Assembly (NCBI GenBank): GCA_003156805.1
Contig: PMHV01000036.1
Span: 1 to 62,575, forward strand
Length of the DNA stretch: 62,575 nucleotides
Source of the DNA: Acidobacteriaceae bacterium
Lineage (GTDB): Bacteria; Acidobacteriota; Terriglobia; Terriglobales; Acidobacteriaceae
Direction: 5' to 3'
In this document: in pieces, positions 1-62,575 of the stretch
Numbering within the stretch: position 1 is the stretch's first letter
Layout: each line of letters opens with the position of its first letter
Notes under the pieces: model-generated
Database searches by the model: none
Told to the model about the DNA's origin: nothing
Seen by the model: the letters and a program-made list of their open reading frames with translations, nothing else
Made by a program: the position numbers and the translations under genes

Positions 1-893
1 TTGACCACGCTGATGGTGTTGGCCCCGGGCTGGCGTTGCACATTCAGGATGACTGCGGGGGTCTGATTCATCCACGCTGCCTGATTGTTGTTCTCGACTC
101 CGTTCACGATCTGCGCTACGTCAGTCAGCATCACCGGCGCACCGTCACGGTAAGCAACGACAACCTTCCGATAGTCGTCGCTGGTGACCAGCTGGTCGTT
201 GGCGTCGATCTGGTAATCCTGACGTGGCCCATCGAAGTTGCCTTTGGCGGCGTTCACGCTGGCCTGGGTCAGCGCGGTGCGCAGGTCTTCCAGGTTGATG
301 CCGTAGGACGACAGGGCCGCAGGGTTGGCTTGAATGCGAACTGCGGGCTTTTGGCCGCCGCTGATGGTGACCAGACCGACCCCGTTGAGCTGCGAAATCT
401 TGGGCGCAAGGCGCGTGTCGACAAGGTCCTCGACCTGAGAAAGCGGCATGGAACTTGAGGTGATGGCCAGGGTGAGCACCGGGGCATCGGCTGGATTGGT
501 CTTGCTGTAGATCGGCGGCGCGGGAAGAATGGATGGCAAAAGACTCTGCGACGCGTTTATGGCAGACTGCACCTCTTCCTCGGCTACATCAATATTCAGA
601 GTGAGGTTGAACTGCAGCACGATGACGGAGGTGCCGCCGGAACTGGTGGAAGTCATCTGGCTCAGGCCCTGCAGTTCGCCGAATTGGCGCTCCAGTGGCG
701 CCGTTACCGTCGTCGCCATCACAGTCGGGCTGGCGCCGGGATAAAACGTGAGCACCTGAATGGTCGGATAGTCGACTTCCGGCAAGGCGGAGACCGGCAG
801 TTGGGTATAGCCAACAATACCGACCAAGAGGATTGCAGCCATGAGCAACGAGGTGGCAACTGGCCGCAAGATAAACGGACTGGATGGACTCAC
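1..893 (-). CDS. RND multidrug efflux permease, N-terminal part (runs off the window)
   Basis: Inner-membrane pump subunit of an RND tripartite efflux system (AcrB/MdtB family), expected to export small molecules using the proton gradient. Only the first 297 residues are inside the window. I read it from a GTG at 893 that overlaps the TGA of the adaptor gene (GTGA), so the pair is translationally coupled. Visible are the first membrane helix (about residues 12-29), the family hallmark [10 protein letters not shown] at the start of the periplasmic porter domain, and the [13 protein letters not shown] and [12 protein letters not shown] stretches typical of the MdtB/MdtC branch. The porter domain continues to the window edge. 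Substrate cannot be told from the sequence. Confidence 0.88.
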
Positions 894-2131
894 GGGGCGC
901 CGCTCCCGCTCGTGCTGGCCGGTGCAGGCTTGGCCGGTGCATTGTTCGAAACCACAACGGACACATTGTCCTGCAACTTATCGAAGCTGCTATTGGCGAC
1001 TACATCGCCCGGATTGATACCGTCCACCTGCGTCAAACCGCCGTTTGCAACTCCCGGCTTTATGCTGCGCGTATGAGCGATATTGTCTTGAATCACATAC
1101 ACGAAGGATGCCTGGCCATTTTGTTGAATCGCGGACGCGGGAATCAGCGTTACGCCCTGCAATGTATTCACCAGCAGGCGCGTGTTCACAAACTGGTTTG
1201 GGAAGAGGGCGTTATTCTTGTTGTCGAAGACGGCTCGTGCTTTTACCGTACCGGTCGTAGTGTCGATCTGGTTGTCGATCGTCAGCAGCTTGCCATTTGC
1301 AATCTTCGTCTGCGCAGTGCGATCAAAGGCGTCGACCATGAGTGTAGCCTTCTTGCGCAGTCGAGCTTCAACTGGGCCCAGACTGTCTTCCGGTATTGTG
1401 AAGATTACGGTAATAGGCGCTATCTGCGTTATCACTGCGAGGGTTACGGTTCCGGCAGATTGCACCAAGTTGCCCGGATCCACTAGCCGTAAACCCATGC
1501 GGCCCGCGATGGGAGCGGTGATATGGCAGAAGTCGACCTGAATCTGGTCATATTGCACCGTCCCCTGGTCGTTTTTTACTGTTCCCTCATCTTGCAGTAC
1601 AAGCTTTTCCTGGTCGTCCAACAGTTGCTTTTGGATCGCGTTGCGCGCCCATGCCGCACGGTAGCGTTCCAGGTCCATCTGAGCCTGTGCAAGCACGTTC
1701 TGGTCTCGCTCCAGCGCGCCTTGCGCCTGCAAAAGAGTCGCGCGGTAGGGACGCGAATCGATCTCAATCAGCGGATCGCCTTTGCGTACCAGTTGACCCT
1801 CTTTAAAGTGCACGGCAACGACCAGGCCCGTCACCTGGCTGGTAATCGAATCGGTATAGACCGGGGTGACTGTGCCGATCGCGTCAAGGTAGACGCCGAT
1901 GTTACCTTTTTCAGCCGTCGCGGTGGTGATGTTGATCTTCGGTGGCGGGGGCGCGGCTTTCTTCGCGGCCTCGTGGTGGCGCCATAGCAGCACGATGGCC
2001 AGAACGAAGACGAGCAACGACACGATTCCTATGACGATCCACATTACTTTATGCCGCTGAGAGTCCGAACCGTGAGCCGGAAGTTGATGGCTAGGGTCGA
2101 CGATGGGATGCTCGTTTGTGTCAACGGTCAA
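890..2131 (-). CDS. RND efflux periplasmic adaptor (HlyD/MdtA-type membrane fusion protein)
   Basis: 413-residue adaptor that links the inner-membrane RND pump encoded next to it with an outer-membrane channel. The N-terminus is cytoplasmic and polar, followed by one membrane anchor at about residues 30-50, so it is anchored by a helix rather than a lipid. The first lipoyl half lies at about 95-126 ([20 protein letters not shown]), an alpha-hairpin at about 130-195, the second lipoyl half near 200-215, and beta-barrel and membrane-proximal domains follow. The tail is Pro/Ser/Ala-rich. The gene leads the pump operon. About 250 bp separate it from the AhpD-like gene upstream. No outer-membrane factor gene is in the window. 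Confidence 0.9.
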
Positions 2132-2385
2132 AAGGAATCTCCTTTTCCGGCTCCGAATTGCACAGAATTATAGTCCAGGGGAAGGGAGTCCAATTCGCAA
2201 TCGTGATGCCCGCTACCTTTGTTCCAGTGAGTGGGGGATAAGGTTGCCGTTTTATCTGTAGCGTGCGACAGACTTGTAGCTGCTCCGGTACAACTCGACA
2301 ACCGCAGCGCGCAGAAGAGAAGACAGGCATCCCCAGAGGTCTGTCGTTCTTAGCGGGAACCTCGATGGGAGAACGCCGTCGAACC

Positions 2386-3033
2386 TCAAGGCGTCAATTT
2401 CCCAGTTGTGAGGTAGTCCTGAGAAGGAACACCGAACGCGTCGGCGACGCGATTGAAAAAAGCAAATAATGCCGCGATGTATACAGCCTCTGAAATCTCT
2501 TCTTCTTTCCAGCCGACGACTCGCAGTTTCTCAACATCCTCGGCGGTGGAGCGGTAAGCTGCGCGAGTGATCAGTTCCACATATTCCAGTAAGACGCGCT
2601 CCGCCGCGGTAAGACCCGCCTGGTCGAGCTTGCCTTCGACGATCGCCTGTACGCATTGGTCGGATGCTCCCTGAACCCGCAGGAAGTAGGCGTGGCTGTC
2701 CAGTCAATACGGACACCGGTTCAAAAAAGAGACGTAGCTGGCGATCATTTCTTTATGCCGACGCGAAAGATGCCCTTCCGAGAAGTGGACCGTGCTTCCT
2801 AGTTCGATCACACGGCGCAGGAAGTCAGGCCGCACTCCGAAGCACTTGATGATGCCAGGGACCTGTTGTCTTCCCGAACCGGCTCGCCAAAATTCATAAG
2901 CCGCGGCGGTTTCCCCGGTGGCTTCAGCGTCCTCAATGATCTTGATCTTCGTGACCGGTTTCGCGGCTGGGGAGCCGTGCTCGCCTTCCGGAATCGTTGC
3001 ACCGTTGTCGTCATTCGTATCATTCGCAGGCAT
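2386..3033 (-). CDS. AhpD-like (carboxymuconolactone decarboxylase family) probable selenoprotein, UGA at codon 110
   Basis: Peroxidase-related AhpD-like protein of 215 residues if the internal UGA is read as selenocysteine. Codons 1-109 (3033-2707) end in NRCPY; then comes TGA (2706-2704), then an open frame starting LDSHAYFLR and continuing to the stop at 2386. Family members carry CxxC followed by a conserved His (for example CPYC-x-DSH), so the UGA falls exactly at the second redox cysteine and the downstream frame matches the family without a gap. The ATG at 3033 follows a GAGGTG Shine-Dalgarno at good spacing. The downstream part keeps the family pattern (YVELITRAAYRST, VGWKEEEISEAVYIAALFAF). 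If UGA is not recoded, this is a nonsense pseudogene. The role is probably thiol/selenol peroxide or disulfide chemistry; the substrate is unknown. Confidence 0.8.
2671..2706 (-). other. UGA selenocysteine codon with SECIS-like hairpin just downstream
   Basis: Directly after the UGA, CUGGAC can pair with GUUCAG (six pairs including one G-U), followed inside by an AGC bulge, then C-A-CGC pairing with GCG-G, closing a nine-base loop. A hairpin immediately 3' of UGA inside the coding region is where bacterial SECIS elements lie. The apical loop lacks an obvious leading G, so the match to the usual bacterial consensus is imperfect and was not computed. Confidence 0.5.
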
Positions 3034-3046
3034 GGATTACACCTCT

Positions 3047-4474
3047 TCAGGAACTAAGCTCTTCCTTGCGTCCGATTATGCCCAACGCAAATGCCTTTCT
3101 ACGTTGGAAGATCTCATAGACCGGCAGTCCGGCCAACACCACTACAACTCCAAGCAGCGCCCCTCGTGGGGTGTGCGCCGCAACCAGGATCAACATAAGT
3201 ACGACCAAAGTCAGAAACGCGAGAGGCGTCAGGGGATATCCAGGAGTCAGGATTACCGATTCTCCAGCTTGTTGCCGGGACCGGAGGACGAACAAACCTG
3301 CCACCGTGATTCCCAAGAACAGAATGACGATGAACAAGGCATACGAGATGATCTGCTCAAAACTGCCCGCAAACACCAACAGGGACGCGATGAAACCTTG
3401 AATAGCAATGGCATTTGCAGGTGTACCGAACCGAGGATGAGTCTGTGCGACCGCCTTGAAAAAGAGGCCGTCGTTAGCCATGGCATAGTAAACTCGCGGT
3501 GCGGAAATGATGAGCGCGGCCAGACTGCCCAGCAGGCAGACTATGACGATCGCAGACAAAACCCTGCCGCCGGTCGGGCCGAACAGCACTTCTCCCGCCT
3601 GGGCAACGAACGTCTGATCAGAGGTCACATTCTCCGGCGGAACAAGGTACAAGAAGACGGCGCTGACCGCGATGTAGACCGTGGTCACGGCAAGCACGCC
3701 GAGCAGCAATGCGCGCGGCAAAGTGCGCCCAGGATCGCGAACCTCACCGGCGATCTTGCCGACATCCCACCATCCTGCGAACGAAAAGAACGCGCCTACC
3801 ACGCCAATGCCAAGCGCTGGAGCCAGCGGCATGGACCCAGGATGTTGGGCGACGAATGGCACGAAGTTTGACCATGATCCCAGGCGGAAGACGAGCGCCC
3901 ACGCCGTTAGGAAACCGAGCAGTCCCAGTTTCACCCACGTGACCCAGCGTAAGAATCCGGCACTCAGCCGGATGCTGAAGATATTCAAAAGACACAGCGC
4001 CCAGATCACTCCACTGCCCAATAGCTTAGTGAGAATCGGAGACACACGGCTGATGTAGGCGAAGTATCCACCGATGCCGGTGGCAAACGAGGCCGCCACT
4101 GCGGGATCCATGACCAGCAGGCACATCCAACCGTAGAGGAACGCAATCCGCGGCCCGAAGCTCTTCTGCAAATATATGTAAGCTCCGCCCGCACGCGGAA
4201 AACGCCCCGCAAGTTCTCCGTAGCACAGTGCACCGCTCAGAGTCATGGCCCCCACTACGAGCCAGACGACCAACAGCCACAGGGGGGAACCCAACGCCTT
4301 AGCCATGCCGGCGGGAGTGAGGAAGATGCCGACGGCTATGATCCCGCCGATCACTGTCGCGGTCGTTGAAGCCAATCCGAGTTCACGTCGCAAGCCCGCG
4401 GTAGAGGCCGCGGCGGTTTGTGTAGCGGTGTCCATTGAGTCAAAGACGGCTGTGCCCCCCGCAGCGCTGGCCAT
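3047..4474 (-). CDS. APC-superfamily amino acid permease
   Basis: 475-residue integral membrane transporter with about 12 hydrophobic helices, probably an amino acid/proton symporter or exchanger in the cytoplasmic membrane. The first helix carries the unwound glycine-rich motif (TATVIGGIIAVGIFLTP) that binds substrate in APC proteins, and GAYIYLQKSFGPRIAFLYGW is the helix 3 signature. A hydrophilic N-terminal stretch of about 30 residues precedes helix 1; an internal ATG at codon 14 could also be used. The selenoprotein gene follows after 13 bp, so the two are probably co-transcribed. Substrate cannot be predicted. Confidence 0.87.
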   Translation of the reverse strand: MASAAGGTAVFDSMDTATQTAAASTAGLRRELGLASTTATVIGGIIAVGIFLTPAGMAKALGSPLWLLVVWLVVGAMTLSGALCYGELAGRFPRAGGAYIYLQKSFGPRIAFLYGWMCLLVMDPAVAASFATGIGGYFAYISRVSPILTKLLGSGVIWALCLLNIFSIRLSAGFLRWVTWVKLGLLGFLTAWALVFRLGSWSNFVPFVAQHPGSMPLAPALGIGVVGAFFSFAGWWDVGKIAGEVRDPGRTLPRALLLGVLAVTTVYIAVSAVFLYLVPPENVTSDQTFVAQAGEVLFGPTGGRVLSAIVIVCLLGSLAALIISAPRVYYAMANDGLFFKAVAQTHPRFGTPANAIAIQGFIASLLVFAGSFEQIISYALFIVILFLGITVAGLFVLRSRQQAGESVILTPGYPLTPLAFLTLVVLMLILVAAHTPRGALLGVVVVLAGLPVYEIFQRRKAFALGIIGRKEELSS

Positions 4475-4749
4475 AGCGACCGTAATGAGGACGATAGGAG
4501 TGGGGACAAGCTACCCGGATGAAAGTTGTGGCGCAATAATCCAAAAACACTACGGACCTTGCCGCTTCGCACTTTGACCGAGGCTAATACTGCTTTCACA
4601 TTATTGACTCGTCGTTAAGCCTCCCTATAAATAATCGCCGCACTCTAATCTGTGAGCGAGATCTCGTTGGGCGTTCTGAAGTGTGTGTTTGCGAGGATGT
4701 TTTTCATCTCAACGTCAATCGTGATTCGCGAGGACAAACGGAGAAACGC
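4475..4749. promoter_or_regulatory. Divergent intergenic region with a sigma-70-type promoter for the TonB receptor
   Basis: On the plus strand TTGACT (4604-4609) and TATAAA (4626-4631) are 16 bp apart, giving a predicted start near 4638 and a leader of about 110 bases before the ATG at 4750. GGAG lies seven bases before that ATG. No clear promoter for the opposite permease gene was seen. Confidence 0.5.
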
Positions 4750-7700
4750 ATGAGTTGTCTGAGAAACCTGGCGTTTGTACTCGTGACAGTCTTTGCAGGT
4801 TTGAACCTCGTAAGTTTGAACGCCTCTGGCCAGCAAATTACGGGAACTATTCGCGGAACCGTGCTGGATCCGAGCGGTGCCAGCGTTCAGGCTGCTACGG
4901 TCAGCGCGAAGCAGGTCGAAACCGGATTAACTCGTGCAGTAATAGCGGATCGTCAGGGAGCCTATGTGCTCGTAGAACTCCCGATCGGGCACTACCAAAT
5001 AGAGGTGCACGCGCAAGGTTTCGAAAAGTATTTGCAGCAAGGAATCTCATTGGATGTCAACGAGACCGCAACGGTTAGCATCCATCTCAAAGTGGGGTCC
5101 GAGACGCAGCAAGTTGAAGTAGAGGCGGACGCTGACTTGGTACAGAGCACAGAAAGCAGTCTCGGGGAAACCGTGATGGAGCGTGAGATCCTTGACCTGC
5201 CTCTCGACGGGCGTAACTTCTCCCAGTTGGGACTGCTTCAGCCCGGCGTCGTGCCCTTGACTCCCGGACTTCTCGAAGCCGGAGGTCCAGCCCGTGAGGG
5301 TCAGGCTTACGCCGTCGATGGACAGCGGCCGGAGTCAAACAATTTTCTGATCGACGGTGCCGACAATGTCAACGCAGTGGACGCTGGGTTTGTTCTCAAG
5401 CCACCTATCGACGCGATCGCCGAGTTCAAGATTCTTACCCACAACGCAAACGCGGAGTTCGGACGCAACACTGGTTCCACGACCAATATCATTACGCGCT
5501 CGGGTTCCAATTCATTTCATGGCGCGGCCTGGGAATTTCTGCGCAATGACGCGATGGATGCGTCCGATTACTTCACTCAAAGCGTTCAGCCTTTGAAGCA
5601 GAATCAGTTTGGAGCCACATTTGGAGGGCCGATTCTCAAGGACAAGACTTTTTTCTTCGGATATTACGAAGGTTTTCGCAACCGGCAGGGTGAAACGGTG
5701 CCGGCAACCGTGCCCTCACTGGCGGAAAGGCAGGGCAACTTCGCGGAGCAGTGCACCGCTGGCTTTGACGCCACCGGTCTCTGCAGCAATGCTCAGGAGC
5801 AACTCACGTTTTTTGGCACACCTGTGCCGTTCAACCAGATGACTCTTTTCACGCCCATCGATCCGATTGCGACGGATGTCTTGCCCTTCTTTCCACTGCC
5901 GAACGACGGGGAAAATGGATTCATCGCTACGCAGACCCTAAGCGCGAACAACGACCAATTCGGACTGCGCTTGGATCACTATCTTTCGCGTGTGGACACG
6001 CTGAATTTCCGCTACATGTTCAGCGCCGGCCCGACGACGGATCCTCTTTCGCCCGTTGGAGCGAATGTCCCGGGCTTTCCAGTGGGCGAGGACGATCGCG
6101 CGCAGAACTTTGTCGCGCAGGAGACGCACATCTTTTCGCCAACCACCATCGGCGTTGCGCGCTTTTCGTACCTGCGCAATAAGTTCCTGCTTGACGAGCA
6201 CCTGAATCATGAGTCGCCTTCGGAATTGGGTTTTCAGTACACCCCCACACTGGCTTCGGCGGCCGGACCTCCGTTCATCCAGGTCGGGGGATACGCCTCG
6301 GTTGGCGACCCCATCACCGGCCCGCGCAACACGTTTCAGAATACATTTGACCTCTCCGGTTCTCTGAGCTGGATTCACGGGCGCCACGAACTGAAATTTG
6401 GTGGAGGTTACCGGCGTGACCAGATCAACGCCTTGCAGGGTATCGCTACCAATGGCTTTTTTGTCTTCTCCACTTTCCCCTACAGCGACGGATTTGCCAG
6501 CTTCCTGTCAGGCAATCCGGTCGTCTTCTTGCAGGGCGGAGGCGATTTTAGTCGCGAAATCCGTGACCGGGCGCTGGATGCTTACGGCCAGGATAATTAC
6601 AAGGTCTCATCTCGCCTGACGTTGAACCTCGGACTTCGTTACGAGCTACCTTTCCCTTCCACCGAGAACAACAACGAGGTGAATCTCTTTGTTCCCGGGG
6701 CGCAGTCGCAAGTAATTCCCTCCGCTCCGCCGGGACTTCTCTATCCCGGCGATCCGGGCGTGCCTGCAGGCTTGATTCCAACCCAGAAGACGGCCTTTGC
6801 TCCACGCTTCGGCGTTGCCTGGGACCCGCGCGGCGACGCCAAGACTGTGGTCAGCGCCGCCTATGGCATTTTCTATGAGCCGTACTACACCGGCGAAGGC
6901 GGTCCGCTGCAGGATCCCGTCAGCGCGCCTCCTTACCTCAAGACTCAGCAAATCAGTTTTCCCGTCAACTCATTTGCCAATCCGTTTTATAACCCGAACC
7001 CTTTCAGCCAAGCCTTCCCCGAGCCCATGACTCTGCTCGTGGTCGCTCGCAACTTGCACCTACCCTACGCGCAGGATTGGAATCTGAACATTCAACGGTC
7101 TTTCGGCGAGGACTGGCTATTGCAGGTCGGATACGTGGGCACCACCGGTGTGAGACTGCCGCGATTCATAGAAGGGAATCCAGCCGTCTTTATCCCAGGC
7201 GTCGACGGAAGCGGCAACCCAATATCGAACGAGAATAACGTAAACGAGCGGCGACTGTACTCTGGATGCACGCTGACCTCGAATCCCAGTGTGCCTTGTG
7301 TCTACAGTTCGGTCGGTGAAATCGCCAGCATTGCGAACTCCAGTTACAACGCCTTGGAAACCAGCTTGCGCAAGCGCTTCGGTCACGGCCTTTCCTTCCT
7401 TGCGTCTTATACCTGGTCGCATTCCATCGATGACGTTTCCTCCTTTAACATTACCGGCTCTGCGTCGCAACCCATCGCGGGAGAAAACGATCTGGCGCAG
7501 GATCCATTTGATCTTGCGGCGGAGCGGGGCCGGTCCATGTTCGATTCCCGGCAGCGCTTCGTGCTGAGTTATCAGTGGAGCTTGCCTTTCTTACAACACT
7601 CCAGTAACTGGTATGGTAATGTTTTTGGTAACTGGCAGTTGAACGGCATTATGACCGCTATGAGCGGCACGCCTTTCACCGTATTCGACTCCAATGACGT

Positions 7701-8100
7701 TTCGCTACAGGGGCAGGCGCCGGAGATTTCCGGATTTTCCAGCAACCGGCCTAATGTAATTGGCAATCCGAATTCCGGGCCCCGTACCGCGGCGGAATGG
7801 TTCAACGTAAGCGCTTTCCAGCAGCTCGAGCCGGACCCCCAAGGCCGGTTCGAGGTATTCGGGAACGAAGGCCGCAACGCAGTCCAGGGGCCGGGATACG
7901 TGAACTGGGACTTATCGGCCTTCAAGAACATTCGGCTGACGGAATCAAAAGAACTTCAATTCCGCGGTGAGTTGTTCAATGTGCTGAACCACACCAATTT
8001 CCGGTTGCCGGTCAGCGACATCGAATCGCCGACTTTCGGGCAAATCCAGTCGGATGTTAGCCCGCGCGTGATCCAGGTGGCGTTAAAGTTTCTGTTTTGA
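4750..8100 (+). CDS. TonB-dependent receptor with N-terminal carboxypeptidase-regulatory domain (Oar-like)
   Basis: Outer-membrane beta-barrel receptor of about 1116 residues. The frame is open upstream to 4681, but the ATG at 4750 has a GGAG Shine-Dalgarno and starts a clear signal peptide (residues 1 to about 27). A carboxypeptidase-regulatory-like beta domain follows (about 30-110, starting ITGTIRGTVLDPSGASVQ), then a plug domain (about 130-250, with the segment LPLDGRNFSQLGLLQPGV), then the barrel, ending in the aromatic-terminated strand VIQVALKFLF typical of outer-membrane proteins. This architecture is greatly expanded in Acidobacteriota, where the ligands are mostly unknown. Two AhpD-like genes follow closely and are probably co-transcribed. 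Confidence 0.9.
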   Translation: MSCLRNLAFVLVTVFAGLNLVSLNASGQQITGTIRGTVLDPSGASVQAATVSAKQVETGLTRAVIADRQGAYVLVELPIGHYQIEVHAQGFEKYLQQGISLDVNETATVSIHLKVGSETQQVEVEADADLVQSTESSLGETVMEREILDLPLDGRNFSQLGLLQPGVVPLTPGLLEAGGPAREGQAYAVDGQRPESNNFLIDGADNVNAVDAGFVLKPPIDAIAEFKILTHNANAEFGRNTGSTTNIITRSGSNSFHGAAWEFLRNDAMDASDYFTQSVQPLKQNQFGATFGGPILKDKTFFFGYYEGFRNRQGETVPATVPSLAERQGNFAEQCTAGFDATGLCSNAQEQLTFFGTPVPFNQMTLFTPIDPIATDVLPFFPLPNDGENGFIATQTLSANNDQFGLRLDHYLSRVDTLNFRYMFSAGPTTDPLSPVGANVPGFPVGEDDRAQNFVAQETHIFSPTTIGVARFSYLRNKFLLDEHLNHESPSELGFQYTPTLASAAGPPFIQVGGYASVGDPITGPRNTFQNTFDLSGSLSWIHGRHELKFGGGYRRDQINALQGIATNGFFVFSTFPYSDGFASFLSGNPVVFLQGGGDFSREIRDRALDAYGQDNYKVSSRLTLNLGLRYELPFPSTENNNEVNLFVPGAQSQVIPSAPPGLLYPGDPGVPAGLIPTQKTAFAPRFGVAWDPRGDAKTVVSAAYGIFYEPYYTGEGGPLQDPVSAPPYLKTQQISFPVNSFANPFYNPNPFSQAFPEPMTLLVVARNLHLPYAQDWNLNIQRSFGEDWLLQVGYVGTTGVRLPRFIEGNPAVFIPGVDGSGNPISNENNVNERRLYSGCTLTSNPSVPCVYSSVGEIASIANSSYNALETSLRKRFGHGLSFLASYTWSHSIDDVSSFNITGSASQPIAGENDLAQDPFDLAAERGRSMFDSRQRFVLSYQWSLPFLQHSSNWYGNVFGNWQLNGIMTAMSGTPFTVFDSNDVSLQGQAPEISGFSSNRPNVIGNPNSGPRTAAEWFNVSAFQQLEPDPQGRFEVFGNEGRNAVQGPGYVNWDLSAFKNIRLTESKELQFRGELFNVLNHTNFRLPVSDIESPTFGQIQSDVSPRVIQVALKFLF

Positions 8101-8127
8101 TAGTCCGCGAGAACCGGAGGATCGCCG

Positions 8128-8727
8128 ATGGCTCACATACAGCTTGCTGAAGGATTACCTGGCATTCGTGGCCCGATGGTGTTCAGCCCGGAAACCGCCA
8201 AGCCGCTAAGTGATCTGGCGCAAGTCCTGCTCACCGGTCCACACACTCTGACTCCAGCGGAACGGGAAATGATCGCGACGTATGTTTCCTCGCAGAACGA
8301 TTGCTACTACTGCCAAACTTGCCATGGTTCTGTAGCGGCGCAACATCTCGGGGGGAGCGACGCGGACTATGAGCTTATCGCCCAAATCAAACAGAACTAC
8401 CAGGCAACTCCGATTTCCGACAAAATGAAGGCGCTGCTGGCCATTGCGGGCAAAGTGCAAAAAGGCGGCAAGTACGTGACCACCAAAGATATCGAGCGGG
8501 CACGTCAGCACGGTGCAACCGACAAAGAAATCCACGACGCGGTCCTGATCGCGGCTGCGTTCTGCATGTTCAGCCGCTACGTGGACGGCCTAGCTACATG
8601 GCAGCCTCGCGATCCCGAGATTTGTCGCGAAATCGGAAAGCAGACGGCCAAACTCGGTTACGTGGGCCGGGATTACAGAAAGCCGCTGCAGGCAATCGCG
8701 GGCAAACAAGTCAAAGTGGAAGTCTGA
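8128..8727 (+). CDS. AhpD-like / carboxymuconolactone decarboxylase family protein (copy 1)
   Basis: 199-residue cytoplasmic all-helical protein. It has the AhpD redox motif CYYCQTCH inside the segment after REMIATYVSSQND, followed by the proton-relay type helix and KMKALLAIAGKVQKGG. Members reduce peroxides or disulfides through CxxC plus His; some members only share the fold. GGAGG lies eight bases before the ATG. The gene follows the TonB receptor by 27 bp and is followed by a paralogue after 23 bp. The two copies share most positions, including N-terminal (L/I)PEG(I/L)PGI and the C-terminal YVDGLATW, so they arose by tandem duplication. Confidence 0.85.
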   Translation: MAHIQLAEGLPGIRGPMVFSPETAKPLSDLAQVLLTGPHTLTPAEREMIATYVSSQNDCYYCQTCHGSVAAQHLGGSDADYELIAQIKQNYQATPISDKMKALLAIAGKVQKGGKYVTTKDIERARQHGATDKEIHDAVLIAAAFCMFSRYVDGLATWQPRDPEICREIGKQTAKLGYVGRDYRKPLQAIAGKQVKVEV

Positions 8728-8750
8728 TTTAGAAAACCAGGAGATTCTTT

Positions 8751-9323
8751 ATGGCACACATTCGACTACCGGAAGGTATACCCGGAATCCTCGGGCCGAT
8801 GGCCTTCAGTCCGGAAACGGCAAAACCGCTCAACGCGCTGGCGGAAGTGCTTCTCCGCGGGCCGAACAGTCTGGCTCCCGCGGAACGCGAAATGATCGCA
8901 GCCTATGTCTCTTCACAAAACGATTGCCACTTTTGCCAGAACGCTCATGGCGCCGTGGCTGCTTACCGTCTGGGTGGAAATGAAGAGCTCGTAAATGATG
9001 TGAAATTGAACTTCGAGTCAGCCGCGATATCCGACAAAATGAAGGCTCTGCTGGCGATTGCTGGTAAGGTGCAAAAAGAGGGCAAGCAAGTTACTACTCC
9101 AGATGTGGATTGCGCTCGCCAGCACGGCGCTACAGACAAAGATATCCACGACACGGTGCTCATCGCAGCCGCATTTTGCATGTACAACCGCTACGTCGAC
9201 GGTCTGGCAACTTGGGCACCCACCGATCCGGACATGTATCGCGAGAATGGCAGACGGCTGGCTGAAGAGGGCTACGTTCGGTCGACCGCACACTTACCGG
9301 CAGTTGAGAAAGAGCGTGCCTAG
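8751..9323 (+). CDS. AhpD-like / carboxymuconolactone decarboxylase family protein (copy 2)
   Basis: 190-residue paralogue of the preceding gene with the redox motif CHFCQNAH, KMKALLAIAGKVQKEG and YVDGLATW. Both active-site cysteines and the His are kept, so the copy is likely functional. A GGAG-type ribosome site precedes the ATG (AGGAGATTCTTT). The last 164 bp overlap, on the opposite strand, the 3' end of the CRTAC1-type gene. The order receptor-AhpD-AhpD suggests the enzymes act on, or protect against, something imported by the receptor; this is inference. Confidence 0.85.
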   Translation: MAHIRLPEGIPGILGPMAFSPETAKPLNALAEVLLRGPNSLAPAEREMIAAYVSSQNDCHFCQNAHGAVAAYRLGGNEELVNDVKLNFESAAISDKMKALLAIAGKVQKEGKQVTTPDVDCARQHGATDKDIHDTVLIAAAFCMYNRYVDGLATWAPTDPDMYRENGRRLAEEGYVRSTAHLPAVEKERA

Positions 9324-11235
9324 TTTCCGGCTTGCGCTGAACAACTTCCACCGAGAAATCTGCACGCCGGTGATAATGACGGCGATTGCGAGCGGTTACG
9401 GGAAAGACGATCGGCTGGGCGGAAATAATTCCTTTGCCTTCTTTCACTGTGATGAATTGATTGGGCTTGACGTTTGAGATCGAGTCCTTTTGGCCGCTGG
9501 GCCAAACAATCTCCAGGCTCACGGCCTTGCCACCTTCCGGTTTGCCGAGCCCAAAGGTAATTGGCAGCTCGCTTTGGGATAAATAGCTTGAACCAGTCTT
9601 AACCATGGCGAACAGGCGCGTTCCTTTGTTGGTTGTGACCGTGACCTTAGCGCCTATGCCATCGCGGTTCGATCGTGTGCCTACGGTCTTCACCCGCAGC
9701 ATGTCGTTCTGGTTTCCGTTGTCATTACGCAGCAGCCGCGCCGGCCCGTTGTTGGCTGTAATTAATAAATCCAGATCACCATCATTGTCAAAATCTCCAT
9801 AGGCTGCGCCGCGACCCACGATCGCCCGCTGCAGCGCGGGGCCGAGTTTCGTGGTCACTTCTTCAAATTTATTCTTGCCCAGGTTGCGGAAGAGATGAGG
9901 CGGTTGCGCATACTTGACGTTTGGCTGCACCACACTGATGTCGTCGGAGACGTGGCCGTTAACGGCAAGAATATCCAGCAGACCATCGAGGTCATAATCA
10001 AGAAAGAAAGTGCTGAAGGTAAGCGACTTGGTCGATATCCTCTTGATGCCCGTAGCGGGAGCTTCATCCGTAAACAAGCCCGAGCCATCGTTGTGGTAGA
10101 GCGCGATCCCCTCGTTCGTGAAGTTACCGATCACCAGGCTTTGCCATCCGGAGTTGTCGTAGTCGGCTGCATCCGTACCCATCCCAGCGCGCACCGTGCC
10201 CGCTTCGCCGTAAGCCACGCCGGCAGCGACTGCGACATCCGTGAAAGTACCATTGCGGTTATTGTGGTAGAGCTTGTTTGGTTCGGTGTCGTCGGAAACG
10301 AAAAGGTCGAGCCAGCCATCGTTGTCATAATCCAACAACGCGATGCCAAGCGATTTGCTCGTGGGATCGTAGAGACCGGCGCGCCGCGTTACGTTCTCAA
10401 ACGTTCCATCGCCCTTGTTGTGGAAGAGCGTCGAGCTTTGGCCTTTGTACCTCTGCGGAGTGCAATAAGACTTGTTCTTATTGTCGAGCGAACAGTATTG
10501 ATCCGTCTCAATGGACCAGTCGATGTAGTGGGCGACGAAAAGATCCAGCTTGCCGTCGTTGTCATAGTCAAACCACACGGCGCTTGCAGAAAATCCCGGA
10601 TCGGCCACGCCTGCTTTGACGGTAACGTCGGCAAACTTGCCATTGCCAAGATTGTGGAAGAGATGGTTGGACCCGACGGCGGTGATGTAAATGTCTTCAT
10701 AGCCATCGTTGTCATAATCGCCGACGGCACAGCCCATCCCGTACATTTCAACCGCGAGGCCGGTCTGCCGCGTCACATCGGTAAACGTTCCGTCTCTATT
10801 ATTGTGATACAGCGCGGGGAAGGATTTGCCAGACTTATGTCCCGGCCAGTCCATGGAATTGACCAGGAGAATGTCCTGCCATCCGTCATTGTCGTAATCG
10901 AGAAAGCATGCGCCGCTGCCCATGGTCTCCGGGAGATACTTTTTTCCGAAAGCACCACTGTTGTGTTTGAAGTGAATGCCTGCCTGGGCGGTGACATCCG
11001 TGAACTCGATCGGGCCGGAAGGACGCGAGGTCGTCACAGGCGAGTCCGGCGACGGCGAGACGGACGGAGGCGCAGGTGGCGTGGGAATTTGGGCTTGCGT
11101 TCCTGGTGCAGTCCCAGGCGCGCTCGATTGCTTTGGCTTGCAACCCACCAGAGCGAGGATCGCACACAATAGCAGACAGCAAGCGGCACCACCTTGCAAC
11201 ACGAGAGATTGAGTGCCCCCTTCGCCAATGATCAC
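9160..11235 (-). CDS. CRTAC1-type FG-GAP / ASPIC-UnbV lipoprotein
   Basis: Predicted exported lipoprotein: a hydrophobic stretch ends in LALVGC, then a Pro/Ser/Thr linker. The frame is open further up (to 11283), but the GTG at 11235 overlaps the TGA of the UnbU-like gene (GTGA), so that start is chosen. Several FG-GAP/VCBS repeats with DYDNDG calcium-binding loops (DYDNDGWQDILL, DYDNDGYEDIYI, DYDNDGKLDLFV and more) form a seven-bladed propeller, followed by an ASPIC/UnbV C-terminal domain (GTRSNRDGIGAKVTV, ITFGLGKPEGGKAVSLEIVW). The domain ends near 9330; the last 50 or so residues are Arg/His-rich and read antisense to the neighbouring AhpD-like gene, so the original stop was probably lost. 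Confidence 0.87.
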   Translation of the reverse strand: MIIGEGGTQSLVLQGGAACCLLLCAILALVGCKPKQSSAPGTAPGTQAQIPTPPAPPSVSPSPDSPVTTSRPSGPIEFTDVTAQAGIHFKHNSGAFGKKYLPETMGSGACFLDYDNDGWQDILLVNSMDWPGHKSGKSFPALYHNNRDGTFTDVTRQTGLAVEMYGMGCAVGDYDNDGYEDIYITAVGSNHLFHNLGNGKFADVTVKAGVADPGFSASAVWFDYDNDGKLDLFVAHYIDWSIETDQYCSLDNKNKSYCTPQRYKGQSSTLFHNKGDGTFENVTRRAGLYDPTSKSLGIALLDYDNDGWLDLFVSDDTEPNKLYHNNRNGTFTDVAVAAGVAYGEAGTVRAGMGTDAADYDNSGWQSLVIGNFTNEGIALYHNDGSGLFTDEAPATGIKRISTKSLTFSTFFLDYDLDGLLDILAVNGHVSDDISVVQPNVKYAQPPHLFRNLGKNKFEEVTTKLGPALQRAIVGRGAAYGDFDNDGDLDLLITANNGPARLLRNDNGNQNDMLRVKTVGTRSNRDGIGAKVTVTTNKGTRLFAMVKTGSSYLSQSELPITFGLGKPEGGKAVSLEIVWPSGQKDSISNVKPNQFITVKEGKGIISAQPIVFPVTARNRRHYHRRADFSVEVVQRKPETRHALSQLPVSVRSTERSPLQPAVCHSRDTCPDRWVPKLPDRRRSGCTCKMRLR

Positions 11236-12104
11236 TGCGCCACCGTTGGTGTCGCAGCGCGCGCGCGGCGCGAATCCAGCCAAATCTCGATCAGCATGGC
11301 GGCTGGACCCACAACGAAGAGGGCATAGAAAGGCGCGTAAACAATCTGGTTCAAGCGCAGCACCATTTCAAACAGCGCCACCAAGAATACGACCACGCAT
11401 TGTCCACTCTTGGAGCGAACCGTAGTCTTTGGATCGGTAATCATGAAGAAGATGAACAGTTGGTACATCGGACCGGTGATTGGTGCAATCTCCGACTGCC
11501 ACGGGCTTCCCGTCATCCAGCTTCGCAAAAATGCCAAAGCAATAAACGATGCAACGTAAATGCCAGTGATGTGAAAACGCCGGAGACGCCAGATAATGAC
11601 GGAGCCGAGCGTCCAGATGACGATCATGGGCCAAAGGTAATTGCCCCACTGGATGCTCAACGTGGCCACCGTCTCAGCCGCGAGAAACAGCATCACGGAG
11701 ATGCCGAAATTGGACGGGTTCCAGATATGGCGGTCCTTGACCCGCAACACGTATTTGGATGTGATGGAAATCGCGCTGCACAGCGCGTAAGGCCAAAAGG
11801 CTGGCGAGCGAATCAGAATGCCAACGCTGATGCCCGTGATGTAAGCGCTGGCGGGGTGGACCCATTTGTGAAAGAAAATCCTCCCGAGCACAAGTTCGAT
11901 CAGAATGCTTGTAATGATCGCCAGCAGCGTCTTCTGGTAGCTCTCGAGAATGCCGAATGACAGGTGACCGGCCAACAGAATGCAGGTAATGAAAGCGGGC
12001 GCGATGTATCGGTTGTCGAGACCAAACAGTGGATTCCGGTGGGCCGGCGCCTGAGGCGGCTGGATTTGAGGCGGAAAGACTGGCGCGCTCGTCTGCTGAC
12101 TCAC
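11232..12104 (-). CDS. UnbU-like integral membrane protein (RnfD/NqrB-related)
   Basis: 290-residue polytopic membrane protein with about eight to nine hydrophobic helices after a Pro-rich N-terminus. IWNPSNFGISVMLFL and FFMITDPKTTVRSKSG match the RnfD/NqrB/UnbU family (NP-x-N/A-FG and FFM-x-TDP motifs). UnbU was named as one of the conserved genes of actinobacterial enediyne clusters, next to UnbV. RnfD and NqrB carry covalent FMN at an [S/D]GAT motif; I do not see one here, so flavin loading is doubtful. It overlaps the upstream CRTAC1 gene by four bases and the downstream one by GTGA, so all three are coupled. Likely a membrane electron-transfer or transport partner of the propeller proteins. 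Confidence 0.8.
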   Translation of the reverse strand: MSQQTSAPVFPPQIQPPQAPAHRNPLFGLDNRYIAPAFITCILLAGHLSFGILESYQKTLLAIITSILIELVLGRIFFHKWVHPASAYITGISVGILIRSPAFWPYALCSAISITSKYVLRVKDRHIWNPSNFGISVMLFLAAETVATLSIQWGNYLWPMIVIWTLGSVIIWRLRRFHITGIYVASFIALAFLRSWMTGSPWQSEIAPITGPMYQLFIFFMITDPKTTVRSKSGQCVVVFLVALFEMVLRLNQIVYAPFYALFVVGPAAMLIEIWLDSRRARAATPTVAQ

Positions 12105-13912
12105 GCTGGCTCCTTCATCTTGTGCAGTTGATCCGCGGCAGGTTTGTCGATGGTCTGAATTTTGCCGGATGGCCAGTGAATCACGGCCTTCTCAATGTGC
12201 GGGTTCCTGCCAAGACCGAAATGCAGCCGGCGGTCATTCTGCGCGGCAAAACCGCTGCCGCCGGAAACCTCTTGCACCTGCTGCTGGCCATTCCAAAACA
12301 ATGTAACCTCGGCGCCGATCGCGCTGCGGTTACTCCCGCTGTGACTGGCGGTATTTCCTTCCAACTCAAATTCGATCCACTCGTTCCCGGGCGCGACGGT
12401 GTTCTTGTAAAGAAGCAATGGACCGTTTTGATTGGCAACAACAACGTCCAGCACACCGCGGTTCCACAAATCCACCAACGCCACGGAACGCCCATCATAG
12501 ACATCCGTAACGCCAACGGCCTGGGCGACATCGACAAACTTGCCGGCCCCATCATTTAACCAGACTCGCTTGGTTTGATAGCCCGACAAACTGCGTCCCT
12601 CAAACGCCGGCCAGTTCTTGGCATCGCCGATGATGGAACTGTTCCCGCCGGCGACTTTGGAAAAGTCGTACCAGTAACTTCGATTCCGGTCGAGAGAGAT
12701 GTAGCCGTTCGTAAGATACAGGTCGAGCGTTCCATCGTTGTTCAAATCGCCAAACTGCGCGCCAAAGCTCCATCCGCCAAGTTCCACGCCGAAGTCGCGC
12801 GCCAGGTTCTGATACTTGATCGTATCGCCCGCAGTGCCTTCCTTCGGCACCCACAAATTGTTGCCCTGGATGAGAATGCCGTCCTCCGAAATATTGGAAA
12901 CGTAAACGGCGTATCTGCCTTGATTGAGGATATCGCCAAATGCGGCATTCATACCGCTCTTGGGGGCGAAGCCGACACCCGCCTGTTCGCCGACCTCGTG
13001 AAACCGTTTGCCGTCGTTGAAGTAGAGTTCTGACACTCCATAATCATTCGCCACAAACAAATCGGGATGGCCGGTGCCGCGCAGATCAGCCGCAGCGGCA
13101 GCCAAGGCCCATCGCCGGCTGCTGATGCCAACTTTCTCGCTGACCTCTTCAAATTTGCCGTTGCCGAGATTGTGAAACAAATACTTTCGTCCGCCATTCT
13201 TGGCGTACTCGAAACTGTCGGGCATGATGCGCGTCGTTGTGAGATGCCAAAGATCGATGTCTTCGGAATAGTATCCGCCGACGAAAAGATCCAAAAGTCC
13301 GTCGCCGTCATAGTCGAACCAGATGGCCGTGTTCGCGTTGATCCAAGGCGGCAATCGAGCTTGCTCGGTTACTCGCGTGAAGCCGTGGCCCTGATCATTG
13401 TGAAATAACTCGGGACGCCCCCACTTGATCAGAAACAAATCTTCATATCCGTCGTTGTCAAAATCTCCCCAAACTGCCCCGGTCGAAACTCCGGTGCCGG
13501 GTTGGTTCACGTCAGCAATGCCCATATCTCCGGCGACGTCCTGGAATGTGCCGTCATGCATGTTGCGATAGAGGGCATTCTTGCTGCCGATAGCGCTGTT
13601 GGTGACATAGATGTCGGGCCAGCCGTCGCGATCGAAATCGACGATCGACACTGACGCGCCCATCGAAGCAACCTCCGGCGTGATGGGATCTAACTTGAGA
13701 TCGAGCCGGGGAGACTGATGTACAAAATTGATGCCCGCTGCGTGAGAGACTTCTTCGAGATAGAAGCCATGGCGAGCTAATGCCGTCTTCGCATCGATCT
13801 TCGATCCGCCGGCTTCACGCCCAGCCGACATCCGCTTAATAACGAAAGGAGTAGCCAGTAGCGCGATAAAGAAGAGAACGAGGAAGACCCTTGCGATCCG
13901 GTTGCCTGTCAT
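12101..13912 (-). CDS. CRTAC1-type FG-GAP / ASPIC-UnbV protein with N-terminal membrane anchor
   Basis: 603 residues. One N-terminal helix (about 8-25) serves as an anchor or uncleaved signal; no lipobox is seen. Repeated DxDxDG loops (DFDRDGWPDIYV, DFDNDGYEDLFL, DYDGDGLLDLFV, DLNNDGTLDLYL) mark a calcium-binding beta-propeller, and the end is an ASPIC/UnbV domain (SNRSAIGAEVTLFW, FGLGRNPHIEKAVIHWPSGK). It is a paralogue of the gene at 9160-11235. Both ends overlap neighbours by four bases (ATGA type), showing an operon. The protein should face the periplasm. Enzymatic activity is not known for this family; adhesion or scaffold roles are possible. Confidence 0.88.
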   Translation of the reverse strand: MTGNRIARVFLVLFFIALLATPFVIKRMSAGREAGGSKIDAKTALARHGFYLEEVSHAAGINFVHQSPRLDLKLDPITPEVASMGASVSIVDFDRDGWPDIYVTNSAIGSKNALYRNMHDGTFQDVAGDMGIADVNQPGTGVSTGAVWGDFDNDGYEDLFLIKWGRPELFHNDQGHGFTRVTEQARLPPWINANTAIWFDYDGDGLLDLFVGGYYSEDIDLWHLTTTRIMPDSFEYAKNGGRKYLFHNLGNGKFEEVSEKVGISSRRWALAAAAADLRGTGHPDLFVANDYGVSELYFNDGKRFHEVGEQAGVGFAPKSGMNAAFGDILNQGRYAVYVSNISEDGILIQGNNLWVPKEGTAGDTIKYQNLARDFGVELGGWSFGAQFGDLNNDGTLDLYLTNGYISLDRNRSYWYDFSKVAGGNSSIIGDAKNWPAFEGRSLSGYQTKRVWLNDGAGKFVDVAQAVGVTDVYDGRSVALVDLWNRGVLDVVVANQNGPLLLYKNTVAPGNEWIEFELEGNTASHSGSNRSAIGAEVTLFWNGQQQVQEVSGGSGFAAQNDRRLHFGLGRNPHIEKAVIHWPSGKIQTIDKPAADQLHKMKEPA

Positions 13913-16900
13913 CTGCCGGTTTCATCCCTCAATGCGTTCTTGAAGACCTCAGGAGTTATATAGCGCGTGTGATAGGTCTGCCAATCCTCGGGATGCTGCC
14001 GGTAGACCCACTCATCTTCAAGCCTGCCCGGCCGGGTCGTGTACTCATTCTTGGCGTGATACGGCAAAGGCAGCACGGTCTTGGAGAAAGTTGAGTTGTA
14101 ATCGCCGTCTTTGATCCAGCCGTCGCCGACGATTACGAAGTCGCGCACCCAGCCTGCGGGCGGAGGCGGCTGCTCAGCGAAACGCAGCGACAGCTCATCG
14201 CCGGAATTCACAATCACGTAACGGTCGTCGATTTTGTTGATCAGTTCGCGCACGTCGCCGTAGCGTGTGTAATAGCCGATCAGATCGCGCCAGCGCTGCT
14301 TGGTTCCTTCAATCTGGTTGTAGTCGGGAACTTCGGGCGCGCCCGCACCCACGGGCATGTGCATGATGGAATATCCGCGATAGTGCAAATCTGCAACGGT
14401 GGGATCTAAAGTGGCCGTTTTCAAAGGAGTATCCGGCGCGCCCTGCGCCCAATGAATCGCATCCCAGTAGATCTCCAGATTGGTGCGCAGCCGCACGCGG
14501 CGCGGAGTTCCGGGCCGAAAGACATTGGTCAGATTGAATAGAATTGTTTTTTTCCGTCCTGCGGGAAAGCCCAGATTGTCCTGAGCCGTAACCCAGCCGC
14601 CCCGTCCGTCCGGCACTTCAACGCTCAACCCGTGGGCACGCCAGCGGCTGCCTTGAGTGATGGCCACATTCACCGACGACTCTGTATCGTGAATCGAGCC
14701 CTGCGCAATCAAATACAGCGGACCACTTTTCGGCGCATCCTCGCCGAGATCCACTTCGAGATAGTGATCGCGCGTCACTCCCTGATACTGCCCGCGGCCA
14801 AAACTGGCAACGGCCCTTCCGTCGAGCGTACTGACGATGTCGGTGACGTCCTGACCGGTGTCATCGATGGCGCGCGCGATTTTGTGCGGCGTGGCCACGG
14901 TTGTGATGCCAAGCTTCAGCGGAGGAATTACGAAACGCTCATCGACAACAATCTCGGTGCCAACAGGATGGTCGACGGCCATGAGCGCCAGATAGTCGTA
15001 GTAGTAGACCTCCCATAACTCCGCGGTGATGCGTAGGTCGTAATAGCCGTCATGCGACGCGAGTTGGTCGCGCCCAATCTTGTACCACTCACCGGTGGCC
15101 GCGATCTGTGCGGAGCCAAGAGTATTGATGCGCAAACCAATGGCGGAGCCCCAGGGCACAGCGTCCTTCACAAACTCCATCCGCCTTCCGTTATAGGCGT
15201 AGAGAAACGGACACGAAGCCTTCAGGCGTTGCTCGGTCACAACCTCCGTGTCCGCCTTCACGCCAAATTCGGCGCGCACAGTACCATTTGGCCAGACCAC
15301 CCGCACCACCTCCGCCTGGGTTTGCTCTCCTAACCCGAAATGAAGTTGAGGGCCGGTGATCGGTTGCTTCTGCACCACTAAGCCGGAGCGAATTTCGATT
15401 TCGCCGCCAACGCCGAATGGGTTTATGCGTTGGTCGCCAACGGCTTGTACCGCGTGCGGCCGAACCACTTGCCAGTGATAATTCTTCGATCCTTGATTGA
15501 TTGCCTGCACCGGTTGTCCGTCGGCGGAAAGACCCAGGAGATCGAGCTTGCCATCCCCATTCAGGTCCGCTACGTCAAACACCAGCGCCGGTCCCGCCGG
15601 GTGGTTCAGCGGCGCGAAGTTGCCTTTGTCGTCGCCGAGCCAAATCAGCGCGCCGGCTGCGCTGGCGCCAGGCACATGCTTTGTCGAAGCCAGAAACAGA
15701 TCGAGTGCTCCATTATTATCGAGATCCGCTATGTGCAGGCGCGCCTCGCCCGCTAGATTGTTGGCAGCATCCGGCACTCGGGCAATCTCCGCCGTGTCCC
15801 AGCCTTGTCCTTCGTTCTTGTCGGAAATCCGAAGGATGGTGCCGTCAGCTTGCACTGCCAAAAGATCGAGCACGCCGTCGTTGTTCGCATCGGCCACTGC
15901 AATTGCTTTGACGAGCTGCAAACCGGCAGGAAGGGCCCGCTCGCGGAACTGGCCTTGCCGTTCATTCATAAAGACGTGCAACCGCCCCGCCCCATCGATG
16001 ATGGCGGCGTCGGGATTGCCGTCGCCATCAAGATCAGCCCAGGCAAATCCGCGCAAACCCGTGATTCCGGTGAAGGGGTGTATCGCCAGAAAGGTGCCGT
16101 CGCCGTTATTTCTTAATACAACAGGCAATCCGCCACTCGTGCCCAGCACGATATCGAGATCACCGTCCGCTTCAATGTCAACCGCCCACGCGCCGGTGTA
16201 GTGAGCATCGATCACGGACCTCGGCAATTTAGTCTGCGCAGTTACGTCGGTGAACGCGCCCGGGCTGTCCTGGCGGAACAGGCGCACGCCTCCCGCGCCC
16301 GCGAGCACCAGGTCGGTTTTGAAATCGTAGTTAAAGTCGATTTGAAGAATCCCCTCAGGCCATGGCGGAATATTAGATGGTCCGCCGGGAAACGGAAGCG
16401 TTGCGCCGCTGGACAAACGCACTTCGTGACCGTCGGCTTCGGCAACCACAGGCGCGCCGGCGCTGCCGAACTGGATAGCTCCAATCCAATTCCAGCGACG
16501 CCTGCCAGCATCCGGAACTGGCTGAGAGCCGAATCGGATGGCCATATCTGGCGGCGCCGGCCTGAAGATAGGCGATTCCAATCGCAGAAAGTGAGTGAAG
16601 GGCTGCGCTTCTTCCCCAGCCGGCGCCTTGATGATGGAGAGGCTCTGGCGGTACTCCGGAACGCGCATGAGCACATTGCGCAGAAAGGTGGTTCGGGTGG
16701 CGGCCACGCGTAAATCCGTGCCGGCCGCAGCAGTTTGCACCGCGGCAAACTGCTGCTGCACTTCCAGCGGCCATGCCGATGATCGAGCGCCAATTTGAGC
16801 TACTGCCGATTTCAGTGTTACAGCATCGCCGCGTTTCGCGGCGACACGGCTCAATTCGATCAAGGCTGCGAGATTGTCCGGCTGCGCCGCGAGAATTTTC

Positions 16901-17463
16901 TGAATCGTCTGCTGAAATTCGGCTCCGCTGTTGGCATCGCCCTGCCGTTCGATCTCTTCCGCAAGCGCATAAGCTGCCCGCAGGTTCTTCGGATTGAGGT
17001 CTACTGCCTCGCGCAGGTCGGCGATCGCTTCTGCGGAATGGCCGCGATCACCTTCAAGAATTCCAAGCAGATCGTAGATTTGGTCGTTTTGCGGGGCAAG
17101 ATCGCGCGCCCGTTCGAGTCTTTGCGCCGCCATGTCGTAGTTTCGCTGGCGCAACGCCAGTACTCCCCAGTTAGCCCAACCGGCGGGTTCTCCCGGCACG
17201 AGCTGGGTTACTTCGGAAAGTTTGCTCTCGGCGTGAACATCATCGCCGACCTGCAGCGCCGCCAATCCAACATAGAACGCCGAAACAACGTCGGCATATG
17301 CTTTCGAACCTATCTCAGGCAGCTTGGGGCCGGAATGGCATCCCGAGAGCACCGCTGCAAGGCTTCCGAGAAGGAAGCAGGCCACCACGCCTTGGGGAGT
17401 GACCGACCGCCTGTTACTCACAGCGGAAGCTCGCTCGCAATCGCTGAATGAATTGATGCACAT
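13909..17463 (-). CDS. Large TPR + FG-GAP + ASPIC/UnbV lipoprotein with a long unassigned C-terminal region
   Basis: 1184 residues, predicted lipoprotein (LAAVLSGC, Cys at about 42). TPR repeats span roughly 60-240 (for example LAPQNDQIYDLLGILEGD), followed by FG-GAP propeller repeats at about 360-640 (DADGDLDIVL-type loops) and an ASPIC/UnbV-like segment near 690-735 (GGEIEIRSG, HFGLGEQTQAEVVRVVWPNG). The last 440 residues (from about CPFLYAYNGRRMEFVKD) do not match a domain I can name; they hold two probable beta-sandwich stretches. TPRs on an exported protein suggest protein-protein docking. It overlaps the next gene by four bases. It is the largest member of the operon and may be its scaffold. 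Confidence 0.83.
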   Translation of the reverse strand: MCINSFSDCERASAVSNRRSVTPQGVVACFLLGSLAAVLSGCHSGPKLPEIGSKAYADVVSAFYVGLAALQVGDDVHAESKLSEVTQLVPGEPAGWANWGVLALRQRNYDMAAQRLERARDLAPQNDQIYDLLGILEGDRGHSAEAIADLREAVDLNPKNLRAAYALAEEIERQGDANSGAEFQQTIQKILAAQPDNLAALIELSRVAAKRGDAVTLKSAVAQIGARSSAWPLEVQQQFAAVQTAAAGTDLRVAATRTTFLRNVLMRVPEYRQSLSIIKAPAGEEAQPFTHFLRLESPIFRPAPPDMAIRFGSQPVPDAGRRRWNWIGAIQFGSAGAPVVAEADGHEVRLSSGATLPFPGGPSNIPPWPEGILQIDFNYDFKTDLVLAGAGGVRLFRQDSPGAFTDVTAQTKLPRSVIDAHYTGAWAVDIEADGDLDIVLGTSGGLPVVLRNNGDGTFLAIHPFTGITGLRGFAWADLDGDGNPDAAIIDGAGRLHVFMNERQGQFRERALPAGLQLVKAIAVADANNDGVLDLLAVQADGTILRISDKNEGQGWDTAEIARVPDAANNLAGEARLHIADLDNNGALDLFLASTKHVPGASAAGALIWLGDDKGNFAPLNHPAGPALVFDVADLNGDGKLDLLGLSADGQPVQAINQGSKNYHWQVVRPHAVQAVGDQRINPFGVGGEIEIRSGLVVQKQPITGPQLHFGLGEQTQAEVVRVVWPNGTVRAEFGVKADTEVVTEQRLKASCPFLYAYNGRRMEFVKDAVPWGSAIGLRINTLGSAQIAATGEWYKIGRDQLASHDGYYDLRITAELWEVYYYDYLALMAVDHPVGTEIVVDERFVIPPLKLGITTVATPHKIARAIDDTGQDVTDIVSTLDGRAVASFGRGQYQGVTRDHYLEVDLGEDAPKSGPLYLIAQGSIHDTESSVNVAITQGSRWRAHGLSVEVPDGRGGWVTAQDNLGFPAGRKKTILFNLTNVFRPGTPRRVRLRTNLEIYWDAIHWAQGAPDTPLKTATLDPTVADLHYRGYSIMHMPVGAGAPEVPDYNQIEGTKQRWRDLIGYYTRYGDVRELINKIDDRYVIVNSGDELSLRFAEQPPPPAGWVRDFVIVGDGWIKDGDYNSTFSKTVLPLPYHAKNEYTTRPGRLEDEWVYRQHPEDWQTYHTRYITPEVFKNALRDETGR

Positions 17464-17507
17464 TAGAAACCAGCTCCATCAGAAAGTAGCGTTCGGCAAT
17501 CGCGGGG

Positions 17508-18131
17508 TCAATTGGCGCGGCCCGCGTTGCCTGCCATTTGTGTTGTATTTGCTGCGCGATCCTCTTGCCCCAATTGCCCGTTCCTGCGCCGCCGCGCGCG
17601 CGAAACACCGCGGAGCCACAAGAATGCCACCAGGAGAAACGGCAAAAGATACAACAAAAGGTCCCACCGGCCAAACCCAGGCGGAGTCACTTCTACTTGA
17701 GCCGTTGCCTCGCCGCCGCCTTGCGAACTCTGCAGGACAAGACGCACGCGCCACAATTCCTGCCGGTCGAACTCGGCCTGAGCGTTGAATTGCACTTGTC
17801 CGTGCGATTTCACACGCTCGGCGGCATAAAACCTCTCAGGCAGCCGGCCGGTTACTGGCTGCACGCCTATCTTGATCTTGAGGTCATCTGGAACCCTACC
17901 GCCTGGCGCCGATTCCACAAATACGTAGAAAGCTCCGCTGCCCACGTCAGGATGAGTCCAAAGAGCAACTATACAAGGCCCAATCTTCTTGTTCTCAATA
18001 ATGGGAAACGGCGGGCCATTATGTGCGCTGGCTGGCAAAGGCAACATCAGCAAAAGCACAGCCAGAAGCCCAACCGGAATTTTTCCCCTACCTGTAAGGC
18101 GATTCGGCATCTCGTAAACAAACGCCACCAC
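17508..18131 (-). CDS. Exported membrane-anchored protein, predicted mature N-terminal histidine
   Basis: 207 residues from a GTG at 18131 (preceded by a GGTGGA-like site); an ATG at codon 8 is the alternative. A signal peptide ends at PLPASA (residue 36), so cleavage would leave His-Asn-Gly-Pro-Pro as the mature start. A beta-rich domain follows (LWTHPDVGSGAFYVFVE, about 54-75, then to about 150), then one C-terminal helix (about 160-180) and an Arg-rich cytoplasmic tail. I cannot name the family with certainty; small proteins of this kind are found beside FixH/YtkA-like genes. An N-terminal His is a feature of copper histidine-brace proteins such as CopC, so copper binding is a reasonable guess only. 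Confidence 0.65.
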   Translation of the reverse strand: MVAFVYEMPNRLTGRGKIPVGLLAVLLLMLPLPASAHNGPPFPIIENKKIGPCIVALWTHPDVGSGAFYVFVESAPGGRVPDDLKIKIGVQPVTGRLPERFYAAERVKSHGQVQFNAQAEFDRQELWRVRLVLQSSQGGGEATAQVEVTPPGFGRWDLLLYLLPFLLVAFLWLRGVSRARRRRNGQLGQEDRAANTTQMAGNAGRAN

Positions 18132-18155
18132 GATTCCACCATCATTCTGAACCGG

Positions 18156-19619
18156 CTATCCACTCATAAGCGTGGCGCGCATTTCCATCGGTTGCAACAT
18201 CAGCCACATCGACGCAAACCAGAGAACGAGGCAGACCGCCGCCCATGGAAGGAACGCCCTCAGGGGCCTATCCGGGGAATCGTCTTCCGCCAGACCGTAA
18301 GTCACCGCCAGGGAACCCGCAAATCCGAGCACCAGGAACCCGATCTCGATTACTTGCACGACGTTTGCTGGCAGGCCGGTCAACGCCCAACGGGGCTCTC
18401 CCAAGAAAGGCCGGCCTAAACTTGCGATCGCGTTTTGAGTAACGGGTATCACCGTGTAGAGTCCAGTCAAGAAGTGAAAGCAGTAGTGCGCCAGCCACAT
18501 ACCGAAGCCCAGAGGAACGAGGCCGTAGGCATATCTCACTGCCAGCGGCAATAGCGCGCGTGAACTGCGAGTCCATATGCGCGTCAACCATGCAGCTAGA
18601 CCAAGCAGCAGAATCGGTTCCACAATCAAGAAAAACGTGAAGATCAGGCCGAGCACAGGGGCTTCGTGACTGACATGCAGCATTCTTCCCAGCCACGTCT
18701 CCACGGCGTAGACGGGACTGACCATGCCAAAAGCATTCAGTAGCGCACCAAAGGCAAATATGATCGCCAGCGCTGCTAGATCCTTGCGGCGCGAGAAGTA
18801 ACCAATTCCAGAGCGGATAGGATCTACCATCAGCTCACGCGCCGGCAGCCGGCTCAAGATGCCAATGTTGTCGTGAGGGCAGGCATGAACGCAGTCCAAA
18901 CAGAAGGTGCAATCCATGTTCCCAACTTTGCGTGGCTGAAAGAGAGCCAATTCACAGCCGCGGATCATCACGAGATCCGAGACCGGCTCCCGCCTGCCAC
19001 GGATGCAGTCCTTCGTATGGCAGCGAGTGCAGACATCCTGGTCGCGCACTTTCACTTCGAACGGCGAAAGTGTGGAGGCCACAAAGTTGAATTGTCCGAT
19101 GGGGCAAACGAATTTGCAAAACGAAGCGTGCTTGAAAAACCCGTCAACCACGAGCACGGAGAGAAAGTAGGCCACAATCAGCCAGGCAGTCCACCACGGC
19201 GAGGACCAGAGATCGAACAGTTCGTAAGTAAAAAGGATCAGGACGAAGAGGCCAACCGAAAACCACTTGTTGCGCAACGCTCGGGGCCAGTTGAATCGAG
19301 GCCGAAAGACGCGTCGAGCCCATTGGCGCACCAGCATGAAGGGGCAGGCAAGACAGAAGAAGTTCCCCGCACAGAGCAGGACAAGCACCAGCACGCCGCG
19401 GAAGTGAAGCCAGCTAAGAGTTGTCGCCAGGTTCTTCGGCGCCAGAGTTGGTCCGAACAATCCGTGCAGGATCATTACGATGCTCACGACGAGCAGCGGG
19501 GCCTGCAGCAACGGGCGCGCATAACGCCAGCGGAATAAACCGCCCAGGCCGGGCACTCTCATCAAATCAAACGGAAGCGAATCAGGAGTTTCCAGGACCG
19601 GGATGGAGGATGGATTCAA
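18156..19619 (-). CDS. Polytopic membrane 4Fe-4S ferredoxin-type protein (NapH/NosR/CcoG-like)
   Basis: 487 residues with about ten membrane helices around a cytoplasmic iron-sulfur segment. Two CxxxCP motifs at helix ends (CLACPF near 90 and CKFVCPIGQ near 175) match the NapH/NosR family, and two clusters follow: CTRCHTKDC and CTFCLDCVHACP. The latter is a clear CxxCxxCxxxCP 4Fe-4S site; the former has CxxCxxxxC spacing and later cysteines (for example RGCELALF) could complete it. NapH-type proteins take electrons from quinol and pass them to periplasmic partners, so this gene gives the operon an electron-transfer role. It is eight bases downstream of the FixH/YtkA-like gene. Confidence 0.85.
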   Translation of the reverse strand: MNPSSIPVLETPDSLPFDLMRVPGLGGLFRWRYARPLLQAPLLVVSIVMILHGLFGPTLAPKNLATTLSWLHFRGVLVLVLLCAGNFFCLACPFMLVRQWARRVFRPRFNWPRALRNKWFSVGLFVLILFTYELFDLWSSPWWTAWLIVAYFLSVLVVDGFFKHASFCKFVCPIGQFNFVASTLSPFEVKVRDQDVCTRCHTKDCIRGRREPVSDLVMIRGCELALFQPRKVGNMDCTFCLDCVHACPHDNIGILSRLPARELMVDPIRSGIGYFSRRKDLAALAIIFAFGALLNAFGMVSPVYAVETWLGRMLHVSHEAPVLGLIFTFFLIVEPILLLGLAAWLTRIWTRSSRALLPLAVRYAYGLVPLGFGMWLAHYCFHFLTGLYTVIPVTQNAIASLGRPFLGEPRWALTGLPANVVQVIEIGFLVLGFAGSLAVTYGLAEDDSPDRPLRAFLPWAAVCLVLWFASMWLMLQPMEMRATLMSG

Positions 19620-19627
19620 CAGCTTGC

Positions 19628-20074
19628 CTAATTCGCTCGGACGTCCCTTACATCGATCTGTCGTTCCAGCTTTTTCCCGCCGGGCAGCGTGACATGGAGC
19701 AGGATAACCCAGTCACCCGCCATCTGAAACTCCAAGTGAGCTTGGTAACGGCCAGGCCCTGCTTCTTTCGCCTCCGCGAATACAGGACTCATACCCGCGT
19801 GCGACATGTCAGCCTCAACCGTGATGTGCGCTCCCGCTATGGGTCTAGCCGCGGCATCGGCTAACTTGAGAGTGACCGTAGCGGGGCCGACTCGTGCTGG
19901 TTCAGGCAAGATTTCGTGGTCAATCGCGACAATGGGTGGCGGCGGCTCGACCGGTCTGGAACAGCTCGCTGTGAGTAAAGCCGCAGCGCATGTGAACCCT
20001 GCGAACCATCTTGCCAGTTCCCGCCCCGAAAAGGGGGCAGACGCTATTTGATCAAGCGGCTCTTGCCAACTCAT
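19628..20074 (-). CDS. FixH/YtkA-like small exported protein (probable lipoprotein)
   Basis: 148 residues. The hydrophobic segment ends at LLTASC (Cys38), a somewhat atypical lipobox, so lipidation is likely but not sure. The mature part is one immunoglobulin-like beta domain of FixH/YtkA type: VTLKLADAAARPIAGAHI, then the Met/His-rich loop DMSHAGM, then GRYQAHLEFQMAGDWVILLHV. FixH acts in copper delivery and assembly of cbb3 oxidase, and the M-H-M loop would suit Cu binding. The start overlaps the upstream membrane gene by 23 bases; a later start would remove the overlap. Confidence 0.72.
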   Translation of the reverse strand: MSWQEPLDQIASAPFSGRELARWFAGFTCAAALLTASCSRPVEPPPPIVAIDHEILPEPARVGPATVTLKLADAAARPIAGAHITVEADMSHAGMSPVFAEAKEAGPGRYQAHLEFQMAGDWVILLHVTLPGGKKLERQIDVRDVRAN

Positions 20075-20654
20075 GGCGGCCCCACTCGCAGGTGCAGGCC
20101 GGGTTTCCCCGCTCGCCCTCGGGGGGAAACATGTGGTAGTACATGGCGACGACCATCGGGATGAACACCACTGAGTTGTAGAAAAGATGCAACTCGACCC
20201 GCGGGAAGATCAACTGCAGGACGCTGCATGGCACCGGCTTCCCCCAGAAATTATGGTGAAACGTGGCCTGCCAGATCAGCAGAAAGTGCTCGATGTGATG
20301 CCAGAATTGGATCCAAAACGCCACCATCCACCAGGTGTGCGACCGCCCGGTAAAGCCTTTGCGGAAAATCCACAATCCGATCAGCATCACTAAGGCGTAT
20401 CCGTAGTGCATTGATTCCGAGCTGACCAGCCACGGATACAACAAACCAACCATCCCCAGGGCCTTTGGCCGGGGCCAATGCATCACGTAAATCTGGTAAG
20501 CCTGAAACAGATGCTCGCCCCAATGCGCCAGCACAATAAACATAAAGATCTGCAGCGCGCGCTCATGCCAGCTCGTATTGAGCTTCTCGTAAAAACTTGA
20601 GCCCGCCACGGGTCTCGTCGCAAGGTTTGGAATGCTTGGATGCGAGACTGCCAT
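20052..20654 (-). CDS. His-rich polytopic membrane protein of unknown function, first gene of the UnbU/UnbV operon
   Basis: 200 residues with four to five hydrophobic helices and an unusual set of histidines at their ends: HWGEHLFQAY, ESMHYGY, WIQFWHHIEHFLLIWQ, HLFYN and YYHMFPPEGE. The tail ends with CTCEWGRHE. Paired His in helices (H-x3-H, HHxxH) look like a haem or di-metal membrane site. I do not recognise the family by name. As the first gene of a tightly packed set with an iron-sulfur membrane protein and a FixH-like protein, a redox role is plausible. The C-terminal end overlaps the next gene by 23 bases. Confidence 0.7.
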   Translation of the reverse strand: MAVSHPSIPNLATRPVAGSSFYEKLNTSWHERALQIFMFIVLAHWGEHLFQAYQIYVMHWPRPKALGMVGLLYPWLVSSESMHYGYALVMLIGLWIFRKGFTGRSHTWWMVAFWIQFWHHIEHFLLIWQATFHHNFWGKPVPCSVLQLIFPRVELHLFYNSVVFIPMVVAMYYHMFPPEGERGNPACTCEWGRHELARAA

Positions 20655-20925
20655 CAGACCGACCTCCCTCCAGACCAGGCAAAAACAAAACTAGCTCAGA
20701 ATCATCACATGGGGTTAATGATGACTCAATAATATATTCATACTATCCGTTCTGGGCACAACCAGGTTCCTGGGATTGGACTAATTGTTCTCTACTATTG
20801 CCGCCCTCCAATCGGAGTGATACGTTCCCGCGATGTCGAACCATCCTGAACGGAAATATCGTCGCTGCATCGCGACCAGATTCCGTTGTCAGCACGCCCT
20901 CGCCAGTGACAGCCTGAACTGAGCT
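20655..20925. promoter_or_regulatory. Divergent intergenic region between the UnbU/UnbV operon and the halogenase-like gene
   Basis: An AT-rich core lies around 20725-20750 (ATAATATATTC) in otherwise GC-rich DNA, suitable for -10 elements in both directions. TCATCA and TGATGA flank ten bases nearby (about 20703-20724) as a short inverted repeat that could bind a regulator. No clear -35 was identified. Confidence 0.35.
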
Positions 20926-22263
20926 ATGGACGAGTTGCTGCCAAAAACTGAATCTACGTCCAGTGAGAAGGCGACGCTTTGCGATGTAACCGTGATCGGC
21001 GGTGGTTTAGCTGGAAAGGCAGCCTCTTTGCAGCTGGCAAAAGCCGGCCTCAGAGTCATCTGCATTGAGCCCGAGGAATCTCTCCGCCAGCCGGTCGGGG
21101 AGTCGCTGGATTGGTCGGCTCCCGATCTGTTGAGCGCGTTGGGACTTCCCATGAACGACCTGATAAGCGCGCAGATGGCGACCTGGAAACGACACGTCAC
21201 TGTGAGATTGCGCGACGGCACCTCCGCGCACTATATTCCGTCCGCCTGGCTCGCTGGATCGCCCTTTCGTGTCGAGTTGCGGACTCTACATGTTGATCGC
21301 CTGCGCTTGGACCGTGAACTTCTGAAGATGACGATTGGGAGCGGCGTCAAGCTTGTGCGAGACAAAGTTGTTGGGGTCGAAAGAAAGAGAAGGAATATCG
21401 CTTCGGTTCGCACCGCTGGGGGTGCACGGTTCTCTTCTCCTTGGTTTATCGATGCGTCAGGATTCACGACCTGCCTGCTGGCTCGGGAGTTCAATCTTCC
21501 CGCCATTCACAGTGGGCCCGTGAAGGTGGCGATGTGGAACTACTTCCCAGTATCTGAGTCCATCGAAGGGACGACCCTGTACTTGGACCCCATGCCGGCG
21601 GAATATCTCGAGTGGATTTGGGAGATCCCCGTCAGCACAGACATGGTCAGCGTCGGATATATCACGACCGGCGCAGCAATAAAGGCCAAGCGTGAACGCG
21701 GATCTCCAGTGGAAGACATTTTCCGCCAGCAACTGATGAAGTTCCCGCGCTTTGACCCGCTGCTGCGGGAAGGCGTTCTCAGCCCAACCAACGTGACTTC
21801 CTTCCGATCGCGAGTCCAGATCGGAGTAGCCGGGCCGAACTGGCTGATTGCCGGCGAAGCTGCGGCCATGGTTGATCCCATAACTGCGAACGGAGTTACC
21901 GCCGCTCTACGCCACGCAGCGGAAGCATCCAGCCTGATTCTGAAGTACCGCAGCCAAGGCCAACTTCCGCTCGGCGCAAGAGTGTCATACAGCAGCCGCA
22001 TTTTGCAAATGGCGAAGTTTTTTAATGGGGGAATCGAGAAGATCGTATATGAGCCGCCGGTCAGGAATCGCATCGGCGTGCAACGCTCGGGGACCGTCTA
22101 TACCAGCCCAGCATGGAGCATGAACGTTGTGTACGCACGCATGAAACCACGGGGAATCGTTGCTACGTTTCTTCTCGGGCTATTTCTTGGCGTATTCCGG
22201 GCAAGTGCGTGGATCCTTTATCAATTCTGCAAACGGCTGGCGCCCGCGGTCGGACCGGCTTGA
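20926..22263 (+). CDS. FAD-dependent oxidoreductase with flavin-dependent halogenase hallmarks
   Basis: 445 residues. The N-terminal FAD motif is VIGGGLAGKAASLQLAKAG (GxGxxG, about 22-40). In the middle LEWIWEIPV carries the WxWxIP motif that separates flavin-dependent halogenases from ordinary monooxygenases, and WLIAGEAAAMVDPITANGV is the GD-type FAD ribose motif with Asp replaced by Glu. The C-terminus has a hydrophobic helix (VATFLLGLFLGVFRASAWIL) that could bind the membrane. Halogenases need FADH2 from a separate reductase; none is seen here. It could also be a geranylgeranyl-reductase-like or halogenase-fold monooxygenase. It is followed after 32 bp by an alpha/beta hydrolase, probably in one operon. 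Confidence 0.7.
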   Translation: MDELLPKTESTSSEKATLCDVTVIGGGLAGKAASLQLAKAGLRVICIEPEESLRQPVGESLDWSAPDLLSALGLPMNDLISAQMATWKRHVTVRLRDGTSAHYIPSAWLAGSPFRVELRTLHVDRLRLDRELLKMTIGSGVKLVRDKVVGVERKRRNIASVRTAGGARFSSPWFIDASGFTTCLLAREFNLPAIHSGPVKVAMWNYFPVSESIEGTTLYLDPMPAEYLEWIWEIPVSTDMVSVGYITTGAAIKAKRERGSPVEDIFRQQLMKFPRFDPLLREGVLSPTNVTSFRSRVQIGVAGPNWLIAGEAAAMVDPITANGVTAALRHAAEASSLILKYRSQGQLPLGARVSYSSRILQMAKFFNGGIEKIVYEPPVRNRIGVQRSGTVYTSPAWSMNVVYARMKPRGIVATFLLGLFLGVFRASAWILYQFCKRLAPAVGPA

Positions 22264-22295
22264 ATTGTCAATGCTGTTGAGAAGGGGAGAATTGC

Positions 22296-23087
22296 ATGTA
22301 TCTGCTTTCTCGCGGATCAGGTTATCCGGTCTTGTTCATACACGGCATACCAACCAGCAGCCAGCTTTGGAGCGGGGTCATCGACAAGATGCGGGGACGC
22401 TTCACTTGCCTGGCTGTCGATCTGCCCGGCCTCGGGAGGACTCCCAAGGATCGTTATATTGTCAACCAGTTGGAAGCGCTTGCCGACGAGATCGACAGAA
22501 TCAGAGTGGAACACTGCATCGATAAGTGGCACGTCGTAGGCCATGACGCCGGGTCCGCGATCGCGGTGCATTATGCATACCGGTTTCAAGAGCGCGTCGA
22601 CCGTCTGGCACTGTTGTCGCCAGCAGTGTTTCCCGATCTGAAGCCTTTTCATATGTTCCGTATCATCAGGCGGCCGGTCATTGGCGAGTTACTCGCGCCG
22701 GTGGTGAACGCCATTTTCTGGAACATCGCAATGCGAGACGCGATGGAACAACAGCGGGCGGAATTGAGCGGCGTTGTCGAGGATTTTCACGCCCCTTTTT
22801 CCGGTCCATTGGGCGCATGGCGTTTGATGTCAGTACTGCGGTTTGGGGATCCCTCGGAGGTTCTGGCTTCCATCCCGGCGATGTTGCCACAGCTTCTGAT
22901 CCCTACGCTCATTTTTCAGGGCTCACGCGATAAAGCCGTGCCTGAAATGTTCGCGCGGCGAGTCTCTGCCTTGATTCCACAATCTGAAGTCATTATGGTC
23001 GACTCGGGACATTTTATTCCCCTGAACAATCCTGAAGTTGTTGCCGCGGAGCTCCTCCGCTTCTTCGAGGGAGCCGCCAATGCCTAG
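22296..23087 (+). CDS. Alpha/beta hydrolase with Asp nucleophile (haloalkane dehalogenase / epoxide hydrolase type)
   Basis: 263 residues, compact cytoplasmic alpha/beta hydrolase. The oxyanion segment is HGIPTSS (about 17-23), the nucleophile elbow is VVGHDAGSA with Asp in place of Ser, the acid is probably the Asp of GSRDKAVPE, and the base is the His of DSGHFIPL. An Asp nucleophile is typical of haloalkane dehalogenases and epoxide hydrolases, which form an ester with the substrate carbon. AAGGGGAGAATTGC precedes the ATG at good spacing. Its position right after a halogenase-like gene makes dehalogenation or epoxide opening of the same pathway intermediate worth testing. Confidence 0.82.
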   Translation: MYLLSRGSGYPVLFIHGIPTSSQLWSGVIDKMRGRFTCLAVDLPGLGRTPKDRYIVNQLEALADEIDRIRVEHCIDKWHVVGHDAGSAIAVHYAYRFQERVDRLALLSPAVFPDLKPFHMFRIIRRPVIGELLAPVVNAIFWNIAMRDAMEQQRAELSGVVEDFHAPFSGPLGAWRLMSVLRFGDPSEVLASIPAMLPQLLIPTLIFQGSRDKAVPEMFARRVSALIPQSEVIMVDSGHFIPLNNPEVVAAELLRFFEGAANA

Positions 23088-23393
23088 GTCAGCGTCACGC
23101 ACGGCAGGGACCCGGGTTGGTGTGGTGGAGGCGGCGGAACAAAGCGCTTAACGCAGCATCAGCTTCGAGCCTGACACTGCCGCGGATATTCATCTCTATA
23201 ACGTCATGCGGAGGCCCTGAGTCGCGCTACATCGCGCGCCGGTGGAGAGCCAGACAAACGGCGATACTCTCGATTGAATTAGGATGGGCTTTCGTGGCCA
23301 ACTCGAAATCCCGCCGTCGCCGCATCCACAGTCTCAACCGCCAAATTGAAGCCAAAACCAGGTGGGACGATGACGCTAAGTACTGGCAAAATA

Positions 23394-23450
23394 TGGTGGC
23401 CAGGGGACGGAGTCGGAACCACCGACGCCAGTCCTTTCAGAGCTGTAGTC
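23394..23450 (-). pseudogene. Degenerate tRNA-Phe-like relic (3' part)
   Basis: Read on the minus strand, the region gives an anticodon arm CAGCT-CTGAAAG-GACTG with GAA anticodon (one stem mismatch), variable loop GCGTC, a T-arm GGTGG-TTCCGACT-CCGTC and the 3' end CCCTGGCC-ACCA. This follows bacterial tRNA-Phe closely, but the T loop has one extra C, the acceptor strand has one extra C, and no matching D-arm or 5' acceptor strand is visible upstream. It is therefore a relic or mimic, not a working tRNA. tRNA 3' ends are common integration sites. Confidence 0.45.
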
Positions 23451-23510
23451 ACTCAAGCCATCTGTTGATTCGGCAAGGCATACCCCGGAATTCCTGCCTG
23501 TTTCTGTCCT

Positions 23511-23543
23511 TCTTGATTGGAGCCACTATGGAGCCAATCAAGA
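23511..23543. repeat. Perfectly symmetric hairpin
   Basis: TCTTGATTGG pairs fully with CCAATCAAGA; inside, AG faces AG and CCA pairs with TGG over a CTA loop. There is no following T tract, so it is not a standard intrinsic terminator. It may be a protein-binding palindrome or a repetitive-element stem. Confidence 0.6.
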
Positions 23544-23756
23544 CAGTACAAATCTGCCTGCCGAGTTTGTCTCAAGTCGACTCGGCCGAAAAGACTCGAT
23601 ACAGTCACGACCAGAGACATTGGTCGGCAAAGCGTCATCGCCAGTCATGCCGCGTAGGTCCCAAGGTAACGACGACCCGTCGCTACGTCGCGGTACACTT
23701 AACGTAGAAACTCCAGGCGCATCTTGTGAGGATTGGGTTGCGCGGGAAGGAGAATC

Positions 23757-24191
23757 ATGCCTCCACCAGAGAACATCGAGGCGCTTCAGCGTGCCTCGCG
23801 TCGACTAAGAGTGAAGGATCTTGATGGATACCTCGCGATGTATAGCGACTCGGTCATTCACCACGGCTATTCTAGCCGCATCCGGCCGGGCGTCCCAGGG
23901 TTAAGGGAACACTACACCAATCTTCTAAAAGGCTTTCCCGACCTGCGGGTTGAGATTGAGGACATCATTGCCGAGGGTGAAAAAATCGCTCACCGGTTTA
24001 GCTTTTGCGGCACACATCGCGGCGAGTTTTTGGGAATTGCGGCCACAGGAAAGCTGGTTACGTCTGTCGGAATCCAGATTAATCTTTTCTCCGGTGGCAA
24101 GTGCATTGAAGTATGGTCTGTGCACGACAGCTTTCGCTTCTTGACGGAAATCGGCGCGGTGCCTCAGCTTCGTGAGAGGTCGATGAAGTGA
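23757..24191 (+). CDS. SnoaL-like polyketide cyclase / ester cyclase family protein
   Basis: 144 residues from the ATG at 23757, which has GGAG six bases upstream; the frame is open slightly further. The fold is NTF2/SnoaL: ALQRASRRLRVKDLDGYLAMYSDSVIHHG, then LREHYTNLLKGFPDLRVEIEDIIAEGEKIAHRF, then WSVHDSFRFLTEIGA. The pattern FPDLRVEIEDIIAEG and the final IGA are typical of the ester cyclase (DUF4440/SnoaL-like) group, whose members are often of unknown substrate. It ends 26 bp from the convergent isomerase gene. Its promoter and operon partners are unclear. Confidence 0.8.
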   Translation: MPPPENIEALQRASRRLRVKDLDGYLAMYSDSVIHHGYSSRIRPGVPGLREHYTNLLKGFPDLRVEIEDIIAEGEKIAHRFSFCGTHRGEFLGIAATGKLVTSVGIQINLFSGGKCIEVWSVHDSFRFLTEIGAVPQLRERSMK

Positions 24192-24217
24192 GAGCGAGCG
24201 TACTTACAATAACGTGA

Positions 24218-25060
24218 TCAGAATTGCGCCATCGTGGTATTGAACGACGTAGTAGTCAGTTCATCTAGCGGCCTCTTGCGTAGTTCTTCCGAAAGAACTT
24301 CAATCCCCCAAGGACCTTGGTATCCGGCCTTTTGCACGCAGTCGACAAAGCCTTTAACGTCAAACTCACCCTCGCCGCATAGCCGGCGGTGGTTGACGGT
24401 ATCTTCGTGAAGGCTCCACGGCACTTCGAAAGTACCGTCGTTCAGTTCGACGCTGACCAGATACCGCAGCGGAATCGAGTTCACTTCCTCGTACGGGATG
24501 CGCAGCTTGACGATGTGCCAGAGATCCAGAACGATGCCGCCGTTCTTTGCGCCTGCCCCCTCAACCATGGTTAAGGAATCTTTGAGCGTATCAATCATGG
24601 CAAAAGGCATCAGTTCGAAACCAATCCTAGTGCCATGTTCCGACGCTTCGCGGCACAGCCCAGCGAATGCTTCAATCAGGCGCGGCATCGGAGTGATCTT
24701 GCGATTGAAATCGCCCACTTTAATGTGCCTCGCGCCCAAGACTTCAGCAGCGTTAAGCAGCTTCTTCCTCTGAATGTCTGACTTATGTTTTCTATTGCCA
24801 TCCAGGAACCAATCGGTCAGAAACTCCAACTCGATGTGTTTGATCCCATTGTCGTCGAAGATCTGCTTCATCTCCTGGAGAGTCCTGTGCTGGAGGATGT
24901 AGTCGAGGTCCGCATGCCAAAGCCCGAAGCCTTTGAAACCAGCCCTGGCCGCGGATTCCACCCTGTCTTTGAAGTCGAAAGGGCTGCACTCCTTGTCGGT
25001 GTGTGGTAGTCCCGCCGAAATTGTCCAGTAGGAAGCCAGCAATTCGACGTCTCGTTTCAT
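24218..25060 (-). CDS. Sugar phosphate isomerase/epimerase-like TIM-barrel protein
   Basis: 280-residue xylose-isomerase-like TIM barrel (AP endonuclease 2 fold). Features are ASYWTISAG at strand 1, FGLWHADLDYIL, GIKHIELEFLTDWF with the metal-ligand Glu, RIGFELMPFAMID, GGIVLDLWHIVKLRI and the final WGIEVLSEE with Glu. Family members use a divalent metal to isomerise or epimerise sugars or related keto acids. It is the last gene of a four-gene operon (lipoyl protein, E1 alpha, E1 beta, this gene) with a 20-bp gap, so its product may supply or alter the 2-oxoacid substrate of that complex. Substrate not predictable. Confidence 0.83.
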   Translation of the reverse strand: MKRDVELLASYWTISAGLPHTDKECSPFDFKDRVESAARAGFKGFGLWHADLDYILQHRTLQEMKQIFDDNGIKHIELEFLTDWFLDGNRKHKSDIQRKKLLNAAEVLGARHIKVGDFNRKITPMPRLIEAFAGLCREASEHGTRIGFELMPFAMIDTLKDSLTMVEGAGAKNGGIVLDLWHIVKLRIPYEEVNSIPLRYLVSVELNDGTFEVPWSLHEDTVNHRRLCGEGEFDVKGFVDCVQKAGYQGPWGIEVLSEELRKRPLDELTTTSFNTTMAQF

Positions 25061-25080
25061 TCTTTATTCTTGTCTCTGTC

Positions 25081-26061
25081 TCAGGCAGCAACTGCTTCGT
25101 GCGCCATCACCGACTTGACTGCTTGTATGATTTTGTTTTCGTTCGGCAAAATGTAGTTTTCCATAGGCTCGCTATAGGGAACCGAAGTGTCGAGCGCGGT
25201 CACCATCTTGACCGGCGCGCGCAAGTATTCGAATCCGTGCTCAGCGACCTCGCCCGCAATCACCGCGGCGGCGGAAGAATGACGCGGGGCTTGGTCGACG
25301 AGCACCAGCCGTCCCGTCTTCTTCACCGATTCGACAATGGTCTTCACATCAAGCGGCGCGAGCGTACGCGGGTCTACGACTTCCGCGCTGATTCCCTCTT
25401 CTGCGAGACGCTCGGCCGCGGCCACGGCCTTCTTGACCATCCATCCGACGGCAACTAGGGTGACGTCGGTTCCTGCGCGCTTGATATCTGCAACGCCCAG
25501 GGGAACAACGTACTCACCTTCCGGCACTTCGCCTTTGTCCAGAGTCAGCATGTAGGGGTGCAGGTACACAACCGGGTTGTCGTCACGAATCGCTGCCGTC
25601 ATCAAACCCTTCGCATCGGCGGGAGTGGAGGGCACCACAACCTTCAGGCCGGGAATTCCCATCATGGTGTGGTAGATGCAGTTGGAGTGCTGCCCTGCCC
25701 AGCCGGCGCAAAAACCGAAGCCCGCTTTCAACACTACGGGCACCTTCACCTGCCCGCCGGACATGTAGTGAAACTTGGGCGCCTCATTAATTACCTGATC
25801 GAAAGCCACGAGCAGGAACTCGCTCATCCATAACTCGACAATGGGCCGCAGGCCGGTCATGGCGGCGCCGATGCCGATCCCGATTTCCGCCGTCTCCGAG
25901 ATAGGCGCGAGGCGCACCCGGTCTTTACCAAATTTCTTGAGCATGGGATCGCGCTCGGTCATTGCCATATTCTGGCCGTAGAGGACAACATTCGGATCGC
26001 GCTGCATTTCCTCAATGATTGCCGCCGCAATCGCATCGCCGTACATCATTTCGCGCGCCAT
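25081..26061 (-). CDS. TPP-dependent 2-oxoacid/acetoin dehydrogenase E1 subunit beta
   Basis: 326 residues. The transketolase pyrimidine-binding domain starts with REMMYGDAIAAAIIEEMQRDPNVVLYGQ, includes ISETAEIGIGIGAAMTGLRPIVE (the TPP pyrimidine-contacting Glu) and FAGWAGQHS, and is followed by the transketolase C-terminal domain (EVVDPRTLAPLDVKTIVESV, RLVLVDQAPRHS). It forms an alpha2beta2 heterotetramer with the E1 alpha subunit encoded nine bases upstream, and decarboxylates a 2-oxoacid or cleaves acetoin. The sequence is nearer the acetoin/branched-chain type than the PDH E1 homodimer type. Confidence 0.88.
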   Translation of the reverse strand: MAREMMYGDAIAAAIIEEMQRDPNVVLYGQNMAMTERDPMLKKFGKDRVRLAPISETAEIGIGIGAAMTGLRPIVELWMSEFLLVAFDQVINEAPKFHYMSGGQVKVPVVLKAGFGFCAGWAGQHSNCIYHTMMGIPGLKVVVPSTPADAKGLMTAAIRDDNPVVYLHPYMLTLDKGEVPEGEYVVPLGVADIKRAGTDVTLVAVGWMVKKAVAAAERLAEEGISAEVVDPRTLAPLDVKTIVESVKKTGRLVLVDQAPRHSSAAAVIAGEVAEHGFEYLRAPVKMVTALDTSVPYSEPMENYILPNENKIIQAVKSVMAHEAVAA

Positions 26062-26070
26062 ATTCTCCTC

Positions 26071-27102
26071 CTACGCGTACACATAGTGCAACGCTTCTTC
26101 CGGCGCTGGCAAAGGGCTAGCCAACGCGAACTTCACGGCGTCTTTCACCTCAGCACGAGCAGCGTCCTCGATACGTTTGGCTCCGGCTTCGATCAGAACA
26201 CGGTCCTTCGTCAGCCGGGCACGAAACTTGACTACCGGGTCTTTGGACTTCCATTTGGCGAACTCTGCCTTGTTGCCATAAACCGCCACAGCCTCGTGTT
26301 CTGGAAATTGGGTGGGCAGCGGGGGCACCGTGATTACATTTCCATGAGCGCTCAGGCGGTAGAACTTCGATTCGATCAAGCTCGGTCCCTTGCCGGCGCG
26401 CGCCCGCTCCGCCGCCTTTTCCGCCACCTTATACACAGCGAGAGGGTCGGTGCCATCCACCGTCGTACCGGGAATACTGAACGCTTCCGCCTTTTTCGAC
26501 AGCGGATCACCGGCGATGGCATTGGCATCCTCCAGGCTGAAATGAGTGTAAGCCTGATATTGATTGTTTTCGAGAACGTACACGACGGGTAGCTTCCACA
26601 CCGCGGCCATGTTCAGCGATTCGAAAAATACCCCTTGTTTCGCCGCTCCATCTCCGAAGAAGCAGAAAACGACCTGACCGGTCTTCTTCACCTGTGCGGT
26701 CAGCGCAGCACCGGTCGCATGCGCAATGCTCTGACCGATGATTCCCGAGGTTCCAGGAAAGTGATGGGCAGGGTCGGCCAGATGCATCGACCCGCCGAAA
26801 CCTTTGCACAGTCCATCTTTGCGGCCGAAGATCTCCGCCATGATTTTTCGTAACGGCGTGCCTAGCACAATTGGATAACCGTGACAGCGGTAGCTCGGCA
26901 TCACCAGATCGGTGTCGCGGCGCGTGGACAAAGTTCCCACAATGCTGGCTTCGGCTCCATCGCCCAAGTGGGCGTGCCCTCGAATCGCTCCCGGGTGTTC
27001 GATAAAGGCTCGCTTTACCGCTTCTTCGAATTCACGGATGCGCACCATCTGCGTATACATCCAAACCAGGCGATCTTTTCCGAACTCTTTTTTCTTTTTC
27101 AT
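26071..27102 (-). CDS. TPP-dependent 2-oxoacid/acetoin dehydrogenase E1 subunit alpha
   Basis: 343 residues. It carries the TPP motif GDGAAKQGVFFESLNMAAVWKLPVVYVLENNQ with GDG at the start and NN near the end; HLGDGAEASIVG and KGFGGSMHLADPAHHFPGTSG are hallmarks of the E1 alpha/acetoin group. It pairs with the downstream beta gene. The start overlaps the stop of the lipoyl-domain gene by four bases, so translation is coupled. The operon has no E2 catalytic domain and no E3, so the complex must borrow them or use the lipoyl protein as a free acceptor. Confidence 0.88.
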   Translation of the reverse strand: MKKKKEFGKDRLVWMYTQMVRIREFEEAVKRAFIEHPGAIRGHAHLGDGAEASIVGTLSTRRDTDLVMPSYRCHGYPIVLGTPLRKIMAEIFGRKDGLCKGFGGSMHLADPAHHFPGTSGIIGQSIAHATGAALTAQVKKTGQVVFCFFGDGAAKQGVFFESLNMAAVWKLPVVYVLENNQYQAYTHFSLEDANAIAGDPLSKKAEAFSIPGTTVDGTDPLAVYKVAEKAAERARAGKGPSLIESKFYRLSAHGNVITVPPLPTQFPEHEAVAVYGNKAEFAKWKSKDPVVKFRARLTKDRVLIEAGAKRIEDAARAEVKDAVKFALASPLPAPEEALHYVYA

Positions 27103-27401
27103 CGCGGGATCCTCCCAGACTTCTTAGATCCAGACCTCTTAGACCCATGCGAAGAATTATTTCTATCGTCGATGTGGCAAAGCGGCTCACCAACAGGCAC
27201 TTCAGCGGTTTCTCGAGCCAGAATTGTCAGCAAAGTACCAGCCGCCGGCGATTCCAGTTCGTAGCTGATTTTCTCAGTCTCCAGCTCGACCAGTGGATCC
27301 CCTGGCTTGACGCTGTCCCCTTCCCTCTTGATCCACCGCACTACAATGGCCTTGGTGCTGGTGACCCCGCCCGACTTCGGAACTATAACAGTCGTCAGCA
27401 T
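27099..27401 (-). CDS. Free-standing biotinyl/lipoyl carrier domain protein
   Basis: 100 residues from the ATG at 27401, which is preceded by a near-perfect GGAGGTGA; the longer frame to 27467 lacks a better start. Residues 1-80 form one lipoyl domain (IVPKSGGVTSTKAIVVRWIKREGDSVKPGDPLVELETEK in pattern, with the modifiable Lys in ETEKISYE). The tail (about 20 residues) is Ser/Lys/Arg-rich and ends shortly after the domain, so there is no peripheral-subunit-binding or acyltransferase domain. Likely a swinging-arm carrier for the E1 encoded downstream. First gene of the operon; its promoter lies next to the 50-bp operator. Confidence 0.83.
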   Translation of the reverse strand: MLTTVIVPKSGGVTSTKAIVVRWIKREGDSVKPGDPLVELETEKISYELESPAAGTLLTILARETAEVPVGEPLCHIDDRNNSSHGSKRSGSKKSGRIPR

Positions 27402-27490
27402 GGTCACCTCCGAATCCTTCGCGCGATTCCTGCCGGCAGGGACAAGACACGATTCAAACACGGGCAATCAAGCTCTGGCCCCGGATGGGA

Positions 27491-27540
27491 TTGTAGGCTA
27501 AAGTATCTTTATTGCCAGTAGGCACCTTTTTGTAACCTGG
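27491..27540. promoter_or_regulatory. 50-bp operator element, copy 1 (HxlR gene / E1 operon divergent region)
   Basis: AAAGTATCTTTATTGCCAGT and the following AGGCACCTTTTTGTAACC recur at 53841-53890 with very few changes, and inverted in weaker form at 53968-54025. The core TGCCAGTAGGCA is a TGCC-n4-GGCA dyad. It lies 20 bp before the HxlR gene and about 90 bp from the E1 operon start, fitting shared control by the HxlR protein. Confidence 0.65.
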
Positions 27541-27560
27541 CACCCTCTTGGAGGCTTTGA

Positions 27561-27959
27561 ATGGAGGAATTCTCTTGTCCGGTAAAGTTGACTGCCGACG
27601 TCATCGGCGGGAAATGGAAACCCTCAATTCTGTTTTATCTGGAGAGCGGGACGAAGCGTTTTGGCGAGTTGCGGAAGCGGATCCCAGGCCTGACCAAGAA
27701 AATGCTTACGCAACATCTTAGAGAGTTGGAACGCGACCAAATCGTTCACCGCAAGGTGTACGCTGTCGTGCCTCCCAGGGTGGAGTATTCGTTGACCCGC
27801 CACGGAGAAAGTCTGAAGGCGATTCTCAAGTTGATGTCGGCATGGGGCACGAAACACCGCGCTCGCTATGGGATCCCGAAGACTCAAATCCGTTATCCGA
27901 AGACTTCCGCGACTATCAGACGGGTACCGTTATCTGTTGAGGAAAGGCTTGCCATCTGA
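27561..27959 (+). CDS. HxlR/MarR-type winged-helix transcriptional regulator
   Basis: 132 residues, of which about 105 form the HxlR domain. Visible are the N-terminal Cys6 in [21 protein letters not shown], the recognition region [27 protein letters not shown] and the wing [17 protein letters not shown]. HxlR proteins act as dimers; the conserved N-terminal Cys senses electrophiles, aldehydes or quinones in studied members (HypR, YodB type), which fits control of aldehyde and oxoacid genes here. The tail past about residue 110 is basic and not conserved. Its gene sits next to the first operator copy, so autoregulation is likely. The thiolase gene follows. Confidence 0.88.
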
Positions 27960-28011
27960 TTTCTTTTCCGCGGGAAGGCCCCAGGTTACAAGTTGCACGG
28001 CGGAGGAGCGT

Positions 28012-29274
28012 ATGAACTCTGGTGTTAGAGGGCTGCAGTCGCAGTACGACGACATCTGGCTTGTGGATGGCGTGCGCACGCCTTTTGCGGACTACAACAC
28101 GGTGCTTGGACTGGTCTCTCCCATTGACTTGGGCATCAAGGTCGCCCGGGAGGTCTTCCGCCATTCCGGCGTTTCACCGGAGTCGGTTGGTTCCGTTGTG
28201 GCCGGCAATATGGCGCAAGCCTGCTTCGATGCCTATGTATTACCGCGCCACATTGGCATCTATTCGGGAGTCCCCGTTGAAGTGCCCGCGCACCTGGTGC
28301 AGCGAGTGTGTGGCACCGGAATTGAGGCGATTCTGCAGGCTGCGGATAGCATCAAGCTGGGCAGGACGGAGTTGGCCCTGGTCGTGGGAACCGAATCCAT
28401 GTCAAGGAATCCCGTGGCCGCTTACACCCACCGCGGCGGCTTTCGCATGGGACAGGTGGAATTCAAGGATTTCTTATGGGAGGCGCTTCTCGATCCCTGT
28501 CCGAATGTGACGATGGGAGGTTCGGCGGAAACGCTGGCCAAACGTTACAAGATTTCGCGGGAAGAAGCAGATCAGTTCGCGGGTGATAGTTTCAGCCGCG
28601 CGATAGCCGCCCAAAAGAGCTGCTTCCTCAGCGGAGAAATTGTCCCAGTAGTCAATGAAACCTTCGAACGTGAGGGATACAACGCGCGCGGCATCCGCCT
28701 TCCGAAGAAGGTGGAATCATTCAGCCAGGATAGTCACGTTCGTCCCTCGCCGCTTGAGGTGCTGGCCAAGTTGCCTCCTGCTTTCGGCGGCGTGCAGACC
28801 GGAGGGAACAGTTCCGGCATTGTGGACGGCGCAGCTGCGACTCTGGTCGCTTCGAGCGAATTCGTGCGCAAACAAAACAAGCCGCCGTTGGCGAAGGTGG
28901 TCGCGGGAGCGGTTGTGGGTGTTCCCCCGGAAATTATGGGGATCGGGCCGGTTCCGGCGATTCAGGCGGTTCTCGAAGTCAGCGGACTGCACCTCGATCA
29001 GATCGACCGGGTCGAAATCAACGAGGCCTTCGCGGCACAAACTCTGGTTTGCGAGCGCGAACTTGGATTGGATCACGCGAAGCTCAACGTGAACGGCGGG
29101 GCCATCGCCATCGGCCATCCCCTGGCTGCGACGGGCGTGCGTTTAGCGGTCACGCTTGCTCGCGAATTGAAGCGTTCGAACGGACGGTACGGAGTCGCTT
29201 CGGCATGTATTGGCGGAGGGCAGGGGATTGCACTCCTGGTGGAGAATACACAGGCGGAAACGGTCCGCGGCTAG
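28012..29274 (+). CDS. Thiolase (acetyl-CoA acyltransferase family)
   Basis: 420 residues from the ATG at 28012 with GGAGGAG upstream; the frame opens earlier, inside the regulator gene, but that start has no ribosome site. Catalytic residues are all visible: nucleophile Cys100 in VQRVCGTG, the loop NEAFAAQ, the His of GGAIAIGHPLAATG and the second Cys of ACIGGGQG. It cleaves 3-ketoacyl-CoA with CoA or runs the reverse condensation. In this setting it may serve beta-oxidative shortening of aryl side chains or 3-oxoadipyl-CoA. It is 53 bp after the regulator gene and may be co-transcribed with it. Confidence 0.9.
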   Translation: MNSGVRGLQSQYDDIWLVDGVRTPFADYNTVLGLVSPIDLGIKVAREVFRHSGVSPESVGSVVAGNMAQACFDAYVLPRHIGIYSGVPVEVPAHLVQRVCGTGIEAILQAADSIKLGRTELALVVGTESMSRNPVAAYTHRGGFRMGQVEFKDFLWEALLDPCPNVTMGGSAETLAKRYKISREEADQFAGDSFSRAIAAQKSCFLSGEIVPVVNETFEREGYNARGIRLPKKVESFSQDSHVRPSPLEVLAKLPPAFGGVQTGGNSSGIVDGAAATLVASSEFVRKQNKPPLAKVVAGAVVGVPPEIMGIGPVPAIQAVLEVSGLHLDQIDRVEINEAFAAQTLVCERELGLDHAKLNVNGGAIAIGHPLAATGVRLAVTLARELKRSNGRYGVASACIGGGQGIALLVENTQAETVRG

Positions 29275-29336
29275 CGAGCCAGGGCAAATCCATCGTTGCT
29301 GGACGCGATTTCCGACAATACTGATTTTCCAGTACG

Positions 29337-29735
29337 TCACACTGCGGCACTCGCAGCAGATGCCAGCATCCAGAGGAACACGTTAGCGCCAGCGCTGGCC
29401 ACTATCAGCGGCCTCTGAGCGGCGCGCGCGAACAGGCCGCCGACGACGGCATAGGCTGCCGAAAGCAGGCCCACCCAAATTGCCGCGGCCCCCATTGGCC
29501 GTCGACCGTTGAAGGACGATGAATACGCCCAGAGCAAGAGGAACGCAATGTACATCGCCGCCGAAGAGGAACTACCGACTAGCGCTGACATTGCTACATG
29601 GTCTCGGAGTCCATTAGCATCAACTTCGCGCTCCAAGTCCGATGCATCTTTGCGGAGACGGATGAACCAGGCAGCGCAGCACATTCCCAGAGCCGATACG
29701 GTTATCATCAGACAGGCGAGGGCGGGCACAGTCAT
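29337..29735 (-). CDS. Small membrane protein of unknown function
   Basis: 132 residues with three to four hydrophobic helices: an N-terminal one (about 5-25), one around 53-73 (AMYIAFLLLWAY), and two near the C-terminus (about 83-105 and 110-130). A short charged loop (RLRKDASDLEREVD) separates the first two. No family motif is recognised and no strong ribosome site precedes the ATG. It lies downstream of the amidohydrolase gene on the same strand with a 90-bp gap. Likely real because of the clear membrane pattern; function unknown. Confidence 0.5.
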   Translation of the reverse strand: MTVPALACLMITVSALGMCCAAWFIRLRKDASDLEREVDANGLRDHVAMSALVGSSSSAAMYIAFLLLWAYSSSFNGRRPMGAAAIWVGLLSAAYAVVGGLFARAAQRPLIVASAGANVFLWMLASAASAAV

Positions 29736-29825
29736 ACGTGTCTATGGTATGCGACGCTCTCCCGTCTAGGACAGCCCTCCGCGCCAGCTGCCCGTGCCCC
29801 CTTTATGGGATGGAAGAAGCAGCAG

Positions 29826-30695
29826 CTACCCTGGCCAGATGCTCAGCGCCGTCTTGCTCAAAATCTGCTGCTTGACTTCCTCTTTCAACGGCAGCGCACG
29901 AAAGTCATCCAGATTCTTTTTGATGTCGGGAACGCCGGGTCCGGGCCAGTCCGTTCCGAAAAGCGTCTTGTGCGCGATTTCTTCCAGACGCGGGAAATAT
30001 TTCAGCAGGGCCTTGGGCGGGATGCCGCTGATGTCGAGGTAAACATTGGGATGACGGCGTAGCAGGAAGAAAGCCGTGTGCATCCATAGCGGACGGCCGC
30101 CGTGGGCCAGCAGAATCTTCATCTTGGGGAAATCAACGGCGACATCGTCAATGAAAATGGGGTCGCCGTAGCGGTTGCGCGCGCCGTGAAAGATGGACGT
30201 TCCAGTGTGGAACATGACCGGGATTCCATTGGCTTCAGCCGCCCGGTAGATGACTTCCAATTCGGTTACCCCATTCATGTAGTCATTGGGAAACAGAAGC
30301 TGGTGGGGAGGGTGAATCTTGATCATGCGGATCTTCAGCCGCAGCAAGTGCTCGACGTCGGCCAGAATGTTCTGGCTGTGACGGGGATGCAGGCCGCCAC
30401 AGGAAATCAAACGCTTAGGGTTTTCCTTGACATAATCGGCGATCCACTGATTCACTGCGACCGTGAAGCCAATGACTTCAGGCGCCACGTAGTTGATGAG
30501 CACACCGCGATCGATGCCTGCGGCATCCATATGTTTGAGGAACAACTTGGGCGAACGGCAGAACTCGGAGATCTGCTCGAAGTTAGGCCGCTTGCGCCGG
30601 ATCAACTCCAGAGCGTCAGGACGGAACATCTGCATGGGAGCGATGTGGATGTGGCAGTCGGTGATCAAATTAGTCGTCAGCTCTGAGCAGGTCAA
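29826..30695 (-). CDS. Amidohydrolase 2 family metal-dependent hydrolase/decarboxylase
   Basis: 289-residue TIM-barrel protein. The metal motif DCHIHIAP is near the N-terminus (about residue 13), KIHPPHQL and MFHTGTSIFHG supply later His ligands, and LFGTDWPGPG holds the conserved catalytic Asp near the C-terminus. The family includes ACMSD-type decarboxylases, 4-oxalomesaconate hydratase and the aryl-beta-ketoacyl-CoA hydrolases of hydroxycinnamate breakdown. It is 45 bp downstream of the TetR gene on the same strand and so probably under the same operator. Given the nearby CoA ligase and thiolase, a role in side-chain cleavage of hydroxycinnamates is attractive but unproven. Confidence 0.83.
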   Translation of the reverse strand: MTCSELTTNLITDCHIHIAPMQMFRPDALELIRRKRPNFEQISEFCRSPKLFLKHMDAAGIDRGVLINYVAPEVIGFTVAVNQWIADYVKENPKRLISCGGLHPRHSQNILADVEHLLRLKIRMIKIHPPHQLLFPNDYMNGVTELEVIYRAAEANGIPVMFHTGTSIFHGARNRYGDPIFIDDVAVDFPKMKILLAHGGRPLWMHTAFFLLRRHPNVYLDISGIPPKALLKYFPRLEEIAHKTLFGTDWPGPGVPDIKKNLDDFRALPLKEEVKQQILSKTALSIWPG

Positions 30696-30740
30696 CTCGG
30701 ACGTCCAGAACCGTGCCCCGCTCCAACTATTGTCGTTGGT

Positions 30741-31376
30741 TCAGTGTCGCTTGACAGAGGACTTAATGCCCGCCAGGAAGATGTCGCCCACTTGGCGGGC
30801 TAAAGCGCCAGCCTCGGGGTCAACCTGTGGCTTATACCAGGTGTAGATCCAGTTCATCATCCCGAACAGACTGAGCACGGCGACACGAGTGTTGAACTCC
30901 AATCCTTTTTCCTGCTTTAGCGTCTCCACCAGTTCCGAACAGCCACGGTAGTATTCGCGCTTGAGGGCCGTCACCTCGGCGCCAAGGTGGCCCGCGAGCA
31001 CGTCATCCTCTTTAGAAAGCACCTTTGTCGCCTTGTAGTTCTCGGTAAGGAAATACTCGAAGTGGTTGAGGATGAAGGCACGCACTCGCGATTCGGAATC
31101 GTTCACGTCTCTAAGACGTTTTTGCAGCCGGTCTACCACCACCGTGAAGTAATGCTTTTGAATCAGGCAGAGCAGCTCTTCTTTTGATTCAAAGTAGTAG
31201 TACAGGCCCGCCAGCGAGAGACCGGTGACTCGCGACAAGTCGCGCATCGAGGCGCCCTCATAACCTTTCTCGTAAAAGACGGCGGTCGCGTGGTCGAGGA
31301 TTTTGGACAGCCGACGGTCAAAGCGCGTAGCGGGACGCGGGGTGGGGACGTCGGGCGTGACAGGGCCACTAATCAT
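30741..31376 (-). CDS. TetR/AcrR family transcriptional regulator
   Basis: 211 residues. The N-terminal HTH covers about residues 22-68 (LDHATAVFYEKGYEGASMRD, then LSRVTGLSLAGLYYYFESKE), the standard TetR pattern. The ligand-binding domain has C-terminal helices with MMNWIYTWYKPQVDPEAGAL, as in the TetR group with fatty-acid or aryl-CoA type ligands (TetR_C_33/KstR2-like). A palindrome touches the start codon region (31377-31395), so autorepression is likely. The same palindrome precedes the CoA ligase, lies upstream of the second TonB receptor and sits at pcaH, pointing to a local catabolic regulon. Confidence 0.9.
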   Translation of the reverse strand: MISGPVTPDVPTPRPATRFDRRLSKILDHATAVFYEKGYEGASMRDLSRVTGLSLAGLYYYFESKEELLCLIQKHYFTVVVDRLQKRLRDVNDSESRVRAFILNHFEYFLTENYKATKVLSKEDDVLAGHLGAEVTALKREYYRGCSELVETLKQEKGLEFNTRVAVLSLFGMMNWIYTWYKPQVDPEAGALARQVGDIFLAGIKSSVKRH

Positions 31377-31395
31377 CTATCGAACGTTCGTTAAT
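31377..31395. promoter_or_regulatory. TetR operator A, at the start codon of its own gene
   Basis: CTATCGAACGTTCGTTAAT contains the perfect palindrome CGAACGTTCG. It abuts the ATG of the TetR gene at 31376, so a bound repressor would block initiation. One of four near-identical sites in the window. Confidence 0.65.
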
Positions 31396-31579
31396 CTATC
31401 TTACCTAAAACCAGATGGGCCGGGCAAGTGTTTGTTGGGTAAGCCTGCAGCATCGAGTTCTTCCGCAAGCTTTGGTCTCCTGAAACTTCCGAACCTCGCT
31501 GAAGCTTGCTGTCTCGACTCTTCTATTCAGGTACCCCGATCCGCGCATGGTTCGATTCGCGACCGCGATGCCCTACACA

Positions 31580-31598
31580 CTAGCGAACGTCCGCTATA
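31580..31598 (+). promoter_or_regulatory. TetR operator B overlapping a TATAAT -10 of the CoA ligase gene
   Basis: CTAGCGAACGTCCGCTATA shares 14 of the 19 positions with site A. A perfect TATAAT sits at 31595-31600 and overlaps its end; the matching -35 is weak. The CoA ligase ATG is about 107 bp downstream. The rest of the 330-bp stretch 31377-31706 shows nothing else clear. Confidence 0.55.
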
Positions 31599-31706
31599 AT
31601 TTGCAAGTCGAAAAGTCCTTTCATTCTTGGATTAGACGACTGCCCAGAGTTGTGTAGCCGGAAGCTGCTTCTGCTCCGCACCGCCAACGACCGGGAAGGG
31701 GCTCTT

Positions 31707-33320
31707 ATGCTAGGCACGATGATGAACTACCCGCTGACGCTTACGCACATTCTTGAGCGGGCGGGCCGGCTCTTCCCCGAGCAGGAGATCGTTTCGCGCC
31801 TGCCGGATCATTCCTTGCATCGTTGCACCTACGCCGACGTGTACCGTAGGGCTCGCCGTCTGGCGGAAGCCTTGCAGAAAGCCGGTCTCCAGCGGGGGGA
31901 TCGCGTGGCCACGTTAATGTGGAACCACTACGCGCATGTAGAAGCTTACCTGGGCATTCCGGTCTCGGGCGGAGTGATGCATACGTTGAATCTGAGGCTG
32001 GCGCCACGCGAGATCGCCTACATCGCCAATCATGCGGGAGGCCGCTTTCTTATCGTGGATGACTCGCTTTTGCCGCTCTATGGACAAATTCGGGAGTGGA
32101 CCCGATTTGAGCGGGTGTTCGTGGTGGCTTTGAATGGGAATACAGTTCCGGAGGGCACCGAAAACTACGAGGATTTTCTCGGCACGGCGAGAGGTGATTT
32201 CCAATACCCGCAGCTCGAGGAAAACGAAGCTGCCACCTTGTGCTACACCTCGGGAACAACGGGTGTACCGAAGGGCGTTGCGTACACACATCGCTCGGTG
32301 TTCTTGCACACTTTTCTCCTGACCACGGCGGACAATTTCGCCGTTAGCCATTCGGACGTTCTCTTGCCGGTGGTCTCCATGTTTCACGTAAACGGCTGGG
32401 GATTTCCGTACGCCGCGGCGATGGTGGGATGCAAACTCGTTCTTCCCGGCCCCTATCTGGATGCGGAAAGTCTCCTGGAGTTGTTTGAAAAAGAGCACAC
32501 CACAGCTGCCGCAGGCGTGCCCACAATTTGGCTCAACGTCGTGGACTGTCTGGAAAAGCACCCCGGTCGCTGGAAGCTGCCTCAGATGCGGATCATCATT
32601 GGTGGTGCGGCACCTCCGTTAGCATTGATTCGCAAGCTGGAACAACGTGGCCTGAAGGTGCAGCAAGGTTGGGGCCTTACCGAAAGCAGTCCCCAGGCGA
32701 CAACCAACCAGATGAAGGCCCACATGAAGGATTGGCCGACCGAGAAGAAGCACGAAGTCCAAGCCACCGCGGGAATTCCGGTTCCGCTTGTCGATTTGAG
32801 GGTGATCCACGAGTCCGGAGAGGTTCCGCAGGACGGCAGGACTATGGGGGAGGTGCAGTTGCGCGGACCCTGGGTGGCCGCTTCTTACTTCGAACTGCCG
32901 GAGGAAACAGATAAATGGACCGAGGATGGCTGGTTCCGCACCGGCGACGTCGGTACAGTTGATTCGTACGGGTATCTGGCGATTGTGGACCGCACGAAAG
33001 ACCTGATCAAGTCAGGCGGCGAATGGATCAGCTCTGTGGATCTGGAGAACGCGTTGGTGGCTCACCCGGACGTGCGTGAAGCCGCAGTCATCGCGGTGCC
33101 GCACCCAATGTGGCAAGAGCGGCCGGTGGCGGTGGTCGTCGCTCGAGATCGAGCCAAACTGTCTTCAGAAAGCCTGCGCGACTTCCTCGCCGGCAAATTT
33201 GCCAAATGGCAGTTGCCCGACGCGTTCGTATTCGTAGATCAGTTGCCACACACGTCTACGGGAAAACTTCTCAAAGCGGAGCTGCGCCGACGCTACCACG
33301 ACTGGCAGTGGGACCGCTGA
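31707..33320 (+). CDS. AMP-forming acyl-CoA ligase (medium-/long-chain or aryl acid type)
   Basis: 537 residues from the ATG at 31707, with GAAGGGG upstream; an open frame reaches 31650. ANL-superfamily motifs are in order: P-loop YTSGTTGVPKGV (about 177-188), GWGLTESSP, the Asp of the YLAIVDRTKDLIKSGGEW hinge and the C-terminal catalytic Lys in TSTGKLLKAELR. It activates a carboxylic acid with ATP, then CoA. Sequence resembles fatty-acyl-CoA ligases of the AlkK type; in this catabolic island an aryl-propenoic or aryl acid substrate is possible. A TetR operator overlaps its promoter. Confidence 0.88.
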   Translation: MLGTMMNYPLTLTHILERAGRLFPEQEIVSRLPDHSLHRCTYADVYRRARRLAEALQKAGLQRGDRVATLMWNHYAHVEAYLGIPVSGGVMHTLNLRLAPREIAYIANHAGGRFLIVDDSLLPLYGQIREWTRFERVFVVALNGNTVPEGTENYEDFLGTARGDFQYPQLEENEAATLCYTSGTTGVPKGVAYTHRSVFLHTFLLTTADNFAVSHSDVLLPVVSMFHVNGWGFPYAAAMVGCKLVLPGPYLDAESLLELFEKEHTTAAAGVPTIWLNVVDCLEKHPGRWKLPQMRIIIGGAAPPLALIRKLEQRGLKVQQGWGLTESSPQATTNQMKAHMKDWPTEKKHEVQATAGIPVPLVDLRVIHESGEVPQDGRTMGEVQLRGPWVAASYFELPEETDKWTEDGWFRTGDVGTVDSYGYLAIVDRTKDLIKSGGEWISSVDLENALVAHPDVREAAVIAVPHPMWQERPVAVVVARDRAKLSSESLRDFLAGKFAKWQLPDAFVFVDQLPHTSTGKLLKAELRRRYHDWQWDR

Positions 33321-33346
33321 GACCACCGCGCACACTTTGAGCGGAC

Positions 33347-36300
33347 CTAGAAAGAAAACTTCAAAGCAAATTGGAACTGCCGCGGGTTGAGCATCGTTCT
33401 CGGCTCCCCGAAAGTTGCATTCGGAGAACTCGGAACTGAGACGGGCAAGAGCCCGTCAGCGATCCATGCGCCCGGGTTTCCGGCTGCCTGCTGCGCGGCG
33501 CAAGACACAGAGGCCGCTCCGCTTTGAATGGCTCGCGTCGTGGCGTCCTTATAGTGCTGCGGAACCGCACCGCAGAATGCCGGCGAGCCGTAGATATAAT
33601 TCACTTCGTCCACGTTCGGCCGGTTGAACACATTGAAAGCATCTACGGTCAAATCGAGCCGCAAATGCTCGCGAAGCTGGAAATACCGCGCCAAACGCAG
33701 ATCAAAGGAATACAGCGGATCGCCAACGTAGGTATTCCGGCCGATGGTAGTGTCGCAATCCGACACGTTGCTGCACCCACCGCCCAGGCCTCCCACGCGA
33801 TCCGTGCTCAGGCCCGCCACGTCACCAAAGACGTTCTGCCCGGCAAACAATGTGAAAGGCCGGCCGGACTGCAGCGTGACGATGCTGCTGAATTCGAAGT
33901 TCCGCGCAAAACTATCCTGCGGTCCATTCGCCGTGAAGTTCGCCACTAAGTGATGGCGAACGTCCTGGTTCGAGTTGCCGCGCTCCGAGGCGTAGTCGAA
34001 TTGGTTGGGCGGCAGATTGATGAAAGTGGTGAAATTGCCGTTGTCAATGGTGTGAGAATAAGTGTAATTGGCGGTCAGGCTGAACAATTTGCCGATCCGC
34101 TCAAGCGCTGTGACGGTCAGGCCGTTGTAGACGGCGTTGGCCACGTCGTTGTTGTAGTCGAGAAGGCCGCCACTCAGCGTCGCGGGAGCGCCGACTCCAC
34201 TGGGCACACCAAATTCCAATCCGGAGGGGTTGGCTAAGGAAGCGAAAAATGGGCCCAACCCGAACGGCCCCAGGGTCGGCGTTCCCTGGCAAGGAGTGAG
34301 GCTGCCGCTCGCATCGAGCAGCCCTTGGGCGTAGTAAGGATTCGAGGGCTTGCTGGTGCCAAGCGGGCAGGGGACGTTAATGTTGTTGCCCCGAACAAGT
34401 TTGTGCGCCCCCACGAAAAGGTATCCTAACTGGAGCGTGAGTCCTCCTCCGATCTGGCGGTCAATCTCAAGGCTGGCCTGTTCGGCATAGGGCAGACGGG
34501 CGTCCCGCTGAATGCCACCGGAACCAACACCGCAAGCTCCGGTCGGCGCCCCCGTTACGAGGTTAGCTGTGCAAGTCCCCGTTAGAGACACTGCAGGGTA
34601 GGCATTCGCGCCATCGCCCAGGATACTGAGGGCCTGAAGAGCTGCAATACTTACTGTCTGCTGTGAGGCGGGGCCGGGAAGTTGCGCGCAAAGACCCGGA
34701 GGCAAACCTAGAGCCACGCAAGGCAGAGACGGCGTGCCAGGATACCCTGGGTCTGCCGACAATTGCCAACCGCCGGTGGCCGCCTTGTTTTGGATCATCG
34801 GAACGACCACCCCCTGCCCAAACCCGCCGCAACCGGGGCCTGCACTCGGCGGATTGCAGAAGTATCCAGGGAGCGCTTTCTGGTTTCCGGTGGTGAAGAA
34901 GAACGTCAGGTTGTTGCGGTCGAAGAATAGCCCAGAGCCGGCGCGGATAACCGTTTTGGGGTCCGGAGAGTACGCGAACCCGACCCGCGGCTGGAAAGCC
35001 CGGTAGTCGGCGTTGATCGTGCTTCCCAAACCCGTTTCGAAATCCCACCGCAAGCCGTAATTCAAAGTGAAATGGGGATTGAGCCGCCACTGATCCTGCC
35101 CGTAGAATCCCCAGTAGCCGTGATTCAAGCTGTAAGCATAATTGGAGTACTCATTCGTCGGAAATGCATTCGGCCAGCCGCTGCCGAATCCCCCGCCCGT
35201 CGCTGGGGACGGAACGTAACCGTTCACAAAGCCGGTTCGCGGAACCGCAACTCCCCAGTACAAGAACGCCACCCCATCCGCTCCGGGATCGAGCGGGCAG
35301 TCCGATGCTCCGGGAACTGTTCCATACGTGCCCGTCGTCAAAAGGCTGATTGCATCGCCAAATGCATACATGCAATCGAGATTCGGCAGCAGTATCCGCT
35401 CTGGCGTGAAACCGGGATAGTTGTTGTAGCTCCAGGCATAATTTCCATCGAATCCGAATTTGGCGACGTGATTGCCCTTGACCCAGGCAAGCGATTCGGA
35501 TCCCTCTATACGGCTCTCGTAGATCGCGTCATAGGTGCCGAAGTTGTGTCCCATTTCCAGGTCATTCACCACACTCAAGTCCGGTTCGCCGGTCGCCCCG
35601 GGGAAATTGTAGTGTCGCCTTGAATATTGCCCCAGGACGGTGTTGACCAGGTTGGGCTTAAGCACCGAATTCAGCGTTCCCACGAAAGATTGATCGCGAA
35701 TGAACAGATTTCGGGCGCCGCTCGGACTGCCAATGCCGCCGCCATCTTCCGTGTTGCCGATCAGTTCACCCAAATCCCGGGCGTCCTCCACTACATAGCG
35801 AAGCGCCAGACGATTGTTGGCGGTTATCTGGTGATCGAGCCGGGCAAAACCATAGTCGTTGTTGACCGTCTTCAGAACCGACTGCAGATAGGAGAAAGGC
35901 GAGCCGGTGCATTGCGCGGGAGGAAGGTCGCAGCCCTCCGGCGAGAGCCCCAGATAAGACTTAGCCTGATCGATGTTCGCAATATTGTTGGCCAGGTCAG
36001 GGGCATAAGTGGGAGACTGAGCGCTCCGCCTGCCCTCGTAGTTCAGGAAGAAGAACGTCCGATCCTTGCGGATGGGGCCCCCGAGAGTGCCGCCGTATTG
36101 GTTTTGCCGCAGAGCATAGGGCAACGGCGCCGGCTGCAAAAGCGACCGCGCGTCGGTGGCGCTGTTCTGCAGGTAGTCGTAAACCGAACCATGGAAATCG
36201 TTCCCGCCGGACTTGGTGACGATGTTGACGATGCCGCCGAGCGCCCGGCCATACTCGGCGCCAAAACTGTTGTTGACCACGCGAAATTCCTGCACCGAAT

Positions 36301-36958
36301 CTTGCGGCGGCGTGGCGCGCTGCACACCGCTGATCGTGTTCACGAAATCGGCGCCGTCCACTGTAATTTCGTTGCTAAACGAGCGCATACCGCCAAACGA
36401 AATTTGCGTCACCTCGAATTCGGTGAACGTGCTCCCTAAAGCCGTACGGCTCTTGGCGACGCTAGGCGTTAGAAGGGCAAAGTCGGTAAATAGCCGGCCG
36501 CTGATCGGCAGATCCTGAATCTGTTCGGTCTCGATCACTTGGCTGATCTCGGTTTTGGTGGTTTCAATGACCGGAGCCTCCGTCGTTACCACCACAGTCT
36601 CCCCAGCGGCCGCTACCTTCAGCGTCAAATTGACAGTTGCGGTCTGGCCAACCGTCAGTACTATGCCCGTCTGCGTAGTCTTCGAGAACCCGCTGTATGA
36701 CGCCGACACATCGTACTGTCCGGGGGAAAGGTTGGGTATCACGTAAAACCCAACGCCGGTGGTCGTTGCCGTCAAGAGGATATTCGTGTCCACATTACGG
36801 GCGGTAACGACGGCCTTGGCGATGGTACGTCCGCTGGAGTCGAGAACCGTGCCACTCAGTTGAGCGAAGCCGGCGGTAGCCTGCGGGAACGCATGCGGAA
36901 CCGAACAAACAACCGTCAGCAACAGAGCTATAGCCCAGTCCCAGCGCGGTCTCATCAT
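33347..36958 (-). CDS. TonB-dependent receptor with N-terminal carboxypeptidase-regulatory domain (second copy)
   Basis: 1203-residue outer-membrane receptor. I start at the ATG at 36958 (GGAAAGGG upstream); the frame opens two codons earlier with TTG. Signal peptide to about residue 30, a regulatory beta domain at about 35-115 (QLSGTVLDSSGRTIAKAVVT), a plug with the pattern FGGMRSFSNEITVDGADFVN, and a long barrel ending FQFALKFSF. Internal cysteine-rich loops (CDLPPAQC, CSNVSDC) are in extracellular-type insertions. It lies inside the aromatic island with a TetR operator about 220 bp upstream, so it may import aromatic oligomers. Ligand unproven. Confidence 0.9.
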   Translation of the reverse strand: MMRPRWDWAIALLLTVVCSVPHAFPQATAGFAQLSGTVLDSSGRTIAKAVVTARNVDTNILLTATTTGVGFYVIPNLSPGQYDVSASYSGFSKTTQTGIVLTVGQTATVNLTLKVAAAGETVVVTTEAPVIETTKTEISQVIETEQIQDLPISGRLFTDFALLTPSVAKSRTALGSTFTEFEVTQISFGGMRSFSNEITVDGADFVNTISGVQRATPPQDSVQEFRVVNNSFGAEYGRALGGIVNIVTKSGGNDFHGSVYDYLQNSATDARSLLQPAPLPYALRQNQYGGTLGGPIRKDRTFFFLNYEGRRSAQSPTYAPDLANNIANIDQAKSYLGLSPEGCDLPPAQCTGSPFSYLQSVLKTVNNDYGFARLDHQITANNRLALRYVVEDARDLGELIGNTEDGGGIGSPSGARNLFIRDQSFVGTLNSVLKPNLVNTVLGQYSRRHYNFPGATGEPDLSVVNDLEMGHNFGTYDAIYESRIEGSESLAWVKGNHVAKFGFDGNYAWSYNNYPGFTPERILLPNLDCMYAFGDAISLLTTGTYGTVPGASDCPLDPGADGVAFLYWGVAVPRTGFVNGYVPSPATGGGFGSGWPNAFPTNEYSNYAYSLNHGYWGFYGQDQWRLNPHFTLNYGLRWDFETGLGSTINADYRAFQPRVGFAYSPDPKTVIRAGSGLFFDRNNLTFFFTTGNQKALPGYFCNPPSAGPGCGGFGQGVVVPMIQNKAATGGWQLSADPGYPGTPSLPCVALGLPPGLCAQLPGPASQQTVSIAALQALSILGDGANAYPAVSLTGTCTANLVTGAPTGACGVGSGGIQRDARLPYAEQASLEIDRQIGGGLTLQLGYLFVGAHKLVRGNNINVPCPLGTSKPSNPYYAQGLLDASGSLTPCQGTPTLGPFGLGPFFASLANPSGLEFGVPSGVGAPATLSGGLLDYNNDVANAVYNGLTVTALERIGKLFSLTANYTYSHTIDNGNFTTFINLPPNQFDYASERGNSNQDVRHHLVANFTANGPQDSFARNFEFSSIVTLQSGRPFTLFAGQNVFGDVAGLSTDRVGGLGGGCSNVSDCDTTIGRNTYVGDPLYSFDLRLARYFQLREHLRLDLTVDAFNVFNRPNVDEVNYIYGSPAFCGAVPQHYKDATTRAIQSGAASVSCAAQQAAGNPGAWIADGLLPVSVPSSPNATFGEPRTMLNPRQFQFALKFSF

Positions 36959-37356
36959 GGACAAGCCCTTTCCAGAACGACCTCTGATCCTAATGACTGC
37001 CTAATCCTATGACCGTCTAAGTCTGTTCCTATGACCGTCAAGTCTGCTTGCGGTTACGCGACAACGGCACGCCGACTCGTACAAGCAAAGCAACATACCC
37101 AATGGATCCCGCGTCGGAAGACTATGAAAGCGCCCGAACTTGACGTACCCACCGACCCGTACTGTATTTGCCCTGGCTCCTATCGAACGTCCGTTCACTC
37201 AAACCGCACTATTCTCACACTGCCGGTCAAACTGTCAAGACAAAAATCGACCCGTGTTCGCGGCCACTTATACCGGTCCGCTTGCAGTCCACAGGAACCA
37301 GCGACTTCCCGAAAACAGCGGCTACTTCCGGGATCCGATCTCTGTAAGGGGCAATC
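36959..37356. other. 398-bp intergenic region upstream of the second TonB receptor
   Basis: It contains TetR operator C at 37180-37198. A near-duplicate phrase CCTATGACCGTC occurs twice close together (37009-37043). No gene is seen, and no clear -10/-35 pair was identified. Confidence 0.4.
37180..37198. promoter_or_regulatory. TetR operator C upstream of the second TonB receptor
   Basis: CTATCGAACGTCCGTTCAC matches site A at 16 of 19 positions. It is 222 bp upstream of the receptor start and 160 bp beyond the stop of the MetE-like gene, so it most likely acts on the receptor. Confidence 0.6.
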
Positions 37357-38490
37357 TCACGCACTTAAGCGCGTCGTAACGACTGGTTTGCCCCAAACTT
37401 CGGTCGCAGTCTCCGCCACCAAGCGTAGTTTCGCTTCCTGGTCGGCGGCCGTCAATAAGTTGCCTTCCATGGTTGAGGCGAATCCGCATTGCGGACTCAG
37501 TGCCAGCCGTTCCAACGGAATGAACGCCGAGGCCTGCTTGATACGCTGTTTCAGTTCGTCCTTGCTTTCGAGCACGGCCTTCTTGGAACTAACCAGCCCG
37601 AGCACGACAGTGCGATCCTCTGGAACCTGGCGCAACGGTTCGAAGCCACCGGATCGCTCGTCGTCGTATTCGAGCAGGAAACGTTGAAAGCGAGTCTGGC
37701 GAAAAACCCTGGTGATTGGGCCATAGTCGCCGGAAGCGTAGAACTTGCTCTGGTTGTTTCCGCGGCAAAGATGCAACCCAAATGTAATGCCAGGATGATC
37801 TCCGATCACCGCGTTGTCCATTTCGGTCGAGAGATCGAGTAGACGATCCGGATCGTTGCCGCGTTGTCGATATCCTTCCCGCAACTGAGGGTCGAGCAAG
37901 GCAGCGTATTGCGGCGAATCAATCTGGATGTAGGTGCAACCCAGGCGAATCAATTCCTGTACCTCATCACGGAGGATATCGACCATGTCCGCGAGGTAGA
38001 CATCGATCTTGGCATATGCTCCGGCGGATTTCTTGCTGTCGTAGTAGGCCGCTGCCTGCTGCGCGCTGATCATGGTTGTTTTAGAAGGATGATTGGTGCG
38101 CGCCCGCACATAGGTGAATTCCTCCGCGCACAACGGCCGCTTGCGTCGCAGCTTGGAAACCACGACAGGCCTCGGCAAAACCAATTCCTCGCCCTTCTCG
38201 TTGCGGAATGGAATCGCCCAACCGCCGAATTTGTCGAAGCCTTCGACGGCATCAATCAGGTGACCGTAGAACGCGTAGCGTCGCATCTCGCCATCGCTGA
38301 TGACATCGACACCGGTTCGCTCCTGCAACGCGATCCCTTCATCTACGGCTCGGTCTTCTGTCCGCTTGAATTCTGCTTCGTTGAGTTGGCCCGATTCATG
38401 ACGATCGCGAGCCTCTTTCAGGTACGCAGGACGCAAAAGACTTCCTACTACATCGCTTCGATACACCTGAGCCTCCCCAGTGCGCGCCAT
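37357..38490 (-). CDS. MetE C-terminal-domain-like methyltransferase (cobalamin-independent methionine synthase family), copy 1
   Basis: 377-residue TIM-barrel protein equal to the catalytic C-terminal half of MetE, without the N-terminal half of the 750-residue enzyme. Zn ligands are recognisable: GLHLCRGNN (His-x-Cys) and LSPQCGFAST (Cys). The start RSDVVGSLLRP and the segment TYIQIDSPQYA follow the family. MetE moves a methyl group from methyl-tetrahydrofolate to homocysteine; short homologues may use other methyl donors. It lies among aromatic-demethylation genes and divergent from a second copy, so handling methyl groups from methoxylated aromatics is an idea to test. Confidence 0.85.
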   Translation of the reverse strand: MARTGEAQVYRSDVVGSLLRPAYLKEARDRHESGQLNEAEFKRTEDRAVDEGIALQERTGVDVISDGEMRRYAFYGHLIDAVEGFDKFGGWAIPFRNEKGEELVLPRPVVVSKLRRKRPLCAEEFTYVRARTNHPSKTTMISAQQAAAYYDSKKSAGAYAKIDVYLADMVDILRDEVQELIRLGCTYIQIDSPQYAALLDPQLREGYRQRGNDPDRLLDLSTEMDNAVIGDHPGITFGLHLCRGNNQSKFYASGDYGPITRVFRQTRFQRFLLEYDDERSGGFEPLRQVPEDRTVVLGLVSSKKAVLESKDELKQRIKQASAFIPLERLALSPQCGFASTMEGNLLTAADQEAKLRLVAETATEVWGKPVVTTRLSA

Positions 38491-38789
38491 TCGGTCTCAC
38501 AACTTCCAAGAGCTGTCGTGCTCAAACCGCATCCTTGGAAACCCGGCCGCTTTGAGCGCGGATCAGATTACTCCCGGAAAAGATCGGCTACAAGTGAAAT
38601 TTTCGCTGGAAATTCGAACGGCAAACCGCGAAACCGGCGTGTGAACATCTGCAATCAACCAGTTACGAACCGTAACCTTTCGCCAAACGACCTTCAATCG
38701 ACCTTTTTTCGAACACTCACCAAAACAAACTTGCGGACCGGGCGTATGATCTTCTCCCGAGCAGATGGTGAATTACAGAAGGAGAGCGC
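38491..38789. other. 299-bp divergent intergenic region between two MetE-like genes
   Basis: It contains the perfect inverted repeat GTTACG-AAC-CGTAAC at 38662-38676, a likely regulator site midway between the two starts. No known riboswitch pattern was recognised by eye. Confidence 0.4.
38662..38676. promoter_or_regulatory. 15-bp palindrome, candidate operator
   Basis: GTTACGAACCGTAAC is a perfect inverted repeat of six bases around AAC. It differs from the TetR sites described above, so another regulator is implied. Confidence 0.45.
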
Positions 38790-39794
38790 ATGACCCCGCG
38801 AATCAAGACCACCGTGGTGGGCAGTTATCCGGTTCCCTCATGGCTGGTCGGAAATACGTCGCGCCTGGTGCTGCGCGATGCAGTCATGGCGGTCCTGAAG
38901 ACGCAGGAACTGGCTGGCTTGGATCTGGTGACAGATGGAGAGCTCATACGCTTTGACCCCAGCCATCCTGAGACCAACGGAATGGTGGATTATTTTGCTT
39001 CCCGCATGGACGGCATTCGTAAGCATTTCTCGGTTTCGGATTTCGATCGCTTCCGTTCCGACCATGCGTCCGGCTATCGGCTGCTGACCGCGGGAATGGT
39101 TGTCTCCAAGGTTCAAGACGGCGCCCTCAGTCTGCCTCGCGACTATGAACTGGTAAGCACACTCACCAGGCTTCCACTGAAGTTCACGTGCACAGGTCCG
39201 CATATGTTAGCGCGCGTCTTGACCAACTGCTTCTACAAGAACACTGCCGATCTCGCCATGGATATTGCGGCGGTGCTGCGCCGGCAGCTCGAGTTCGTCG
39301 AAGCCGAGGTTGTCCAGTTGGATGAGGCTTGTATCGCCGGCTATCCTGAAGACGCACCCTGGGCCGCCGAGGCCATCAACCATGTGCTCGACGGAATCTT
39401 GAACCAAAAAGCGGTCCATATCTGCTTCGGCAACTACGGCGGACAACCTCAATTGCGGGGTTTCTGGAGCAATTTGATCCCTTTCTTGAATTCACTGCGC
39501 ACCGATCACCTGGTTTTGGAATTCGCGCGGCACGGCTACGACGATCTGCGGTTGTTCACTGATCTGGATCCCAAGATTCATCTAGGCACTGGGTTGATCG
39601 ATATCAAGGACAACGAGGTGGAAACCCCCGATCTCATCGCATCGCGCATCGAGAACGCGGTAAACGTACTGGGCGCAGAGCGTCTCCAGTATGTTCACCC
39701 CGATTGCGGATTCTGGATGCTGCAGCGCAGTGTGGCGGACCGCAAGATGCGGGCGTTAGTCGAAGGAAGAGACTTGTTCGAAGGACGCGAATAG
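38790..39794 (+). CDS. MetE C-terminal-domain-like methyltransferase, copy 2
   Basis: 334 residues. Start VGSYPVPSWL and the Zn motifs VHICFGNYGG (His-x-Cys) and YVHPDCGFWML (Cys) fit the cobalamin-independent methionine synthase family; VVQLDEACIAGYP has the substrate-side Asp/Glu. GGAG precedes the ATG. It is only distantly similar to the divergent copy, so this is not a recent duplication. It is followed after 31 bp by an unusual SAM methyltransferase gene and then a Rieske oxygenase, and these three probably form one operon. Confidence 0.85.
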   Translation: MTPRIKTTVVGSYPVPSWLVGNTSRLVLRDAVMAVLKTQELAGLDLVTDGELIRFDPSHPETNGMVDYFASRMDGIRKHFSVSDFDRFRSDHASGYRLLTAGMVVSKVQDGALSLPRDYELVSTLTRLPLKFTCTGPHMLARVLTNCFYKNTADLAMDIAAVLRRQLEFVEAEVVQLDEACIAGYPEDAPWAAEAINHVLDGILNQKAVHICFGNYGGQPQLRGFWSNLIPFLNSLRTDHLVLEFARHGYDDLRLFTDLDPKIHLGTGLIDIKDNEVETPDLIASRIENAVNVLGAERLQYVHPDCGFWMLQRSVADRKMRALVEGRDLFEGRE

Positions 39795-39825
39795 CAACTT
39801 GGTTTCACGGGCAAAGAATCCGTCC

Positions 39826-41490
39826 ATGGATGGAAGATCATCAGTAAGTGACGAAAGATCCAGTGTCCGAACTCTGGTCTTCAATCATCTCGCCGGTATC
39901 GTTCTGGCTCCCACCGTCAAGGCGCTCTGGGAGCGGAAAGTATTCGATCTCTTTCATGGCCCATCACGGTGGGTGAATTTCGATGAAATCGTGGAACACA
40001 CCCATGGCAGCCGCGGCTACTTGCGAATTGCGCTTCGGCTTTTGCTGTCAGCAGGTTGGATGGAGGAACGGACCAGCGACGGGGGATCTCGCACATCTTA
40101 CGCTTTGACTCGTGAGGGAAAGTTGGCGACGAGCGTTGCCCCTCCCTTATACGGCGAAGTCGTTTCGTTCATTCCGAAAGCGCTTTTCTTGGAAGATTTT
40201 CTCTTTGGCAGCTCTGACGAGCCGGTTCGCTCTTCTCTTCGCGAGTTGGTTGCTCGCGCCCAGGCGCGGTGGGATCTGGGCTTACAAGGGGGTTCGCAGG
40301 AAGATCCCGTCACGGCCAGGGTCTACGAGCAGATTCGTAACCACCTGGATGGCATGCTGGTGGGACCAGCCATGGTGGCATTGGCCCGCCGCGGAATCCT
40401 TGGCCAACTCGAGCATGGAACCGTGGACTTCCGATCCATCGCCGCAAACCATGACAGCCTCTCCTGCATATTTGATCTCCTTGCCACGCAGGGTTGGATG
40501 GTCCATGACGACCACCGGGTATGGCTAACCGCTTGCGGACAGTACGCAGCACAGATCGCGCCGTCTTACGGAGTCACCGTCTCTTATCTTCCGACTTTCA
40601 AGATCTTGAGTACTCTGTTGTTCGGCAATCCCCGCATTCCGCGCCTGGATGAGACCGGCGTTGAACTCCTGGTCAACCGTGGGATGAATGTATGGGGCAG
40701 TGGTGGCGCCCACAAAACGTACTTCAAGAAAGTGGATGAGATCATCATGGAGATCTACAACCAGCCGCTAAACCAGCAGCCGCAAGGTATCTGCGACATG
40801 GGGTGTGGCGACGGGAGCTTCCTCGAACATCTCTATTCTGTGGTCAAGAACCACACCGCTCGGGGAGCCGCGCTCGACCAGCATCCGCTAATTCTGGTGG
40901 GGGCGGATTTCAACAAAGTGGCGCGGCGGGTCGCTAAGCAGACATTGCGAAAGGCGGGCATTCCGACTTTTCACGTTATCGCTGGGGACATCAATCGTCC
41001 CGCTCAGTTGGCGGGCGATCTCGAGGAACTCGGCCTCGATATCCACGATTTGCTGCACGTGCGTTCCTTCCTCGATCACAATCGCCCGTACATCCCGCTT
41101 GCGAACTATACAAAGGCAAGCCGGGAGGGACGCTCCAGCGGAGCATTCGCCCACTTCGGCGAGGAAATTCCTGCCGACGAACTGGAAGAGAATCTGGTTC
41201 GGCACTTGCGCCGGTGGGCTCCGTACGTCGGGCGATTTGGTCTACTCGTGCTGGAACTCCACACGTTGCCTCCGGCGCTGACGGCCGCAAATCTGGAGAA
41301 AACTCCCGCGGTTGCCTACGACGGCACACACGGATTCTCCGATCAATACTTAGTAGAGTTGCCGATTTTCCTGGAATGCGCCCGCGAGGCTGGCCTGCAC
41401 GCCGATCCTCGCTTTCAACACACGTTTCCGCCCTCGGAGTTGGCGACTGTCAGTATCAATTTCTTCACCAGCACAGGCCCGCCGGCCTGA
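39826..41490 (+). CDS. SAM-dependent methyltransferase with duplicated winged-helix regions
   Basis: 554 residues from the ATG at 39826 (an in-frame TTG at 39799 is the alternative). Two similar N-terminal blocks are visible: about 10-150 (LAPTVKALWERKVFDLF, then SRGYLRIALRLLLSAGWMEE) and about 165-300 (GPAMVALARRGILGQLEHG, then DSLSCIFDLLATQGWMVHDD). Each looks like a dimerisation/winged-helix module of small-molecule O-methyltransferases. The SAM motif GICDMGCGDGSFLEHL starts near 315, followed by LILVGADFNKVARRV. The C-terminal part (RSFLDHNRPYIP) resembles polyketide-associated methyltransferases such as AprA. Substrate unknown. Confidence 0.75.
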   Translation: MDGRSSVSDERSSVRTLVFNHLAGIVLAPTVKALWERKVFDLFHGPSRWVNFDEIVEHTHGSRGYLRIALRLLLSAGWMEERTSDGGSRTSYALTREGKLATSVAPPLYGEVVSFIPKALFLEDFLFGSSDEPVRSSLRELVARAQARWDLGLQGGSQEDPVTARVYEQIRNHLDGMLVGPAMVALARRGILGQLEHGTVDFRSIAANHDSLSCIFDLLATQGWMVHDDHRVWLTACGQYAAQIAPSYGVTVSYLPTFKILSTLLFGNPRIPRLDETGVELLVNRGMNVWGSGGAHKTYFKKVDEIIMEIYNQPLNQQPQGICDMGCGDGSFLEHLYSVVKNHTARGAALDQHPLILVGADFNKVARRVAKQTLRKAGIPTFHVIAGDINRPAQLAGDLEELGLDIHDLLHVRSFLDHNRPYIPLANYTKASREGRSSGAFAHFGEEIPADELEENLVRHLRRWAPYVGRFGLLVLELHTLPPALTAANLEKTPAVAYDGTHGFSDQYLVELPIFLECAREAGLHADPRFQHTFPPSELATVSINFFTSTGPPA

Positions 41491-41521
41491 GAGAAACGAG
41501 CATCGCAGATTTGGTAATCGG

Positions 41522-41612
41522 GTAATTGAGTAATTGTGAATTTCAGGAGCTGGGATTGGAAGGGACGGGTTCAGGCGAAGGAATATCTCAAATCGCCCAA
41601 TTACTCAAGTAC
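41522..41612. repeat. Imperfect inverted repeat between the methyltransferase and Rieske genes
   Basis: GTAATTGAGTAATTG (41522-41536) and CAATTACTCAAGTAC (41598-41612) are inverted copies with one mismatch, separated by 61 bp. The AT-rich arms stand out against GC-rich surroundings. The dyad covers the leader of the Rieske gene. Confidence 0.55.
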
Positions 41613-41645
41613 AAAATTACCTCAATTTCATCAGGGAGAACCTTC

Positions 41646-42674
41646 ATGTTTTTTCTGCGGAACTACTGGTACGCGGTGGCCTGGGATCACGAAATCAAGC
41701 GCTCGCCCTTTGGCAGGGTCGTGTGCGGCGAACCGATCGTGCTCTATCGCCAAACCAGCGGAGCACTCTCGGCTTTCGAGGATTGCTGCCCCCATCGTCT
41801 GCTGCCGCTTTCCAAGGGGTTTCTGGAGGGCGATCAATTGGTTTGCAAGTATCACGGACTTAAGTTCAATGCACTCGGCGACTGCGTTTGGATGCCCGGC
41901 CAGGAAGGTATTCACAAGGACACAAAGATCAGAACTTATCCCGTAGCCGAGAAGCACCGCTTCGTGTGGGTGTGGATCGGGGATCCGAGGCTGGCGAGGG
42001 AGGACAAGATTCCCGATCTGCACTGGTGTTCCGATCCCGACTGGGTCTTCGAAGGCAGTACGTACCATATCAAGTGCAGCTACCAGTTGCTGGTGGATAA
42101 CTTGATGGACTTGTCCCATGAGACCTTCGTTCATCCCTCCAGCATCGGCCAGCACGAAATCCTCGAGGCGCCCATCAAAGTCACATCGGACGAAAGTTCG
42201 GTGACAGTCACGCGCTGGATGTACAACATCGATCCGCCTCCGTTCTGGGCGGCAAATCTAAAGTCCTTCGAGAAATGCGATCGCTGGCAGATTTGTAATT
42301 TCTCCCTGCCGGCCAGCGTCATGATCGACGTCGGCGTCGCGTTGGTTGGGAGCGGCGCGCCACAGGGCGACCGCTCGAAGGGGGTCACCGGAATCGTTGT
42401 GGATTTGATGACGCCGGAGACGGAAACTTCCACTTGGTATCACTGGGGCATGGCGCGAAATTTCCAGACCGAAGATCGCGGCTTGACGTTTCGCATTCGT
42501 GACGGTCAAGCCGCCGTGTTTACCGAAGACCTCGAGATTCTAGAGGCGCAGCAAAAGAACATCCTGGATCGGCCGGATCGTGGATTACTGAATCTTAAGA
42601 TCGACGCGGGCGGAGTGCATGCCCGCAGGATCATTGAGCGGGAACTGGCGCGCGGCGCAACACCGCGAACATGA
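41646..42674 (+). CDS. Rieske non-haem iron oxygenase, vanillate O-demethylase (VanA)-like
   Basis: 342 residues from the ATG at 41646 with GGGAG upstream. The N-terminus MFFLRNYWYAVAWDHEI is typical of VanA-like enzymes. Rieske ligands are Cys48/His50 (CCPHR) and Cys67/His70 (CKYHG); the mononuclear iron site has His158 and His163 in DLSHETFVHPSS. Such enzymes demethylate vanillate or similar methoxyarenes to the catechol and formaldehyde, using electrons from a separate reductase (VanB); none is in the window. Vanillate gives protocatechuate, the substrate of the pca genes nearby. Confidence 0.88.
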   Translation: MFFLRNYWYAVAWDHEIKRSPFGRVVCGEPIVLYRQTSGALSAFEDCCPHRLLPLSKGFLEGDQLVCKYHGLKFNALGDCVWMPGQEGIHKDTKIRTYPVAEKHRFVWVWIGDPRLAREDKIPDLHWCSDPDWVFEGSTYHIKCSYQLLVDNLMDLSHETFVHPSSIGQHEILEAPIKVTSDESSVTVTRWMYNIDPPPFWAANLKSFEKCDRWQICNFSLPASVMIDVGVALVGSGAPQGDRSKGVTGIVVDLMTPETETSTWYHWGMARNFQTEDRGLTFRIRDGQAAVFTEDLEILEAQQKNILDRPDRGLLNLKIDAGGVHARRIIERELARGATPRT

Positions 42675-42688
42675 AGCGTTGGTTTCAC

Positions 42689-44830
42689 CTAATTCTTGGC
42701 CGCGGCAAGCTTTTTCTGCGCCATAGTTTGGTTCCTGCGAAAGATCACGTACGAACGGATCGAGGCCGCATCGTCGTGCGACAACTCCTTGGCGAACGAA
42801 ACCATACCTTCGGACTTCAGCATTCCCTCCAATACATCCGAAAACCACTGGTCGCCGTCGAGAGCACTCGAGTAGCGCAGATCGGGGAGCACGCCGCCAC
42901 TGACGGCGACGTCGCCGTGGCAGGCGGCGCAGTAACGCTGAAATAGCTGCTCGCCTTTGTGGACGGTTGCCGCGCTGGCGCGGTTCGGCAAGGGGGGCAA
43001 CAGCGGAGGCTCTTCGCGCGGTTCGAGCGCTGGCAAGTTTGCTGTGCCTCCCAACTTGAAAACCAACATGCGGCTGATGTTCCTCACCCGGCCGGACTGG
43101 AATGAGACCTCTCCGGTAGCCAGGGGAAATACGCCCCCCCAGCCTGCGAGCACAGCAACGTATTGTTCGCCATCGATGGCATAAGTCACCGGTCCTGCCA
43201 TCACGCCGGTCTGCGCAGCAAAGGACCAGAGCTTCTCGCCGGTATTGGCCCGATACGCTTCGAAATTTCCACCGGCTGTTCCCTCGAAGACCAGATTCCC
43301 CGAAGTCGAAAGCGTGCCGCCGTTCCACGGCCCTGGTCGTTCCACCACCCACGCCTGTTTTTGTTCCAGCGGATCCCACGCCACCAGCTTTCCCCTCACC
43401 GTATCGAGAATCGCCTTTTTGATATTGGGATCTTGCGGCATTCCGGCGGCGACAACATCGATTCCGTAGTTCGGAGCCAACTTCTTAGGTTCAAAGTTTT
43501 CCGCAGACTTGTATTTGAAACCCACGTTGTTCACCGGGATGTAGACCAGACCAGTAAGCGGGCTGTAAGACATCGGCTGCCAACTGTGCGCGCCCAAGGG
43601 GCCGGGAACTACAGGCGCGGGATCGCCTCCCGGGTATCGCGCCAGAGCGGTCTCCAGCGGCCGCCCAGTTTTCATGTCGACGCCGGTGGCCCAGTTGATG
43701 TAGGTGAAAGGCTTGGCAGAAATCAGCGTTCCGTTGGTGCGATCGATCACATAGAAAAATCCGTTCTTGGGCGCTTGGAGCAGGACTTTGCGCGGACGGC
43801 CTTGGATGGAAACATCCGCCAGGATCATCTGCTCATCGGAATCGAAATCCCAGTCGTCGGCAAAATCTTCCTGATAGTGCCAAACGTATTCGCCCGTGTC
43901 CGGCCTGAGGGCAACGATGGAGCAGGTGAAGAGATTATCTCCGCCTTTCGGACTGCGATACTTCTCGCTCCAGGGTGTTCCGTTGCCAGTCCCGATGTAG
44001 AGAAGGTCGAGTTCTGGGTCATAGACAATGGCGTCCCACACGGTGCCGCCGCCGCCCGACTTCCACCAATCGCCGCTCCAGGTCTTTGCCGCTTGCGCGA
44101 GAATTGGGCTCTCGAATGGCTTGGAAGGATTACCCGGCACGGTGTAAAAACGCCAGACCAGTTTTCCGGTCCCGGCGTCGTAGGCGGAAACGTAACCGCG
44201 CACGCCGAACTCGCCGCCGCCGTTGCCGACGATCACTTTGCCCTTCGCAACGCGCGGAGCGCCGGTAATCGTGTAACGAGAATTGCGGTCGACAGTGAGC
44301 GTCTTCCAAACAGGCGTGCCCGTAGCCGCGTCCAGCGCAATGAGGCGGCCATCGAGGGTTCCAACGAAAACCTTGCCGTTCCAAACCGCAACGCCGCGAT
44401 TGACCACGTCACAGCAGGCGTTCACTCCCCACTCGCCGGGAACTTTCGGATCGTACGACCACAGCAGGGCGCCCGTTCGGGCATTGAGCGCGAAAACTTT
44501 GCTCCAGGCGCTGGTGAAGTACATGACGCCATCGACGACCAGCGGCGTGGCTTCCTGGCCGCGGTGTGTGTCCAGGTCGTAGGACCATGCCAGCCTGAGC
44601 TGTGAGACATTTCGATCATTGATCTGTTTCAGCGGACTGAATCGCTGTTCGCTGTAGGTGCGCCCGTGGGTCATCCAGTTCCCCGGTTCGCGATCGGCAG
44701 CGACGATGCGAGAGCCGTTCACATCCGCAGGCTTGCTGGCTGCTGGTTGGCCCTGGTCCTTGCGGCGGCAGCCTCCGCACATCAGGACCAAGACAACGCT
44801 GACGAAAGATAGCAGCTTTCCCCGGCCCAC
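42689..44830 (-). CDS. PQQ-dependent quinohaemoprotein alcohol dehydrogenase (lipoprotein, C-terminal cytochrome c)
   Basis: 713 residues from the GTG at 44830, which has GGAGGAATC directly upstream; the open frame to 44986 overlaps the previous gene. The signal ends in LVLMCGGC, so it is a predicted lipoprotein. The eight-bladed quinoprotein domain carries the adjacent-cysteine pair NACCDVVNRG, Trp-docking style repeats, and GTGNGTPWSEKYRSPKGGDN. The last 100 residues hold a cytochrome c site CAACHGDV. It oxidises alcohols or aldehydes in the periplasm. As the last gene of the pca operon it may oxidise vanillyl- or benzyl-type alcohols, which is inference. Confidence 0.87.
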   Translation of the reverse strand: MGRGKLLSFVSVVLVLMCGGCRRKDQGQPAASKPADVNGSRIVAADREPGNWMTHGRTYSEQRFSPLKQINDRNVSQLRLAWSYDLDTHRGQEATPLVVDGVMYFTSAWSKVFALNARTGALLWSYDPKVPGEWGVNACCDVVNRGVAVWNGKVFVGTLDGRLIALDAATGTPVWKTLTVDRNSRYTITGAPRVAKGKVIVGNGGGEFGVRGYVSAYDAGTGKLVWRFYTVPGNPSKPFESPILAQAAKTWSGDWWKSGGGGTVWDAIVYDPELDLLYIGTGNGTPWSEKYRSPKGGDNLFTCSIVALRPDTGEYVWHYQEDFADDWDFDSDEQMILADVSIQGRPRKVLLQAPKNGFFYVIDRTNGTLISAKPFTYINWATGVDMKTGRPLETALARYPGGDPAPVVPGPLGAHSWQPMSYSPLTGLVYIPVNNVGFKYKSAENFEPKKLAPNYGIDVVAAGMPQDPNIKKAILDTVRGKLVAWDPLEQKQAWVVERPGPWNGGTLSTSGNLVFEGTAGGNFEAYRANTGEKLWSFAAQTGVMAGPVTYAIDGEQYVAVLAGWGGVFPLATGEVSFQSGRVRNISRMLVFKLGGTANLPALEPREEPPLLPPLPNRASAATVHKGEQLFQRYCAACHGDVAVSGGVLPDLRYSSALDGDQWFSDVLEGMLKSEGMVSFAKELSHDDAASIRSYVIFRRNQTMAQKKLAAAKN

Positions 44831-44874
44831 GATTCCTCCAATGTTGTTTGTGAACTCCTCGATCCGGCAAGCGA

Positions 44875-46044
44875 TCAATTCGATTTGAGCTTGTCGATTT
44901 CTTCGCTCGCAATATGGAACCCAGTGTTCGCTGCGGGGACACCCGCATAGATCGCAGTTTGCAAGAGCACTTCCTTCAAGTCGCAAGGTTCCAGTTCGTG
45001 CATCAAGCCCGCATGCACGTGCAGTCTGAATTCTTCCCAGCGTCCCATGGATGCCATCATTGCCAGCACCAGCAGTCTCCGGGTCCGCGGCTCCAGGCCT
45101 GGCCGCGTCCAGATCGTTCCCCAGGCGTAGCGGGTGATCAGCTCTTGAAACTCACGATTGAAGTCAGTCGTCGCAGCAATGGCGCGATCTACATGAACAT
45201 CGCCCAGCACCGCTCGCCGTACGGCATATCCTGCTTCCAGAGGATCGCCGGGGATCTCTGCCGTAGGCCGCAGAAATTCCAGCAGCGCCGTCGTAAACGA
45301 ACGTGGGCGTTCGAGGTTCGAGAGATGAGCGGCGGGCAAGCGAACCGCCCGCGCATCGGGGATTTCGCGGGCCAGGATTTCCCCATGACCATCCCAGGGT
45401 GTGGATATATCACGGTCGCCAGCGATCACGAGCGTGGGAACACGAATCTGTCGCAACCACTCCCGGTTGTCCACATCCCGTAGTACTGCGCAACAAGCGG
45501 CGTATCCTGCTGGATCCGTTCCCAATAAGACCGCTCTTATGGCGCTGGCATAGACTGCATCCTGAGCCAGGGTCTCTGGTGAAAAGAAACGTTGCATCGA
45601 CATGTCGACGGCGGATTTCATGCCTCCTTCAGAAACCATCTTGATGCGAGCCTCCCAGTTGCTTCGTGGTCCAAACTGCGGAGACGTATTGGCGAGGATC
45701 AGGCCGGTTAACCGATCGGCGCTGTGAATGCCCAGCCATTGACCGATTGCACCGCCCAGCGATAGACCGCAGAAGGCGAACTGTTTGATCCCGAGGGCGT
45801 CGGCCAAGCCCAACACATCGCGACCCAGTAACTCGATCGAATACTCACCTGTGGGTGCGTCGGAAGCTCCGTGGCCCCGCGTGTCGTAGCGCAGAATCTG
45901 GAAATGGGGCAGAAGGTGCGCGGCCTGCGGAGCCCACATGCCGTGGTCGGTTCCAATTGAATGCGATAGAACCAACACCGATCGTCCGACCCGGCCCTCC
46001 AGACGATAAAAGAGACGCGTATGGTTGACGGTCACAAAGGGCAA
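44875..46044 (-). CDS. pcaL: 3-oxoadipate enol-lactonase / 4-carboxymuconolactone decarboxylase fusion
   Basis: 389-residue fusion protein. Residues 1 to about 255 are the alpha/beta hydrolase PcaD (SHSIGTDHGMW, nucleophile Ser in FCGLSLGGAIG, the Asp of GDRDISTPW and the His of PAAHLSNLE). Residues about 260-385 are the PcaC decarboxylase (FQELITRYAWGTIWTRPGL, RWEEFRLHVHAGL, EVLLQTAIYAGVPA). Together they turn 4-carboxymuconolactone into 3-oxoadipate. PcaL/PcaDC fusions are known from actinobacteria and others. The gene follows pcaB after three bases and precedes the quinoprotein dehydrogenase gene by 44 bp. Confidence 0.92.
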   Translation of the reverse strand: MPFVTVNHTRLFYRLEGRVGRSVLVLSHSIGTDHGMWAPQAAHLLPHFQILRYDTRGHGASDAPTGEYSIELLGRDVLGLADALGIKQFAFCGLSLGGAIGQWLGIHSADRLTGLILANTSPQFGPRSNWEARIKMVSEGGMKSAVDMSMQRFFSPETLAQDAVYASAIRAVLLGTDPAGYAACCAVLRDVDNREWLRQIRVPTLVIAGDRDISTPWDGHGEILAREIPDARAVRLPAAHLSNLERPRSFTTALLEFLRPTAEIPGDPLEAGYAVRRAVLGDVHVDRAIAATTDFNREFQELITRYAWGTIWTRPGLEPRTRRLLVLAMMASMGRWEEFRLHVHAGLMHELEPCDLKEVLLQTAIYAGVPAANTGFHIASEEIDKLKSN

Positions 46045-46047
46045 GAT

Positions 46048-47409
46048 TTATTGCTCCTTCTTGGATTTCTCACTGGTGGAGGACAGCAAAGCCTCCCGGA
46101 ACGCCTCAGCCGATCCCAGGTATTGTTCGGGCAGTTCCAGTTGGCGCAGGGCGGAAGGCTCAATGAGCGAAGTAACCTCGGGCATTTCCGCCAGCACTTC
46201 AAAAAGATGTTTCCCTTGCATGACGCTCTCGCGCGTGGCCTGTTCCACGAGTTTGTGCGCGGCATCGCGGCCGAGCTTCGATCCCAGAAGCATCATGGCG
46301 CGCTCGGCGAAAACTACGCCATGAGTGGCGTCGATGTTCGCCCGCATTCGCACCGGATCCACCGAAAGGCCCTCGGCCACTTCCGCCATCGAAGCCGCCG
46401 CCAAGCCGGTGGATTGGATCACGGAAGCTACGATCGGCCACTCCGCTTGCCAACCGCCGACTCCACGTTCGTGTTCCTGCACCATTGCCGAGAGGAACGC
46501 GGCGACTTCGCCGGAAACTCGATTCGCTGCGGCGAGAGTCAGCGCGCTGCCAACCGGATTACGCTTGTGTGGCATGGTGGAAGAACCACCGCGGCCTTGG
46601 CCATCCGGCTCCGAGACCTCCGCGATTTCGTTTTGCATCAACAAGCTGACGTCGCGAGCAATTTTCCCCAGCGATCCAGTCAGTACTCCGCAGTCACAGA
46701 CCAGGTTCGCGAGACGATCGCGATGCGTGTGCCAAGGCGCTTCCGGACAAGCCAATCCGAGTTCCTCGGCCAGTCCGAGGGCGACAGCGGTACCTTGCTC
46801 GCCAAGCGAGGCCAGCGTTCCCGATGCCCCGCCGAGTTGCACAATCAACATCTCTGCGAAGGACGAATCGAGGCGCTTTCTGCCGCGATGAACCGCGCCC
46901 AACCAGCCTGCCGCTTTAAGCCCGAACGTGACCGGTGGCGCCCCCTGCATCAGAGTTCGGCCAAGCATCACTGTGTTTCTGTGCTCTTCCGACAATCTCC
47001 TGAGGGCTTGTTCCAGCCGCGAAATATCCCCGGCGATGATCGGCTGCGCACGCTTCAGCAAAAGAACCAGCGCTGTGTCCGCGACATCCTGGCTCGTGGC
47101 TCCCCAGTGGACGTAACGCGCCGCTTCCGCGTCGTTCGCGCGCACGCGCTCGGTCAACGCCTTGGCCAGCGGTATGCCGGCGGTGCCCGCTCGCAGCATG
47201 TCGCGGGAAAGTGCGGCCACGTCAAAAACCTCGGCCTTGGCGGCCGCCGCGATGCTTTCCGCCGCCCCGCGCGGCACAATCCTGACCCGTGCCTCTGCCC
47301 GGGCCAGGGCCACTTCAAAATTCAGCAGTGCCTGAAGCACGGACCGGTCCGAGAATAATTCCGCGAGTGAGTCTGTGGTCGCGAGACTTTCGATCAGACG
47401 CGCTGTCAT
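46048..47409 (-). CDS. pcaB: 3-carboxy-cis,cis-muconate cycloisomerase
   Basis: 453 residues, fumarase/aspartase superfamily. The family signature GGSSTMPHKRNPVGSALTLA contains the flexible-loop Ser and the catalytic Lys/Asn region; VHWGATSQDVADTALVLLL is the N-terminal signature. It lactonises 3-carboxymuconate to 4-carboxymuconolactone. It is placed between the dioxygenase genes and the PcaDC fusion, exactly in pathway order. The upstream gap to pcaG is 79 bp. Confidence 0.92.
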   Translation of the reverse strand: MTARLIESLATTDSLAELFSDRSVLQALLNFEVALARAEARVRIVPRGAAESIAAAAKAEVFDVAALSRDMLRAGTAGIPLAKALTERVRANDAEAARYVHWGATSQDVADTALVLLLKRAQPIIAGDISRLEQALRRLSEEHRNTVMLGRTLMQGAPPVTFGLKAAGWLGAVHRGRKRLDSSFAEMLIVQLGGASGTLASLGEQGTAVALGLAEELGLACPEAPWHTHRDRLANLVCDCGVLTGSLGKIARDVSLLMQNEIAEVSEPDGQGRGGSSTMPHKRNPVGSALTLAAANRVSGEVAAFLSAMVQEHERGVGGWQAEWPIVASVIQSTGLAAASMAEVAEGLSVDPVRMRANIDATHGVVFAERAMMLLGSKLGRDAAHKLVEQATRESVMQGKHLFEVLAEMPEVTSLIEPSALRQLELPEQYLGSAEAFREALLSSTSEKSKKEQ

Positions 47410-47488
47410 GGAACGATGTTCCTCAGCCGGGGATTATAGACGCTGAGGCTGTTCTGCGGTTCCCGCCGAGGTTTTACACGTCGTGCTT

Positions 47489-48073
47489 TTATACATCGAA
47501 GAATACGGTTTCTTGCTCGCCCTGGAAATGAATATCAAAACTCCAATGTCCCGGACGGAGCGCATCGGGTTGCGCAATGAGTGTCTGGCGCCGCGGCGGC
47601 GGCACGAGCGCAATGACTGGGTCTTCGGAGTTGGCGGGATCGCCTCCGAAATATGCCCGCGTATAGAGTTGCTTGAGCACGCCGCGCGCAAAGATGGCCA
47701 CGTTCAGATGTGGCGCCTGCAGAACTTTGCCGGACCCGGGTACGCGACCGGGCTTGATGGTCTCGAACTCACAGCTACCGTCTTCTGCCGTCGGCATCCG
47801 CCCGAAACCGAACCAGGCTGGATCAACGGTGGTTTCCCCGGCCTTGTCCTGCGCATCGTCTGGATGGTTGTACTTGCCTTCGGCGTCGGCCTGCCAGATT
47901 TCGATCATGGCATCGTTGACCGGCGCACCGTGGCCATCGATAACGCGGCAGGTCAGCCAGATGCGTTCGCCTTTCGTCTGCGGGTCCGCGATGCATTTGA
48001 CAGAGCGCGTTTCCGTCAAGCCCAAGTGAAAATATGGGCCGGCGGTCTGCGAAGGAGTTGGCACGAGATCCAT
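47489..48073 (-). CDS. pcaG: Protocatechuate 3,4-dioxygenase subunit alpha
   Basis: 194 residues from the ATG at 48073, two bases after the pcaH stop; the longer frame to 48166 overlaps pcaH and is not used. The intradiol dioxygenase fold is recognisable from PTPSQTAGPYFHLGL at the N-terminus and VIDGHGAPVNDAMIEIWQAD. As is normal for the alpha subunit, the iron ligands are not complete; it packs with PcaH. The complex opens protocatechuate between the hydroxyls to 3-carboxy-cis,cis-muconate. Confidence 0.92.
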   Translation of the reverse strand: MDLVPTPSQTAGPYFHLGLTETRSVKCIADPQTKGERIWLTCRVIDGHGAPVNDAMIEIWQADAEGKYNHPDDAQDKAGETTVDPAWFGFGRMPTAEDGSCEFETIKPGRVPGSGKVLQAPHLNVAIFARGVLKQLYTRAYFGGDPANSEDPVIALVPPPRRQTLIAQPDALRPGHWSFDIHFQGEQETVFFDV

Positions 48074-48074
48074 G

Positions 48075-48803
48075 TCAAGCCTCGAAGGGCGTCGCGTCGC
48101 GCCCGCGCAGTACGATGTCAAAGCGGAAGCCGAGCGCCCACTGCGGTTGCGTCGTCTCCAGGTCAAACACGGAAATCAAGCGCTGCCGTGCCTTTTCGTC
48201 CGGGATGGATTGAAAAACCGGATCGAAAGCGAAGAGCGGGTCGCCGGGAAAATACATCTGCGTCACCAGGCGAGTGAGAAACGCTCTTCCGAAAACGGAG
48301 AAGTGAATGTGCGCCGGGCGCCACGCATTGTAGTGATTGAACCAGGGATAAGCGCCCGGCTTGATGGTCACGAACCGATACGAGCCATTCTCGTCGGTAA
48401 GCGTCCGGCCCGCTCCGGTAAAGTTGAGATCGAGCGGCGCCGGGTGTTGATCGCTGTGATGACGGTAGCGGCCGGTGGCGTTGGCCTGCCAAACCTCAAT
48501 CAGAGCGTTGGGAACCGGGCGGCCGTTATCGTCCAGCACTCGTCCGGTCACGACGATGCGTTCACCAACCGGTTCGCCGGCGTGCTGGCGGGTAAGATCG
48601 TTGTCGGTCTCGCCGATCTTCTCGTGTCCATACAGCGGGCCCGTAATCTCCGATAGGGTGTGGGGCAGCACAATCAAAGGCTTGGTGGGTGAACGGCGTA
48701 CCGTCGATCGATAGGGCTCGTAGAGGGAAGGCGGCTGGCTGCCGGGCGGCATCCGGTGATATTGTGCTATCGAACGCTCGTTTGTCAGACCACCCATGAG
48801 CAT
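48075..48803 (-). CDS. pcaH: Protocatechuate 3,4-dioxygenase subunit beta
   Basis: 242 residues. It carries the iron ligands of the catalytic subunit: the Tyr of GRYRHHSD, the Tyr of GAYPWFNHYNAWRPAHIHF and the two His of HIH. VLDDNGRPVPNALIEVWQANA is the family core. GGAGG lies just before the ATGs at 48803 and 48797, and NERSIAQYH near the N-terminus aligns with the RDR-x2-HP region of known PcaH, so the upstream start is right even though a TetR-type palindrome (48767-48785) falls in these first codons. First gene of pcaHGB-DC-quinoprotein operon. Confidence 0.92.
   Translation of the reverse strand: MLMGGLTNERSIAQYHRMPPGSQPPSLYEPYRSTVRRSPTKPLIVLPHTLSEITGPLYGHEKIGETDNDLTRQHAGEPVGERIVVTGRVLDDNGRPVPNALIEVWQANATGRYRHHSDQHPAPLDLNFTGAGRTLTDENGSYRFVTIKPGAYPWFNHYNAWRPAHIHFSVFGRAFLTRLVTQMYFPGDPLFAFDPVFQSIPDEKARQRLISVFDLETTQPQWALGFRFDIVLRGRDATPFEA
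48767..48785. promoter_or_regulatory. TetR operator D inside the first codons of pcaH
   Basis: CTATCGAACGCTCGTTTGT matches site A at 16 of 19 positions. It lies 12-36 bases inside the pcaH frame. Repression by blocking early elongation or a downstream promoter is possible; chance similarity cannot be excluded because it also encodes conserved residues. Confidence 0.5.
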
Positions 48804-49021
48804 TGCCTCCGCCTCTTGCTTCCTAAGAAATCCCTGCGGACCGTCGCATCATATCCCAGCGTCCGGTTGTTTGTCACCGCAGTGCTTACATGCTTTCTCC
48901 CCTACTATAGCCCGTGCAGCTGGCGGACTGAACTTCGATTTTCTTGAAACTGCCGGCCGCGTTGGCACGGCCGGGAGCACGAGCAGTTGGTGAAATCCGG
49001 TATATTCCCCAAGTTTGGAGG

Positions 49022-49416
49022 ATGGCCTTGAGCCAGCATTCCTCGCCCGCAGCTTTGGAAGCGTGGCCGTGGTCCGATTCGATGGATGCTCTGGCCGCCC
49101 GCTCCCGCCTACCACCGACGGCTGCTCGAAAACGAGCGCGTGAGAGTTCTTCACACCCTCATTCCGTCCGGAGCCCTCGTGCCTCTTCACACTCATCAGT
49201 ATCCGTGCGTCGCGTACCTGCTGAGTTGGAGCGATTTCGTTCGCCGGGGACCATCACGGCAATGTGCTGCTGGATAGCCGGCGAGCGGGCAGCCCACCAA
49301 GTATTCCCGGCGTGCAATGGCTGGACCCATTGCCGCCCCATACGGTCGAGAACGTGGGCCAGGCGGAGATCAGCATCCTGATCGTCGAACTCAAAGAAAC
49401 CGGGGCTGGTAAATGA
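49022..49416 (+). pseudogene. Cupin-domain gene with two frameshifts
   Basis: Three frames joined give one small cupin protein: an N-terminus from the ATG at 49022, then YHRRLLENERVRVLHTLIP and HTHQYPCVAYLLSWSDFVRR, then DHHGNVLLDSRRAG and PLPPHTVENVG to the stop at 49416. Removing one C from CCC at 49098-49100 and one G from GGGG at 49246-49249 restores a single frame. The His-x-His metal site is intact. Both changes sit in homopolymers, so sequencing or assembly error is as likely as true decay. The family is common beside amine and aldehyde catabolic genes. Confidence 0.7.
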
Positions 49417-49508
49417 AACGAGTGGCCGCCGTCAGCAACCGTTTCGCAACCGAAAGGCCTGGTGGTAGGCTGTTAAGGTTTTTCAGCCGCAACTGGGGAG
49501 CTTCTCAC

Positions 49509-50990
49509 ATGAACCAATTCGCAAACCTGAACCAGCAGTACATCGGTGGAAAGTGGCGTGACGGAGCGAGCAAGAAGACGCTCACCGACAAGAACCCTTA
49601 CAACGGAAAATCGATTGCCGACTTCAAACTGGCAAGCCTCTCGGATTTGGATGAGGCCTACCGCTCGGCGGCGGCGGCACAGAAGATCTGGGCGGAGGTG
49701 AATCCGTTCGAGAAGCGAACGATCCTGGAAAAAGCGATTACATGGATCGAACAAAACGAAGCTGACATCACCGACATCATAATCGACGAATTAGGCGGCA
49801 CGCATCTCAAGGCATTCATTGAGATCATGCTGGTGAAAAGCTTCCTTAAGGAAGCTTCTACTTATCCGCTGCGCATGACGGGCGAAATTCTTCCCTCGAC
49901 GGTGGACGGCAAGGAAAACCGGATGTACCGGATTCCCGCCGGCGTAGTGGGAGTAATCAGTCCCTTCAATTTCCCGTTCAATCTGAGTATGCGGTCGGTT
50001 GCCCCGGCTCTGGCATGCGGCAACGGTGTAGTGCTGAAACCGCACGACGACACACCCATAATGGGTGGAACGCTGATCGCGAAAATCTTTGAAGAAACCG
50101 GTATCCCCAAGGGACTGTTGAACGTGATCGTGGCCGACATTGGCGAAATCGGCGATGCGTTCGTGGAGCACCCTATCCCGCGCATCATCTCATTCACCGG
50201 GTCGGAGGGCGTGGGGCGCCACATTGGTGGAGTTGCCGGCAGAGCGTTGAAGAAAGCGATCCTGGAGCTGGGAGGAAACAGCGCATTTATCGTGTTGGAG
50301 GATGCCGACTTGCAGACCGCGATCAATGCCGCCGTTTTCAGCCGCTTCGCTCATCAGGGACAGGTTTGCATGTGTTCCAACCGCATCTTGGTGCAGCGCA
50401 GCGTCTATAGCAAGTTCCTGGACAAATTCGTGAACCAGGTTTCGAAACTCAAGACGGGGGATCCTCGCGACCCGCAAACCGATCTTGGTCCGCTCATCAA
50501 CCAGAGGCAGGCCGAGACGTTTTCCAAACAAGTGCAGAAAGGAATTGACGAAGGCGCCCGAACGGTTTTGCGGGGAAAAGTGGAAGGCAATGTGGCTTCG
50601 CCAACCATCTTTGCGGACGTAAAGCCTGACATGTGGATCGCACAAAATGAACTGTTCGGTCCCGCAGTTTGCGTCATACCATTCGACACGCCGCAGGACG
50701 CGATCCGAATCGCCAACGACAGCCCATACGGGCTAAGCGGAGCGATCCACACTCAAGATGTGGAATACGGAGCCGAACTGGCCAAGCAGATTGAGTCCGG
50801 GATGGTCCATGTAAACGACGGCACGATCAATGATGATCCCCTCATTGCATTCGGAGGAGAAAAAGCGTCTGGAGTGGGCCGTCTCAACGGCAAATGGGCG
50901 TTGGAGGAATTCACCACGTTGAAGTGGATTTCCGTACAGCACAAGAGGAGGCACTATCCGTTCGAAGTTGTGGTTCCGAAGGCGTCCTAG
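49509..50990 (+). CDS. Aldehyde dehydrogenase (vanillin/benzaldehyde dehydrogenase-like)
   Basis: 493 residues from the ATG at 49509, with GGGAGC upstream. An in-frame ATG at 49413 overlaps the cupin stop, but it would add 32 unconserved residues. NAD(P)-dependent ALDH motifs are present: GVVGVISPFNFPFNLSMRS, FTGSEGVGRHIGG, the general base Glu in LELGGNSAF and the catalytic Cys in GQVCMCSN. It oxidises an aldehyde to the acid. Its place after pcaH's divergent region in an aromatics island suggests vanillin or a related aryl aldehyde. Confidence 0.88.
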   Translation: MNQFANLNQQYIGGKWRDGASKKTLTDKNPYNGKSIADFKLASLSDLDEAYRSAAAAQKIWAEVNPFEKRTILEKAITWIEQNEADITDIIIDELGGTHLKAFIEIMLVKSFLKEASTYPLRMTGEILPSTVDGKENRMYRIPAGVVGVISPFNFPFNLSMRSVAPALACGNGVVLKPHDDTPIMGGTLIAKIFEETGIPKGLLNVIVADIGEIGDAFVEHPIPRIISFTGSEGVGRHIGGVAGRALKKAILELGGNSAFIVLEDADLQTAINAAVFSRFAHQGQVCMCSNRILVQRSVYSKFLDKFVNQVSKLKTGDPRDPQTDLGPLINQRQAETFSKQVQKGIDEGARTVLRGKVEGNVASPTIFADVKPDMWIAQNELFGPAVCVIPFDTPQDAIRIANDSPYGLSGAIHTQDVEYGAELAKQIESGMVHVNDGTINDDPLIAFGGEKASGVGRLNGKWALEEFTTLKWISVQHKRRHYPFEVVVPKAS

Positions 50991-51038
50991 GCCGGTTTCA
51001 ACAGTCAGCGATGTTGACAAGGCCTAGTCTGGCGGTTC

Positions 51039-52604
51039 TCAATGGACGCCCCGATCAGAATGGACCCAGTAAGGCGCGCGAAGGGATTTCCTGTCAGTCT
51101 TGCCCGCGGGAGTCTTGGGGATGTCTGACCGGAATTCGATCGCCTTCGGCGATTTCACGCCGCCAAGTTTTGCCTTGCAGTGAGCGAGGATCGCAGCCTC
51201 GGTCAGGGATTCGCCATCCCTGAATACGACAAAGGCTTTGACGGCTTCGCCCCATTTATCGTCCGGCACTCCGATCACGGCACATTCGCGTACTTCCGGC
51301 AGTGCCATGATGCCGGCCTCAACCTCCGCGCAATAGACATTGAATCCGCCGGTGACAATCATGTCCTTTTTGCGGTCGACAATATACACGTAGCCATCTG
51401 CGTCCACGTAGCCCACGTCACCGGTATGGTGCCAGCCGTAAGTCCGTATCTCCGCGGTAGCCTCGGGCATGTTGAAATAGCCAGCCGTAACCAGCGTACC
51501 GCGCGCCACGATTTCGCCACGTTCATGGGCCGGAAGAATCCGGCCGCGATCATCCATGATCGCCACAAGAACCGCGGATGTGGGCTTACCGCAACTTCGT
51601 AATCGCTCGGGGTGGTCTCCGGCAGCAGCGGCAGCAAGCGTCTTGGCATCCAGGAAAGTCAGCAGCATGGGCGCTTCCGTCTGCCCGTAGGACTGACACA
51701 TGCACGGGCCAAACATTTCAATGCCCTGCTTGAGTTTGTCCGGTGACACCGGCGATCCTGCCAGCAGAAATACCCGCAGACTCGAATAGTCGAATTTGCC
51801 GGCGTCGCGATGGGCGAGCAACGCGTAGAAGGCGGTCGGTGGCAGAAACAAGTGCGTGCACCGAAAGCGTTCGATGCTGCGCAACACCTCCAGCGCATCG
51901 AACTTCGGCAGAATGATGTTGGTTACTCCCAGGGTAAACATGGTAAAGGCCACCACGCCGGCCGCATGAGAAAGTGGCGCAACATTGAGGCAGACAGGAT
52001 CGCCGTCGCTTCGCCAGTAGTGAGAAGCCATTTCCGTCATGGTCCCCCAAGCCAGACTCGTCACCCTCACGCCCTTTGCCGCTCCGGTCGTACCGCCAGT
52101 GGGAACCAGACCTACAAGACGATCCAGGTTGCCGTAAGCATCGGCCCAGTCGATTTCGTCGGCCTGCGTTCCCCGTTGCATGAACGTCTCCAGGGAAGGA
52201 TTGTCACCGTCTTCACAATCAATGCAGACCAGATGACGTAACGACGGGACCCGGGCGCGAAGCTCCTCCACGTTGTCTTTGAAATCGCTGTGATAAAAAA
52301 GCCACGCCGTTTTTGCATAGTTCATGTACTCGACGTTGGCGTCGATGGCGTTCCGGTAGTTGATTGGGACCCACACCGCTCCGGCACGCATGATGCCCAA
52401 CATGCAGAACAGAACTCGCGCGTCATTGTGCGAGTAGATTCCGGCGCACTCTTCGCCACGTAAACCTGCGGCCCACATGGCACGCGCGATCCGCTCCGTA
52501 ACCGCGCGCGTTTCCCGGTAGGTATAGCGAGTTTCGCCATCGACGATCGCGGTTCGATCGGGACAGGCTTCAGCACCTTTGTCGAAGTAGTCAATCGCTC
52601 TCAT
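51039..52604 (-). CDS. AMP-dependent acyl-CoA synthetase (aryl/acyl acid ligase)
   Basis: 521 residues of the ANL superfamily. The P-loop is PTGGTTGAAKGV (with Gly in place of the usual Ser/Thr before GTT), the A5 motif is CQSYGQTEAPM, the hinge is YVYIVDRKKDMIVTGGFN and the C-terminal catalytic Lys is in KTPAGKTDRKSL. It makes an acyl-adenylate and then a CoA ester. It ends convergent with the aldehyde dehydrogenase and is 24 bp downstream of the saccharopine-dehydrogenase-like gene, so the two share an operon controlled from 53742-54101. Feruloyl- or benzoate-type substrates are possible. Confidence 0.87.
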   Translation of the reverse strand: MRAIDYFDKGAEACPDRTAIVDGETRYTYRETRAVTERIARAMWAAGLRGEECAGIYSHNDARVLFCMLGIMRAGAVWVPINYRNAIDANVEYMNYAKTAWLFYHSDFKDNVEELRARVPSLRHLVCIDCEDGDNPSLETFMQRGTQADEIDWADAYGNLDRLVGLVPTGGTTGAAKGVRVTSLAWGTMTEMASHYWRSDGDPVCLNVAPLSHAAGVVAFTMFTLGVTNIILPKFDALEVLRSIERFRCTHLFLPPTAFYALLAHRDAGKFDYSSLRVFLLAGSPVSPDKLKQGIEMFGPCMCQSYGQTEAPMLLTFLDAKTLAAAAAGDHPERLRSCGKPTSAVLVAIMDDRGRILPAHERGEIVARGTLVTAGYFNMPEATAEIRTYGWHHTGDVGYVDADGYVYIVDRKKDMIVTGGFNVYCAEVEAGIMALPEVRECAVIGVPDDKWGEAVKAFVVFRDGESLTEAAILAHCKAKLGGVKSPKAIEFRSDIPKTPAGKTDRKSLRAPYWVHSDRGVH

Positions 52605-52628
52605 GTCGAGACATTCTTCCGGGAACGT

Positions 52629-53741
52629 TCAGGAGTAAATCTTCGCCTTCGCCAGCCCATGGCTCTCGACGACCTTAAGCAGTTCGCGATGTCCAAATGC
52701 CTCCGCCGCTGAAGCGAAGCCCACCTTTCGAGGCGGCGTGTGCACCAGGTTGTGAGCGGCGAACGCCTGAATCAAGCCAGTTTGCCGATAGCAGCAGGTT
52801 CCGAAGATGACGCACTGCACGAAATCCGTGGAGCCGCGTCCGACCACGACGTCGATCGTGCGCTGTTCGCGGGAATTCTCTCGCGGCGGCGTGCTGCCCT
52901 GTACGGAACTCGCCATTTCGGCAAGCTTGCGTTCCTGCTCCTCCTTGGGCAAGGGGCGGATCTGCTCCTCGAACATTTTTTCGGTGGCCGCGACCCCTTC
53001 CATGATTTGCCGGTCGAGAAGCCCCCCGATGGATCGCACATTTGCCACCTGGGGATGATCCTTGAACCAGACGGGCTGAGGGAAGCCTCCCCAAGCCAGC
53101 GCAAGTTGAGTTTGAATGTAACCTGGAATAGCCGCGTCGTAGCGCGTGGCGCGAGGCCAGGGCTTGTACTGGTTCTGTTCGAGGTAGCATCCGTCGGTTT
53201 GGATAACCGCGAAGATGGTCTGCGTGGAGCCGAAGGTGGGAATGCCCTTGAACATCGTAAGAGTCTCAAGCGTGTCGATCGCGCCCGACTCGAGACACAG
53301 GCGGGCAGCGGCGTCGCTCATGGACGACATGAACGCCGTTGCCGGCGCGGCAAGCAGTCCTTTGGCCGCGAACTTCGCGCCCCACTTCTCCGCAACCTCC
53401 CGTATCCATGCCTGCTCGCCGCTGATGTCGATGTAGTGGCATCCGGCTTTCAAGCTGGCTTCGAGCACTCGCGGGCCGTGGTAGATAAATGGGCCGACGG
53501 TATTACAGACGACTTTCGCCCCGGTGAACAATTCGGTCAGTTCATCCACCGAGCCGCCAACTTCGACAATCTCGTAATTGGCTGTTTCGATACCCGGGAC
53601 GTGGTTCATCACCTCCTGGATTTTGGCCCGGTTCCGTCCCGCGGCAATAAATGGAACGTTGTATTCGCGCAGGAATTCTGCGACCAGTCTGCCCGAAAAA
53701 CCATTGGCTCCGTACAAAACCACCGACCGCTTGCTTTCCAT
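52629..53741 (-). CDS. Saccharopine dehydrogenase-like NAD(P)-binding protein (trans-acting enoyl reductase type)
   Basis: 370 residues. The N-terminal Rossmann fold is VVLYGANGFSGRLVAEFL (GxxGxxG) and IAAGRNRAKI; GAKVVCNTVGPFIYHGP and CHYIDISGEQAWIREV are signatures of the saccharopine-dehydrogenase/trans-acting enoyl reductase group rather than of lysine-pathway enzymes. Substrates of such proteins are mostly lipids or polyketides. It is divergent from an aldehyde dehydrogenase across a region with two copies of the 50-bp operator, and co-transcribed with the CoA synthetase. Confidence 0.82.
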   Translation of the reverse strand: MESKRSVVLYGANGFSGRLVAEFLREYNVPFIAAGRNRAKIQEVMNHVPGIETANYEIVEVGGSVDELTELFTGAKVVCNTVGPFIYHGPRVLEASLKAGCHYIDISGEQAWIREVAEKWGAKFAAKGLLAAPATAFMSSMSDAAARLCLESGAIDTLETLTMFKGIPTFGSTQTIFAVIQTDGCYLEQNQYKPWPRATRYDAAIPGYIQTQLALAWGGFPQPVWFKDHPQVANVRSIGGLLDRQIMEGVAATEKMFEEQIRPLPKEEQERKLAEMASSVQGSTPPRENSREQRTIDVVVGRGSTDFVQCVIFGTCCYRQTGLIQAFAAHNLVHTPPRKVGFASAAEAFGHRELLKVVESHGLAKAKIYS

Positions 53742-53840
53742 CGGCTTCCTCTCGTGTGGTGCGGATTAACTCTCGGCGGCGCGTTATTCACCTTCGTCAA
53801 GCTCATTCGCACCTGCGCTGCCGTCAGGGCCAGAAGGTGA

Positions 53841-53890
53841 TTTTAGGCGAAAGTATCTTTATTGCCAGTAGGCACCTTTCTGTAACCTGG
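53841..53890. promoter_or_regulatory. 50-bp operator element, copy 2
   Basis: Matches the copy beside the HxlR gene (27491-27540) over 50 bp with only three differences (two in the first ten bases and one T-to-C). It lies about 100 bp upstream of the saccharopine-dehydrogenase-like gene. Confidence 0.65.
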
Positions 53891-53967
53891 TGTCGACAGT
53901 GAGACCAAGATCCACGGGCGCGAATTACCTCGTAAAGCTGATATTGCTCTTCTTCAAGGGCAAGACA

Positions 53968-54025
53968 CATTTCAGGTACTAGGTTACGTGGAAGTGCCTA
54001 CTAGCCATAACGGAACTTTAGCCTA
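53968..54025. promoter_or_regulatory. 50-bp operator element, diverged inverted copy 3
   Basis: Read on the minus strand it contains TAGGCTAAAGT, then AGTAGGCAC and GTAACCTAG in the same order and spacing as copies 1 and 2. It faces copy 2 across about 80 bp and lies 77 bp before the aldehyde dehydrogenase ATG. The 360-bp region 53742-54101 holds no gene. Confidence 0.55.
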
Positions 54026-54101
54026 GAATTGCCCCAGAGAACACTGAATCCATCATTAGGATCCTCAAACACTTGGCTCGCGATGAATTGAAGGGGGTAA
54101 C

Positions 54102-55598
54102 ATGGCAATCACGACGGTACTGCCTAACCTGCAAAGGAGCGTCGCTGAATTCCTCGGCAAACCCAGGAAGATGCTGGTAGATGGGAAATGGGTGGAGGCC
54201 GCTTCGGGCAAGACATTCGAAACCTACAATCCGGCGACGGGCGAAGTCCTGGCCCATGTGGCCGAGGGTGATCGCGAGGACATTGATCGAGCTGTCAAAG
54301 CGGCGCGCAGGGCCTTCGAAAGCGGGCCGTGGCCGGCCATGTCACCATCGGAGAGAGGACGCCTTCTCTTAAAACTCGCCGATTTGTTGGAGAGTCATCT
54401 CGAAGAATTTGCCGAGTTGGAAACGCTGGACAACGGCAAGCCGGTGTTCTTCTCGCGCATCGTCGACATTCCCACCGCGGTGGACGTATTCCGCTATATG
54501 GCCGGCTGGGCAACCAAGGTCGAGGGCAGCACGATTCCAATCTCGGCGCACGGGGCCCAGTACTTCGCCTATACATTGCGGGAGCCGCTGGGAGTTGTAG
54601 GCCAAATCATTCCCTGGAACTTTCCAATGATTATGGCGTCGTGGAAATTGGCTCCGGCACTCGCGGTGGGATGTACGGTGGTTTTGAAACCCGCCGAGCA
54701 GACGCCACTCACGGCATTGCGCCTCGGGGAATTGGCTCTGGAAGCTGGCTTCCCCGACGGAGTTCTCAACATTGTGACTGGCTTCGGTGAGACCGCGGGA
54801 GCAGCTCTCGCGGCACACCCTGACGTGGACAAGGTCGCATTCACGGGCTCGACCGAAGTGGGCAAGCTGATTCTGGGAGCGGCGACTGGGAACTTGAAGA
54901 AAGTCTCGCTGGAGCTGGGCGGTAAGTCCCCCAACATCGTTTTCCCAGATGCCGATTTGCAAGCGGCGATTCCCGGAGCCGCCAACGCCATTTTCTTCAA
55001 CCAAGGGCAGTGCTGCACCGCCGGCTCCCGGCTCTTTGTGCACAAGAGCATCTTCGATGAAGTAGTGGACGGAGTGGCTCAGGCAGCCAAGAGGTTTACC
55101 ATTGGACCGGGCCTGGATCCTTCCACGAACCTGGGGCCGGTGGTGTCAAAGGAACAACTTGATCGGGTTTGCGGTTACCTGGAATCTGGGATCAGGGAAG
55201 GCGCAAAGGCGGTGGTCGGCGGACACAAGCGCAGTGGTAGCGGATATTTCGTCGAACCTACAGTGCTGGTGGATGTAAAGCCTGAAATGAAAGTCGTCAG
55301 GGAAGAAATCTTCGGGCCGGTCGTAACTGCAATCCCGTTCAGCGAACCGGAGGAAGTGGTCAGATCCGCAAACCACACGGTTTACGGCCTCGCTGCGGCC
55401 GTCTGGACGCGTGACATCAGCAAGGCCCATCGGGTCGCGGCCAAACTCCGCGCTGGCACCGTCTGGATCAACTGCTACAACGTGTTCGACCCTGCACTTC
55501 CATTCGGTGGATACAAGCAATCCGGCTGGGGCCGCGAAATGGGTCACGCTGTACTGGAGTTATACACGGAAACCAAAGCCGTCTGTGCTCAACTGTGA
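54102..55598 (+). CDS. Aldehyde dehydrogenase (ALDH1/betaine-aldehyde type)
   Basis: 498 residues. AAGGGGG precedes the ATG. Motifs: GVVGQIIPWNFPMIMASWK, FTGSTEVGKLIL, the base Glu in LELGGKSPNIV and the catalytic Cys in NQGQCCTAGSR. The C-terminus ends YTETKAVCAQL as in the ALDH1-like group. It oxidises an aldehyde with NAD+. It is divergent from the CoA-ligase operon across two operator copies, which would bring both under the HxlR-type regulator; electrophile sensing by that regulator would suit aldehyde induction. Confidence 0.88.
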   Translation: MAITTVLPNLQRSVAEFLGKPRKMLVDGKWVEAASGKTFETYNPATGEVLAHVAEGDREDIDRAVKAARRAFESGPWPAMSPSERGRLLLKLADLLESHLEEFAELETLDNGKPVFFSRIVDIPTAVDVFRYMAGWATKVEGSTIPISAHGAQYFAYTLREPLGVVGQIIPWNFPMIMASWKLAPALAVGCTVVLKPAEQTPLTALRLGELALEAGFPDGVLNIVTGFGETAGAALAAHPDVDKVAFTGSTEVGKLILGAATGNLKKVSLELGGKSPNIVFPDADLQAAIPGAANAIFFNQGQCCTAGSRLFVHKSIFDEVVDGVAQAAKRFTIGPGLDPSTNLGPVVSKEQLDRVCGYLESGIREGAKAVVGGHKRSGSGYFVEPTVLVDVKPEMKVVREEIFGPVVTAIPFSEPEEVVRSANHTVYGLAAAVWTRDISKAHRVAAKLRAGTVWINCYNVFDPALPFGGYKQSGWGREMGHAVLELYTETKAVCAQL

Positions 55599-55753
55599 GG
55601 CTCCGGAAGATCGGATCAGCGAACTCCACCTGACACTACGCTGGGTTGTTTGGGACCGGTTTGGGACGGTAGTTCAGACTACCTGCGCAATAACGTTGCT
55701 CCGAGGGAAGATATCGTGAGAGGCGCTAGCATCGTCAACAGCTACCCGTGCTC

Positions 55754-57219
<1,466 letters not shown>

Positions 57220-57289
57220 ATCAACGTGAGTTGGTCGAGCATGAGTCTGCGCTAGCGAGATTAGAACGGCTCATGGGGGTGAGTTTGCC

Positions 57290-57603
57290 ATGAAGAATCG
57301 AACCGAGATCTCGTACCGCCGCGTTTTTCTTGTCATGCTGTTTACGACAATAGTCTTCGCAATTGGGATAGCGGCGCTGTTGTGGCGGCTACACACGTCA
57401 CGAACTACCCGATGGAACCATCGACAGCTTTCGCCACCGAGGCTGCACAGCCTCCGATGCAGAGCATGCCAGGCGTGCAATCATCGCGTCCATCCCAGCC
57501 CGAGACGGCACTTGCTCCCATACAGCTCTCTCCTCAACGGATGCAGAGGATTGCCCATCGTACAATTATCGTACAATTTTCTTGTTTAAAAGCCGGCAAC
57601 TAA
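57290..57603 (+). pseudogene. Decayed fragment of an RND periplasmic adaptor (CusB-like N-terminus)
   Basis: The first frame starts with a good ribosome-site region and a membrane anchor (RRVFLVMLFTTIVFAIGIAALL). A shift near 57380 moves to the next frame, which reads on as a Pro/Gln-rich linker and LAPIQLSPQRMQRI, the start of the CusB-type adaptor domain, then stops. The remaining 300 or so residues of the adaptor are missing. So this is a frameshifted, truncated remnant. The call rests on the short conserved stretch and the anchor. Confidence 0.5.
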
Positions 57604-58048
57604 TCGCGAAAAAAGTCGAACCCACTTCGCGAAGAGATCGAAAATACCGACGTACGCTATTTTCACAATCTACGGTAATCGGAAATAGAGGCCTTGGCTA
57701 TTCGCGTGCCGTGAAACAGAAACTGGGCTGGGCCGATAACTTCAGAGTTCGCCCGTCCTCTGTAGGAACTGCCACAACGGCTAAAAAGGCCCCATTGCCC
57801 GATCCATTGTACGTTTGTTTGTACGAAAATCTCTCCCTCTGGGGTCCAAAGAAACCGCACACCAACCAGAGGTATCCCACAGATTTGCCGTGATAGAACG
57901 AGAAAAACTCGACAACCGTCTTTCGGGAGCAGGGCTTAGCCCGGCGGATGCTTCTAGGATGTCAGGCGTCGATGTTAGATGATGTCATTCCCTTGACATG
58001 GCCACCAGCGTATCCTATTATGTCGATTGATATAGTATAGTTTATACA
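57604..58048 (+). promoter_or_regulatory. 445-bp region with a strong sigma-70-type promoter for the sigma-54 activator gene
   Basis: TTGACA (57993-57998) and TATTAT (58016-58021) are separated by 17 bp, close to consensus, and predict a start near 58028. The short leader contains GTATA-GTT-TATAC just before the ATG, a possible autoregulatory site. ATCGTACAATT is repeated in tandem near 57557-57580, at the end of the pseudogene. Nothing else is apparent. Confidence 0.55.
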
Positions 58049-59119
58049 ATGTCACTTTCGCCAGTTCCCAAGCCACTTCTAAGTTTTCCCGGGCCACCTG
58101 TCTTGGCTTTTAGCCTAAGGGCGTCCGCCTTGGTGTTTGAAGACGTTAAGTCCAAGGCACTACTTGAGAGAATGCATCTGATCGGACCCAGCACCGCAAA
58201 CGTGCTGGTCACTGGGGAAACGGGTACCGGCAAGGAACTCATTGCCAGACACCTGCATAAGCTGAGCCTACGGGCTGACGGCCCTTTTGTGGCGGTAAAT
58301 TGCGGGGCATTTTCTGAAGGCCTGGTAGAGAGCGAGCTGTTCGGTCATGAGCGCGGCTCATTCACCGGAGCAACGGTAGCCCGGGCGGGGTGGTTTGAAG
58401 CGGCCCGAGGCGGAACGCTATTCCTGGATGAAATTGGAGATCTTCCTTTTTCCATGCAGGTAAAGTTGCTCAGGGTACTGCAAGAACGCCAAGTAGTTCG
58501 GCTGGGTTCGCGCAGTCCCGTTGCTATTGACGTTCGCGTGGTAGCTGCGACCAACGTGAATCTTGAGGATGCAGTTGCCGCGGGACGTTTCCGCGAAGAC
58601 CTTTATTACCGGCTCCAGGTTGCCACGTTGCATATTTCTCCGTTACGCGAACGGCCAGGCGACATTCTGCCGTTGGCGCAATACTTTCTCGGAGTTTATG
58701 GAGAACGCCTGGGACTGAAGGATCCAGCACTGAGCACGGAGGCAATCGATGTCCTGCTCGGCGGGCACTCTTGGCCAGGCAATACGCGCGAGTTGGAAAA
58801 TGTCATCCATCACGCTCTTCTGGTTTGCCGGGAAAATGTAGTTCGACCAGAAGATTTAAGGCTTTCTCCACTGGGGCTCCGAATTACAACAGGGGGGCGA
58901 GCGCAGCCGTTCAAAGCGCTTAATGACGCCTTACTGGCGCTTTTTGAAGATGGCCGTCCCAACCTTTATGCGGAGATCGACGCAGCAATTACTAGAACAG
59001 CCTATGAATTTTGTCATCGCAACCAAGTTCAGGCCGCGCGATTGCTCGGCATCAGCCGGAACATCGTTCGTGCCAGGCTGATGCAATATGGCGTGTTGCC
59101 CAACGAGCGGCTAAGGTGA
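58049..59119 (+). CDS. Sigma-54-dependent transcriptional activator (SfnR-like, no N-terminal sensor)
   Basis: 356 residues. AAA+ domain: Walker A GETGTGKE (56-63), the sigma-54 contact loop GSFTGA (103-108, Ser for the usual Ala), Walker [12 protein letters not shown] (121-131), then the arginine-finger region. A Fis-type HTH ends the protein ([20 protein letters not shown]). There are only about 30 residues before the AAA+ core, so no receiver or GAF domain, as in SfnR-type activators that respond to sulfur supply through expression level. It is placed beside sulfonate genes and near a double -24/-12 promoter, its likely target. Confidence 0.88.
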
Positions 59120-59736
59120 ACGGTCATGCGATATCTCTGAAGTTTAAAGGATGCTACCTTATCCAAGCCCGCCCAGGCATCCACGTCTCCTTTTTCGAGT
59201 GCGATCCTTCCGTCGGGATGCTGCAGCACCACCATCTCAATATCCTTCTCGGTCAGCCCTGCCTCGTGAAGTGCACGCAAGAGGAATATGTGGGGATCGG
59301 TGCCGCGCGTCACGGCCACTTTCTTTCCCTTGAGATCTTCGACTTTGGTGATGGGAGAGTCTTTCCGAACCACCAGAGCGGTCCACTCGGGACGGGAATA
59401 GACATAGATAGCTTTGATCGGATTACCGTTGGCTTTTCCGATGAGAGCCGCGGCCCCAGCCGTGGACCCGAAGTCGATGCTCTTGCTGTTTAGCAGTTCC
59501 AGCGCTTTGTTGCTACCTAGGCTCTGCGTCCACTCAACGGAAATGCCATCACGGGCGAGATCGTGCTCCAGAAACTTCTTGTCCTTGAGTACCAGGCTCA
59601 CGGGGTTGTAATAGGCATAGTCGAGCCCGATGGTCGTGGGCCGAACAGAAGCCTTGCGGCCGCAGCCCAGCAACATCGCTGCAACGATCAAAACAGCGAC
59701 CACAAGCGCGAGCTTTGGCCTCTTCTGGTTGTTCAA
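59029..59736 (-). pseudogene. Truncated aliphatic sulfonate-binding protein (ssuA-like)
   Basis: 235 residues. A signal with lipobox-type MLLGC is followed by the periplasmic binding fold: IGLDYAYYNPVSLVL, then SIDFGSTAGAAALIGKANG, then KVEDLKGKKVAVTRGTD and DIEMVVLQHPDGRIALEKGDVDAWAGLD. The normal family length is about 310-330; after WAGLD the sequence becomes unrelated and stops inside the 3' end of the activator gene on the opposite strand. So the C-terminal lobe is missing and the protein is probably inactive. It follows the monooxygenase gene by 51 bp. Confidence 0.72.
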
Positions 59737-59787
59737 CTTTCCCCCTTTGTGGACCGTGCAGAAAACGAATCCGATTCGCGCTCGTGG

Positions 59788-60951
59788 TTAACTTTGTTGC
59801 ACCGGCACGGGCGTCGCGCCTGTCGTGCGCGGCTGGTATTCATTCGCAACCAGTTCGCCGAACGGGCCAGTGATGTTTCCAACTGATCCTTCCGATCGCG
59901 ACGAAACCGGCAGATGTGGAAACAGCAAGTCAGCCACGCGATACGCCTCTTCCAGATGTGGATACCCGGACAAAATGAACGTTTCAATTCCGAGGTCGGC
60001 ATACTCGTGCATTCTTTTTGCTACGGTTGCCGGATCGCCAACGAGCGCCGTTCCGGCGCCGCCACGCACCAAGCCCACACCTGCCCAGAGATTGGGACTC
60101 ACTTCCAGCTTTTCGCGGCCTCCGCGATGCAGCTCCGCCATGCGGCGCTGACCTTCGGAATCGAACCGTGCGAATGTTTTCTGCGCTCTGGCGATCGTGC
60201 TGTCGTCAACGTAGCGAATCAGATCATTCGCCGCCGCCCAAGCTTCCTGCTCCGTTTCCCGGACAATAACGTGCAAGCGAATTCCGAACCTGACTGATCG
60301 TCCCTGTTCCTCTGCCAAGCGCCGCACTGTCGCAATCTTCTCTTCAACCTGTTGTGGCGGCTCTCCCCACGTGAGATAGACATCGACCTGCCGTGCCGCC
60401 AAGCCGTAAGCGACCTTGGATGATCCCCCGAAATATAGCGGGGGGTGCGGTTTTTGCACGGCCGGATACAACACCTTCGCGCTCTCTACATGAAGATGCT
60501 TGCCATTCAACGAAATTGCTTTACCGGCCACTGCCTCGCGCCATATCTGGAGAAACTCGTCCGTCACTTCATAGCGCTCATCGTGGGAAAGAAAAACGCC
60601 GTCGCCAAGCGCCTCGTCTGGATCGCCGCCAGTCACGACGTTGATCAGCAGCCGTCCCTCGGAAAGCCGGTCGAACGTCGCCGCCATTCGCGCGGCAGCT
60701 GTGGGAGAAGTGGTGCCGGGACGAATCGCGACCAGAAACTTCAATCTGGTCGTCACCGGCACCAGAGTCGACGCCACGACCCAAGCGTCTTCACACGACC
60801 TGCCGGTGGGCAGTAGGACGCCTTGAAACCCAAGCTGATCGGCGGCTTGGGCAACCTGCTTCAAATACCCGTAGTTGACGGTTCGCGCCTGTTCGGCACT
60901 GCCCAGGTAGCGACCGTCGCCGTGAGTTGGTAAGAACCAGAAGACTTCCAT
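59788..60951 (-). CDS. ssuD: FMNH2-dependent alkanesulfonate monooxygenase-like (LLM family)
   Basis: 387 residues from the ATG at 60951, giving the family start [17 protein letters not shown]. The frame is open to 61014, but those codons overlap a -24/-12 promoter, so the later start is preferred. Luciferase-like fold with [27 protein letters not shown], then [37 protein letters not shown], as in SsuD. It cleaves the C-S bond of alkanesulfonates with FMNH2 from a partner reductase (SsuE, not in the window), releasing sulfite. A related dimethylsulfone monooxygenase (SfnG) is the alternative. Confidence 0.88.
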
Positions 60952-60995
60952 GTTTTTCGGTCTCTTTCCGGGGAGGGCTGAGTTCCACATGAGCT

Positions 60996-61014
60996 TTGGC
61001 AATTGCCTTGCCAA
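60996..61014. promoter_or_regulatory. Bidirectional -24/-12 sigma-54 promoter
   Basis: TTGGCAATTGCCTTGCCAA is an inverted repeat TTGGCAA-TTGCC-TTGCCAA. On the plus strand TTGGCA ... TTGC and on the minus strand TTGGCA ... TTGC both have GG and GC at the exact sigma-54 spacing (10 bases between). Predicted starts are near 61023 (plus) and 60987 (minus, 36 bases before the ssuD ATG). Confidence 0.6.
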
Positions 61015-61029
61015 TAGAGAGATGCGGCT

Positions 61030-61197
61030 ATGTCCATGAATTTCAAGTTTTCACGCGGTTACGGCGAATGTCAGCTGCTTCGGTCGGTAGTGGTGTGCTG
61101 CTACAGCAACACCGGATCAGCAGACGTGTTGCTGGAGCAGCAGTGGGCGGCCGCCGGAGTAATGGGGCACATGCCTCACGATACGGGAGGGCTGTAG
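61030..61197 (+). CDS. Possible 55-residue leader peptide with tandem Cys codons
   Basis: A frame from the ATG at 61030 to TAG at 61195-61197. It contains TGT (Cys14) and a pair of adjacent TGC codons (Cys23-Cys24) and overlaps the GTG of the downstream gene by one base (TAGTG). It lies in the leader expected from the plus-strand sigma-54 start. A ribosome site is not clear. Cysteine-rich upstream peptides can report cysteine supply in sulfur operons of other bacteria; this is a candidate only. Confidence 0.3.
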
Positions 61198-62402
61198 TGT
61201 TTTCTACGGTGAGTCATATCGCTGTGAATGTGCCGCACCGGCAACATGCTTTCGAGATTGCCGATCAATTGGCTGCAACATTTGCTCAAACTGCGGTTGA
61301 GCGCGACAAGCGAGGCGGTACAGCGAGAACTGAGCGAGACCTGTTGCGCGCGAGCGGGCTGCTTAACGTGACCATTCCGGCAGGCCTGGGCGGCTGGGGC
61401 ATGGAATGGCCGGACACGATGAAACTCATACGCGTCTTTGCCCGTGTGGACAGTTCGATTGCTCATCTGTTCGGCTTTCAGCATCTCATGCTGGCTTCCG
61501 TGTCGCTCTACGGATCATGGGCACAAACCGAAGAGCTCTTTTCTGAAACCGTCCGCAATAATTGGTTCTGGGGCAATGCGCTCAATCCGCTCGACAAGCG
61601 TACAAGCCTGACGCCCGACCGTGGTGCAGGGTACCTCATCAACGGGCGCAAGAGTTTCTGTTCTGGCGCAATCGACTCTGACATGCTCATCGTATCCGCG
61701 ATTCGTTCCGTGGACGAGAAGTTCATGGTAGCCGCCATACCCTCCGACCGGTCGGGGATTCGCATTCTCGATGACTGGGATGCCATGGGACAGCGACAAA
61801 CCGATAGCGGAACGGTGGAGTTCTGTGAGGTAGCCGCTGGGCAGGAAGAGTTCCTGAAGACGCCCGGTCCCCTGGGGAGCATCAGGGCGTCCTTGCGTTC
61901 GTGCATTGCGCAGCTGATTCTCAGCAATATTTTTCTGGGAATCGCCGAAGGAGCGCTGGAGGAAGCGCATGACTACACTCTGGCGCAAACCCGGCCTTGG
62001 ATTGCTTCGACCGCGCAGGGCGCTACAGAAGATCCCTACATCCTGGCGAGTTACGGCGGTTTCTTTCTGAACCTTCAGGCAGCGCAGGCCCTCACTGACA
62101 TCGCGGGAGAGTCTCTCCAGCGGGTATGGGAGAGTGGGGACGCCATCACTGACAATCAGCGGGGCAAGTGCGCGTTGGATGTGGCCACGTCGAAGGTGAT
62201 TACTAGCAGGGTCGGCTTGGAGATCACCAGCCGAATGTTCGAAGTAATGGGAGCGCGCGCCGCCGCCGGTCCTGCCAGGATCGATCGCTTCTGGCGCAAC
62301 TTGCGCACTCACACGTTGCATGATCCGGTCGACTACAAGATTCGTGAGTTGGGAGACTGGGCTTTGAATGGCCAGCTTCCGAAGCCCTCATTTTATTCCT
62401 GA
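61197..62402 (+). CDS. Acyl-CoA dehydrogenase-like flavoprotein monooxygenase (SfnB/SfnC/DszC type)
   Basis: 401 residues from the GTG at 61197, with GGGAGGG six bases upstream; the frame is open back to 60996 but that part is low-complexity and overlaps the promoter. The acyl-CoA dehydrogenase fold is recognisable from RDLLRASGLLNVTIPAGLGG, SSIAHLFGFQHLML, GRKSFCSGAIDSDML and DYTLAQTRPW in order. The catalytic base of true dehydrogenases is not evident, as in SfnB/SfnC and DszC-type enzymes that oxidise or desulfurise organosulfur compounds. Driven by the plus-strand sigma-54 promoter; an ssuA-like gene follows. Confidence 0.82.
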   Translation: MFSTVSHIAVNVPHRQHAFEIADQLAATFAQTAVERDKRGGTARTERDLLRASGLLNVTIPAGLGGWGMEWPDTMKLIRVFARVDSSIAHLFGFQHLMLASVSLYGSWAQTEELFSETVRNNWFWGNALNPLDKRTSLTPDRGAGYLINGRKSFCSGAIDSDMLIVSAIRSVDEKFMVAAIPSDRSGIRILDDWDAMGQRQTDSGTVEFCEVAAGQEEFLKTPGPLGSIRASLRSCIAQLILSNIFLGIAEGALEEAHDYTLAQTRPWIASTAQGATEDPYILASYGGFFLNLQAAQALTDIAGESLQRVWESGDAITDNQRGKCALDVATSKVITSRVGLEITSRMFEVMGARAAAGPARIDRFWRNLRTHTLHDPVDYKIRELGDWALNGQLPKPSFYS

Positions 62403-62429
62403 ACAGCGATCGACTAAGGACTCAGACTT

Positions 62430-62575
62430 ATGCGTAATTCTCTACCTGCAAGGTTTGACCGCACGATCACGGTAGCTATCTTGGTCCTAATGGCCTTAGC
62501 GCCATTCGCTTCGGCCCAGAATGCCGATAACGTCATACGCATCGGATACCAGAAATACGGCACACTGGTGCTGCT
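62430..62575 (+). CDS. Aliphatic sulfonate ABC transporter substrate-binding protein, N-terminus (runs off the window)
   Basis: The first 48 codons are inside the window. AAGGA lies about ten bases before the ATG. A signal peptide (ITVAILVLMALAPFASAQ) is followed by NVIRIGYQKYGTLVLL, the standard start of SsuA-type binding proteins. It is 27 bp after the monooxygenase gene and so in the same operon. It is distinct from the truncated copy at 59029-59736 and may be the working replacement. Confidence 0.82.
   Translation, partial: MRNSLPARFDRTITVAILVLMALAPFASAQNADNVIRIGYQKYGTLVL

Follow-up and report, generated by a model that had tools for sequence, protein, structure and literature searches.

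Background

UnbU and UnbV are encoded in the PKS cassette of enediyne clusters (E3/E4/E5/E/E10), in which we take E4 to be UnbV and E5 to be UnbU. To our knowledge, no role has been assigned to either protein. No paper dealing with UnbU, UnbV and enediynes together was found in the open-licence literature, and the papers on UnbV found there were mostly unrelated. According to PMC8725005, the route from the PKS polyene to the enediyne core was mostly unknown as of 2022. Among the 4Fe-4S proteins, CcoG is presented in PMC7558416 as a cupric reductase. Described here is an operon in which UnbU and UnbV are encoded together with a membrane 4Fe-4S protein; no earlier report of it was found in the open-licence literature. 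The window is the whole stretch of 62,575 nucleotides of an Acidobacteriaceae genome that was analysed.

Organization of the operon

Eight ORFs in the ORF list of the window, all on the minus strand, occupy positions 9160-20654. They follow one another head to tail, and no gap exceeds 44 bp, as the earlier note had stated. The genes for HisTM (200 aa) and the YtkA-like protein (148 aa) overlap by 23 bp. Gaps of 8 bp, 24 bp and 44 bp (the largest in the operon) separate, in turn, the YtkA-like gene, the NapH-like gene (487 aa), the HisN gene (207 aa) and the TPR-UnbV gene (1184 aa). Overlaps of 4 bp connect the TPR-UnbV gene with that of UnbV2 (603 aa), and the latter with the UnbU gene (290 aa). 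The called start of UnbV3 is a TTG that gives a 52-bp overlap with the UnbU gene; a GTG at 11235 shares the tetranucleotide GTGA with the stop of UnbU, which makes it the probable true start. The operon consists of two separable parts, the HisTM/YtkA-like/NapH-like/HisN module and the TPR-UnbV/UnbV/UnbU triad. The earlier note saw the genes correctly and overlooked both this build and HisTM as the key part.

Features of the module proteins

HisTM (20052..20654, minus strand) is probably a membrane protein, from a family that has no name yet, and was recognized from its ORF and its near-invariant residues. It contains the motifs H44-W-x-E-H48, Q51, Q54, E80-x-x-H83 and W118-H-H-x-E-H123, followed by R152, H156, Y159, N160 and C187-x-C189. 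Near-invariant among 93 sequences, the enediyne-linked ones included, are H44, E47, H48, Q51, Q54, E80, H83, H119, H120, E122, H123, Q129, R152, H156, Y159 and N160. On the strength of these residues HisTM is probably a metalloprotein. We infer its membrane spans, since no stretch reaches the 1.6 Kyte-Doolittle cut. HisTM gave no significant match in Pfam, NCBIfam or PDB, and in 12 Streptomyces records it is annotated only as hypothetical. A relationship to CtaG, suggested by the fusion of related 4Fe-4S proteins to CtaG, was rejected: there is no Pfam CtaG match, and hhalign against a template of only two sequences gave a probability of 5%.

The YtkA-like protein (19628..20074, minus strand; Pfam YtkA, 44.8 bits) has a lipobox-like Cys38 and the motif M-x-H-x-G-M. 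The motif is present in all 58 homologues found, the lipobox-like pattern in 29 of them. In the cases inspected (8 from Streptomyces, 2 from Paenibacillus) the next gene likewise encodes a small protein with a Cys/His or His/Met motif, comparable to the YtkA-like protein that follows HisTM here; in Lentzea and Actinosynnema this position is taken by a different membrane-type protein.

The NapH/MauN-like membrane 4Fe-4S protein (18156..19619, minus strand) was assigned by its invariant Cys and the NCBIfam model napH_. Similarity to this model was found in 21 of 21 members of the family, the window protein scoring 34 bits, far below the cut-off of 213. Twelve Cys are invariant in 61 sequences, and the protein also has W375-x-x-H378-Y-x-x-H382. 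At E 0.01 the family matched NapH/MauN and none of the CcoG models, and no PDB relative was found.

HisN (17508..18131, minus strand), assigned by motif and hydropathy, has a C-terminal hydrophobic segment and a likely signal peptide that ends before His37 within A-H-x-G-P-P, a motif present in 56 of the 59 homologues found. Like HisTM, it matched no Pfam family.

Features of the triad proteins

All three large proteins contain FG-GAP_3 and UnbV_ASPIC above the Pfam cut-off, and TPR is found in the 1184-aa protein. The latter (13909..17463, minus strand) is a likely lipoprotein; its C-terminal region (about 745-1184) is conserved, with invariant residues in 27 sequences, and gave no PDB relative by phmmer. 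UnbV2 (12101..13912, minus strand) combines an FG-GAP propeller with UnbV_ASPIC and, according to hydropathy, begins with a hydrophobic segment. In the PDB, CRTAC1 (9etn, E 1.8e-16) was the sole relative found. Across 34 UnbV2 sequences there is no invariant Cys; the invariant residues are mostly Asp/Asn of the propeller type, with one His. UnbV3 (9160..11283, minus strand; 707 aa, Pfam) is a likely lipoprotein, about 80 residues longer than most of its relatives, and overlaps a convergent gene. These last 80 or so residues are doubtful because, of the alignments with six orthologues, five stop at residue 625-627 and the other at 682. An N-terminal hydrophobic segment was seen in all three UnbV proteins of the window and in 4 of the 7 enediyne-type UnbVs tested; none of the C-1027, NBC_01178 and L070 UnbVs reaches the 1.6 Kyte-Doolittle cut.

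UnbU (11232..12104, minus strand) is an RnfD-related membrane protein. It matches Pfam NQR2_RnfD_RnfE with 29.6 bits (cut-off 27.7) and the RnfD chain 8ahx_D in an alignment (E 2e-5) interrupted by a central gap. Its identity to four UnbUs from PKS-type clusters is 29-32%. A distant UnbU-like gene (locus L078) follows an ApbE-like gene, the latter named by eye.

Conservation of the two parts

The comparison covered 39 loci that carry the HisTM/4Fe-4S module and have downstream sequence of at least 9.5 kb. UnbU and UnbV2 are also present in 28 of them, in 23 cases in the exact gene order of the window, and UnbU is absent from the remaining 11. The module plus UnbU/UnbV was found in Acidobacteriota, Planctomycetota and one Rhodothermia record; the co-occurrence of UnbU, UnbV and NapH-like genes across the first two phyla, which the earlier note had singled out for checking, is thus observed. 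The 4Fe-4S gene lies immediately 3' of HisTM in 61 of 80 HisTM loci. The arrangement varies while the linkage is kept: the module lies downstream of the Unb genes in locus L055, the two are divergent in L154, and four loci (L159, L178, L188, L205) carry the module and Unb genes without the TPR gene. The operon is more than a chance assembly, for distant genomes carry the same set of genes. It is almost certain that the eight genes form a conserved functional unit, and the single conserved envelope operon proposed in the earlier note stands.

Within the phylum, HisTM was found in 3 of 297 genomes, each time with UnbU at a distance of at most 8 kb. The close triad is present in 14 of the 297, and HisTM is absent from 12 of the 13 other genomes bearing it. 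In Kitasatospora, Lentzea, Actinosynnema and Nonomuraea, and in loci L130, L163 and L168, no FeS or Unb genes were found near HisTM in the available flanks.

Three further candidates were rejected. An alginate-export-like porin, so named by eye, has homologues that cluster in 21 of 81 loci; by tblastn they lie at most 5 kb upstream in 12, and none adjoins the operon of the window. Upstream of HisTM, shared 8-mers exceed those in shuffles (8 vs at most 4 in 29 upstream regions); several of them merge and resemble the ribosome-binding context of close relatives, and a conserved operator was not accepted. The FAD gene divergent from the operon in the window is the best-scoring match nowhere in the 80 HisTM loci, in a comparison of best-scoring matches only that hides overlapping weaker ones.

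Occurrence in enediyne clusters

In clusters of the enediyne type and related ones, HisTM is repeatedly found next to UnbU/UnbV. A homologue 59% identical to HisTM (WQO_RS34010 of S. globisporus C-1027) is encoded beside the UnbV/UnbU/PKS genes of C-1027, 12 of 12 HisTM matches on Streptomyces plasmids lie inside enediyne-type clusters, and the triad adjoins biosynthesis-type genes in other genomes. The earlier note described the operon as a redox machine and not part of antibiotic synthesis; in view of these occurrences, a sharp split between the two is unsupported. Its statement that no enediyne PKS is present agrees with the genome of the window (95% complete), where the best match to a PKS of the enediyne type covers 690 aa at 30%. 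UnbU-bearing plasmids of S. clavuligerus, Serratia and Sinorhizobium gave no HisTM match, so HisTM is dispensable in some such clusters. A single inherited event could account for the linkage in Streptomyces; actinobacterial HisTMs form one group in a tree without support values.

Possible function

The operon is tentatively read as an envelope, metal-dependent oxidation module, with a HisTM/UnbU/UnbV core that would be common to enediyne maturation. HisTM would be a membrane metalloenzyme, in which His and Glu on four stretches would bind a metal centre (di-metal or copper). The YtkA-like protein and HisN, with its likely mature N-terminal His, could load or protect this metal. The NapH-like protein would pass quinol electrons to HisTM; the step from quinol to 4Fe-4S is plausible from the NapH similarity. 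As a membrane scaffold of the RnfD type, UnbU may hold either a lipophilic substrate or an electron carrier. For their part, the UnbV propellers, once exported, may bind the product or hand it on. Together, HisTM and UnbU/UnbV would oxidise their substrate on the outer side of the inner membrane, in a desaturation- or hydroxylation-type reaction. They would act on the PKS polyene in enediyne clusters and on another membrane molecule in the PKS-free operon. That the kind of reaction is the same in both is possible, though somewhat less likely than not.

An improbable alternative is that the triad serves natural-product maturation or self-protection, with FAD halogenase-like, radical SAM and asparagine-synthase-like partners that are encoded elsewhere or were lost here. 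For the FAD gene of locus L047, the 297 genomes of the phylum yielded 27 matches at E 1e-40; 8 of these hold the close triad (P 3.4e-6, uncorrected for kinship). With matches of at least 48% identity, a cut set after the list was viewed, the count is 7 of 11 against 14 of 297 overall (P 2.8e-8, likewise uncorrected), and in these 7 triad genomes the FAD gene lies at most 5.4 kb from UnbU. HisTM, UnbU and FAD/radical SAM/asparagine-synthase-like genes are joined in five loci, four of them titled Gemmatimonadota. A FAD halogenase-like gene other than that of L047 lies in the window, oriented divergently to the operon. However, the genome of the window has no match to the L047 FAD gene at E 1e-40, that gene is found in 0 of the 28 module plus UnbU loci within the available flanks, and the broad conservation in free-living phyla resembles core physiology more.

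Equally unlikely is an electron path from quinol over the NapH-like 4Fe-4S protein and UnbU to the periplasmic UnbV propellers, serving respiration or the reduction of an external acceptor. The NapH similarity of the 4Fe-4S protein, the RnfD relationship of UnbU and the position of the L078 gene after an ApbE-like gene agree with it, and PMC8238504 proposes a role for NapH-like and RnfD-like proteins in extracytosolic electron transfer. The flow to the propellers assumed in the earlier note is at odds with the lack of an invariant Cys in the 34 UnbV2 sequences and of the middle segment of RnfD in UnbU. Moreover, HisTM and the triad are tied to biosynthetic clusters and, unlike in ApbE-flavinylated NapH-like systems, no FMN_bind was matched in the eight operon proteins.

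More doubtful still is a role in copper handling, in which a CcoG/FixH-like reductase and chaperones would supply a respiratory oxidase with copper and UnbU/UnbV would store or deliver it: the YtkA and HisN motifs, the cupric reductase activity of CcoG (PMC7558416) and the fusion of related 4Fe-4S proteins to CtaG (L114, L115) fit, but the 4Fe-4S family matches NapH/MauN and not CcoG, the presence of HisTM in enediyne clusters is left unexplained, and COX1, multicopper, CuA and P-type ATPase motifs were found nowhere in 1.23 Mb around 80 HisTM loci, in a search of open stretches of at least 120 aa with short patterns.

The same motif result suggests that the client of the metal is probably within the module, as the oxidation module would have it. 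The position of HisTM beside enediyne genes may hint at an oxidation step, so far unexplained, that the operon and the enediyne clusters have in common. In its widest form, this proposal would make HisTM the founder of a new membrane metalloenzyme family that, with UnbU and exported UnbV, oxidises polyenes or related lipids extracytoplasmically and is the missing part, so far unrecognised, of 9-membered enediyne core formation; the acidobacterial and planctomycete operon would then be a version without PKS, equipped with a quinol-fed supply of electrons and a metal supply of its own. This wide form is unlikely. With the same core genes plus electron and metal supply, the PKS-free operon is a simpler system for studying UnbU/UnbV, and the nearly invariant, unnamed HisTM offers a test case in the C-1027 producer.

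Comparison with known systems

Like RnfD/NqrB, UnbU has two matched halves, which include the NP-x-N and FFM-x-TDP stretches. Between the halves it has about 15 profile positions, whereas 8ahx_D has about 81 residues, so that some 65 are missing; the flavin Thr of RnfD is presumably located in this segment. Partner subunits of Rnf/Nqr are not among the eight operon proteins. The CcoG/FixGHIS copper assembly differs in its CcoI ATPase and oxidase genes, absent by motif near the 80 HisTM loci. The NapH-like protein shares with NapH/MauN and the NosR/CcoG type the CxxCP and CxxxCP pairs as well as Cys sets suited to two 4Fe-4S clusters, and differs by an extra C-terminal part with H-Y-x-x-H. The CtaG-4Fe-4S fusions of the phylum join a multi-His membrane domain to a 4Fe-4S domain 41-44% identical to that of the window, whose HisTM is not recognisably CtaG. 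A further close system is the enediyne PKS cassette, in which UnbV and UnbU are likewise adjacent, in the same order as in C-1027. The operon differs from the cassette in that PKSE (E), DUF1702 (E3) and thioesterase (E10) are not among its eight proteins, and in that it carries, in addition, the TPR-containing UnbV and the NapH/YtkA/HisN module.

Operon organization

The eight genes are arranged head to tail on the minus strand (9160-20654) and encode, from first to last transcribed, HisTM (200 aa, our label for a His-rich probable membrane protein), a YtkA-like protein (148 aa), a NapH-like 4Fe-4S protein (487 aa), HisN (207 aa, our label for a protein with a likely mature N-terminal His), a TPR-FG-GAP-UnbV protein (1184 aa), UnbV2 (603 aa), UnbU (290 aa) and UnbV3 (707 aa as called). 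The first four are referred to below as the four-gene module and the next three as the triad. The families assigned to these proteins in an earlier note were backed by Pfam and NCBIfam, with the NapH similarity of the 4Fe-4S protein lying under the cut-off of the NCBIfam model. UnbV3 probably starts at 11235, given that a GTG there and the stop of UnbU overlap as GTGA. Its 3' end (9160-9400, minus strand) extends about 80 codons beyond most relatives, possibly by a lost stop or a frameshift, and overlaps a convergent carboxymuconolactone-decarboxylase (CMD) gene by 164 bp.

Two such AhpD-like genes (8128-9323, plus strand) adjoin this end of the operon; homologues are present in six Acidobacteriota HisTM loci, and CMD or peroxidase-related genes lie close to HisTM on Streptomyces plasmids. 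A FAD gene and an alpha/beta hydrolase gene (20926-23087, plus strand) are divergent from the operon; the former has a Trp_halogenase Pfam match and is QhpG/GoxB-like, under the NCBIfam cut-offs. The window yielded neither tRNA genes nor any Rfam match that reached the gathering score. The window's own genome contains 14 UnbV_ASPIC matches over the cut-off, three of them within the operon and one of them a distant TPR-UnbV paralogue (26% identity) on another contig.

Distribution within the phylum

UnbU was matched in 33 of 297 genomes of the window's phylum, with 34 matches in total: 14 (own included) at 59-100% identity and the other 20 at 23-37%. Neighborhoods were retrieved for all 33 matches besides the window's own. 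UnbU and UnbV2 are neighbors in all 13 other close loci, and a homologue of the 1184-aa protein is present in all 11 of these whose contig extends far enough. The four-gene module occurs in one of the 13 (L055), downstream of UnbU, whereas it lies upstream of the TPR gene in the window. HisTM was found in three of the 297 genomes, namely the window's own, that of L055 (G014) and G257, where it lies within a cluster of PKS, DUF1702-like, UnbV and UnbU genes (L073). The operon is patchy in the phylum, because the single same-genus genome among those searched has no UnbU.

Seven close loci (L047, L050, L051, L052, L053, L055, L056) have a FAD halogenase-like gene no more than 5.4 kb from UnbU. 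By homology, five of them also carry a radical SAM gene that resembles RaSEA at a score below the cut-off, and an asparagine-synthase-like gene is present in three. With the FAD gene of L047 as query, 27 matches were obtained at E 1e-40 across the 297 genomes, none of them in the window's own. A close triad accompanies 8 of the 27 (P 3.4e-6) and 7 of the 11 whose identity is at least 48% (P 2.8e-8), where both P values ignore kinship and the 48% cut was picked after the list was known. SsuABC-like ABC transporter genes (assigned by a family test for L047 and by homology for the remaining loci) adjoin the triad in L047, L050 and L051, with relatives in L049 and L056; the loci with these genes beside the triad are without the four-gene module. 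In L047, L049, L050 and L051 they and the TPR-UnbV gene are transcribed divergently.

In six loci (L061, L062, L064, L067, L071, L072) a distant UnbU-like gene is followed, by eye, by a DUF2330-like gene, possibly a third UnbU context. Outside the phylum, on Metabacillus plasmid pB218 (L210, 9300-10687), a UnbU homologue (35%) and a redoxin-domain protein form a two-gene unit close to mercury and copper genes.

Distribution across species

A HisTM alignment was used to scan 84,980 species, each represented by one genome; of the 303 relatives obtained, the best 80 were analyzed, a sample biased to close relatives, and all counts in this section refer to it. The 4Fe-4S gene is directly downstream of HisTM in 61 of the 80 loci, and is present in 56 of the 70 with at least 2.5 kb downstream. 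The co-occurrence of UnbU, UnbV and NapH-like genes in Acidobacteriota and Planctomycetota, put forward as a check in the earlier note, was borne out: among 39 loci that bear the 4Fe-4S gene and extend downstream by no less than 9.5 kb, UnbU and UnbV2 are present in 28 and the TPR-UnbV gene in 24, and the order from HisTM to UnbU is exactly that of the window in 23. The genes form a conserved unit of modular structure. Among the five of the 28 without the window order, the Unb genes are divergent in L154, and the TPR gene is absent in L159, L178, L188 and L205. By title, the 28 comprise 15 Acidobacteriota groups, nine Planctomycetota (including Stieleria, Rhodopirellula and Roseiconus), one Rhodothermia and three given just as "bacterium". 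UnbU is missing from the other 11 (L137, L142, L144, L152, L158, L175, L182, L184, L190, L197, L199).

Eight HisTM loci have UnbU and no 4Fe-4S gene. Five carry FAD halogenase-like genes (four are Gemmatimonadetes, -ales or -aceae by title; three have less than 3 kb after HisTM), two are Paenibacillus, and in L194 the contig ends 570 bp past HisTM. The Paenibacillus loci (L192, L195) combine DUF1702, UnbV and UnbU with HisTM and a small His/Met-rich protein; by eye, they have apparent single KR and (L192) KS genes and no one large PKS. In six loci (L130, L163, L168, L176, L202, L204) no 4Fe-4S or Unb genes were found in the 10 kb downstream of HisTM.

Sequence properties and proposed function

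Among 93 aligned HisTMs (that of the window, those of the 80 scan loci and 12 more), no ungapped sequence deviates at H30, H44, E47, H48, Q51, Q54, E80, H83, H119, E122, H123, Q129, R152, H156, Y159 or N160, and just one does at H120; position 154 is E in 84 sequences and Q in 8. The chosen conserved positions would fall on one face each of four stretches if these are helical (resultants 0.81, 0.81, 0.61 and 0.83, with no control). The best database matches of HisTM fall short of significance. The M-x-H-x-G-M motif of YtkA is present in 58 of 58 homologues and H-x-G-P-x-x-P of HisN in 56 of 59, with Ala preceding the His in 52. The invariant cysteines of the 4Fe-4S protein are 89, 92, 168, 172, 197, 200, 205, 222, 237, 240, 243 and 247; in L114 and L115 its homologue is fused to a CtaG domain, and in L114 the fusion gene comes after a cytochrome b/c gene. 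In the PDB, relatives of RnfD type align with both halves of UnbU; between the halves, about 81 residues of 8ahx_D face about 15 profile positions. Cartilage acidic protein 1 was the sole PDB relative of UnbV2 found at E 0.01.

In the most likely mechanism, HisTM would bind a metal within the membrane, which YtkA and HisN would serve; the NapH-like protein would supply electrons from quinol, UnbU and UnbV would handle substrate and product, and the reaction would be an oxidation. A search of 1.23 Mb around the 80 HisTM loci for oxidase, multicopper and P-type ATPase motifs found none of those sought, which argues for a metal client within the module itself. So does the small metal-motif protein that comes after HisTM, with Cys/His in eight Streptomyces, His/Met in two Paenibacillus and M-x-H-x-G-M in the window; Lentzea and Actinosynnema have a different next gene. 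The separability of the blocks and the HisTM loci without Unb genes count against the proposed mechanism.

Link to enediyne-type clusters

HisTM is linked to enediyne-type clusters. It matches 14 of 72,556 plasmid records, 12 of them Streptomyces, for all of which the annotated neighborhood was inspected. In 11, a PKS-size gene (annotated SDR in one), UnbU, CRTAC1 (UnbV) and two DUF1702 genes lie within about 6 kb of HisTM; in the twelfth (NBC_00846), the flank examined holds PKS, SgcE6 and P450 genes. No Unb gene was found within 12 kb on either side of HisTM on the Nonomuraea plasmid or within about 11 kb on that of Geminocystis. The HisTM of the C-1027 producer is 59% identical and starts about 150 bp from an opposite-strand HTH gene, presumably sgcE1, as an HxlR-type gene of the C-1027 cluster is named (PMC2657911). 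In a midpoint-rooted FastTree (branch support not shown), actinobacterial HisTMs group together, enediyne-linked mixed with others, and that of L073 forms a long branch among them.

UnbU matches 49 plasmid records of the 72,556, 46 of them Streptomyces; the S. clavuligerus, Serratia and Sinorhizobium plasmids with UnbU are not among the HisTM matches. On the Serratia proteamaculans plasmid (L217), which has no HisTM match, DUF1702, VCBS/UnbV and RnfD-type UnbU genes occur in one cluster alongside single KS and SDR genes. A simple hydropathy scan found a hydrophobic N-terminus in all three UnbVs of the window and in four of seven from PKS-type clusters (S. clavuligerus, Serratia, L073 and Paenibacillus; not in C-1027, NBC_01178 and L070), which suggests that UnbVs of PKS-type clusters may be exported.

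Comparison with known systems

No report of this operon was found in the open-licence literature searched. On the membership tests applied, the operon is not an Rnf, CcoG or flavinylation system. The enediyne cassette is described as five genes (PMC5181780); unlike it, the operon has no PKS, DUF1702 or thioesterase gene, and it is therefore not such a cassette. It is most like the UnbV/UnbU part of the cassette standing alone, with a putative electron and metal supply of its own.
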